A stretch of DNA of 33,366 nt. Source: an uncultured Verrucomicrobiota bacterium. Lineage in GTDB: Bacteria; Verrucomicrobiota; Verrucomicrobiia; Limisphaerales; CAIMTB01. Location: contig CAIMTB010000289.1 in the NCBI GenBank assembly GCA_903844265.1, positions 1 through 33,366 on the forward strand, written 5' to 3'. A program made the position numbers and the translations under genes. The notes beneath the pieces were generated by a model. It saw nothing but the letters and a program-made list of their open reading frames with translations. It was not told where the DNA came from and searched no databases. Positions 1 to 33,366 of the stretch are shown here, one piece after another; the first letter of the stretch is position 1; each line of letters begins with the position of its first letter.

Positions 1-810
1 GCCGACATCGAGAAACTGGTCAACGAGCGCGTCGTCGACAACGCGGGCGTGAGCTGGAGCGAGGTGCCCTACACCGAGGTCAAGTCACGCGCCGATGTCA
101 TGCAGTTCTTCGGCGACAAGTACGGCGACGTGGTGCGCGTGGTCCAGGTCGGCGGCACGGCCGGAGCACTCAACGGCTATTCGATGGAACTCTGCGGCGG
201 CACCCACACCCGCGCCACCGGCGAGATCGGGCTGTTCCGCATCGTGGGCGAGAATGCCATCGCAGCGGGCGTCCGGCGCATCGAGGCGGTCGCGGGCCTG
301 ACCGCGTTCGACGCGATGCGCGTGGATCGCGAACTCCTCCGTTCCCTGGCGTCGAAGGCGAACTCACCCCTGGGCGAACTCGAGAAGAAACTCGATTCCC
401 TGCTGGCGCATCAGCGCGAACTCGAGAAGGCGTTGAAGGCCGCGTCGCAGCGTGAGGCCGCCGGGCGCGCCAAGGAATTCCTGGCGCGGGCCGAGACGAT
501 CCAGGGCATCCCCGCCATCATCGCCAATCTCGGGAGCACCGACGCCGACGCCGCGTTGGCGTTGGTGGAGGCGTTGCGCGGACAATTCAAGGGCGTGGTG
601 GTCGTGGGCAGCAGCGGCGGCAGCGTCGCGGTGATGGCCAGCGTTTCGCCCGAATTCACCGCCCGCCTTCAGGCCGGGAAGATCATCCAGCTCATCGCCC
701 CGATCGTGGGCGGCAAGGGTGGCGGCAAGCCGGACTTCGCAAGGGGCGGTGGCAAGGACGCCGCGAAGCTGGACGAGGCGCTGGCGAAGGCGCGCTCGCT
801 TGTGGTGTAA
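1..810 (+). CDS. alaS: Alanyl-tRNA synthetase, C-terminal part (5' end outside window)
   Basis: AlaS charges tRNA-Ala with alanine and hydrolyses mischarged Ser/Gly-tRNA-Ala in the cytoplasm. The reading frame is open from base 1, so the visible 269 residues are only the last third or so of a protein that is usually about 880 residues. The editing-domain zinc motif CGGTH is at visible residues 65-69. It is followed by a Leu/Glu/Lys-rich coiled coil (about 107-155) and the C-Ala (DHHA1) glycine-rich signature GGKGGGKPDFARGGG near the end, where E. coli has GGKGGGRPDMA. The stop TAA is at 808-810. The next gene starts 7 bases later, which suggests co-transcription. The catalytic class II core lies upstream and is not visible. 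Confidence 0.97.
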   Translation, partial: ADIEKLVNERVVDNAGVSWSEVPYTEVKSRADVMQFFGDKYGDVVRVVQVGGTAGALNGYSMELCGGTHTRATGEIGLFRIVGENAIAAGVRRIEAVAGLTAFDAMRVDRELLRSLASKANSPLGELEKKLDSLLAHQRELEKALKAASQREAAGRAKEFLARAETIQGIPAIIANLGSTDADAALALVEALRGQFKGVVVVGSSGGSVAVMASVSPEFTARLQAGKIIQLIAPIVGGKGGGKPDFARGGGKDAAKLDEALAKARSLVV

Positions 811-817
811 TGGTCCC

Positions 818-1336
818 GTGACCGACGGCGAGGCCTTCTCGGCAATCACGGGCAGTGGGAGCGACTTCGCGGAGACTGTCGCTCTCTGCGAAGCGTTGGG
901 CGGGTACTGCCTCATCGGCGGACTGGCCATCAACTGCTATGTTGAACCCGTGTACACGATGGACGCTGATTTTGTCCTCGCCGCGGATCAGCTCCAGCCC
1001 GTGCGGGGGCGCCTCTTTTCCGCCGGTTACACGCTCGAGGACCACGAGTGGTCCCTTAACGCGCTCAGGTCCGGGAGCCGTCTCCAGATGCAGTTCACCA
1101 AGGATCCGAGGTATGCCGCGTTTCCCCACCGCGCGGTTTATCGGGAGACGCTGGGCGTTCGCCTCCGCGTGGCCTGTCTCGAGGATCTGGTTCAGGCCAA
1201 GGTCTGGGCGTGGAGCGACCCGCGGCGCCGGTTATCCAAACGGAAGAAGGACGAGCTGGACCTGATCCGGATCGTCGAAAACAACCCCGAATTCCTCCCG
1301 GCTCTGCCGGCCAGCATTCGGGACCTGCTGGGATAG
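818..1336 (+). CDS. AbiEii-like nucleotidyltransferase-fold protein
   Basis: This 172-residue protein looks like a minimal nucleotidyltransferase of the AbiEii/MNT superfamily. IGGLA (residues 33-37) is followed by TMDADF with acidic residues D49 and D51, matching the GG...T-x-D-x-D metal-binding layout. A KKDELDL segment near residues 143-149 resembles the Lys/Asp motif of AbiEii toxins, which transfer nucleotides to tRNA or other targets. I chose the GTG at 818 because it follows alaS by 7 bases. Upstream in-frame starts lie inside alaS and encode an Arg-rich shadow sequence. No AbiEi-type antitoxin gene is adjacent, so toxin function is unproven. The stop codon abuts the truncated hydrolase gene that follows. 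The fold assignment is moderately sure; the role is unknown. Confidence 0.75.
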   Translation: MTDGEAFSAITGSGSDFAETVALCEALGGYCLIGGLAINCYVEPVYTMDADFVLAADQLQPVRGRLFSAGYTLEDHEWSLNALRSGSRLQMQFTKDPRYAAFPHRAVYRETLGVRLRVACLEDLVQAKVWAWSDPRRRLSKRKKDELDLIRIVENNPEFLPALPASIRDLLG

Positions 1337-1337
1337 G

Positions 1338-2579
1338 GGGTTCCAGCACGGCTACCTGCTTGCCCGTGAGATTGCCGACGGCCTCCGCAACACGCGCGCC
1401 GGTTGGGAACACCAGAGCGCCAAGCCGTGGACGTGGCTGACCGAGAAATCGACGGCGCTCTTCAGCGGCAAGATCGACGAGGAGAATCTCGCCGAGTTGG
1501 ACGGCATCGCCGAGGGCGCGACCGCGGCCGGCGTGAACACCTCGCGCGCGGAAATCATCGCCTACAACGCCATCATAGAGCTCGGCGGATACTGGTGGCC
1601 GACCGAGCTGAAGAAGATCAAGGACGGGCCCACACCTCCCGTGAAGGAGTCCTGCAGCTCCTTCATCGCCACCGGCAGTTGGACGCGCGATGGCAACGTG
1701 GTGATCGGGCACAACACCATGTCCGGGTATGCCGACGTGTTTCCGAACGTGGTGGCCGACATCCAGCCGTCGAAGGGGCACCGGATCCTCTGGCAAACCT
1801 GCCCCGGGTGGATCCACAGCGGGATGGATTTCTTCGTCACGGACGCGGGCCTCGTGGGATCGGAGACCACCATCGGCGGATTCGAGGGATTTGAGACAAA
1901 CGCCGTGCCGGAGTTCGTCCGCATGCGCCGGGCCACGCAGGACGCGGGGAGCATCGACGACTGGTGCGGGATCATGAGGCGCTCGAACAACGGCGGATAC
2001 GCCAATGCCTGGTTGATCGGCGATGTCCACTCGAAGGAGATCGCCCGGCTCGAACTGGGCCTGAAATATGTCGGCTTCGAGCGGACCCGAGACGGCACTT
2101 TCGATGGGTCCAACATCGCCGAGGACGCCCAGATCCTCCGTTACGAGACCAGCGCGAATGAGACCGACATCCGGGTCTCCTCGGTGGCTCGCCGAGTTCG
2201 CTGGAAGCAGTTGATGACCCAGAACCGCGGGAAGATCGACGCCCGGCTCGCCAAGGCATTCGAGGCGGATCATTACGATTCCTTCCTCCAAAAGACCCGC
2301 CCCGGGGGGCGTAGTCTCTGTGGTCATTTCGAGCTCGATGCCGAACCGGCCGGTCCGTGGCCTGGCGTCCCGTTCGGGTGCGCCGGGACGGTGGACGCCA
2401 AGGTCGCGGACGCCGCCATGGTCCAGGCGATGAGCTTCTCCGGCCGTTGGGGTTCCGCCTGCGGCCGGGCTTTTGATTCGAGGCGATTCCTTTCCGCTCA
2501 TCCCCAGTTCAACTGGATGGAGGGGCTCCTGAAGGATCGTCCGAGCCAGCCCTGGGCGGATTTCCGGGCGGGGGAATAA
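1338..2579 (+). CDS. C45 / phospholipase B-like Ntn hydrolase, 5'-truncated
   Basis: The translation resembles C45 (acyl-CoA:6-APA acyltransferase-like) and phospholipase-B-like Ntn hydrolases, which cleave themselves before a nucleophilic Cys and then hydrolyse amide or ester bonds. Family-like sequence begins abruptly with GFQHGYLLA at 1338, directly after the upstream stop codon. The putative nucleophile is the Cys at 1653-1655 in the segment ESCSSFIATG, followed by DGNVVIGHNTM. Between the in-frame stop at 1263-1265 and position 1497 there is no ATG, GTG or TTG. The first usable start is TTG 1497, with AGGAG 12 bases upstream, leaving 52 residues before the Cys. The signal peptide and first strands normally found before GFQHG are absent. 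This is therefore a decayed gene, a shortened but expressed hydrolase, or an assembly join. Confidence 0.75.
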   Translation, partial: GFQHGYLLAREIADGLRNTRAGWEHQSAKPWTWLTEKSTALFSGKIDEENLAELDGIAEGATAAGVNTSRAEIIAYNAIIELGGYWWPTELKKIKDGPTPPVKESCSSFIATGSWTRDGNVVIGHNTMSGYADVFPNVVADIQPSKGHRILWQTCPGWIHSGMDFFVTDAGLVGSETTIGGFEGFETNAVPEFVRMRRATQDAGSIDDWCGIMRRSNNGGYANAWLIGDVHSKEIARLELGLKYVGFERTRDGTFDGSNIAEDAQILRYETSANETDIRVSSVARRVRWKQLMTQNRGKIDARLAKAFEADHYDSFLQKTRPGGRSLCGHFELDAEPAGPWPGVPFGCAGTVDAKVADAAMVQAMSFSGRWGSACGRAFDSRRFLSAHPQFNWMEGLLKDRPSQPWADFRAGE

Positions 2580-2822
2580 GTAGATCCCCTGATAAAAGGA
2601 CGATCAACCGCGTAGATCGCGGCCGGGTGGGCCGTAGCGCGGGCTCGCAGCTAACGGAGTTACCCCTCCGGAGGCATTCACCGGTGGACATAACCGTGTG
2701 GTTGAAGTGTATTCGAGGGGTCTGCCACGGCTCCCGGCCGGGCCTTCCCGGCGACCGACGCGAGGTCAGGTAAGCTGCGGCGCGATCACAAATTGAATCC
2801 ACATCGTCCCAGTCCGAGAGCC

Positions 2823-3662
2823 ATGTTGAAGGGTGCGGGGGTTGTTGCGCTTGTCGCCGCGGCTGGAGAGTGGGCCGCGCTTGCCGCCCTCGCCGGAGGG
2901 GAGGTTCCCGCAGCAGGTTCCAGATGGACCGTCGTCTCCGGCCTCGCCTCCAGGTTGCCGAGCCTGTCCGAGTCCTGGGTCGCTTTGCTCGGTTTCGTTC
3001 TCGCCTTTGCCGTAGCCGTCTCCGTCGTGCTCTTCGCCGCCCGACGAGTCCTCAATCCCAGTCGCGCCCGGGGCAATTCCTCGCGCCCAGGCGAGCGGAC
3101 CGGGCATTTCGCCATGGCGCAAACGAATCCGGACTCCAGTTCCAGTTCGAGAACGGTGCAAGGATTCGCTGGATCCTCCTCCGACCGGGAATCTCGCGTC
3201 GTTCCTTTCCCGCCGTCAGCGGACGAATCCCCCGAGTGGGAACCTGCCCCCGCCAAGCCCCCTGTGCTGCAGCCAGCCGGCAAGAGCGCAGGCCGGCCTG
3301 CCGCGATGGCCCACGCTTCCCAGACCCGCTCCGCGCCTTTGCTGCGCCTTCCCACACACCCGTCCGCCCCTCCCAAGTCACCCGCTCCCGACTGCCCCTC
3401 GCCTCGCCCCCCGACGATCGCCTTCGCTCCGGTTGCTGCCGGTCGATCAGATCCCGCGGAGCGTGACCTGGTCGAAGTCGGGGCCCTCTACCCGCCCCCC
3501 GGTGCCGTTTGCCCAGCACCCCTGATTCCCCCGGCCCCGGCCGCTCTCGATGAGGTCGGACTCCGGCCGGTTCCCCGTCTCAAGCTGACCCTGAGCCCTG
3601 TGCAGAAGGAAGTCGGCATGGGAGCAGGAGCTGCGGCCTATTCGACGGCATGTAAGAAATAG
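2823..3662 (+). CDS. Hypothetical Pro-rich protein with two predicted membrane helices
   Basis: I do not recognise this 279-residue protein. From the ATG at 2823 there is a hydrophobic stretch at residues 4-25 and a stronger one at 52-74 (WVALLGFVLAFAVAVSVVLF), followed by Arg/Lys-containing sequence and a long Pro/Ser/Ala-rich tail (about 140-260). The topology would be a short two-helix membrane anchor with a disordered, probably cytoplasmic, tail. An in-frame TTG at 2793 would add 10 residues; GAGAG just before the ATG is a weak, tightly spaced ribosome site. Long reading frames also exist on the opposite strand, but they lack hydrophobic or domain-like structure. The gene converges on the MFS gene with a 14-base gap. 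I see no terminator between them. Confidence 0.5.
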   Translation: MLKGAGVVALVAAAGEWAALAALAGGEVPAAGSRWTVVSGLASRLPSLSESWVALLGFVLAFAVAVSVVLFAARRVLNPSRARGNSSRPGERTGHFAMAQTNPDSSSSSRTVQGFAGSSSDRESRVVPFPPSADESPEWEPAPAKPPVLQPAGKSAGRPAAMAHASQTRSAPLLRLPTHPSAPPKSPAPDCPSPRPPTIAFAPVAAGRSDPAERDLVEVGALYPPPGAVCPAPLIPPAPAALDEVGLRPVPRLKLTLSPVQKEVGMGAGAAAYSTACKK

Positions 3663-3676
3663 ACGAAGCCGGGTCG

Positions 3677-5014
3677 TCAACCGTTCGAGACGGAACCTGC
3701 CCCCGACATGGCGGAAGCCGGAATCGCGCGTTTGGGGATGCGCGACCAGGTGAGGAACGCCGCGATCAGTGTCAGCGCGGCGCAGGTGGAGTAGGGCAAC
3801 GACGCATGCCACGCATAGGTCGCGCTGGCAAACAGTGGACCAGCAATCCGAGCCAGGGAACCCGCTCCCTGCGCCACGCCCAGCGTAAATCCTTGTTCAT
3901 CTGCTGGTGTCAGAATCGAGATGAGCCCGAACAACGGCGGACGTGTCAGCCCCGACCCGATCGAGAGAACGCTCAACGCGACCAGCAGCAGAATCCAATC
4001 GGTGCCGCCCACCGTGAAAAGCGCACCGACGAAGCGGAGCCGCGCTCCTGAGGGGTCCCGCCAGAGCGACATGAGCGAGGCGTGGGGCGTGCCTGTGAGG
4101 AAGGGCAGGGGCGCCAGGCTGATGGCCACAAGAACGAGACTGATGGCGATCAGCCGGGCTTCACCCATGTTGCGCACCAACCGCCCCACCGGCCCACCCT
4201 GGACAAACGCACCGACGAACCCGCAAAACGCAAACAGGAACGCAATCGCGATCTCGGCGTCGGCGCTTCCCCGGGTGAAGTGGAAATTCTCGGCGATCAA
4301 CAGCCCCAGCGTCGTCTCGAAACAGGTGAATCCCATCGTTGCCAGAAAGAAGACGACGATCAGAAGTCCCACGCCGGGTCGGCTCAGGACGTCGCGCCAG
4401 TGATCGAATCGGCCCCCTTCGCGCGCCACCTGGACGGCCCCGGGCGGACGGCTTTCACCCAGGAAAAACCAGGCCAGGACGAAATTGACCAGACACACAG
4501 CCGAAGCCACCCATCCCGGCCCGGACAGTCCCAGCCACAGGATCGCTCCCACCGCCAGCACGGGGCCGCAGATGAATCCCAGGCCGAAAGCCATCCCGAT
4601 CAGGCCCATCTTCTTCGAGCGGTCCTGGGGCGGCGTAAGGTCGGCGATGTACGCCTGCGCCACGGTCAGGTTCGCGCCGCAAACCCCCGAGAGAATCCGC
4701 GAAGCCAGGATCGCCGTCAGGGCCGCGGTCGGATTCGCCATCCCGGACCCGATCGCAAAGAGAGCGTAGGAAAATACGAATCCTGCCGTGCTCACCAACA
4801 ATACCGGCCTCCGCCCGATGCGATCCGAGAGCCTCCCCCACGCGGGCGCAAAAATGAATTGCATCAGCGAATACGAGGCCACGATGGCCCCCAGCATCCA
4901 CCCGGGCGCTCCGAAATCCTTCACGTACTTGGGGAGCAGCGGGAGCACGATCCCGAATCCCACCAGGTCGACGAAAACGGTCAGGAAGACGACCAGCAAC
5001 GATGGTTTTCTCAT
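3677..5014 (-). CDS. MFS transporter, TetA/DHA1-like drug exporter family
   Basis: This 445-residue membrane protein has about 12 hydrophobic helices and the N-terminal pattern VDLVGFGIVLPLLPKY typical of TetA-like proton antiporters. Motif A, GRLSDRIGRRP, is at residues 60-70 in the loop between helices 2 and 3. A central loop near residues 190-210 separates the two six-helix halves. Such proteins export drugs or metabolites using the proton gradient; the substrate cannot be read from sequence. The ATG at 5014 is chosen because the N-terminal helix begins immediately after it, while the longer frame upstream translates into an Arg/Trp-rich non-membrane sequence. It starts 16 bases after the stop of the NDUFA9-like gene, so the two are probably co-transcribed. 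No good Shine-Dalgarno sequence precedes it. Confidence 0.9.
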   Translation of the reverse strand: MRKPSLLVVFLTVFVDLVGFGIVLPLLPKYVKDFGAPGWMLGAIVASYSLMQFIFAPAWGRLSDRIGRRPVLLVSTAGFVFSYALFAIGSGMANPTAALTAILASRILSGVCGANLTVAQAYIADLTPPQDRSKKMGLIGMAFGLGFICGPVLAVGAILWLGLSGPGWVASAVCLVNFVLAWFFLGESRPPGAVQVAREGGRFDHWRDVLSRPGVGLLIVVFFLATMGFTCFETTLGLLIAENFHFTRGSADAEIAIAFLFAFCGFVGAFVQGGPVGRLVRNMGEARLIAISLVLVAISLAPLPFLTGTPHASLMSLWRDPSGARLRFVGALFTVGGTDWILLLVALSVLSIGSGLTRPPLFGLISILTPADEQGFTLGVAQGAGSLARIAGPLFASATYAWHASLPYSTCAALTLIAAFLTWSRIPKRAIPASAMSGAGSVSNG

Positions 5015-5030
5015 TGTGAACTTGGGCGAA

Positions 5031-6026
5031 TCAGAGGGCTCCGCCCGGGCGACCCGGGGCAACATTGTCGATGATCCTAGCGCCCGCTGGGTCCACGGCA
5101 AGGTCCACACCGGCCCGCCCCGCCAGTCGCCGCATGTCGTCCGCAAATCGACGGTGCACCAGACCAAACGCACGGTCCGCCGGCCCGCCATCGCCGATGT
5201 TGCCCTCCTCCAACATCAGGAGTTGATCACGGCTGAACGGCGGCGCCCGGCGAAGAATCGGAGGGAATGTCGCCTCAAGAACTCCGGCCCAGGCCCGCGC
5301 CACTCCCATCGGCACCCGGAACAGGCAGCGCCGCCTCCCCTCCGCCTCGAGTAGGGTGCGAATGACCTCGTGAAGCGTGAGGCGCTCGGTGCCGCAGAGA
5401 TCGTACGACCTTCCCACTGCCTCGGGCAGGCCCAGGGCGCCCACAAAGGCCCTCGCTACTTGCTCCACCGCAATGGGTTGAAGAAGGCTGGACCCCGAAC
5501 CCAGGAGGGGCACCACGGGAGACCACGCCGAGATCCGCGCGAAAAGACGCGTAAACCCGTCCTCCCGGCCGTGTATCAGCGAGGGTCGAAAAAGGGTCCA
5601 GTCAAGGCCGCTGCCTCGAACGATCTCCTCTGCAGCCCACTTGCTCTGGTGATAGCGGGACCGCGCCTGCGCTCCGGTTCCGAGGGCGCTCATGTGAAGC
5701 AGTCGCCGGACCCCCGCATCGCGGGTCGCCTCCATGACGGTTCGGGAGAGATCTGTGTGGACCCTCTCGAAGGTCTGGGACCCAAGCTCGCCGATGATCC
5801 CAATCAGATGAATCACAGCGTCATGTCCCCGGAAAGCCCCGGAAAGGGAGGCTGAACTGGAAAAATCGGCGGTTGCGAAGTCCGGCATCATCGGGAAACG
5901 CCGCGCCTGCAGGACAGGGCGCGGAGGTCGGCGGACGACGAGGCGGACCCCGTGGCCGGCGTCGAGGAGTTGACGGGTGAGCACGCGGCCCACGAAGCCG
6001 GTGCCTCCTGTGATGCAAATCTTCAA
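5031..6026 (-). CDS. NAD(P)-binding atypical SDR, complex I NDUFA9-like
   Basis: This 331-residue protein begins KICITGGTGFVG, a Rossmann GxxGxxG motif (G7, G10, G13), and carries a Y-x3-K pair (Y125, K129) in SRYHQSKWAAEE followed by DWTLFRPSLIHG. This places it with atypical short-chain dehydrogenases of the NDUFA9/YbjT-type group, which bind NAD(P) and often act in stress, quinone or cofactor-related roles. The start is inferred as TTG at 6026, because the first beta strand begins there and the in-frame sequence further upstream runs into the rpsL leader without homology. The gene is divergent from rpsL with a 158-base shared intergenic region and precedes the MFS gene by 16 bases. Its substrate is unknown. 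Confidence 0.85.
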   Translation of the reverse strand: MKICITGGTGFVGRVLTRQLLDAGHGVRLVVRRPPRPVLQARRFPMMPDFATADFSSSASLSGAFRGHDAVIHLIGIIGELGSQTFERVHTDLSRTVMEATRDAGVRRLLHMSALGTGAQARSRYHQSKWAAEEIVRGSGLDWTLFRPSLIHGREDGFTRLFARISAWSPVVPLLGSGSSLLQPIAVEQVARAFVGALGLPEAVGRSYDLCGTERLTLHEVIRTLLEAEGRRRCLFRVPMGVARAWAGVLEATFPPILRRAPPFSRDQLLMLEEGNIGDGGPADRAFGLVHRRFADDMRRLAGRAGVDLAVDPAGARIIDNVAPGRPGGAL

Positions 6027-6184
6027 GGGGACGAAAGTAATCAGGATCCCGCGGCGCGCCACCGGCGGACGAGGGGTCTGAGTATTTTTGAGAAAATGTT
6101 TGCACCTGTGTGTGACGCTAGGCAGCCTGTCCGTCCCTTTCGCCAAACCGGCTTGAAAGGGATAAACAAAACCGCGCCATCGCG
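6027..6184. promoter_or_regulatory. Divergent intergenic region between NDUFA9-like gene and rpsL
   Basis: This 158-base region must hold the promoter for the ribosomal cluster on the + strand and probably that of the NDUFA9-like/MFS pair on the - strand. Its only A+T-rich segment is at about 6081-6102. It includes TTGAGA (6088-6093) and TTGCAC (6100-6105), which resemble sigma-70 -35 boxes, but no convincing -10 box sits 16-18 bases from either. No Shine-Dalgarno sequence lies close to the rpsL ATG; GAAAGGGA is more than 20 bases away. I see no recognisable riboswitch or leader hairpin. Confidence 0.4.
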
Positions 6185-6607
6185 ATGCCGACCATCAACC
6201 AACTTGTCCGTAAGGGACGCCAGAAGCTGAATTACAAGTCGAAGGCGCCTGCCCTCGAGGGCGCGCCGTTCCGGCGGGGGGTCTGCCTCCAGGTGATGAC
6301 TCGCACGCCCAAGAAGCCAAACTCTGCCATGCGTAAGGTGGCAAAGGTTCGTCTCACGAACGGCTTCGAGGTGATCGCGTACATTCCCGACGAAGGTCAC
6401 AACCTTCAGGAACATTCGATCGTCCTCGTTCGTGGAGGCCGCGTGAAGGACCTTCCGGGCGTCCGTTATCACATCGTCCGGGGTACGCTCGACTGTCAGG
6501 GCGTCGAGAAGCGGCGTGTCAGCCGATCCAAGTACGGCGTCAAGCGCCCGAAGATCAAGGACGCCAAGGCTGGCGCCAAGCCTGCTGGCAAGTCCGGCGG
6601 CAAGTAA
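6185..6607 (+). CDS. rpsL: 30S ribosomal protein uS12 (S12)
   Basis: S12 sits at the decoding centre of the 30S subunit and helps control translational accuracy. The 140-residue product has the universal TPKKPNSA loop at residues 41-48 with both lysines intact, so the usual streptomycin-resistance substitution there is absent. The KDLPGVRYH loop carries the Asp (residue 89) that RimO methylthiolates in many bacteria. The C-terminus has about 16 extra Lys/Ala/Gly residues beyond the E. coli end. It is the first gene of the cluster. The ATG at 6185 is fixed by the conserved [11 protein letters not shown] start, although no close Shine-Dalgarno sequence precedes it. Confidence 0.98.
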
Positions 6608-6655
6608 TCCAGGCGAGTCAAACCCTTCGTTCTCCAATACCCACCGTTCTTTCCT

Positions 6656-7129
6656 ATGTCGCGTCGCCGTCGAGCCGAGAAGCGTTCCCTCATATCGGAT
6701 CCGAAGTACAACAGCCCCCTCGTGACCCGGCTGGTGAACACGGTGATGATCAGTGGCAAGAAGAGCCTCGCCCAGCGCGTGGTCTACGGTGCCTTCGACC
6801 GCATCATCGAAAAGAACCCGACGTCCAATCCGTTGGAAATCCTCCAGCGGGCCGTGGACAACACCAAGCCCCGCCTCGAAGTGAAGGCGCGCCGCGTCGG
6901 TGGTGCCACCTATCAGGTTCCGCTCGAGGTTGCTCCTGAGCGTCAGGCAGGCCTTGCGGTGCGTTGGATCGTGGACCTTGCCGATGCTCGTAAGGGAGTG
7001 CCGATGAAGGATGCGCTGGCCACTGAGATCATGGATGCCTACCAGGGTCAGGGTAACGCGATCCGGAAGCGCGACGAGGTGCACAAGATGGCGCAGGCAA
7101 ACAAGGCCTTCGCGCATTTCCGCTGGTAG
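6656..7129 (+). CDS. rpsG: 30S ribosomal protein uS7 (S7)
   Basis: S7 nucleates assembly of the 30S head by binding the 3' domain of 16S rRNA and contacts the exit-site tRNA. The 157-residue product begins MSRRRRAEKR and contains the signature KPRLEVKARRVGGATYQVP in the middle, followed by the conserved RW and the C-terminal AHFRW. Length is normal for the short form. It follows rpsL by 48 bases. The upstream stretch is C/T-rich (ending ACCGTTCTTTCCT) with no Shine-Dalgarno motif, so initiation probably relies on an unstructured leader or on coupling to rpsL. Confidence 0.98.
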   Translation: MSRRRRAEKRSLISDPKYNSPLVTRLVNTVMISGKKSLAQRVVYGAFDRIIEKNPTSNPLEILQRAVDNTKPRLEVKARRVGGATYQVPLEVAPERQAGLAVRWIVDLADARKGVPMKDALATEIMDAYQGQGNAIRKRDEVHKMAQANKAFAHFRW

Positions 7130-7195
7130 CCTGGCGACCCTTCCACCCATACCCGGCAACCTCGTCCCCAAAACGCTCACTCTCGCGCATTCCTG

Positions 7196-9376
7196 ATGTC
7201 AGCTGAATCTAAAGCAACCAAGGAGCTGAACGCCCCCGACCGGATGTATCCGCTCGAGAGGACGCGTAACATCGGCATCGCGGCGCACATCGACGCGGGC
7301 AAGACGACGACCACCGAGCGCATCCTCTTCTACACAGGACTCATCCACAAGATGGGCGATGTCGATGACGGCAATACGGTGACGGACTGGATGGAGCAGG
7401 AACGCGAACGTGGAATCACGATCACGTCCGCTGCAACGACCTGCTTCTGGACTCAGAAGGATGACGGGATCAATAAGCTCCAAATCAACATCCCGCATCG
7501 CATCAACATCATCGACACTCCCGGCCATGTGGACTTCACAGCCGAAGTGGAGCGGTCGATGCGCGTGCTCGACGGAGCTGTCGCGGTGTTTTGCGGCGTG
7601 GCCGGCGTTCAGCCCCAGTCCGAAACGGTCTGGCGCCAGGCAACCAAGTACTCCGTCCCGCGCATCGCGTTCGTCAACAAGATGGACCGCATCGGTGCGA
7701 ACTTCGAAAACGCGGTCTCGGACCTGCGCAAAAAGCTGAATGCGTATGCGTATCCGGTGGTCCTCCCGATTGGCAAGGAAGACGCCCTGAAGGGTGTCAT
7801 CGACATCATCACGAACAAGGCCATCGTCTATGACGACAGCGACGAGGCTGGCCTGAAGTACTCGGTCACGGACGTTCCGCCCGAACTTCAGGAGCGAACG
7901 CTGGAAGCCTACGACGAACTGCTCAATGCAGTCGCCGATCGCGATGACGAAATCGCGGAGTACGTCCTCAATGAACGTCCGGTTCCCCAGGTCGTCCTCA
8001 AGATGGCGATTCGCCGCCTGACCTGCGCCATCAGGTTCGTTCCAGTTCTTTGCGGTTCTGCATTCAAGAAAAAAGGCGTGCAGCCGCTGGTCGACGCCGT
8101 GATCGACTACCTTCCGTCACCGCTCGACACCGAGCCGATGACCGCCGAGGTGCCCGGAGGTGACGGGGTGCGAGTGCCCGTTGCACCGGATGACAGCGCC
8201 AAGTTCTGCTCCCTGGCGTTCAAGCTCTGGACAGATCCTTTCGTCGGCAAACTGGTCTTCTTCCGTGTCTATCGCGGACGTCTGAGCAAGGGCGACGTCA
8301 TCTACAATCCCCGCACGCGCAAGCGTGACCGTGTGTCCCGGGTCATGATGATTCAGGCGGACAAACGGCTCGACGTGGAGTCCGTGCACTCCGGCGATAT
8401 CGCCGCCTTGGTCGGTCTGAAAAACATCACCACCGGGGACACTCTCTGCGACGAGGATTGCGAGCTGCTGCTTGAGCCGCCGACCTTCCCGGAGCCGGTC
8501 ATCTCGATGGCGGTGGAGCCGAAGAGCAAGGTGGACAGGGATAAGATGTCCATTGGCCTCCAGCGCCTGGCGGAAGAGGATCCGACTTTCCGCTGCTTCA
8601 CCAACGAGGAGACCGGACAGCTGATCATCGCGGGAATGGGCGAGCTTCACCTGGAGATCATCCGCGACCGGTTGCTCCGCGAGTTCAAGGTGGAAGCCAG
8701 CGCTGGCGCACCGCAGATCGCCTACCGCGAAACGATCACGGGTAAGGCCGAGGGCGAAGGCAAGTTCATCCGCCAGTCCGGCGGTCGCGGCCAGTACGGC
8801 CACGCCTGCGTCGAGATCGAGCCGAATGAGCGCGGCAAGGGTGTCGTGATCGAGAATAAGATCGTAGGCGGCGTCATTCCCAAGGAATATATCCCCGCGG
8901 TCATCCATGGTGTCGAAGAAGCCATCAAGGGCGGTGTGGTCGCAGGGTATCCGATGGTCGACGTGAAGGTCGCCGTCACCTACGGCAGCTTCCACGAAGT
9001 CGATTCATCCGAACTCGCCTTCAAGATGGCTGGCATCTTCGCCATGAAGGACGCCGTCCGTAAGGCGAACGGCATCATCCTCGAACCGATCATGAAGGTC
9101 GAGGTCACCACGCCCGATGAATACCAGGGCGACATTCTCGGTGATCTGAACCGCCGCCGCGGCAAGATCATCGCGATCGAGAACAAGAGCGATGCCACCA
9201 TTCTGCGCGCGGATGTCCCGCTCGCCGAAATGTTCGGCTACGCCACCGCAGTTCGGTCCCTGTCAAAGGGCCGCGCTGGCTACTCGATGGAACCATCCCA
9301 CTTTGAACCAGTCCCGGCCAGCATCGCTGCCACGATCCTGGAATCGGCAAAAGGAAAACCGGCGGCCCGGAGCTGA
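7196..9376 (+). CDS. fusA: Elongation factor G
   Basis: EF-G is the GTPase that drives tRNA-mRNA translocation and, with RRF, ribosome recycling. The 726-residue protein has the P-loop AHIDAGKT (residues 30-37), the switch I segment [19 protein letters not shown], and NKMD as nucleotide-binding motifs. Domain IV carries [12 protein letters not shown] and [11 protein letters not shown], including the conserved tip His. About 20 extra residues precede the usual LERTRNIGI start; an internal Met at residue 17 is an alternative. The upstream 66 bases are C-rich with no Shine-Dalgarno sequence. No tuf gene follows; rpsJ comes next after 14 bases, unlike the E. coli str operon. Confidence 0.98.
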
Positions 9377-9390
9377 CGCGTAGGAACATC

Positions 9391-9699
9391 ATGTCTGGAC
9401 AACGCATTCGAATTCGTCTCAAGGCGTTCGATCATCGGATCATCGACCAGTCCGTAGTGGACATCGTCGAGACGGTGAAACGATCGGGAGCCCGCGTCGC
9501 CGGCCCCATACCGCTGCCGACCAAGATCGAGCGGTACACGGTCGGTCGCTCGCCTCACGTAGACAAAAAGTCTCAGGAAACGTTCGAGATGCGCACTCAT
9601 AAGCGCCTGCTCGACATCATCGGCCCCACCGCCAAGACCGTCGACGAGCTCAAGAAGCTCAATCTGCCTGCGGGCGTCGACATCACCATCAAGATCTAG
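9391..9699 (+). CDS. rpsJ: 30S ribosomal protein uS10 (S10/NusE)
   Basis: S10 is a head protein of the 30S subunit and, as NusE, also joins transcription antitermination complexes with NusB and links RNA polymerase to the ribosome through NusG. The 102-residue product begins [20 protein letters not shown] and contains [15 protein letters not shown] and [22 protein letters not shown], all family signatures. Length is typical. TAGGAAC lies 6-12 bases before the ATG and may serve as a weak ribosome site. It is the first gene of the S10 segment but sits only 14 bases behind fusA, so no separate promoter is likely and str and S10 form one unit here. Confidence 0.98.
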
Positions 9700-9704
9700 C
9701 CCAC

Positions 9705-10352
9705 ATGATCGGACTCATCGGCAAAAAGCTGGGTCAGACTCGCGTGTACGATGCGAGCGGGAACGTAATCCCCGTCACCGTCGTGCAAGCCGGTCCGAAC
9801 TACGTGGTCCAGACCAAGACGGTCGAAACCGACGGGTACAATGCGGTCCAACTGGGCTTCGGCCCGCAGAAGGATTCGCGTCTTACCAAGGCGGTCACGG
9901 GCCACCTCACCAAGGCCAAGGTTCCCGCGCTGCGTCGTCTGCGCGAGTTCCGCAACTTCTCCCCGGAGGTCAAACCCGGCGACATCGTGGGTGTCACGCT
10001 CTTCGCCGAAGGAGACTTCGTGGACGCCATAGGCATCACCAAGGGACGCGGGTTCGAGGGTGTTGTGAAGCGGCACCACTTCCGCGGAGGTGATGCGACC
10101 CACGGAGCCAAGGGTTGGCATCGACGCTCAGGCGCCATCGGACAGCGACTCTTTCCAGGCACAGTCATGCGCGGCATGAAGATGCCTGGTCACATGGGCC
10201 AGGTCCAACGCACCGTTCAGAACCTTCAGGTCGTCAAAGTGCTGGCCGAGGATCAGATCCTCCTTATCAAGGGTGCCATTCCTGGCGCGGCCGGTGAGTA
10301 CGTCGTGATCCGCGACGCAAAGAAGCGCCCGAAGGCCGTGGCGAACAAGTAA
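9705..10352 (+). CDS. rplC: 50S ribosomal protein uL3 (L3)
   Basis: L3 is an early-assembly 50S protein whose long loop reaches toward the peptidyl transferase centre. The 215-residue protein starts MIGLIGKKLGQTRVYD and contains GRGFEGVVKRHHFRGGDATHG, then LFPGTVMRGMKMPGHMGQ, the family signature near the Gln that PrmB methylates in E. coli. Length and domain order are normal. It follows rpsJ by 5 bases (TAGCCCACATG) with no Shine-Dalgarno sequence, so translation is likely coupled to the upstream gene. Confidence 0.98.
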   Translation: MIGLIGKKLGQTRVYDASGNVIPVTVVQAGPNYVVQTKTVETDGYNAVQLGFGPQKDSRLTKAVTGHLTKAKVPALRRLREFRNFSPEVKPGDIVGVTLFAEGDFVDAIGITKGRGFEGVVKRHHFRGGDATHGAKGWHRRSGAIGQRLFPGTVMRGMKMPGHMGQVQRTVQNLQVVKVLAEDQILLIKGAIPGAAGEYVVIRDAKKRPKAVANK

Positions 10353-10364
10353 GGAAGCACACCT

Positions 10365-11000
10365 GTGAATATCCAGATTTCCGACCTACAGGGCAACAAG
10401 CTCGCAGAACGAGCCGTGGCGTTCGAGATTATCGAGAACGCCCGAGGGACACAGGCCGTCAAAGATACGGTCGTCGCGCACCTCGCAGCACGCCGTCAGG
10501 GGACACGAAAAGCCAAGACCGTTGGCGAAGTCAGTGGTACCAACAAGAAGCCTTGGCGCCAGAAGGGCACCGGCCGCGCACGAGCCGGCTCGTTCCAGTC
10601 CCCCCTGTGGCCAGGCGGCGGCGTGGTCTTCGGTCCCCGCCCCCACGACTTCAGCATAAAAATCAATTCCCGCGTTAAGAAGCTCGCTCTTCGGAAGGCC
10701 GTCAGCGAACGTCTCCGGGCCGGCGACGTGATCGTGGTCAGCGAAATCAATCTCGCTTCCCACAAGACGAAGGACTTCATGTCCGCGCTGGCTCCGCTCG
10801 GTGTCTTCAAGGGTTCGTTGCTGGTGGTGACAGGAGCCAATCGGAATCTGCTCCTGGCGTCGGCCAACGTTCCTGATGTCCGCGTCACAAGCGGAGATGA
10901 CCTGACCACCTACCAGGTGCTCTGGCCAGACAAGATCGTCTTCACCGAGGAGGCGTTCAAGAAGGTCGAGGTTCGTTTGGGAGTTAAGGAGGTCGCATGA
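10365..11000 (+). CDS. rplD: 50S ribosomal protein uL4 (L4)
   Basis: L4 lines the nascent peptide exit tunnel with its extended loop and, in E. coli, represses its own S10 operon. The 211-residue product starts at a GTG preceded by AAGGAAG and shows the loop signature GTNKKPWRQKGTGRARAGS followed by GGGVVFGPRPHDF. The C-terminal part matches the globular family fold. Its stop overlaps the rplW start in an ATGA arrangement, and the tail of the gene carries the strong rplW ribosome site. Whether autogenous control occurs here is unknown, since the leader of the fused str-S10 unit differs from E. coli. Confidence 0.97.
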   Translation: MNIQISDLQGNKLAERAVAFEIIENARGTQAVKDTVVAHLAARRQGTRKAKTVGEVSGTNKKPWRQKGTGRARAGSFQSPLWPGGGVVFGPRPHDFSIKINSRVKKLALRKAVSERLRAGDVIVVSEINLASHKTKDFMSALAPLGVFKGSLLVVTGANRNLLLASANVPDVRVTSGDDLTTYQVLWPDKIVFTEEAFKKVEVRLGVKEVA

Positions 11001-11278
11001 CCATTTATGATGTCGTCAAGACGGTCCGCCTGACTGAAAAGGGCACGATCCTCTCGGCAAAATTCAACCAGTACACCCTCGTCGCCGATCGCCGCGCCAG
11101 CAAGGTGCAGATTCGGCAAGCCGTTGAGCAGCTGTTCAACGTCTCGGTTCTGAAGGTCAACACCCAGTCCATCCGCGGCAAGTCCCGGCGCCAGAATACG
11201 GCTGCCGCTGGCCGCGACCAGAACTGGAAAAAGGCCATCGTGACCCTCAAGGACGGCGACAAAATCCAGCTTACCTGA
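10997..11278 (+). CDS. rplW: 50S ribosomal protein uL23 (L23)
   Basis: L23 is at the tunnel exit and docks trigger factor, SRP and the Sec machinery. The 93-residue protein contains VRLTEKGTILSAKFNQYTLVADRRASKVQIRQAVEQLFNV-type sequence and a C-terminal DGDKIQLT, all typical. The ATG overlaps the rplD stop (ATGA) and is preceded by AAGGAGGT at 10986-10993, the strongest Shine-Dalgarno sequence in the ribosomal cluster. That contrasts with the SD-less genes rpsL, rpsG and fusA upstream. Confidence 0.97.
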   Translation: MTIYDVVKTVRLTEKGTILSAKFNQYTLVADRRASKVQIRQAVEQLFNVSVLKVNTQSIRGKSRRQNTAAAGRDQNWKKAIVTLKDGDKIQLT

Positions 11279-11282
11279 TCGT

Positions 11283-12137
11283 ATGCCGGTAAAGACCTAC
11301 AGACCCCTGACGCCATCGCGCCGTTTCTACACGGTCTCGTCATTCAGCGAGATCACGAAGAGCAAGCCCGAGAAGTCCCTAGTCGTCATCCGCAAGAAGA
11401 CGGGAGGACGCAATGCCCACGGTCGCGTCACGGCCCGCGGCATCGGTGGCGGCCACAAGCAGAAGATCCGGCTCATCGACTTCAAGCGCCGAAAGCTAGG
11501 CATGGATGCCTCGGTGATTGGCGTGGAGTACGATCCCTGCCGATCGGCGCGCATCGCCCTGGTGCAGTACACCGACGGGGAGAAGCGCTATATTCTGTCG
11601 CCAGACGGTCTGAAGGTAGGCCAAAAGATCCGCAACGGGTCGGATGCGGCGCCTGAGCTCGGCAATTGCCTGCCGCTCCGCAACATTCCGGTGGGTCAGG
11701 CGATCCACGGAGTGGAGCTGGTTCCCGGCCGTGGAGCGCAGATGGTCCGAGCCGCGGGCGGCTCCGCCACGCTGATGTCCCGCGACGAAGGTTTCGCGTT
11801 GGTGAGGTTGCCGTCCGGCGAAATTCGCCGGATCAACGAAGATTGCATGGCGACGATTGGCCAGGTGGGCAATCTGGAGCATGAGAATATCCTGTTGGGC
11901 AAGGCGGGGCGATCACGGTGGTTGGGCAAGCGCCCAATTACACGGGGTATGGCCCGCAACCCCGTCGACCATCCCAACGGTGGTGGGCAGGGCAAGTCCA
12001 AGGGCGGTGGTGGCTGGCAGCAGTTGAAGTCTCCTTGGGGTGTGCTTTCCAAGGGCTTCAAGACGCGGAAGAAGTTCAAGACTTCAGATCGCTTCATCGT
12101 GGTGCGCCGAAATGGCCGCCCGCCGAAGCTGAAGTAA
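11283..12137 (+). CDS. rplB: 50S ribosomal protein uL2 (L2)
   Basis: L2 binds 23S rRNA near the peptidyl transferase centre and is needed for subunit association. The 284-residue product has the N-terminal RNA-binding GRNAHGRVTARGIGGGHKQ, an SH3-like barrel, and the C-terminal NPVDHPNGGGQGKSKGGG. The functionally important first His of the DHP motif is present, and the second (His in E. coli) is Asn, a position that varies between phyla. The start codon lies 4 bases after the rplW stop without a Shine-Dalgarno motif. A 45-base gap to rpsS follows. Confidence 0.98.
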   Translation: MPVKTYRPLTPSRRFYTVSSFSEITKSKPEKSLVVIRKKTGGRNAHGRVTARGIGGGHKQKIRLIDFKRRKLGMDASVIGVEYDPCRSARIALVQYTDGEKRYILSPDGLKVGQKIRNGSDAAPELGNCLPLRNIPVGQAIHGVELVPGRGAQMVRAAGGSATLMSRDEGFALVRLPSGEIRRINEDCMATIGQVGNLEHENILLGKAGRSRWLGKRPITRGMARNPVDHPNGGGQGKSKGGGGWQQLKSPWGVLSKGFKTRKKFKTSDRFIVVRRNGRPPKLK

Positions 12138-12182
12138 CGTTCGCTTAAGGTAACCCTTTTCAACCCTATACGCTGACCGGTC

Positions 12183-12464
12183 ATGGGACGCTCAATCAAG
12201 AAAGGCCCGTTTGTGGACGGGCACCTCATGGAGAAGGTGCGCAAGATGAACTCTGCTGGGCTCAAAAAGCCTATCAAGACCTGGTCGCGCCGCTCCATGA
12301 TCACGCCGGAGTTCGTTGGACATACGGTACAGGTCCACAACGGCAAAATTTTTAACGCGGTGTTTGTCACTGAGAACATGGTCGGCCATCGGCTCGGCGA
12401 GTTCTCCCTGACCCGCACATTCAAAAAGCACGGCGCCCACACCGCCAAGGCGGAGGCCAAGTAG
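12183..12464 (+). CDS. rpsS: 30S ribosomal protein uS19 (S19)
   Basis: S19 forms a head complex with S13 and contacts the A-site tRNA and bridge B1a. The 93-residue protein begins [15 protein letters not shown] and contains [22 protein letters not shown] and [17 protein letters not shown], all family hallmarks. Length is typical. It follows rplB by 45 bases, one of the longer gaps in the S10 segment, and ends 2 bases before rplV. The leader (CTGACCGGTC) contains no Shine-Dalgarno sequence. Confidence 0.98.
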
Positions 12465-12466
12465 TC

Positions 12467-12799
12467 ATGGAAGTAAAAGCCATCACTCGCAACATCCGCA
12501 TGTCCGCGCAGAAAATGCGCGAAGTCACACGCCAGATCCACGGCCTCAACGCCGTCCAGGCTCAGGCTGTGCTCGATACGGTGCCGCGAAAGTCCGCGTT
12601 CTGGGTGAGCAAGACCCTGAGGTCCGCCATCGCCAACGCGGAGAACAACAACAATCTCCGCGCGGAGACTCTCCGGATCAAGGCCGCACTCACAGGGACC
12701 GGCCGAACGATCAAGCGCTTCATCCCGAAGGCCCGCGGTTCTGCGGGCCCGATCCTGAAGCGGAGTTGCAACATCACGATCATCTTGAGCGACGAATAG
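12467..12799 (+). CDS. rplV: 50S ribosomal protein uL22 (L22)
   Basis: L22 spans the 50S subunit and its beta-hairpin forms part of the constriction of the exit tunnel, where macrolide-resistance changes occur. The 110-residue product starts [20 protein letters not shown] and has the globular helix pair followed by the hairpin [28 protein letters not shown]. There is no hairpin deletion or duplication of the macrolide-resistance type. It begins 2 bases after the rpsS stop and ends 7 bases before rpsC, so it is embedded in a translationally coupled run. Confidence 0.97.
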
Positions 12800-12806
12800 C
12801 CTGCGT

Positions 12807-13508
12807 ATGGGCCAGAAAACGAATCCAATCGGGCTGCGTGTTGCCGTCACCAAGGACTGGCAGTCCAAGTGGTTTGCCGGCAAGAAGGAGTTCGGGAAGC
12901 TTCTCATCGAAGATTCCGACATCCGCCACCTACTTAAGAGGCGCCTTGAAAGTGCCTCGGTGCCACGCATCGCCATCGAGCGCGCGGCCAACCGCTGTCG
13001 CATCACGATCTTCACGGCCCGACCAGGCGTGGTGATCGGACGAAAGGGCACCGAGATCGACAAGATCAAGGAAGACCTTTCGAAAATGACCGGGAAGGAC
13101 GTCTACGTTGAGATCCAGGAGGTTAAGCAGCCTGAGATCGACGCGCAGCTGGTTGCTGAGAACGTCGCCCTGCAGCTTGAGCGCCGCATTTCTTTCCGCC
13201 GCGCGATGAAGAAGGCCATTCAGCTGGCCATGGATATGGGGGCCGAAGGCATCAAGATCCGATGCGCCGGTCGCCTGGGTGGGTCGGAAATCGCCCGGGT
13301 TGAGACATACCATCTCGGCCGTGTTCCGCTCCATACCCTCCGCGCCACCATCGACTATGGATTCGCCGAGGCTAGGACAGTTTATGGCAAACTTGGCGTG
13401 AAGTGCTGGGTTTGTCGTGGCGAGCGGAAGCCGGAAAAGGCTCAGCGTCCGCAGCCTTCCAATCCGATTCCGAGCTCGACGCAGCCCGGATCCCCGGCCC
13501 GCGAGTGA
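12807..13508 (+). CDS. rpsC: 30S ribosomal protein uS3 (S3)
   Basis: S3 lines the mRNA entry channel and contributes helicase activity with S4 and S5. The 233-residue product begins [12 protein letters not shown], has a KH type-2 domain with [17 protein letters not shown], and the C-terminal domain with [31 protein letters not shown]-type sequence. About 25 extra Pro/Ser/Gln-rich residues follow the usual end ([13 protein letters not shown]...), likely a disordered tail. It lies 7 bases after rplV and 38 bases before rplP. No clear Shine-Dalgarno sequence precedes the ATG. Confidence 0.98.
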
Positions 13509-13546
13509 ACCGCAACCCCTGACGAGCACGAGAAAAGAACAGGCTT

Positions 13547-13966
13547 ATGGCGTTGATGCCCGCACGGGTTAAGTACCGAAAAATGCAGCGCGGAAACCGC
13601 GCTGGCATCGCCACGCGTTGTAACGCAGTGGCATTCGGTGAATACGGCCTCCAGGCGCTTGAGCGCTGCTGGATGGACACAAAGCAGATCGAGGCAGCAC
13701 GCGTGGCCATCACCCGCCACATGAAGCGCCGCGGCAAGATGTGGATCCGCATCTTTCCAGATAAATCTTACACAAAGAAGCCCCTCGAGGTTCGAATGGG
13801 CACGGGCAAAGGTGGGGTGGAGTCATGGGTCGCCGTCATCAAACCGGCCACCATCATGTTCGAGGTTGATGGCATTCCGGAGGCACTCGCCCGTGAGGCG
13901 ATGCGTCTGGCAGCCAATAAACTCCCGATCCGAACCCGCTTCGTGTCGCGTCACCACTTGGCTTGA
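13547..13966 (+). CDS. rplP: 50S ribosomal protein uL16 (L16)
   Basis: L16 helps position A-site tRNA on the 50S subunit and is a late-assembly protein. The 139-residue product starts [16 protein letters not shown] and includes [38 protein letters not shown] as separate recognisable family blocks. The Arg in the EVRMG loop corresponds to the residue hydroxylated by YcfD/RoxA in some bacteria. Length is typical. It is separated from rpsC by 38 bases and from rpmC by 12. Confidence 0.97.
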
Positions 13967-13978
13967 TCGGAGACACTC

Positions 13979-14185
13979 ATGAAGTTCGCCGAACTCAAAG
14001 ATCTCACCCCGCACGAAATGGTTGTCCGCTCGGGCGACATGCGTCGCGAGTTGTTCAACCTCCGCCTCCAGAAGGCCAGCGCGCAGCTTGAAAAAACCGC
14101 TCGACTTCGTACCCTCCGCAAGGAGATCGCCCGAATCGAGACCGCCATCAGCCAGCGCCGCAAGTCCCAACCTGCCGCCGTATGA
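13979..14185 (+). CDS. rpmC: 50S ribosomal protein uL29 (L29)
   Basis: L29 is a small coiled-coil hairpin near the tunnel exit, adjacent to L23. The 68-residue product begins MKFAELKDLTPHEMVVRSGDMRRELFNLRLQKASAQLEK and continues with RTLRKEIARIETAI, matching the two-helix family pattern. GGAGA is 7-11 bases before the ATG. Its stop overlaps the rpsQ start as ATGA, so the two are translationally coupled. Confidence 0.95.
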   Translation: MKFAELKDLTPHEMVVRSGDMRRELFNLRLQKASAQLEKTARLRTLRKEIARIETAISQRRKSQPAAV

Positions 14186-14475
14186 CGCCACCCACCAAGA
14201 CCGCCGGACTGCGCAAAGAGCGCGTTGGCGAGGTCATCTCCGACAAGATGACCAAGACGATCATCGTCCGCGTTGAGCGGCGAGTCGCCCATCCGCGGTA
14301 TAAGAAAATTATCACCCGGTACAGCAAACACTACGCCCACGACGAGAAGGAACTGGCCGGGGTTGGTGACACCGTGCGCATCTCTGAGACGCGACCGATG
14401 TCCCGACTGAAGCGATGGTCCCTCGTCGAGGTGGTCCAGAAGGCCCCTGAAAGGGCCGTGACTACCGCCAGCTAA
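14182..14475 (+). CDS. rpsQ: 30S ribosomal protein uS17 (S17)
   Basis: S17 is an early 30S assembly protein with an OB fold. The 97-residue product carries the core GEVISDKMTKTIIVRVERRVAHPRYKKIITRYSKHYAHDE in family order and GDTVRISETRPMSRLKRWSLVEVV. About 13 extra N-terminal and 12 extra C-terminal residues make it slightly longer than the E. coli form. The ATG at 14182 overlaps the rpmC stop. A 12-base gap containing AGAGG leads into rplN. Confidence 0.96.
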   Translation: MTPPTKTAGLRKERVGEVISDKMTKTIIVRVERRVAHPRYKKIITRYSKHYAHDEKELAGVGDTVRISETRPMSRLKRWSLVEVVQKAPERAVTTAS

Positions 14476-14487
14476 ACAGAGGCAACC

Positions 14488-14853
14488 ATGTTTCAAATCA
14501 GGTCCATCTTCGACGTAGCCGATAACTCAGGCGCCAAGCGCGCCGCGTGCATCGGCGTGCTCGGTCGCAACCAGCGGTATGCCTCGGTTGGCGATGTGGT
14601 CAAGGTCCACATCAAGGAAGCCACCCCGGACGGCACCGTCAAGAAGAGCGAGGTATGCAACGCAGTGGTCGTGCGATCACGCAGCGCCATCCGTCGCGCT
14701 GACGGGTCTTACCTGCGATTCGACTCGAACGCCGTCGTCATCATCGACAAGGATAACAACCCCCGCGGCACCCGTATTTTCGGGCCGGTCGCGCGTGAGC
14801 TGCGTGACCGCAAGTTCATGAAGATCATTTCCCTCGCGCCGGAGGTCGTCTGA
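14488..14853 (+). CDS. rplN: 50S ribosomal protein uL14 (L14)
   Basis: L14 forms an inter-subunit bridge with 16S rRNA helix 14 and is the docking site of the silencing factor RsfS. The 121-residue product begins [19 protein letters not shown] and ends with [25 protein letters not shown], the standard family signature. Length is typical (122 in many bacteria). AGAGG lies before the start. The GGAGGT near its own 3' end probably serves as ribosome site for rplX. Confidence 0.98.
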
Positions 14854-14856
14854 ACC

Positions 14857-15132
14857 ATGGCTGCCAAGTCCCACGTTAAGAAGGGCGACGAAGTCGTCGT
14901 GATCGCAGGCGCCGAACGCACCAAGCGCGGCAAGGTGCTGGCGGTATCCACCACCTCGCTGCGGGTCGTCGTCGAAGGCGTCCGCATGGTGAAACGGCAC
15001 ACCAAAAAATCTCAGCAACATCCCCAGGGCGCCATCGTTGAGCGCGAAGGGAGCCTGCACCTCTCCAAGGTGATGCTGGCAACCCGCTACGACGAGCGCG
15101 CCGCGCGTCGTACCTCCGCTTCCAAGGCTTGA
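14857..15132 (+). CDS. rplX: 50S ribosomal protein uL24 (L24)
   Basis: L24 starts 50S assembly by binding the 5' end of 23S rRNA. The 91-residue product contains the KOW motif KKGDEVVVIAGAERTKRGKVLAV at residues 8-30 and the sequence GVRMVKRHTKKSQQHPQGAIVERE. It is shorter than the 104-residue E. coli protein at the C-terminus, and nothing essential appears lost. It begins 3 bases after rplN, with GGAGGT inside the rplN end, and is followed after 13 bases by rplE. Confidence 0.96.
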   Translation: MAAKSHVKKGDEVVVIAGAERTKRGKVLAVSTTSLRVVVEGVRMVKRHTKKSQQHPQGAIVEREGSLHLSKVMLATRYDERAARRTSASKA

Positions 15133-15145
15133 GCGAGTCCCGTCC

Positions 15146-15688
15146 ATGAATTCCAGGCTTTACAAGAAATTCGTCGAGGAAGTCAAACCGTCCCTCCTGG
15201 GCAACGGACGTTTCAAGAACGTCCACGAAGTGCCCAAATTGGAGAAGATCGTCATCAACATGGGCGTGAGCGCCTCGTTGGAGAAGGTGGCGGTTGACGA
15301 CGCGGCCAAGGACATGACCGCGATCGCCGGCCAAAAGCCGGTCATCACCAAGGCCAAGAAGAGCGTCGCCAACTTCAAGCTCCGAAAGGGGCAGAATGTG
15401 GGTTGCTGCGTCACGCTCCGCCGAGACCGGATGTACGAGTTCTTCGACCGGCTTGTCGCCACGGCACTGCCGGGAATCCGCGACTTCCGCGGACTGAACC
15501 CGCGCCGATTCGATGGCCGCGGAAACTACACGATAGGGATTTCTGACCAGACGATCTTTCCTGAGATCGATCTGGACAAGATCAAGCGGCATCAGGGAAT
15601 GGACATCACCATTGTCACGACCGCGGCGACGGACGAGCAGGCCCACGAACTGCTCAAGCTTATGGGTTTTCCGTTCGCAGAACGCTGA
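15146..15688 (+). CDS. rplE: 50S ribosomal protein uL5 (L5)
   Basis: L5 binds 5S rRNA in the central protuberance and contacts P-site tRNA. The 180-residue product starts MNSRLYKKFVEEVKPSLL and contains VPKLEKIVINMGVS, GQKPVITKAKKSVANFKLRKG, and the C-terminal GIRDFRGLNPRRFDGRGNYTIG, matching the family throughout. Length is normal. A 42-base gap to rpsN follows. Confidence 0.98.
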   Translation: MNSRLYKKFVEEVKPSLLGNGRFKNVHEVPKLEKIVINMGVSASLEKVAVDDAAKDMTAIAGQKPVITKAKKSVANFKLRKGQNVGCCVTLRRDRMYEFFDRLVATALPGIRDFRGLNPRRFDGRGNYTIGISDQTIFPEIDLDKIKRHQGMDITIVTTAATDEQAHELLKLMGFPFAER

Positions 15689-15730
15689 ACCCTCTGGCAT
15701 CTTCATTTACTGCACTGTTCCGGAGACAAT

Positions 15731-16000
15731 ATGGCGAAGAAATCATGGATGGAGCGCGACAAGCGCAAGCGGGCGACGGTGGCGAAATTCGCCACGAAGC
15801 GCGCAGAGATGAAGGCCAACGGCGACTACGCCGGTCTGGCGAAGCTGCCGAAGGATGCCTGCCCGGTGCGACTCACCAATCGATGCCGTCTCACTGGACG
15901 TCGTCGCGGCTTCATTCGAAAGTTCGGAGTTTCTCGTATCACCTTCCGTGAAATGGCGCTGTCGGGACTGATCCCGGGAGTGACCAAAGCCAGCTGGTAA
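15731..16000 (+). CDS. rpsN: 30S ribosomal protein uS14 (S14), zinc-free type
   Basis: S14 is a late-assembling 30S head protein. The 89-residue product is the longer, zinc-independent (C-) form: [24 protein letters not shown] followed by [29 protein letters not shown]. It lacks the two CxxC pairs of the short zinc form. GGAGA sits 6-10 bases before the ATG. It lies between rplE and rpsH, the usual spc position. Confidence 0.97.
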
Positions 16001-16004
16001 GTCT

Positions 16005-16397
16005 ATGATGACCGACCCCATTTCCGATCTGCTCTGCCGAGTCCGCAACGCGGCAATGGCACGTCATGCTGACGTGCTCATTCCCCACTCGCGACTCAAG
16101 GAGAACATCGCGCACCTGTTGAAGCGAGAAGGCTATGTCTCGGAGGTCTCCGTTGAAGGAACCATTCCGAAGAATATCCGGGTGACGCTGAAGTACACGC
16201 CCGCCAAGAAGTGCGTCATCGAGGGATTGCGCAGGCTGAGTTCCCCGGGTCGCCGTGTGTACTCCTGTTGCGCCGACATTCCCAAGGTTCGTGGCGGACT
16301 GGGTGTGGTCGTCCTCTCGACTCCGGCCGGGATCTTCACCGACCGCGAGGCGCGCAAGCGCAACATCGGCGGCGAGCTCCTCTGCTCAATCTGGTAG
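16005..16397 (+). CDS. rpsH: 30S ribosomal protein uS8 (S8)
   Basis: S8 binds the central domain of 16S rRNA and in E. coli is the repressor of the spc operon through the rplE leader. The 130-residue product starts MMTDPISDLLCRVRNA and ends with VLSTPAGIFTDREARKRNIGGELLCSIW, a clear family C-terminus. Either of the two adjacent ATG codons (16005, 16008) could be used. The gene follows rpsN by 4 bases and precedes rplF by 29. I did not see an S8-like site at the rplE start. Confidence 0.97.
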   Translation: MMTDPISDLLCRVRNAAMARHADVLIPHSRLKENIAHLLKREGYVSEVSVEGTIPKNIRVTLKYTPAKKCVIEGLRRLSSPGRRVYSCCADIPKVRGGLGVVVLSTPAGIFTDREARKRNIGGELLCSIW

Positions 16398-16426
16398 GTC
16401 CCATTCGATAATTCAAGGAACCGCTT

Positions 16427-16963
16427 ATGTCGCGAATCGGCAAAATGCCCATCAGCATCCCGGCCAAGGTCAAGGTCGGAATGGCAGCTCGGTTGGTCAG
16501 CATTGACGGACCCCGGGGCCATCTGGAATTCTCGCTGCCTGGTCGTACGGCGGTCGAGATCCAGGAAGACAAGATTCTTGTGACCCGCCCGGACGACACG
16601 GCCCAGTCGAAGGCCTTCCACGGATTGGCTCGTGCAATCCTGAACAACATGGTCCGTGGCGTGGTGGATGGCTTTACGAAGCAGTTGGAGATCCAAGGGG
16701 TGGGCTTCAAGGCCTCCGTGCAGGGCAAGCAGGTCAACCTGAGCTTGGGCTACTCGCATCCCATCAATTATCCCATACCGGATCAGATCAAGATAACGGT
16801 CGAGGAGAATACGAAGATCCGAATCGAGGGACCTGACCGCCAGGTGGTGGGCAGGGTGGCATCAGAAATCCGCGCCTATTACCCGCCCGAGCCTTACAAG
16901 GGCAAGGGTGTCCGGTACGCCGGCGAGATCGTACGCCGCAAGGAAGGCAAGACCGTCCAGTAA
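16427..16963 (+). CDS. rplF: 50S ribosomal protein uL6 (L6)
   Basis: L6 lies near the sarcin-ricin loop and the factor-binding site of the 50S subunit. The 178-residue product begins MSRIGKMPISIPAKVKV, has two repeated alpha/beta domains, and ends with the signature AYYPPEPYKGKGVRYAGE plus EIVRRKEGKT. Length is typical. AAGGA is 7-11 bases before the ATG. A small perfect hairpin follows the stop before rplR. Confidence 0.98.
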   Translation: MSRIGKMPISIPAKVKVGMAARLVSIDGPRGHLEFSLPGRTAVEIQEDKILVTRPDDTAQSKAFHGLARAILNNMVRGVVDGFTKQLEIQGVGFKASVQGKQVNLSLGYSHPINYPIPDQIKITVEENTKIRIEGPDRQVVGRVASEIRAYYPPEPYKGKGVRYAGEIVRRKEGKTVQ

Positions 16964-16967
16964 TACG

Positions 16968-16984
16968 GGTGAGTCACACTCACC
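16968..16984 (+). promoter_or_regulatory. Small hairpin between rplF and rplR
   Basis: GGTGAGT (16968-16974) and ACTCACC (16978-16984) form a perfect 7-bp stem with a 3-base CAC loop, 4 bases after the rplF stop. There is no T-run, so it is not an intrinsic terminator. It may protect a processing end or affect rplR translation, whose ATG is 20 bases downstream. Confidence 0.45.
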
Positions 16985-17004
16985 GGCACCCATTCATCCG
17001 CAGC

Positions 17005-17370
17005 ATGAACATTCAGAACAAGCAACGCCTGGCCAACCTCCGCCGTCTCCGCATTCGGCGGAAAGTGGTTGGCACACCGGAGCGGCCAAGGATGAGCGTC
17101 AAGTTCACAGGGCAGCACATCTACGTTCAATTCATCGACGACGCCGCAGGTGCAACACTGGCCTCGACTTCGACTCGGTCAAAGGAGGTCCGCAGTCAGG
17201 GCCCCGCAAAGGCGAATGTCGATACAGCGAAGCGAATCGGAGTGATTGCCGCCCAGGCCGCCGTGGCGAAGGGCTTGAAGAGGGTCGTTTTCGACCGCAG
17301 TGGCGCCCGGTACCACGGCAAGGTAAAAGCGCTGGCCGATGCAGCGCGTGAAGGTGGTCTCGATTTCTGA
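17005..17370 (+). CDS. rplR: 50S ribosomal protein uL18 (L18)
   Basis: L18 binds 5S rRNA with L5 and L25-type proteins in the central protuberance. The 121-residue product contains RRLRIRRKVVGTPERPRMSVKFTGQHIYVQFIDD in family order and ends VVFDRSGARYHGKVKALADAAREGGLDF, the classical C-terminus. The ATG at 17005 gives the usual N-terminus MNIQNKQRL. An in-frame GTG at 16969 would add 12 residues but lies within a hairpin stem. A 16-base gap precedes rpsE. Confidence 0.96.
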   Translation: MNIQNKQRLANLRRLRIRRKVVGTPERPRMSVKFTGQHIYVQFIDDAAGATLASTSTRSKEVRSQGPAKANVDTAKRIGVIAAQAAVAKGLKRVVFDRSGARYHGKVKALADAAREGGLDF

Positions 17371-17386
17371 TTTTACGCACCCGGTT

Positions 17387-18148
17387 ATGGCTGATTCCTC
17401 ACAAGAAGTGATTTCCGAGGGCCGCCCCACTGAGGGCTCCTCTCCGGCGCCAGCAGCGCCAGCAGCGCCAGCAGCCACAGCCGCTTTTGCGGCACCGGCC
17501 GCAGCAGCCCCACATGCCGCTCCTTCTGCGCCCTCCGGGCAGCACGGGTTTGGGCGTGGCCAGGACTTCCGCGGCGGTGGTGGTGGCCGTGGTCCGCAGC
17601 GTGGGCGGCGGCCACGCCAGTCCGAGCACGACGATCGCGAGAACAGCGACATCGTCGAAAAGGTCATCTTCATCAACCGATCGGCGAAGGTGGTCAAGGG
17701 AGGTCGACGCTTCAGTTTCAGCGCCTTGATTGTGGTCGGTGACCGCAAGGGCAAGGTCGGTCTGGGCTTGGGCAAGGCAGGCGAAGTTGCCGAGGCGATC
17801 AAGAAGGGTGGGGCTGCGGCCAAGCAGGCGATGGTCACAGTTTCTCTCGCCGAGTCCACGATTCCTCACGAGGTCACGTCGGTGTTCGATGGGGCCAAGG
17901 TGATGCTCAGGCCAGCCTCCCAAGGCACCGGCGTTATCGCTGGAAAGACGGTACGTGCCGTTCTTGACGCTGCGGGTGTCAGAAATGTGCTCACCAAGTC
18001 CTTGGGTTCAAACAACGCAGCAAACGTTGCCAAGGCGACCTTATCCGCACTCCAACGACTTCGTACGAGGGAGGAGATCCTTCGTTGCCGAGGTATCATG
18101 GTGACACCCCGAGCCTCTGTTCCTCCCGCCCTTGCGCCGGCCAACTGA
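17387..18148 (+). CDS. rpsE: 30S ribosomal protein uS5 (S5) with long N-terminal extension
   Basis: S5 lines the mRNA entry channel and affects accuracy. The family core starts near residue 88 (IVEKVIFINRSAKVVKGGRRFSFSAL in blocks) and includes GKVGLGLGKAGEVAEAI and the C-terminal NVLTKSLGSNNAANVAKAT. The first 85 or so of 253 residues are an added low-complexity region, Ala/Pro-rich (about 20-50) then Gly/Arg-rich with RGG-like sequence (57-78). The Ala/Pro part is encoded by three exact 9-bp repeats GCGCCAGCA at 17447-17473. The extension is probably disordered and may bind RNA. No rpmD (L30) gene follows; rplO comes next. Confidence 0.96.
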   Translation: MADSSQEVISEGRPTEGSSPAPAAPAAPAATAAFAAPAAAAPHAAPSAPSGQHGFGRGQDFRGGGGGRGPQRGRRPRQSEHDDRENSDIVEKVIFINRSAKVVKGGRRFSFSALIVVGDRKGKVGLGLGKAGEVAEAIKKGGAAAKQAMVTVSLAESTIPHEVTSVFDGAKVMLRPASQGTGVIAGKTVRAVLDAAGVRNVLTKSLGSNNAANVAKATLSALQRLRTREEILRCRGIMVTPRASVPPALAPAN

Positions 18149-18156
18149 TTTTTACC

Positions 18157-18624
18157 ATGCGACTTCACAACCTCGTTAACAGGCCAGGTGCCCGTACCCG
18201 CTCCAAGCGGGTGGGTCATGGTGAATCCAGCGGTCTCGGCCGTACTTCCGGTCGCGGTGGCAAAGGTCAGTCCGCCCGCGCCGGTGGTTCCCTACGAGTA
18301 GGGTTTGAGGGTGGCCAGATGCCGCTCATACGCCGCGTCCCCAAGCGCGGCTTCAACAATGCGCGTCACCGCGTCTCCTACCTGCCGATCAACGTCGGCA
18401 GTCTGGCGGAGTTTGCGGCAGGGACCGTGGTGGACGAGAAGCTTTTGCGAGGATCGGGTCTTGCTCGAGGGCGCTTCGAGCGGATTAAGATTCTCTCCGA
18501 TGGCGACCTGGCACATCGACTGGTGGTTCACGCCGACGGCTTCAGCGAGGCCGCACGCAACAAGATCGTGGCCGCAGGCGGCGAGTGCCACATCATTTCG
18601 CGTGGCGCACCCCCCGCTGCTTGA
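18157..18624 (+). CDS. rplO: 50S ribosomal protein uL15 (L15)
   Basis: L15 is a late-assembly 50S protein with a long N-terminal extension into rRNA. The 155-residue product begins MRLHNLVNRPGARTRSKRVGHGESSGLGRTSGRGGKGQ (seen as separate family blocks) and has GFEGGQMPLIRRVPKRGFNN, the family signature. The ATG at 18157 matches the family start; in-frame sequence upstream belongs to rpsE in another frame. It follows rpsE by 8 bases and precedes secY by 17. Confidence 0.97.
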   Translation: MRLHNLVNRPGARTRSKRVGHGESSGLGRTSGRGGKGQSARAGGSLRVGFEGGQMPLIRRVPKRGFNNARHRVSYLPINVGSLAEFAAGTVVDEKLLRGSGLARGRFERIKILSDGDLAHRLVVHADGFSEAARNKIVAAGGECHIISRGAPPAA

Positions 18625-18641
18625 GGATTCCTGAGGCCGGC

Positions 18642-20030
18642 ATGTTCCAAAAGATTCTATCAACCCTGGCGAACTGCTTCCGTGTACCGGAGCTGAAGTC
18701 ACGGATTCTCTTTACCCTGGGAATCCTGGCGGTCTGCCGAATTGCTGCAATCGTTCCCCTGCCTGGGCTCGATGGGGGAGCGCTGACCGCGTTCCTCCGC
18801 GATGTGCAGCGAAGTGGGGACGGCAACTCGCTGGTGAGCATGTACAGCCTGTTTACCGGTGGCGCGCTTGAGCGTTGCGCACTGGGGGCATTGGGCATCA
18901 TGCCCTACATCAGCGCCACAATCATCATCCAGCTGCTGGGGGCCGTGGTGCCAAGCCTGAGCAAGCTCTCCCGCGAGGAGGGTGGCAGGATGAAGATCGT
19001 TCAGTACAGCAGGTACCTGACGATCCTTCTGTGCCTTGGGCAGGGATTCGCGATGACCGTAGGTTGGGAGAATCCGCAGAACATACCCGGGTTTTCCAGC
19101 TTTCAGGGCCGTCTGGTCATCATGGAGCCCATATGGTGGTACCGGGTGCAGACTGTGCTTCTTCTGACTGCTGCAACGATGCTGCTGGTGTGGTTGGGTG
19201 AGCAGATCACAGAGCGTGGCATCGGCAACGGCATCAGCCTCATCATCACTGTGGGAATCCTTGCGAGGATGCCTTCAACCGCGAAGAGCGTGTATATGCT
19301 CTTCTTTCCGCCCTCCGGAGAAGGCGGTAAGACCATTTTCCACGCAATAGCCCTCATTCTACTGATGATGGCCGTGGTGGCAGCCGTCATCGCCGTGACG
19401 CAGGCGCAGCGGAAGATTCCTGTGCAATACGCGCAGAGATCGGTGGGTCGCAAAGTTGTCCCTGGTGGCAGCTCGTTTATGCCCCTGCGGGTGAACGCTG
19501 CGGGCGTCATGCCGATCATTTTTGCGCAGGCCATCCTGATGTTTCCTGAAAAGCTCCTTCTGAGCCTCGGTGGACGGTTCTCGGCTCTTGCCTTCCTCAA
19601 GCCGCTGGCGGGAGCGATTGGGCACGGGACGCCGGCGTATCTCCTCATGGAAGCAGGGATGATCATATTCTTCTCCTACTTCTGGGTGGCAACGATCTTC
19701 AACGAGATCCAGATTGCGGACGACCTCAAGAAGTATGGTGGATACATCCCGGGCGTGCGACCTGGGCAGGCAACAAGCGACTTCCTCCACTGGACCATGA
19801 GCCGCATTACCCTCGCCGGGGCGGTGTTCCTGGCAGCGATCGCGGTGCTGCCGATCATCCTGTATCGGGCGATGAATGTTCCATTTGATGTGGCAAGCTT
19901 CTTCGGGGGGACAAGCATCCTGATCACTGTAGGCGTGCTGTTGGACACCCTGCGCCAGCTGGAATCCTTCCTGCTGATGCGCCATTACGACGGGTTCCTG
20001 AAAAAGGGACGTGTTCGTGGAAGATTTTAG
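18642..20030 (+). CDS. secY: Preprotein translocase subunit SecY
   Basis: SecY is the channel of the SecYEG translocon for protein export and membrane insertion. The 462-residue protein starts MFQKILSTLANCFRVPELKSRILFTLGILAVCRI and has about ten hydrophobic helices. Conserved elements include GIMPYISATIIIQLL in helix 2, GERGIGNGISLIIT-like ITERGIGNGISLII, and the cytosolic loop QRKIPVQYAQRSVGRKVVPGG before MPLRVNAAGVMPIIFA. Later loops carry ADDLKKYGGYIPGVRPG, also characteristic. I chose the ATG at 18642 because the longer frame overlaps rplO. No adk gene follows; an 80-base gap with a hairpin leads to map. Confidence 0.98.
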   Translation: MFQKILSTLANCFRVPELKSRILFTLGILAVCRIAAIVPLPGLDGGALTAFLRDVQRSGDGNSLVSMYSLFTGGALERCALGALGIMPYISATIIIQLLGAVVPSLSKLSREEGGRMKIVQYSRYLTILLCLGQGFAMTVGWENPQNIPGFSSFQGRLVIMEPIWWYRVQTVLLLTAATMLLVWLGEQITERGIGNGISLIITVGILARMPSTAKSVYMLFFPPSGEGGKTIFHAIALILLMMAVVAAVIAVTQAQRKIPVQYAQRSVGRKVVPGGSSFMPLRVNAAGVMPIIFAQAILMFPEKLLLSLGGRFSALAFLKPLAGAIGHGTPAYLLMEAGMIIFFSYFWVATIFNEIQIADDLKKYGGYIPGVRPGQATSDFLHWTMSRITLAGAVFLAAIAVLPIILYRAMNVPFDVASFFGGTSILITVGVLLDTLRQLESFLLMRHYDGFLKKGRVRGRF

Positions 20031-20051
20031 ATTTTGTTCATTGAAAGTTTC

Positions 20052-20084
20052 TTGGAGGAGGCAGGTGTGTCCTGTGTCCTCCAA
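20052..20084 (+). promoter_or_regulatory. Stem-loop between secY and map
   Basis: TTGGAGGA (20052-20059) pairs perfectly with TCCTCCAA (20077-20084). Inside, CAGG (20062-20065) pairs with CCTG (20071-20074) around a 5-base loop. The stem buries a GGAGGA sequence, and no U-run follows. It lies 27 bases before the map ATG, which has no other ribosome site. It could be an attenuator, an RNase site or a translational switch; this is inference from base pairing only. Confidence 0.5.
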
Positions 20085-20110
20085 AGAACAGACTTGGCAG
20101 GCTTAACGGT

Positions 20111-20875
20111 ATGGGCTTGATCAAGAGCCAGGCCGAGATCGCTGCGATACGTGAGGCCTGTCGAATCGCGGCCGTGGTCCTGGAGGAGGTAGGCTCCCAG
20201 GTACGCCCGGGCGTGACGACCGCAGATCTCGACGCGTACGCGGCTGAGAGGATTGCCTTTCGGGGCGCGCGGAGTGCCTTTTTGGGGTACCGCGGGTTCC
20301 CTGGGCAGACATGCCTCTCGGTGAACGATGAAGTCGTTCATGGCATTGCGGGGACGAGACGGTTGCAGTTCGGTGATGTGATCAGTGTCGACGTGGGAGT
20401 GTTGCACCGCGGTTTCGTAGGAGACACAGCAGCCACCTATCCCGTGGGGGGGTGCAGCACGGCAGCGCAACGCCTGCTTGACGTCACGCGTGAGGCGCTG
20501 TCCCAGGGGATCGCGCAGGCGAGGAACGGGAATGGGGTTGTGGATATTTCGAGGGCAGTGCAGGCTGTGGTTGAGGCCGCGGGTTTCAGCGTGGTGCGCG
20601 ACTTCGTCGGGCATGGGGTCGGGCGCAGCGTACACGAGGAGCCGCAGATACCGAATTTCGTCGAGGCAGGGCTTCGACGTTCGCCTCGCTTGAAGAGTGG
20701 CATGACCATCGCGATCGAGCCAATGGTGAACGCCGGCAAGCGGGACGTAAGAGTTCTGAATGACAACTGGACTGTGGTGACGGCGGATGGCAAGCTCTCC
20801 GCCCATTTTGAGCACACGGTCCTGGTAACAGGCGGTGAGCCGGAAATTTTGACGTGTCGAGAGAGGACGCCATAA
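20111..20875 (+). CDS. map: Type I methionine aminopeptidase
   Basis: MetAP removes the initiator Met from nascent proteins using a dinuclear metal centre. The 254-residue protein has the pita-bread fold residues in order: H77 in DEVVHGIAG, metal ligands D94 (SVDVGV) and D105 (VGDTAATY), H168 (GHGVGR), E203 (AIEPMV) and E234 ([10 protein letters not shown]). No N-terminal zinc-finger extension is present. It sits between secY and infA, the usual place in many phyla, but without the adk gene. The infA start lies inside its last 22 bases. No ribosome site is next to the ATG apart from the sequence held in the upstream stem-loop. Confidence 0.97.
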
Positions 20876-21075
20876 GGGTCGAAGGGACCGTTGCAGAGGT
20901 GCTGCCCAACACGATGTTTCGTGTGGGGCTGCCCAACGGTCATCAGGTCCTGGCTCATATCTCGGGGAAGATGCGGGTGAATTGGAACCGCATCCTGCCA
21001 GGGGACAGGGTGGACATGGAAATGTCACCGTATGACCTGTCTCAGGGCTGTATTATTACGTATCGACAGAAATGA
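20854..21075 (+). CDS. infA: Translation initiation factor IF-1
   Basis: IF-1 blocks the A site of the 30S subunit during initiation. The 73-residue protein is an OB-fold: [44 protein letters not shown] in family blocks, followed by [26 protein letters not shown]. It starts at a GTG at 20854 that overlaps the 3' end of map by 22 bases; starting later would remove the first conserved strand. Its stop is 6 bases before rpmJ. Confidence 0.96.
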
Positions 21076-21081
21076 ATTGCC

Positions 21082-21195
21082 ATGAAAGTCAGGGCTTCGG
21101 TCAAGAAACTGTGTGAGAACTGCAAGGTGGTCCGCCGAAAAGGCGTGATCCGCGTCATTTGCTCCAACCCGCGCCACAAACAGCGCCAAGGCTGA
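21082..21195 (+). CDS. rpmJ: 50S ribosomal protein bL36 (L36), zinc-binding type
   Basis: L36 is a small 50S protein that stabilises 23S rRNA packing. The 37-residue product reads [17 protein letters not shown] and continues [20 protein letters not shown]. The zinc ligands Cys11, Cys14, Cys27 and His32 are all present, so this is the zinc (C+) form. It starts 6 bases after infA and ends 9 bases before rpsM, the standard alpha-operon position. Confidence 0.96.
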
Positions 21196-21204
21196 TCATC
21201 TGCC

Positions 21205-21600
21205 ATGCCACGTATTATTGGTGTTGAAATTCCCGGGGAGAAGCGCATTGAGATTGCGCTTCGCTACATCTACGGAATCGGTCCAAAGAACGCACTCGAT
21301 GTACTCGAGCGCGCCAACATACCGCTCGGCCTTCGGGCGAAGGACCTTACGGAGCAGCAACTTTCCTTGATTGTTCACGCGATCCAGGATGGTAAGTACG
21401 TCATCGAGGGTGACCTGCGCCGCGAGATTGGCCTTAATTTGAAACGCCTTCAGGGCATCAAGTGCTATCGCGGCGTGCGCCATCTCCGCGGACTTCCAGT
21501 CCGTGGTCAGCGCACCCAGACGAATGCCCGCACACGCAAGGGACCTCGCAAGACGGTCGGCGTGCAGCGCAATCCCAACGCCAAGACGGGCATCCACTAA
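21205..21600 (+). CDS. rpsM: 30S ribosomal protein uS13 (S13)
   Basis: S13 is a head protein that forms inter-subunit bridges and touches P-site tRNA with its tail. The 131-residue product begins [26 protein letters not shown] and has [33 protein letters not shown] in family order. It is slightly longer at the C-terminus than E. coli S13. It follows rpmJ by 9 bases without a Shine-Dalgarno motif. I saw no S4-binding pseudoknot like that of the E. coli alpha operon leader, but could not fold the RNA. Confidence 0.97.
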
Positions 21601-21609
21601 TAGGTCGCC

Positions 21610-22251
21610 ATGGCAGACGAGAAATCGACCCCACAGACTCCCGAGGCTCCCGCCGCAGGCGCGAAGCCAACCAAGGCCCACACTGGCGAAGGAAAGCCGG
21701 CAAAGGGCAAGAAGGCGGCAGCCGCGGATGCCACTGCAACCGGAGCCGCCTCGGCGCCCGGTGCAGGCGCAGCAGCGGGCGGTGCATCGCCGGAGGGAGC
21801 CCCTGCTCCAATGGTTCCTGTTGCCGGCTCGGCACCGACTGCCGCTGAGATCCTGGGCACAGACATAGGCCCCAAGAAGATCATCCGTGCGAAGGGTTCC
21901 AAGAACATCACGGTGGGGATTGCCCACATTCTGGCGACCTTCAACAACACCCAGGTATCAGTGACCGACATGCAGGGAAACCTGCTTGGTTGGTCCTGCG
22001 CCGGCCGGGTTGGCTTCAAGGGTTCGCGCAAGAGCACAGCATTCGCCGCGCAGCAGGTGGCGCAGGACGCCGCCCGTCAGGCGATGGCCCATGGGCTGCG
22101 CGAGATCGAGGTGCATGTCAAAGGACCTGGATCGGGTCGTGAATCGGCCATTCGCGCTCTTCAGGCTATCGGTCTTGAGATCAGTGTGATCCGAGACGAG
22201 ACGCCAATTCCGCACAACGGATGTCGCCCGCGCAAGAAGCGCCGCGTCTAA
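21610..22251 (+). CDS. rpsK: 30S ribosomal protein uS11 (S11) with long N-terminal extension
   Basis: S11 lies on the 30S platform at the mRNA exit. The core begins near residue 98 ([21 protein letters not shown]) and continues with [35 protein letters not shown] and [18 protein letters not shown]. The first 97 or so of 213 residues are an added region rich in Ala, Lys, Gly and Pro (for example [20 protein letters not shown]), nearly doubling the protein. The ATG at 21610 follows rpsM by 9 bases, and there is no Met between the extension and the core except residue 68. The extension resembles that of uS5 in composition, suggesting a shared lineage trait. Confidence 0.96.
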
Positions 22252-22276
22252 CTTTCAAACGCAGGAGAAATCGCTC

Positions 22277-22885
22277 ATGGCACGTTATACCGGCCCGCGG
22301 GCGCGCATCAGCCGCCGCCTCGGAGTCCCCATCTTCGGCTACTCGAAGTCGCTCGAGAAACGCAATTACGCACCGGGCCAGCATGGTCCGAAGTCACGTC
22401 GCAAGGTGACGGACTACGCGCTGGGCCTGCTTGAGAAGCAGAAGCTTCGATATTACTACGGGCTTCAGGAGCGCCAGTTCCGACGGGTCTACGAGACCGC
22501 GGCGCGCCGACGAGGCGTGACGGGCGAGCAGATGCTCCAGTTGCTGGAGACACGACTGGACAGCATCGTCTACTCGCTGGGTCTGGCGAGCACACGCCCT
22601 GCGGCCCGCCAGATGATCGGGCACGGGCACGTGAGGGTCAACGGGCGCAAGGTCGACGTGTCGTCCTACGCAACGAAGGCGAACGACCTGATCGAGATCC
22701 GCGCCAACGCCGTTTCCAAGCAATTGGCGACTCGCGGAATGGAGCTTTCCACCAGCCGGCCGGTTCCGGATTGGCTCTCGCTGAGCAAGGATGCCATGAA
22801 GGGCACGGTGGTTAGGATGCCGACCCGGGAGGACATCCAACCCATCGCGAATGAGCAGGCAGTGGTCGAATTTTACTCCCGTTAA
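22277..22885 (+). CDS. rpsD: 30S ribosomal protein uS4 (S4)
   Basis: S4 nucleates 30S body assembly and in E. coli represses the alpha operon. The 202-residue product begins MARYTGPRARISRRLG and has NYAPGQHGPKSRRKVTDYALGLLEKQKLR in family order. The S4 RNA-binding domain includes LETRLDSIVYSLGLASTRPAARQMIGHGHVRVNG, and the C-terminal extension ends EQAVVEFYSR. The N-terminal Cys ligands of the zinc form are absent. AGGAG at 22263-22267 is an acceptable ribosome site. An inverted repeat follows the gene before rpoA. Confidence 0.98.
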   Translation: MARYTGPRARISRRLGVPIFGYSKSLEKRNYAPGQHGPKSRRKVTDYALGLLEKQKLRYYYGLQERQFRRVYETAARRRGVTGEQMLQLLETRLDSIVYSLGLASTRPAARQMIGHGHVRVNGRKVDVSSYATKANDLIEIRANAVSKQLATRGMELSTSRPVPDWLSLSKDAMKGTVVRMPTREDIQPIANEQAVVEFYSR

Positions 22886-22895
22886 CGAGAATCAA

Positions 22896-22918
22896 GGGAC
22901 GGCGAGGATCGCCGTCTC
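22896..22918 (+). promoter_or_regulatory. Stem-loop between rpsD and rpoA
   Basis: GACGGCGA (22898-22905) and TCGCCGTC (22909-22916) form a perfect 8-bp stem with a GGA loop. G22896-C22918 and a G-U pair extend it to 10 bp. It starts 11 bases after the rpsD stop. No T-run follows, so it is not a standard terminator. It could adjust rpoA output relative to the ribosomal genes, by processing or partial termination. The function is inferred from position only. Confidence 0.5.
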
Positions 22919-22990
22919 GTGGCGAATATATGGTCAGCCAAGGTATGGGAGTGCCATTGGCGGGCAGGTTACATTTGCCAGGAGGAAAAA

Positions 22991-24004
22991 ATGCCAGTTA
23001 GACTAGGTCGTTTCGAAATGCCAAAGCGGTTGGTGAAGGACGAGGCCACCGCTACCGATATCTATGCCCGTTTCACGGCTGAGCCGTTTGAGACAGGGTA
23101 CGGGTACACCATCGGTAACAGTCTGCGTCGCGTGCTTCTGTCGTCGCTTGAGGGCGCGGCTGTAACATCGTTCAAGGTGGAGGGTGCGATGCACGAGTTC
23201 ACGACCGTCGAGGGGGTCGTTGAAGACGTGACTGACATCGTGCTGAACTTGAAGAAGATCAAGTTCCGGCAGTTCTCGCGAGACCCCCAGATTGTTCGGC
23301 TCTCCGTCAACAAGGAGGGCGCGATCACGGCGTCTGACATCGAGACCAACGACAAGCTCGAGTTGGTCAACCCGAAGCAGCTCATCTGCACTCTTGACAA
23401 GAAGAGGAAGCTCGAGATGGAGCTTGAGGTGAAGGTGGGACGCGGATTCTGCCCTGCCGATGAGAACAAGCGACCTGACCAGGCCATTGGCGTCATCGCC
23501 ATTGACTCGATCTTCTCGCCCGTGATCCGGGTCCGGTACGGAGTCGAGGCGGCCCGGGTAGGGCAGCGTACGGACTACGACAAGCTGGTTTTGGAGATCT
23601 GGACTGATGGCCGCGTCAGCCCCCAGGACGCGTTGGTCCAGTCGAGCTCGATACTCAAGAAGCATCTTGAGCCGTTCTACAGCTACGACGAGAACGCGGT
23701 GCAGTTTGAGGAGGAGAAGGGCAAGGAGGACGAGGAGCGCGAGAAGTTCAAGAAGCTCCTGCTGATGTCCGTCAACGAGATCGAGCTGTCCGTCCGTGCC
23801 GCCAACTGCCTCAATAACGCCAACATCACGACCGTCGGTCAATTGGCGATGAAGTCGGAGAGCGAGATGCTGAAGTACCGCAACTTCGGCAAGAAATCGC
23901 TCAACGAGATCAAGGACAAGCTTACAGCGTTGGGATTGTCCCTCGGAATGAATATCGATCCCTCCTTGTTGGAAGCCCCCAAGGAAGATCCCATCAAGAT
24001 CTAG
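22991..24004 (+). CDS. rpoA: DNA-directed RNA polymerase subunit alpha
   Basis: Alpha dimerises to scaffold RNA polymerase assembly, and its C-terminal domain binds UP elements and activators. The 337-residue protein has the N-terminal domain with FTAEPFETGYGYTIGNSLRRVLLSSLEGAAV and the CTD with NEIELSVRAANCLNNANITTVGQL and KYRNFGKKSLNEIKDKL. The Arg in LSVRAANCL corresponds to the DNA-contacting R265 of E. coli. The ATG at 22991 is chosen because AGGAGG lies at 22980-22985. A TTG or GTG further upstream (22919) would add 24 residues without family character. An acidic linker (EEEKGKEDEEREK) joins the domains. rplQ follows after 3 bases. Confidence 0.98.
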   Translation: MPVRLGRFEMPKRLVKDEATATDIYARFTAEPFETGYGYTIGNSLRRVLLSSLEGAAVTSFKVEGAMHEFTTVEGVVEDVTDIVLNLKKIKFRQFSRDPQIVRLSVNKEGAITASDIETNDKLELVNPKQLICTLDKKRKLEMELEVKVGRGFCPADENKRPDQAIGVIAIDSIFSPVIRVRYGVEAARVGQRTDYDKLVLEIWTDGRVSPQDALVQSSSILKKHLEPFYSYDENAVQFEEEKGKEDEEREKFKKLLLMSVNEIELSVRAANCLNNANITTVGQLAMKSESEMLKYRNFGKKSLNEIKDKLTALGLSLGMNIDPSLLEAPKEDPIKI

Positions 24005-24007
24005 GCC

Positions 24008-24556
24008 ATGCGTCACCTTAAGAAAACCGCCAAGCTGGGCCGCACGTCGCAGCATCGTAACATGATGCTGTCGAACATGGTCAACAGCCTCATCATTCAC
24101 CGCCGAATCACGACCTCGCTCGCCAAGGCAAAAGCCGCGCAGCGAGTCGCCGAACGGATGGTCACACTCGGCAAGCGCGCCAACGCCGCCGTCACTTCAG
24201 CATCGACCGTCACTGACGAGCGAGCGAAGGCACAGATAATGGCGGACAGCGTCCACTGCCGACGGTTGGTCGCCGCCCGTCTGCGCCAGCAGCCGCGTTC
24301 CCTTTTCAAGAGCAAGGAAGAGCGAATCAAGTGGCGTGAGAATCAGGACGTCATCCACATGCTCTTCGACAAGATCGCCCCGGTCTTCAAGGACCGTTCA
24401 GGCGGCTACACGAGGATCATGAAGCTTGCCGCCAAGCGGCGCGGTGACGCAGGTGAGCAGGCGATCCTGGAATGGGTGGACCTTCCCGCGGAGATCGCGG
24501 GGGGCAGCGCATGGCCTGCCGCTTCTGGTGCGGCCGATGCCAAGCCGGCGGTCTGA
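24008..24556 (+). CDS. rplQ: 50S ribosomal protein bL17 (L17), enlarged form
   Basis: L17 lies at the base of the 50S subunit near the tunnel exit. The family N-terminus MRHLKKTAKLGRTSQHRNMM and the C-terminal FKDRSGGYTRIMKLAAKRRGD are clear. At 182 residues it is much longer than the 127 of E. coli. About 35 extra residues lie between residue 57 and about 112, including QQPRSLFKSKEERIKWREN, and there is a short Ala-rich tail. It is the last gene of the cluster, with a strong terminator 23 bases after its stop. Confidence 0.96.
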   Translation: MRHLKKTAKLGRTSQHRNMMLSNMVNSLIIHRRITTSLAKAKAAQRVAERMVTLGKRANAAVTSASTVTDERAKAQIMADSVHCRRLVAARLRQQPRSLFKSKEERIKWRENQDVIHMLFDKIAPVFKDRSGGYTRIMKLAAKRRGDAGEQAILEWVDLPAEIAGGSAWPAASGAADAKPAV

Positions 24557-24578
24557 TCCGGTCAATTCTTTTGTTCAA

Positions 24579-24606
24579 CCCGCCGGCCAACCGCCGGCGG
24601 GTTTTT
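24579..24606 (+). terminator. Intrinsic terminator of the ribosomal cluster
   Basis: CCCGCCGG (24579-24586) and CCGGCGGG (24594-24601) form a perfect 8-bp G+C-only stem with a 7-base loop, followed at once by TTTTT (24602-24606). This is a textbook Rho-independent terminator, placed 23 bases after rplQ, and it marks the end of the 18-kb transcription unit. Confidence 0.9.
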
Positions 24607-24675
24607 CATTTTGTTCTGTGGCAGGGCATTCGAGGCTTGGTTTGGTCCGGCATTGGGTTTAGGCAACGGACTTCC

Positions 24676-26067
24676 ATGAGATCTGACGCGGTTCCAGCCC
24701 CTGGTCCGTGGTGGCGTGCTCTTGACGCCTACCATTGGTTTGTATTCGCGATGGCGAGTCTGGCTTGGTTGTTTGATTGTCTGGACCAACAGATCTTCAT
24801 CCTTTCCCGGTCCGACGCCATGAAGGCGTTGTTGCCATCGGGGATGGACACCAACCTCTATGGAGGTTATTCGACGGCCATTTTTGTTGCGGGTTGGGCA
24901 ACTGGGGGGCTGGTTTTCGGTGCGGTCGGGGACCGCATCGGTCGGGCTCGCACTCTGACTGTCACGGTTCTCATGTATTCGGTGTTCACGGGGCTTTCGG
25001 CCTTGTCGACCGGTTGGGCAGATTTTGCTGCCTATCGGTTTTTGACGGGGTTGGGTGTGGGGGGTGTTTTCGGACTGGCAGTGGCCCTGATCGCGGATGC
25101 TTTGCCGGACGCGTCGAGGACGGGAGCGTTGGGTTCGCTGCAGGCGCTTTCTGCGGTGGGCAACGTGACTGCAGGCCTGATGAGCATGGCGGTGGGTCAG
25201 TTGGTGGCGAGCGGGACCCTGCCTTCGGCGTGGTCCTGGAAGGTGATGTTCCTGGTGGGAGCTTTGCCTGCGTTTCTCTGCGTTTTTCTGCAGATCCGTC
25301 TCAAGGAGCCGGAGAAGTGGGTGAGGGCCCGTGAAGAGGGGAGGCGAGCGGGGGTGGCGTTTGGGTCGTATGCCTCGTTGTTTGGTGTGGCGCGGTGGCG
25401 CAAGGGGGCCCTGCTTGGCATGCTGTTGTGCGTGGCAGGGGTCATTGGCTTGTGGGGCATAGGATTTTTCTCACCGGAGCTGGTGGGGCCGATCATTGAG
25501 AGGTCTCTGGAGTCGCAGAACCTGCCGAAGGAGCAGATCGCAGGGGCGAAGAGTTTTTGGATCGGCGTCAACTCGATCATGCTGAACATCGGCGCTTTCA
25601 TCGGCATGCTGCTGATGACCCAGGCGGCGCAGAAGTTTGGGCGTCGGCCCTCGTTTGCGGTGGCCTTTCTCCTCGCGATGGCGTCGACGATTGCCTTTTT
25701 CCGCCTGTTCGACTCGAAGGCGGACATCTTCTGGCTGAGTCCGCTGATGGGGATGTGCCAGCTCTCCCTGTTCGCAGGTTTTGCGATTTATCTGCCGGAG
25801 TTGTTTCCGATCCGGTTGCGAAGCACGGGGACGAGCTTTTGCTACAACGTCGGGAGGTTCGTGGCTGCCAGCGGGCCGTTCACCCTGGGGAAGCTCCAGG
25901 CAGCATTGAAGGTGGGGGCTGCAACGCCGGAGGCGAAGATCCAGGCGTTTCGGAATGCGGCCACGTGGATGAGCCTGGTGTTTCTGCTCGGTCTGGTGGC
26001 TGTGGCGTTTCTTCCTGAGACCAAGGGGCGGCCGCTGCCGGAGGATTTGCCGTTGGATCCGAGGTGA
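24676..26067 (+). CDS. MFS transporter, sugar/organic-acid porter-like
   Basis: This 463-residue protein has about 12 hydrophobic helices. The first half carries motif A as GDRIGRART after helix 2 and RFLTGLGVGGVFGLAVALIAD in helix 4. The C-terminus ends with FLPETKGRPLPEDLP, resembling the PETKG motif of sugar porters. It probably imports or exchanges a sugar or carboxylate with protons, but the substrate cannot be told. I chose the ATG at 24676 because the longer frame overlaps rplQ and the terminator. It lies 70 bases after the terminator and so probably has its own promoter, which I could not identify. Its bases are more G/T-rich than the ribosomal genes, in line with lower expression. 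209 bases without a gene follow. Confidence 0.88.
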   Translation: MRSDAVPAPGPWWRALDAYHWFVFAMASLAWLFDCLDQQIFILSRSDAMKALLPSGMDTNLYGGYSTAIFVAGWATGGLVFGAVGDRIGRARTLTVTVLMYSVFTGLSALSTGWADFAAYRFLTGLGVGGVFGLAVALIADALPDASRTGALGSLQALSAVGNVTAGLMSMAVGQLVASGTLPSAWSWKVMFLVGALPAFLCVFLQIRLKEPEKWVRAREEGRRAGVAFGSYASLFGVARWRKGALLGMLLCVAGVIGLWGIGFFSPELVGPIIERSLESQNLPKEQIAGAKSFWIGVNSIMLNIGAFIGMLLMTQAAQKFGRRPSFAVAFLLAMASTIAFFRLFDSKADIFWLSPLMGMCQLSLFAGFAIYLPELFPIRLRSTGTSFCYNVGRFVAASGPFTLGKLQAALKVGAATPEAKIQAFRNAATWMSLVFLLGLVAVAFLPETKGRPLPEDLPLDPR

Positions 26068-26276
26068 GTTGGCGGGCGAGGAATCGATGGTTCTTCGGGG
26101 CAGCAGGGAAAATTTTGCCGCTCTACGACTCACCGGGTGGTTGGGTTGTTGGGGGACCTGCGTAAGTAATTGATCTTCAGTGGTGCGCTCGGCTGGCATC
26201 GTGTCTGCTGCGCATAGCGAGCCATGTCTACGAGACGGGGGTGCCAGGACGGCATTCCGAGGGGCTGAATGATTCC

Positions 26277-29200
26277 ATGAATACGCCGCTGCCGACCGGG
26301 TCGTCCCACCTAGGTTCCAGGTCTGATTCTTCAGTTCCCGACGATTTCTGCCTGGTCCCCGGTTACCAGTCGCGTACGACGCCCGAGTACTATGTTGATT
26401 CGGCGACTCGCGACACCGGCATCGTCTGGCAGCCGGACGTCTACCCGGTGGCTGCGGTTGTCGCCCGGCAGCTTGGGTGCTTTCACATTCTGGACATTGG
26501 GTGCGGTGATGGCGCGAAGCTCACTCCGCTTCATCCCGAGTTTCTGGTGACCGGTGTGGATTACGGCCAGAATCTGGATTATTGCCGCAGTCACTATGGG
26601 TTCGGGCAGTGGCTTGAGGCGGATTTTGAGAGCGCCGATTTTCTGTTGATACCTGAGGCGGTTCTCGCGCGCACCGTGGTGGTGTGTTCAGACGTGATTG
26701 AGCATCTGGTGGACCCTCGTGCGTTGTTGAGGTTGATCAGGATGCTGCTGCGCCATGCTCCGTATGCGGTGCTGTCCACTCCCGAGCGTGAGGTGGTTCG
26801 CGGGGTGGAGCACCGAGGGCCTTCGCCAAACCGGGCTCACGTGCGTGAATGGAGTCTGGTGGAGTTGGGTCGCCTGTTTGCTCTTGCCGGATTGCGCCCC
26901 GATTTTCTCGGACTGACCCGAAGTAATTCCCAGGGGCCGTTTGCGGGAACCATCTTTACGATGATCCGGGGTCGGGGGGAGGGCCTTGGTCTTTTCCAAG
27001 GGGCACCGCAGCGCTCGGTGGTAGGGATCAAGGGTGATCAGATCGAGATCGTGACACCCGGTGGGCAGCTGATCCCGGGTTTGACGGGAAGGGGGGCAGT
27101 GGTGGCGGTCAGTGACTCAGGTGGGGATCGGGGACCCGGCTCGTCGGGATCCGAGGAGACCAACGATCAACTTGGGGAGGTCAGGGAATGGGCTCTTCGT
27201 GAGCAGGCGAGCCGTCGGTTGGCCGAGCAGCGGACAGCTGACATTCGGAAGCAGATGGAACTGTCGCTCGCGCAGCTTCGAGGCGAGATGCATGCCGCCC
27301 TGAAGGGGCGGGTCGGCTTGCTTGAGTCAGCGCAGGTGCAGGCCTATGTCCGGTGTCGATCCAGCCTGGAGGTGGGCCGTGCTTTGGCACGCCTTGGGCA
27401 GCGCGATGCGGCAGTTGCGTCGCTCATGGAAGGTTTGAAGGTTGTTCCCGCGCTGGAGCAACCGGCGGTGGTGCTTGAGGTGCTGACCGAGTGCGGTCGT
27501 GCTCTTGTGCCTTTGGACCGTGGTCTGGCGGGCCGGACACTGGAGCAGGCGGATCAGCTTGCCCGGGCGATTGGCAGCGCGAAGGCGCTCGAGGATGTGG
27601 CGGCCTCTCGGGCCTTGCTTCGTCAGGGAACTTCGGAAGAGGCGCCCGCTCTCCTCGTTTCTGTCGTCATTCCCTGCTTCCGTCAGGCTGGGCTATTGTC
27701 GGAAGCGGTCCTGAGCGTGGTCGATCAAACCTTCGCGGGCTGGGAAATCGTCATTGTCAACGACGGCAGCCCCGACGACACGTCCGCCGTGGCGCGAAGG
27801 CTCGCGGCCCGCCATCCTGACCGGCGCATCCGACTCATCGAAAAGCCGAATGGTGGATTGTCGAGCGCGCGGAATGCGGGGGTCCGGGCGGCGGCGGGGA
27901 AATACATTCTTCCGCTGGATGCGGACGACAAGATCGAGTCCACGATGCTGGCGGAATTGGTGCCGCTTCTTGAGGCGAGACCTGAGTTGGGCTTCGTTTA
28001 TGGGCACATCCGGCATTTTGGGGACCGGACCGATGAGTATCCGCTGCCTGACTTCGACAGGGACACGCTGGTATTGAAGGATAACATCGTCTGTGTTTGT
28101 TCTCTCTTCCGTAAGCCCGCGTGGGAGCAGGTTGGGGGATACAATGAGGCGATGCGGGAGGGTTATGAGGACTGGGATTTCTGGATCAGCCTGGTCGAGC
28201 GCGGATGGCTTGGCTTCTGTGTGCACAAGCCGTTGTTTCTCTACCGGAAACACGGGCGGAGCATGCTGTCTGGAGCCAATGAAAAGCGCCAGCGCCTCAT
28301 CGCCAGGATCATGCTCAACCATCCGCGGATGTATGATTCCGCGGCGGCGAAATGGGCGCAGGAAGTTCTCGGGGACGCCGGTTCGCCGGCCGCTGGGAAG
28401 GTGGGCGATGGGAACGGTGTGTCGCAGCCCGATTCCGTCGCCTCGGCAGGCGGGTCGGTTTATGCCGGCGGGCCGGATGGTCCTGGCCTGAAGGCGCCCG
28501 CTGAGGGTCGGCGGGGGTTGGTGATCACCTACCTCATCAGTTCCGTGCAGGGCGTGACGGGTGGCAATATCACGTTGCTGCGGCAGGCTCAGGAGTTCCG
28601 GAACCGTGGGCACCAAGTCACGATCGTCAGCTACACCCCCAAGCCCGGATGGTTTGGTGGGGACGTTGCGGTGGTGCAGGTCCCGCAGGGCACCCCTTTG
28701 GCGAGCGCGGTTCCCCCCAGCGATGTGACCATCGCCACGTATTTCACGAACGCGGCTGAACTTCTGGCTGTGAGTTCGTGCGCCAGGATCTACTACGCCC
28801 AGGGCGATCAATTTGTCTTCGGTGATGCCGATGTCGTGGGAAATGCGGCCCACCATCCGCTGCAGGAGCTATCCCGTCATTCCTATCTCCTTCCGGGCGT
28901 CCGATTCGTGGCGAACTCGAACAATCTGGCGAATGCAGTCGAGAAACTCACGGGGCGATGGGCTGACGCGGTGCTGCCGGTATGTACGGATCAGCAGATT
29001 TTCCGTCCCTTGACGAGGGCGCTGCCAGGCTCGCGATGCCGCATCCTGGTGGTGGGTCCGGACACCCGGGGCACGCCGGGGGAACCGCTTCTCTTCAAGG
29101 GGATCCAGGATATTCGGGATGCGATGGAGATACTTGGTCGTCGGAACATTCCTATCACCGTCGTCCGGATCTCCTCCTCACGACCCGAGATCTTTTCGAC

Positions 29201-31598
29201 ATATCCTTGTGAGTTTCATGTCCGCCCGACGGACGAGATGAAGACGGTTCTCTATGGCACGGCGGACATACTGGTGTACGCATCCCATTATGATTCCTGT
29301 CCGCGTCCGCCGCAGGAGGGGATGGCGGCGGGTTGTGCGGTCGTCTGCACCTCGACTTCCGGGGCGCTGGAGTACTGTCGGGATGGGGATAATTCGTTGC
29401 TTGTTCCCATCAAGTCGCCGGAGGCGATTGCTGGTGCGGTGGAGAGGCTTGTTCGTGACCGATCGCTTCGTGAGCGACTGGTGGCGGGCGGGATGGAGAC
29501 TGCCCGGCAATATCCGCAGGAGCGTGAATGGAATGAGATGGAGGCGCTCCTGTGGCGCTTCGTTGAGGAGGAGTCCGGGCGCGGTCATGGGGTGAATGGG
29601 GGCGACGCGCAGGGCGGGGAGAAGCCGCCTGCTGCGTCGGGATCGTCTCAAGGGCTTCCTGCGTGTGCCCAACTCGGGAATCTAGAGCCGGCCTGCGAGC
29701 TTATCCGGCGCAAAGATTGGCGTGGAGCCTGGGAGACCACGATGGCGCAGATCCATCATCGGCCGTTCCATCCGGAGGCTTATCTTCAGCTGGCAGAGAT
29801 CGCCAAGGCGGTCGGTGATTCGGTGTCGGCCAGGCATTGTGCCCAGCGCGCCCGTGACTTCGCACCCGACTGGAAGCCGGCGAGGCAGTTTTTTCAACGC
29901 GCGCTGAAGGGGAACTCACGCCCGGAATGGCTCTCACTTCCCGCCGAACTTGGCGTGGCGAAGTCCGAGCGTCGACCGACCCTGTCGGTGTGCATGATCG
30001 TGCGCAACGAGGAGAAGTTTCTTGCGGGTTCCCTGGCCTCGATCCGCGATCTGGCGTCACAGATCATCGTGGTCGATACAGGTTCCACCGATCGTACCGT
30101 GGAGATCGCGAAAGAGAACGGCGGCGAAGTTCATTCGTTCACATGGGCGGACGATTTTGGAGCCGCGCGGAACCGCGCCCTTGAATTTGCGGTGTGCGAC
30201 TGGGTTCTGATGTTGGATGCCGATGAGGAGCTGTCTCACGGCGCGGTGGGCGAGATCCGGCGGATGATGGGTTTGGCGTCGGTTGCCGCGTGGCGGTTGC
30301 CGATCGTGGATGCCAGTGACGAGGCGGGCGGGGCGAGTTATGTGCCTCGGCTGTTCCGCAATGCTCCCGGGCTTTACTATCTGGGCCGCATCCACGAGCA
30401 GGTCTTTTCCAGCCTGGAACCGCTCCGGGTGAGGTGGGGATTGGACAACCGGCTCGGGACGGCCAAGCTGCTGCACCATGGGTATTCCTCGGAGGTGACC
30501 CGGGATCGCCGGAAGATCGAGCGAAATCTTCGTCTCCTCGAGATGGATCTCGTCGAAAGGCCGGGGGATCCCAATCTCCTGATGAGCCTCGGCCTTGAGT
30601 TGGTGCGCTCGGGTCGACGGGACCAAGGACTCGATCGCTACCGGCAGGCCTTTGCGTTGTTAGGCAGGCAGGCGGTGTCCGACGTGGTTCCCGAGTTGCG
30701 TGAGACCTTGTTGAGCCAGTTCGCAACGCACCTGATGGCGGCAAAGCATCACGCGGAGCTCATTCGGGTCCTGCGATCCCCGATGGCGTTGGCACAGGGA
30801 GGGCTGAGTGCGTCGTTGCATTTCATCCTGGCGCTGACCCAGATCGAGTTGGGAGATCCTGCAGCGGCCATTGAGAATCTGCGGCAGTGTCTCGAGAAGA
30901 AAGACCACCCTTCCCTGGCCCCGATTCACAAGGGGATCCTCAGTGCGGCCCCCTTGCACTGCCTGGCGGTCTGTCTGCAACGTCAGGGGGATAGCCCGGG
31001 CGCGGCCCAGGCCTTTCAGAGAGGGTTGGAGGTCGATGGGACCTCGCGACCTTTGCGCTCGGATTATGCCGCGTTCCTGGCGGCGACAGGGCAAATCCCC
31101 GAGGCGCTGCAGGTCCATTACGCCCTTGCCCAGGAGCATCCCGGCGATGTCGCGGCATGGCTGAAGGGAGGCGAATTGGCCCTGAAATCTCCTGAACTTC
31201 TCGAAGTCGCAGTCGACTGGACCGACGCCGCGTGCGGTCATCATCCGGCGGATCCGGAGCTGGCTGTCCAGCGGATGGAGGCCTTGATGCTTTCCGGAAA
31301 GCACGAGGAGGCGTTGCCTTGGGTGCGGCGCTGTCTCGCCGTTGAGGGTTCCCCGCGGGCCGCGGCGGCGCGGGTCATCTGTGAATTAGCCGGTGGCGGC
31401 GTCGAATCTTTGGCGCCGCCTCCCGACGAAGTGCTTGCCAGTCGCGAATTCGCGCAATGGTATCGTCGCCTTTTCGAATACGGTGCGCGGGATCTGGTGT
31501 TGCTGTTGAATTCCCGGGTGGCTGAGTTGGCGAAGGTGTTGCCCACGGCGGCTACGGCGCTGGCCGCGGCTTTGGCGGGGGAGGAAAGTGCGGGGTGA
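26277..31598 (+). CDS. Giant multidomain protein: methyltransferase-GT2-GT4-GT2-TPR
   Basis: This protein of about 1,773 residues appears to be a glycan assembly enzyme. Residues 60-220 hold a class I SAM methyltransferase (ILDIGCGDG at 71-79; CSDVIEHL near 135). Residues 300-455 are helical, with coiled-coil and repeat character. Residues about 459-690 are a GT2 glycosyltransferase (VSVVIPCF, DADD at 548-551, EDWDFW near 630). Residues about 746-1110 resemble GT4 (TGGNITLL; D1006-x7-E1014 then GMAAGCAVV). A two-TPR linker (1139-1212) precedes a second GT2 of the TPR-associated type (SVCMIVRNEE from 1236, DADEE at 1314-1318). TPR-like helices fill 1420-1773. Low-complexity Gly/Ser linkers lie near 700-745 and 1105-1135. 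ATG 26277 (GAGGGG 12 bases upstream) or GTG 26241 could start it. It converges on a flagellin gene, so flagellin glycosylation is possible. No signal peptide or membrane helix is visible. Confidence 0.9.
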   Translation: MNTPLPTGSSHLGSRSDSSVPDDFCLVPGYQSRTTPEYYVDSATRDTGIVWQPDVYPVAAVVARQLGCFHILDIGCGDGAKLTPLHPEFLVTGVDYGQNLDYCRSHYGFGQWLEADFESADFLLIPEAVLARTVVVCSDVIEHLVDPRALLRLIRMLLRHAPYAVLSTPEREVVRGVEHRGPSPNRAHVREWSLVELGRLFALAGLRPDFLGLTRSNSQGPFAGTIFTMIRGRGEGLGLFQGAPQRSVVGIKGDQIEIVTPGGQLIPGLTGRGAVVAVSDSGGDRGPGSSGSEETNDQLGEVREWALREQASRRLAEQRTADIRKQMELSLAQLRGEMHAALKGRVGLLESAQVQAYVRCRSSLEVGRALARLGQRDAAVASLMEGLKVVPALEQPAVVLEVLTECGRALVPLDRGLAGRTLEQADQLARAIGSAKALEDVAASRALLRQGTSEEAPALLVSVVIPCFRQAGLLSEAVLSVVDQTFAGWEIVIVNDGSPDDTSAVARRLAARHPDRRIRLIEKPNGGLSSARNAGVRAAAGKYILPLDADDKIESTMLAELVPLLEARPELGFVYGHIRHFGDRTDEYPLPDFDRDTLVLKDNIVCVCSLFRKPAWEQVGGYNEAMREGYEDWDFWISLVERGWLGFCVHKPLFLYRKHGRSMLSGANEKRQRLIARIMLNHPRMYDSAAAKWAQEVLGDAGSPAAGKVGDGNGVSQPDSVASAGGSVYAGGPDGPGLKAPAEGRRGLVITYLISSVQGVTGGNITLLRQAQEFRNRGHQVTIVSYTPKPGWFGGDVAVVQVPQGTPLASAVPPSDVTIATYFTNAAELLAVSSCARIYYAQGDQFVFGDADVVGNAAHHPLQELSRHSYLLPGVRFVANSNNLANAVEKLTGRWADAVLPVCTDQQIFRPLTRALPGSRCRILVVGPDTRGTPGEPLLFKGIQDIRDAMEILGRRNIPITVVRISSSRPEIFSTYPCEFHVRPTDEMKTVLYGTADILVYASHYDSCPRPPQEGMAAGCAVVCTSTSGALEYCRDGDNSLLVPIKSPEAIAGAVERLVRDRSLRERLVAGGMETARQYPQEREWNEMEALLWRFVEEESGRGHGVNGGDAQGGEKPPAASGSSQGLPACAQLGNLEPACELIRRKDWRGAWETTMAQIHHRPFHPEAYLQLAEIAKAVGDSVSARHCAQRARDFAPDWKPARQFFQRALKGNSRPEWLSLPAELGVAKSERRPTLSVCMIVRNEEKFLAGSLASIRDLASQIIVVDTGSTDRTVEIAKENGGEVHSFTWADDFGAARNRALEFAVCDWVLMLDADEELSHGAVGEIRRMMGLASVAAWRLPIVDASDEAGGASYVPRLFRNAPGLYYLGRIHEQVFSSLEPLRVRWGLDNRLGTAKLLHHGYSSEVTRDRRKIERNLRLLEMDLVERPGDPNLLMSLGLELVRSGRRDQGLDRYRQAFALLGRQAVSDVVPELRETLLSQFATHLMAAKHHAELIRVLRSPMALAQGGLSASLHFILALTQIELGDPAAAIENLRQCLEKKDHPSLAPIHKGILSAAPLHCLAVCLQRQGDSPGAAQAFQRGLEVDGTSRPLRSDYAAFLAATGQIPEALQVHYALAQEHPGDVAAWLKGGELALKSPELLEVAVDWTDAACGHHPADPELAVQRMEALMLSGKHEEALPWVRRCLAVEGSPRAAAARVICELAGGGVESLAPPPDEVLASREFAQWYRRLFEYGARDLVLLLNSRVAELAKVLPTAATALAAALAGEESAG

Positions 31599-31800
31599 GG
31601 GCGAGCCCCACCGTCACCCTGTGAGCGCATTGAGAGAGTCGGCCGAAACGCCGCGGAGTTCTCCGCAATCGGGAGCGCATCCATCCGACGCGCCCTGAGG
31701 CGGGCTGGAACGGGGTGTAGGCGGGTCGAATCGTGGCTCCGGCGTCCCGCGACCTGAGGCGGCGGCGTGATAGCTCCTCTCGGGGGCCCGCGACGCCGCG

Positions 31801-31947
31801 GAGGTTCCTGTAAACCGGATTGGGGTCGGCGCAGGCGGGCGGGAGGTCCCTGCAACCCGGCCGGGGATGCCGTAGCGCCGGCGTCGGGGGGCCGGGAGGT
31901 GGCGGGAAGTGCCTGTAAAATGGCCGGAGGTGAGTGCAGAGCGGCCG
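31801..31947. repeat. Degenerate 21-bp tandem repeat array
   Basis: Copies of a unit close to GAGGTNCCTGYAAANCGGCC start at 31801, 31843, 31906 and 31927. The spacings are 42, 63 and 21 bases, all multiples of 21. The intervening 21-base slots at 31822 and 31864 are weaker versions. The array lies 200 bases after the mega-glycosyltransferase stop. There are no unique spacers, so it is not CRISPR. The upstream stretch 31599-31800 holds no gene and only a repeated CCTGAGGCGG (31694 and 31753). Confidence 0.7.
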
Positions 31948-31950
31948 CGC

Positions 31951-32107
31951 TGGGACCCTGAACCAAGCGGGGATCTACCACGAAGGTCACGAAGAGCACG
32001 AAGGCCAGAGGATCTGTGTTCCTTCGTGTCCTTCGTGCTCTTCGTGGTTCGACTCCGTTCATGGAGAGCCGCCACGGTTCACGAATCGCGCATTGGGACC
32101 CTGAACC
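31951..32107. repeat. Element bracketed by 14-bp direct repeats
   Basis: TGGGACCCTGAACC occurs at 31951-31964 and again exactly at 32094-32107. The two copies bracket the CACGAAG inverted repeat at 31977-32048. They resemble the core of the adjacent 21-bp units (GGTCCCTGCAACC), so they may be further members of that family rather than target-site duplications. Confidence 0.55.
31977..32048. repeat. Long inverted repeat built from CACGAAG units
   Basis: A left arm of 28 bases (31977-32004) contains three tandem CACGAAG-type units. The right arm (32021-32048) contains three CTTCGTG-type units and is its reverse complement at 24 of 28 positions. A 16-base loop separates them. The element would form a long hairpin in RNA or extruded DNA. 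It lies between two convergent genes, so it may also act as a bidirectional barrier or be a non-autonomous repeat family. No open frame with protein-like sequence covers it. Confidence 0.75.
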
Positions 32108-32118
32108 GCCGGCCAAAT

Positions 32119-32166
32119 CCCTCACCCGGCCTGCGGCCACCCTCTCCCGCGGTGGGCGGGCGAGGG
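32119..32166. repeat. CCCTC/GAGGG palindromic repeat
   Basis: CCCTCACCCG (32119-32128) pairs at nine of ten positions with CGGGCGAGGG (32157-32166), and CCACC (32137-32141) with GGTGG (32151-32155) inside. This resembles the short palindromic extragenic elements common in G+C-rich genomes. It contains no gene. Confidence 0.55.
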
Positions 32167-32210
32167 ACCTGGGTCGTGTACGGTTCATGGGAAGGGTGCC
32201 TCAGAAGGCG

Positions 32211-32249
32211 AAACCCCGGTTGCAGCACCTTGGGAGGTGGCAACCGGGG
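32211..32249 (-). terminator. Terminator of the flagellin gene
   Basis: CCCCGGTTGC (32214-32223) pairs perfectly with GCAACCGGGG (32240-32249). Above it, CACCT (32226-32230) pairs with AGGTG (32235-32239) around a TGGG loop, with only a 2-base AG bulge. Read on the - strand the stem is followed by TTT. It lies 48 bases after the flagellin stop. The T-run is short, so termination may be incomplete. Confidence 0.75.
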
Positions 32250-32296
32250 CTGGGACTTGCTTAGGCCTTCCGGACTAGAGATTCTTCAGTCGCTCG

Positions 32297-33103
32297 TTAC
32301 TGGAGGAGCCGGAGGGCACCGTTGGGCTGGGCATTGGCCTGCGCGAGCATGGCCGTACCCGATTGCACCAAGATATTGTACCGAGCGTACTCCGTGCTCT
32401 CTTCCGCGACATCGACGTCCTTGATGCGGCTGTTGGCAGAACTGAGCGAGGTCTTTTGGACGCTCAATTGCTCGTTCGTGTAGTTCAGTCGGACCATGTT
32501 GGCCCCGACCGTGGCTCGATCCATCGAGATCTGGGTGATGGCGGCCTTGACATTCGTCAGTGCCGTCGCGGCCGAGGCGGTGTCGCCTATGCTCGACCCC
32601 GTCGCCGTCGTGTACGTTCCGTTGCCACTGATGTCGACTCCGGCCATGCCGTAGGTCCCCGCGTCGGAGTCAATGGTGACGTTCAGGGTGGTGGCTGAGA
32701 ACAGCGAGACACCGTTGAAGTCCTTTGTTCCGATGTTGGTGACGTAGGCTCCGAGTTCCTGGAACTCTTTGTCGTAGAGCGCCCGGTCGGAATCCGACTT
32801 GGCGACATCTTGAGACAGCATGGCGAGTTCGCTCATACGATCCAGGGCCTTGGTAGCCTTCTTGAGGAACCCGTCCTGGGTCTGGGTGAACGAGATCGCG
32901 CTGCCGATGTTGTTTGACGCTGCATTGATACGATTGATTTGTGCGTCGAATCGCATGGAGACCGCAAGCCCAGCCGAGTCATCCTCCGGAGAGGTGATCT
33001 TGGATCCCGAAGAAAGTCGGGTGAGTGATTTCGCCAACTTGCTGGACGAATCAGCAAGCAGTTGAGCACTATTCTGAGCCGCGATATTGGTATTGATGAT
33101 CAT
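32297..33103 (-). CDS. Flagellin
   Basis: Flagellin polymerises into the flagellar filament after export through the flagellar type III system. The 268-residue protein has the conserved N-terminal D0/D1 region (MIINTNIAAQNSAQLL, then LTRLSSGSKITSPEDDSAGLAVS) and the C-terminal D1/D0 region (STEYARYNILVQSGTAMLAQANAQPNGALRLLQ). A short central Ser/Thr/Gly/Ala-rich part (about 130-195) stands in for the larger D2/D3 domains of other species. Such Ser/Thr-rich surfaces are common O-glycosylation sites. There is no Cys. GGAAAGAG precedes the ATG. A sigma-28-type promoter lies 141-167 bases upstream and a terminator downstream, so it is a single-gene unit. Confidence 0.97.
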   Translation of the reverse strand: MIINTNIAAQNSAQLLADSSSKLAKSLTRLSSGSKITSPEDDSAGLAVSMRFDAQINRINAASNNIGSAISFTQTQDGFLKKATKALDRMSELAMLSQDVAKSDSDRALYDKEFQELGAYVTNIGTKDFNGVSLFSATTLNVTIDSDAGTYGMAGVDISGNGTYTTATGSSIGDTASAATALTNVKAAITQISMDRATVGANMVRLNYTNEQLSVQKTSLSSANSRIKDVDVAEESTEYARYNILVQSGTAMLAQANAQPNGALRLLQ

Positions 33104-33243
33104 AACCGTACTCTTTCCGTGAGTCGCCCCGTGAGAGGCCTAAGTGAATTTGGCGGCGTCCCTGCCGCGAGGAGGATTTGTCTGAGGCATCCCCCCTTTA
33201 ACCTCACCGGCGATTCCTGGCCGCCGGCCACCTTGCAATTGAA

Positions 33244-33270
33244 TTATCGGCCGGATCCGGATCCACTTTA
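33244..33270 (-). promoter_or_regulatory. Sigma-28 (FliA) promoter of flagellin
   Basis: Read on the - strand this is TAAA, 15 bases, then GCCGATAA. The known sigma-28 consensus is TAAAGTTT-N11-GCCGATAA; the -10 matches 8 of 8 and the -35 matches TAAAGT plus two changes (TAAAGTGG). Spacing is exact. Transcription should begin near 33237, giving a 5' leader of about 134 bases before the flagellin ATG. The spacer contains a repeated GGATCC. Confidence 0.88.
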
Positions 33271-33293
33271 GCTGGGCGTGAAAAGATCTGAGG

Positions 33294-33320
33294 CCGATCT
33301 CGATCGTCGATTTCGATCGG
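33294..33320. promoter_or_regulatory. CGATC cluster upstream of the flagellin promoter
   Basis: CCGATC (33294-33299) and GATCGG (33315-33320) are inverted copies enclosing further CGATCG and CGAT steps. The block lies 24 bases beyond the -35 box of the sigma-28 promoter, a position suited to a regulator. It may be chance in G+C-rich DNA. The rest of 33104-33243 is leader sequence without a gene. Confidence 0.3.
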
Positions 33321-33366
33321 TGGCGGGTGGGGGCGGGGACTCCGCTGCGCGCCGTCCTTCGCGGAC

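Follow-up and report, generated by a model that had tools for sequence, protein, structure and literature searches.

The window analysed here, a stretch of 33,366 nucleotides from an uncultured Verrucomicrobiota bacterium, encodes a protein of 1,773 residues that very likely takes part in flagellin glycosylation. We regard it as probably a modular flagellin-glycan synthase whose fixed C-terminal end would prime flagellin. This reading covers the mechanism in outline, for which we infer catalysis, order of action, sugars, methyl target and acceptor. Since relatives of the protein lie beside flagellum genes in dozens of genomes, the synthase probably makes the sugar coat of the flagellum.

Gene and domain architecture

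One unbroken frame holds four catalytic-type domains, as a sequence-only reading of this DNA had proposed. The methyltransferase (MT), a GT2, a GT4-like glycosyltransferase (GT) and a second GT are all recovered by Pfam and predicted folds, the MT by a Pfam family match. ATG 26277, with AGGGG 12 bases upstream, is the likelier start; residues are counted from GTG 26241 throughout.

26277..31598, + strand: synthase gene, whole; open reading frame from ATG, 1,773 aa (alternative GTG 26241, 1,785 aa)
26340..26990, + strand: SAM methyltransferase domain, residues 34-250; Pfam Methyltransf_23 (83-219), 41.9 bits against a cut-off of 27
27198..27617, + strand: helical-looking spacer, residues 320-459; from sequence, no family match
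27618..28376, + strand: first GT2 (GT-A) domain, residues 460-712; Pfam Glycos_transf_2 (474-602), AlphaFold2, Foldseek
28377..28505, + strand: disordered linker, residues 713-755; pLDDT <50
28515..29570, + strand: GT4-like (GT-B) domain, residues 759-1110; Pfam Glycos_transf_1 (999-1082), GT-B fold predicted
29661..29930, + strand: TPR-like helical hairpins before the last GT, residues 1141-1230; AlphaFold2, TPR_17 at 1174-1198
29970..30512, + strand: GmaR/SunS-type GT-A domain, residues 1244-1424; GmaR 22ao profile, predicted fold, Pfam Glyco_tranf_2_4 (1255-1329)
30513..31595, + strand: C-terminal TPR solenoid, residues 1425-1785, proposed flagellin holder; AlphaFold2, TPR families

All Pfam matches of the synthase (Methyltransf_23, Glycos_transf_2, Glycos_transf_1, Glyco_tranf_2_4 and TPRs) lie above the curated cut-offs. 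The NCBIfam scan gave no match above its cut-off among the matches listed, so the synthase carries no curated name there. GC3 is even from end to end (0.67-0.77), and in L038, a 99.1% identical contig of another assembly (a Verrucomicrobia MAG), the first 640 synthase codons are open except for one masked run of N. The frame is therefore a single gene and no chance frame. Both a chance frame and an assembly fusion are ruled out by the even GC3, by L038 over these 640 codons, by homology that reaches the last residues and by the occurrence of fusions in more than 30 families.

Judged by its sequence, the N-terminal domain is a methyltransferase, with the motif DIGCGDG at 26493-26513 and relatives in L047, L128, L062 and L089. 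The spacer that follows recurs only in the near-identical L038. In the first GT2, DADD occupies residues 560-563 (27918-27929) and EDWDFW is conserved as invariant columns in the alignment of relatives. The AlphaFold2 model of residues 455-1112 (pLDDT 84) consists of a GT-A domain, a disordered linker and a GT-B domain. Foldseek matches the GT-A domain to chondroitin polymerase and WrtF, and the GT-B domain to MshA, BshA and PglA. Close relatives of the GT4 domain occur only in L052/L196 and L039. The idea that low-complexity linkers join the domains holds for ~713-755, predicted to be disordered, and for the linker-like sequence at 1110-1140, but not for 320-460, which looks helical.

The C-terminal module

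Modelled by AlphaFold2 from an alignment with 26 relatives, residues 1135-1785 are predicted with a mean pLDDT of 91 to form TPR-like hairpins, a GT-A domain and a TPR solenoid. The motifs DTGSxD, DADE (residues 1326-1329; 30216-30227) and RxHE of this GT-A domain are invariant across 26 relatives. Foldseek places SunS and ThuS as the top structural matches of the module, followed by the TPR superhelix of OGT; designed TPR superhelices are matched as well. By sequence, the best solved relative of the last GT is the GT domain of GmaR, with E 7.7e-28 for the single sequence and 1.6e-50 for the profile, and GmaR outscores SunS by 175 to 117 bits. On these sequence comparisons the last GT is classed as GmaR/SunS-type. 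It had been described as a GT2 of the TPR-associated kind, a description that is right as to the domain and the TPRs behind it but misses the TPR-like hairpins in front and the specific likeness to GmaR and SunS.

Three other assignments were rejected. The curated cut-off of the SunS peptide S-glycosyltransferase model (TIGR04195) is missed with 74.9 of 350 bits, and the Pfam matches of the synthase include neither a GT41 family, as for a GT41/OGT (FlmG-type) enzyme, nor a MAF family, as for a Maf motility-accessory glycosyltransferase. What the synthase shares with GmaR-type enzymes is homology in the GT domain, a TPR solenoid after the GT and genomic association with flagellin. GmaR of Listeria monocytogenes transfers GlcNAc onto flagellin, and the authors of a structural study suggest that flagellin is recognised by the TPR domain of GmaR (PMC9638930). 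The homology to GmaR is independent of the adjacent flagellin gene and indicates the same acceptor.

Flagellar context

The neighbouring gene is a flagellin, in agreement with the sequence-only reading. Its centre, called Ser/Thr-rich, is enriched at 31% over 48 residues, but mildly so, given 20% elsewhere.

31977..32049, no strand assigned: hairpin repeat between the convergent synthase and flagellin genes; z -5.7
32297..33103, - strand: flagellin, 268 aa, proposed acceptor; Pfam Flagellin_N and Flagellin_C
33245..33270, - strand: sigma-28 (FliA)-type promoter TAAA-N15-GCCGATA upstream of flagellin; perfect site, none expected by chance

Sites with one or two mismatches precede several other flagellins; the same is found in ~7% of random stretches, and only the perfect site of the window was therefore counted. 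A sigma-28 site was looked for upstream of the synthase and none was found. The synthase is convergent to the flagellin and lies outside its operon. Exact copies of the 26-base arm of the hairpin between them number 20 in the genome, against none for the reversed control, which makes it a dispersed repeat, possibly one that serves as a two-way terminator. To the left of the synthase (7196-24556) lies an ordinary cluster of translation genes (EF-G, L3, L4, L2, SecY, RpoA, L17), followed by an MFS transporter.

The genome of the window holds a stand-alone paralogue of the C-terminal module (L146 183-2228; 681 aa, 36% identical), 110 bases from another flagellin (2339-3142) and convergent to it, as the fused gene is to the window flagellin. 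A FliW-CsrA-flagellin locus lies on contig C459, with no GmaR-type GT near it in the fetched stretch. The module thus adjoins two of the three full-length flagellins of this genome.

Across the order, the module is present in 106 of 293 genomes. Flagellin occurs in 104 of these 106 versus 42 of the 187 genomes without the module, the 42 being a count that holds at the search threshold used; 145 genomes have neither. Fisher's test gives 1e-41 for this co-occurrence, a value that ignores shared ancestry and overstates significance; repeated gene order is the stronger argument. A sample of 58 genomes around the window comprised its genus and one genome each from many other families. Strong matches (E <1e-90) were found in 27 of them, all 27 with flagellin, and in none of the 28 genomes without flagellin.

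The commonest order, on one strand, is FliW, CsrA, flagellin, none to few sugar genes, and the GT gene. This block recurs in ten loci (L052, L120, L123, L127, L130, L131, L132, L135, L140 and L141), with gaps as small as a 4-base overlap (L127). Variants are CsrA-flagellin-GT in L124 and flagellin-GT-flagellin-FliD in L128, and in L133 the GT gene adjoins FlhB, FlhA and FlhF. For 50 GT genes at least 3 kb of upstream sequence was available, and in 32 of these the fetched stretch contains a gene for flagellin, CsrA, FliW, FliD or an Flh protein, compared with ~3% expected at random positions by a rough estimate. Flagellin is the most frequent close neighbour. In L197, L201 and L205, FliW-CsrA is linked to the GT gene and flagellin was not detected. 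Many of the genomes compared are drafts, and several relatives are cut by contig ends. In two loci (L133 15855-19567 and L140 12714-18274) the flagellins next to the GT gene are unusually long (423-680 aa), and their central regions are large.

The link to flagellin, originally drawn from one adjacent gene, is now strongly supported by the GmaR homology, by co-occurrence across 293 genomes and by the conserved FliW-CsrA-flagellin-GT blocks. A check for relatives that never lie near flagellar genes gave the opposite result, namely repeated flagellar linkage.

Variation of the front modules

The C-terminal TPR-GT-TPR module is constant among relatives, and the part that precedes it ranges from nothing to several thousand residues, even within one genus. 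MT, GT2, GT4, WbsX, GT11 and HAD-like domains are seen at the front; L133, L139 and L146 have no front module. Examples of front parts are:

L129: two GT2
L124 (4,400 aa): FkbM methyltransferase, GT2, GT4
L128: methyltransferases and GTs
L121: WbsX and GT2
L135: GT11, MT, GT2
L123 (5165-10840) and L127 (8112-14024): HAD-hydrolase-like domain at the N-terminus, and GT4

The longest relative is an open frame of 5,118 aa that ends in a GmaR-type module (L213 222-15578). Of the 115 module places, 90 lie in open frames 1,100 aa or longer and 48 in frames 2,000 aa or longer. Fusions are spread over more than 30 families of one order.

In the genus of the window (G001-G004), C-terminal regions are 46-48% identical to that of the window, and no strong counterpart of the window's MT or GT4 was found. 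The closest relatives of the window MT are found in an Acidobacteria giant and in L128, those of the window GT4 in L052 and in an Ignavibacteriae MAG (L039). In L039 the gene for a GT2-GT4 protein overlaps a separate gene for a GmaR-type GT, and flagellin comes next. The full set of MT, GT2, GT4 and GmaR-type module is absent from all other genomes searched; partial sets occur as the MT in L047 and L128 and as the GT2-GT4 pair in L039 and L052/L196. In L141, L130, L132 and L052, unfused front modules also separate flagellin from the GT gene. This pattern fits a chain built from exchangeable parts.

At the same threshold, the phylum sample showed the long module in the order of the window and nowhere else; in G102, G142 and G145, stand-alone GmaR-like GTs (open frames of 374-533 aa) are found ~1 kb or less from flagellin. 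Giants outside the phylum show that the architecture is wider than one order. In Candidatus Brocadia (L053, 4010-16834), FlgL-like, FliW and CsrA genes and a gene for a 372-aa protein precede two giants, 2,723 and 1,549 aa long, in which PS_pyruv_trans, FkbM, GT9, GT2, GT4 and TPR domains occur. In Geomonas (L055), a protein of 3,045 aa encoded near flagellar genes contains six GT2 stretches and, close to its end, a GmaR-like GT. Our literature search, with most subscription journals outside its reach, found no paper on such giant fusions, and the papers searched do not appear to describe flagellin glycosylation in Verrucomicrobia.

Discussion

We propose that the synthase is cytoplasmic and that the TPR solenoid of its C-terminal module would bind flagellin before export. 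The C-terminal GT-A domain would then place the first sugar on Ser/Thr, by analogy with GmaR a HexNAc. More sugars may be added by the GT-A and GT-B modules that precede the C-terminal module, and the N-terminal methyltransferase may methylate one of them, again by analogy. The modified flagellin would be exported and assembled. Exchange of front modules between lineages, with the priming module kept, would alter the flagellar glycan. More tentatively, the protein could be a single-chain assembly line, in which a docking and priming C-terminus is combined with swappable modules that act serially on the docked flagellin. In this reading, held just as tentatively, domain shuffling would rewrite the glycan in much the way that exchanged modules change what a modular megasynthase makes.

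Some observations count against a flagellin-glycan synthase: the window gene is convergent, has no sigma-28 site and follows the translation cluster and the MFS gene, and 42 flagellated genomes lack the module at the threshold used. An alternative explanation, which we consider unlikely, is that only the C-terminal module acts on flagellin and that MT, GT2 and GT4 act on a surface polysaccharide or a lipid-linked glycan, the fusion reflecting co-regulation or a passenger. The front modules do resemble polysaccharide enzymes, vary freely and are missing in the three stand-alone relatives. This explanation is at odds with the unfused front modules that sit between flagellin and the GT gene at four loci, with the adjoining GT2-GT4 protein, GmaR-type GT and flagellin of L039, and with active-site motifs in GT-A and GT-B that look intact by sequence, those of GT-A being conserved.

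A change of acceptor, to another flagellum-related or exported protein or to a SunS-like peptide thiol, appears less probable still. SunS and ThuS as top structural matches and the three FliW-CsrA loci without detected flagellin would be accounted for by such an acceptor, but GmaR is the better match by sequence and flagellin the commonest close neighbour. Least of all do we expect a surface-polysaccharide synthase for O-antigen or capsule with a chance flagellin neighbour. In its favour are the GT2, GT4 and MT families, which such clusters typically contain, and the position of the synthase gene, convergent to flagellin and outside a flagellar operon. Against it, the GmaR relationship, the near-restriction of the module to flagellated genomes and the repeated flagellar linkage already make this reading very improbable.

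Building a flagellin glycan is normally the work of separate genes grouped in islands. In the modular flagellin-glycan synthase favoured here, the priming enzyme is fused with presumed extenders, in chains of up to 5,118 residues (L213). If domain content predicts glycan content, flagellar glycans would become readable from sequence and alterable by domain exchange, and the determinants of flagellin-glycan specificity could be tested within one protein.

Relation to known systems

GmaR of Listeria monocytogenes has the nearest solved relative of the synthase's C-terminal GT domain, and TPR repeats follow the GT in both. At 637 aa, GmaR combines a single GT with a MogR antirepressor domain, whereas the synthase has three additional fused enzyme domains and a TPR segment before the GT. 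SunS and ThuS share the GT-A fold with a helical extension; the window protein differs in falling below the cut-off of the SunS model and in a gene linked to flagellin, not to bacteriocin. FlmG of Caulobacter binds flagellin with an N-terminal TPR domain and modifies it with a C-terminal GT, and both domains are needed (PMC7591256). There the TPR comes first and a single GT stands at the C-terminus, and the window protein has no GT41 match in Pfam. In enterobacterial flagellin glycosylation islands, one protein can carry GT and methyltransferase domains (PMC4875605), but the enzymes are of GT41 type and the islands comprise many genes. The Brocadia and Geomonas giants are alike in carrying several GT, MT and TPR domains per chain and differ in their module sets.

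The nearest characterised system is that of Clostridioides difficile type B, which likewise combines a flagellin-priming GT with a GT that has an MT domain. GT1 adds GlcNAc to flagellin. GT2, which carries the methyltransferase domain, attaches two rhamnoses and has been proposed to methylate these as well; the two genes are located downstream of fliC (PMC5207246). These enzymes are encoded by separate genes, whereas the window unites the corresponding domains in one chain with an extra GT-B module.

Follow-up and report, generated by a model that had tools for sequence, protein, structure and literature searches.

Control of flagellin synthesis by CsrA and FliW has been found in print for Bacillus, Clostridioides and Campylobacter, among the matches listed in the literature search (including PMC6529632 and PMC4894983). 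In Bacillus subtilis, CsrA blocks the Shine-Dalgarno site of the hag mRNA and FliW relieves the block (PMC6529632). The flaA transcript of Campylobacter jejuni carries two stem-loops with ANGGA loops, the second of which lies over the ribosome-binding site, and both CsrA binding and its antagonism by FliW were shown (PMC4894983). The target of CsrA is a hairpin with an ANGGAN loop, for which SELEX gave the consensus RUACARGGAUGU (PMC7652899). Termite-flg (RF01729) and flg-Rhizobiales (RF01736), two structured RNAs whose names refer to flagellar genes, are listed by name in PMC2864571. The flaA leader of C. jejuni is the closest experimental parallel to the locus described here.

The stretch of DNA that was analysed (the window) comprises 33,366 nucleotides and is an entire contig (C289) of the 6.01-Mb genome, in 671 contigs, of an uncultured Verrucomicrobiota bacterium. 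At its end lies a flagellin gene, whose nearest named relatives by flagellin sequence are Verrucomicrobiota, including Limisphaera, Limisphaerales and Pedosphaera. Judging from the titles of these relatives, the order is probably Limisphaerales. The original prediction called this flagellin stand-alone, which is correct for the gene in the window; the genome has three flagellin genes in all, on contigs C289, C659 and C459. The gene and its promoter elements are as follows.

32297..33103, minus strand: flagellin gene, 268 aa (Flagellin_N 9.4e-25, Flagellin_C 1.3e-23)
33244..33251, minus strand: sigma-28 promoter -10 element GCCGATAA, read from the sequence; its CCGAT is nearly invariant in 60 flagellin promoters, which were picked by a score favouring CCGAT, the scored columns being conserved partly by this selection
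33267..33270, minus strand: sigma-28 promoter -35 element TAAA, read from the sequence, the exact pattern and the column composition over the 60 flagellin promoters

The pattern TAAA-N15-GCCGATAA is the sigma-28 (FliA) consensus of E. coli and its relatives. A box of this kind with exact spacing had been noted and was confirmed as TAAAGTGGATCCGGATCCGGCCGATAA at 33244-33270 of the minus strand, with a spacing of 15; the flagellin ATG lies 140 nt downstream of it. The window holds this single match to the pattern, and 100 dinucleotide shuffles gave none. Over the whole genome the exact pattern was not enriched (1 match versus 1+1 for the reversed pattern), and at up to two mismatches 80 matches were found versus 143 in the control. 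It is the place of the box and not its genome-wide count that lifts the promoter above chance, because a best site with at most two mismatches was present in 44 of 99 upstream regions of related flagellins and 43 of these 44 sites sit 95-160 nt before the start codon. These 99 regions are distinct, nine of them coming from outside Verrucomicrobiota by their titles; one of 100 groups was too short and was dropped, and partial matches without a start (L149, L151, L159) were left out. The best site had no mismatch in 6 regions, one in 15, two in 23, three in 20 and more in 35. With a looser score, a box was placed at 95-160 nt in 60 of the 99 regions, 48 of these at 134-157 nt, and the 60 sites gave T[A/C]AAG...CCGAT as the promoter core of the relatives. 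The second flagellin of the genome (contig C659) is preceded by TAAGCATTTCAGGACTCCGGCCGATGA, with two mismatches, 139 nt before its ATG.

The refined box TMAAG-N14-KCCGATR had six matches in the genome versus four for the reversed control, the gene context being read for the six matches and not for the four control sites. Three of the six precede the flagellin in the window, an orphan copy of the leader described below (contig C154) and fliD (25 nt before its ATG). The other three are doubtful, namely cheX, whose start the box overlaps, a gene for a carbonic anhydrase at a distance of 258 nt, and an ORF of no known kind. The second of these genes (L244 1785-3026, contig C39), lying after a sigma-28-like box, encodes a carbonic anhydrase domain followed, as judged by eye, by a membrane chemoreceptor-like part. 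On this comparison of sequences, the flagellin at the window end is confirmed to have a flagellar-type (sigma-28) promoter; the promoter itself is ordinary.

Convergent with the flagellin gene, positions 26241-31598 of the plus strand encode a protein of 1785 residues with a methyltransferase, several glycosyltransferase and TPR domains, which is possibly a flagellin glycosylation enzyme. The statement that no such promoter precedes this giant glycosyltransferase holds, since the best of 441 start positions on the strand of the gene has mismatches at 5 of 12 positions.

The genome was expected to encode FliA, and a FliA-family sigma factor was found on contig C459 (TIGR02479, 243.9 bits, cut-off 189.6), flanked by motA and by a gene for an SRP54-type GTPase that was read as flhF. 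Its neighbours on this contig, assigned by Pfam, include FlhA, the SRP54-type GTPase, MotA, two FlgE/F/G proteins, FlgH, FlgI, FlgN and FlgK; a flagellin-like protein on the same contig was read as flgL from its place. A checkpoint of the FlgM type, which had been considered probable, did not find support: PF04316 had no match in 30 genomes including this one and was positive in 3 of 14 control genomes, a search that a very divergent FlgM may have escaped. Two ORFs before flgK were tested and neither was FlgM: one encodes FlgN, and the second was read as a rod-binding protein, its score falling under the Pfam cut-off. Among the other genomes, G011 (loci L026, L041, L202) had four flagellin matches, no FliA above the cut-off and no leader, and G014 (locus L003) had a strong FliA and no flagellin match.

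The 140 nt between the box and the start codon were examined because the distance of the box is fixed. The earlier account of the flagellin 5' region, sound as to the promoter, had missed a conserved structured leader between promoter and gene. The leader runs 5' to 3' in the order P1, P2 with a crossing stem, GAGG/CCTC with P3, P4, P5, P6 and ATG. The small hairpin P1 is absent or weak in the window copy; the other elements are placed as follows.

33104..33243, minus strand: structured 5' leader of the flagellin mRNA, 140 nt, identified by covariance model, pair counts and between-species similarity
33206..33232, minus strand: P2 hairpin, core CCGGCG/CGCCGG, forming with the short crossing stem GG/CC the proposed first H-type pseudoknot
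33202..33205, minus strand: GAGG, which pairs with CCTC in the P3 loop as the 5' strand of the second proposed pseudoknot
33171..33196, minus strand: P3 hairpin, in which all 6 pairs covary and which is present in the minimum-energy fold
33184..33187, minus strand: CCTC within the P3 loop, 3' strand of the proposed second pseudoknot
33153..33168, minus strand: P4 hairpin GCGGC-AGGGAC-GCCGC with an ANGGAN hexaloop closed by C-G, candidate CsrA site 1
33126..33139, minus strand: P5 hairpin, with a GCAA-type loop in many relatives, 89.3% paired
33110..33124, minus strand: P6 hairpin ACTC-ACGGAAA-GAGT with an ANGGA loop, overlapping the ribosome-binding site, candidate CsrA site 2

Forty-eight leaders scored at least 10 of 13 for a box at 130-160 nt, and 42 of them were aligned by sequence alone (A1); the other six were more than 85% identical to others and were dropped. 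The sequences of A1 were chosen for having the promoter, and six hairpins and two crossing stems can be seen in the alignment. Mean identity was compared over 300 random pairs of 41 dereplicated loci, the remaining A1 locus having no 140 nt of upstream DNA. It reached 0.636 in the leader versus 0.513 after shuffling and 0.701 in the first 140 nt of the flagellin gene, and in the 140 nt upstream of the promoter it was at the random level (0.508 versus 0.504 shuffled). A structure of 38 pairs had 85.5% of its A1 cells paired, versus 78.3% in shuffles and 41-48% when slid by one to three columns, where the slid controls favour the structure because it was drawn from A1 itself. Both-side changes were seen at 24 pairs versus 18.1 shuffled and in 129 cells versus 47.4, the shuffles ignoring relatedness. 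By helix, the share of paired cells in A1 was 71.5% for P1, 95.6% for P2, where all five main pairs covary, 72.2% for P3, 94.0% for P4, 89.3% for P5 and 88.4% for P6.

RNAalifold alone gave 13 pairs, in P2, P4 and P5 only, nine of them with compensatory change; crossing stems are outside what this program draws. Folded by itself, the window copy has P2, P3, P4, P5 and P6 in its minimum-energy structure, and the thermodynamic stability of this leader compared with shuffled sequence gave no signal (z -0.10). The covariance model matched the window at 33101-33252 with 102.4 bits, the window copy belonging to its training set. A wider alignment (A2), fitted to the nested pairs only, was built from 90 loci and holds 107 matches, 94 of them distinct, including most of the training set. 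The leader is a conserved, covarying folded RNA in one order of Verrucomicrobia, its nested structure resting on comparison between the aligned copies.

The two crossing stems were assessed on both alignments. On A1 the first one, of 3 bp, showed no clear gain over shuffles (91.3% versus 89.9% paired, 3 both-side cells versus 0.8). On A2 it was 90.7% paired with 9 both-side changes versus 2.8 shuffled; one slid control was 87.8% paired with no both-side change and another also had 9 both-side changes. The second crossing stem had 82.0% of its A1 cells paired versus 77.6% in shuffles, and 13 both-side cells versus 7.4; slid by one column, it gave a covariation of 0.301 versus 0.288 in place, with 13 both-side cells each. 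On A2 it was 82.8% paired and had 47 both-side changes versus 17.7 in shuffles and 4-24 in slid controls. The second pseudoknot (GAGG/CCTC) is thus likely, with moderate support, and the first (P2 with GG/CC) is plausible.

The loops of P4 and of the terminal hairpin P6 are the elements that recall CsrA targets. In A1, ANGGA was present in P4 of 37 of the 42 leaders and in P6 of all 42. In A2, 87 of 94 distinct leaders had it in P4, versus 7% of 3,287 background windows of like size, and all 94 had it within the last 33 nt, versus 12% of the background windows, although any Shine-Dalgarno site near the start yields a GGA too. A stem of 4 bp or longer enclosed the best ANGGA site in 88 of 99 rows for the P4 region and in 78 of 102 rows for the terminal one, versus 8.6% of 3,073 single ANGGA sites in the same loci, a comparison of the best site per row with single background sites that favours the leaders somewhat. 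Three of the 102 rows (L105, L049, L037) duplicate other loci, and in three the P4 region lacks ANGGA. Five more distant leaders (L033, L141, L143, L144, L146) keep the ANGGAN loop before the ATG on a different stem, gacaa...ttgtc. By its coordinates, the window leader has its two GGA motifs about 40 nt apart, a larger distance than the 18 nt quoted as the optimum in PMC4894983.

Genes for both partner proteins are present in the genome. On contig C459, fliW (15191-15649; PF02623, 2.8e-28) adjoins csrA (from 15669; PF02599, 8.8e-19), and the pair lies downstream of flgK, between the flgL-like gene and the third flagellin. CsrA scored above the NCBIfam cut-off; FliW was below the NCBIfam equivalog cut-offs and above the Pfam cut-off. 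The best PDB sequence matches of CsrA were 1t3o and 5dmb, which we take to be B. subtilis CsrA and the Geobacillus CsrA solved with FliW, respectively. Past its core domain the protein has a C-terminal tail, the part of CsrA that FliW is reported to contact (PMC7652899). The flagellin gene beside the fliW-csrA pair (L161 15950-16030) has no leader match, no box (best site with 6 mismatches) and no evident Shine-Dalgarno sequence before its ATG.

The distribution of the leader was surveyed with a covariance model of the nested pairs only (R1), at a threshold of E <= 1e-5 for the scan of the order; csrA was read in the present genome and fliW was surveyed over all 245 sampled genomes of the order. 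The leader was found in 88 of the 245, flagellin in 119 and FliW in 96. All 88 genomes with the leader have flagellin, 74 have FliW and 14 gave no FliW match; a further 20 genomes have flagellin and FliW yet no leader match, and 11 have flagellin with neither. The large scans used stricter filters and lost at least one weak match (G027, 1.8e-10 in a smaller scan). In a phylum sample of 387 genomes, flagellated or not, the leader matched in the present genome only. A flagellin gene starts directly after the leader in 41 of 46 leader loci, some of which overlap one another; the other five are three weak matches, one locus at a contig edge and the orphan.

The orphan (contig C154 31617-32273; L196, L197) has a box and a full leader of 76.5 bits, followed by an open frame of 163 codons that runs off the contig. 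For this frame, neither Pfam nor NCBIfam gave a match and 29 other genomes yielded no homologue, and its GC content by codon position was 0.63/0.58/0.63 versus 0.52/0.46/0.75 for the flagellin of the window. With no family match, no homologue and no coding-like GC pattern, it was rejected as a protein. The orphan leader could be what remains of a lost flagellin gene, or it could be a stand-alone CsrA-binding RNA; the flaA leader of C. jejuni itself titrates CsrA (PMC4894983).

We consider it probable that the flagellin transcript is made by sigma-28 and translated under the control of CsrA-FliW feedback, in the manner of hag and flaA, an extra pseudoknot domain being added here. RNA polymerase with FliA (sigma-28) would transcribe the gene from the box at 33244-33270, and we infer a start near 33237, giving an mRNA leader of about 134 nt. 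The leader would fold into the two proposed pseudoknots followed by P4, P5 and P6, so that P4 and P6 would expose ANGGA in their loops and P6 would cover the ribosome-binding site. A CsrA dimer presumably holds both loops, which would block translation. During flagellin export, when it is not bound to flagellin, FliW would lift this block, a step modelled on B. subtilis and C. jejuni. The simplest guess for the pseudoknot domain is that it positions the two CsrA hairpins or shields the 5' end of the mRNA.

Other explanations were weighed against this reading. That the promoter is a chance match and the flagellin is read from another promoter would fit the exact genome-wide matches, which are no commoner than those of the reversed control; it is scarcely credible, as related flagellins keep the box equally far from the start codon and the sequence preceding the box shows no conservation. 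We give equally little credence to a transcription attenuator formed between promoter and gene by P5 or another hairpin: P5 is indeed short and GC-rich, but no T run follows it in the window copy, nor does one appear as a pattern in the alignment. The leader might also be a passive stabiliser of the mRNA or a strong ribosome-binding site, its ANGGA loops being merely conserved Shine-Dalgarno-like sequence. GC-rich hairpins near the 5' end can protect mRNA, which would suit this leader, and the terminal GGA is a ribosome-binding site by its place before the ATG. Such a passive role is nevertheless improbable. The loop of P4 is located some 55-60 nt upstream of the ATG, too distant to act in ribosome binding, yet 87 of 94 leaders carry ANGGA in P4, usually with a stem closing the loop; and the terminal hairpin pairs the ribosome-binding region instead of freeing it.

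A somewhat less remote alternative, though still unlikely, is that the upstream half with its two pseudoknots is a sensor in its own right, for a small molecule or a flagellar protein, that alters access to the ribosome-binding site, CsrA being secondary. Compact pseudoknots with short connecting loops, which the proposed ones resemble, are typical of small ligand-binding RNAs, and the pseudoknot domain shows conservation of both sequence and pairing; moreover, the flaA leader of C. jejuni, as described in PMC4894983, has its two stem-loops within 45 nt and no such domain. Against this, the genes hint at no ligand, 41 of 46 leader loci preceding flagellin, and in the short, more distant leaders P1 and the first pseudoknot appear to be missing, with P4 and the terminal hairpin retained. 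A bolder extension combines such sensing with the gating by CsrA: the double-pseudoknot domain would sense a second messenger, FliW or unexported flagellin and act on a CsrA-gated ribosome-binding site, replacing the late checkpoint of FlgM in this order, with the C154 copy as a stand-alone CsrA-binding RNA. We regard this extension as speculative and put our weight on CsrA-FliW gating of a sigma-28 transcript.

The likely CsrA-FliW control of flagellin described here is a verrucomicrobial case, from genomes that gave no FlgM match. It also provides a defined RNA with covarying pairs that is open to direct probing, and a covariance model that locates flagellin genes and their promoters in uncultured genomes. 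If the pseudoknot domain binds a ligand of its own, it would be a new regulatory RNA.

Flagellin leaders of the CsrA type are known. The long leader, with its pair of proposed pseudoknots, is undescribed in Rfam 15, as scanned with eight copies, and in the open-licence literature, among the matches listed. When the window copy and seven related loci were scanned permissively against Rfam 15 (E up to 5), no family matched the leader, the weak matches in the scanned loci lying outside it. RF01729 and RF01736 likewise gave no leader match in the window region and the seven loci at E up to 5. Open-licence PubMed Central yielded, among the matches listed, no paper describing a leader RNA of verrucomicrobial flagellin genes. 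The taxa given for the two named RNAs in PMC2864571 are those of the termite hindgut and Rhizobiales, whereas the present leader is verrucomicrobial.

Compared with sigma-28 promoters of the E. coli type, the window copy has the same TAAA-N15-GCCGATAA. The 60 sites of the relatives differ from that type in having mostly A or C at the second base and mostly G after TAAA, and in the variation of their last two bases. With B. subtilis hag the locus shares the neighbouring fliW and csrA genes (PMC6529632); a pseudoknot domain is not described for hag in the available passages of that source, which give no fold at all. B. subtilis also has FlgM (PMC6529632, and as a control for PF04316), whereas none was found in the present genome. 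The likeness to C. jejuni flaA (PMC4894983) extends to sigma-28 transcription of flagellin, two ANGGA hairpins, a covered ribosome-binding site and the presence of both FliW and CsrA. The flaA 5'UTR is 45 nt long and consists of two stem-loops, according to the same source, whereas the leader in the window measures about 134-140 nt, its first CsrA-type hairpin being preceded by two proposed pseudoknots and separated from the second by one further hairpin.
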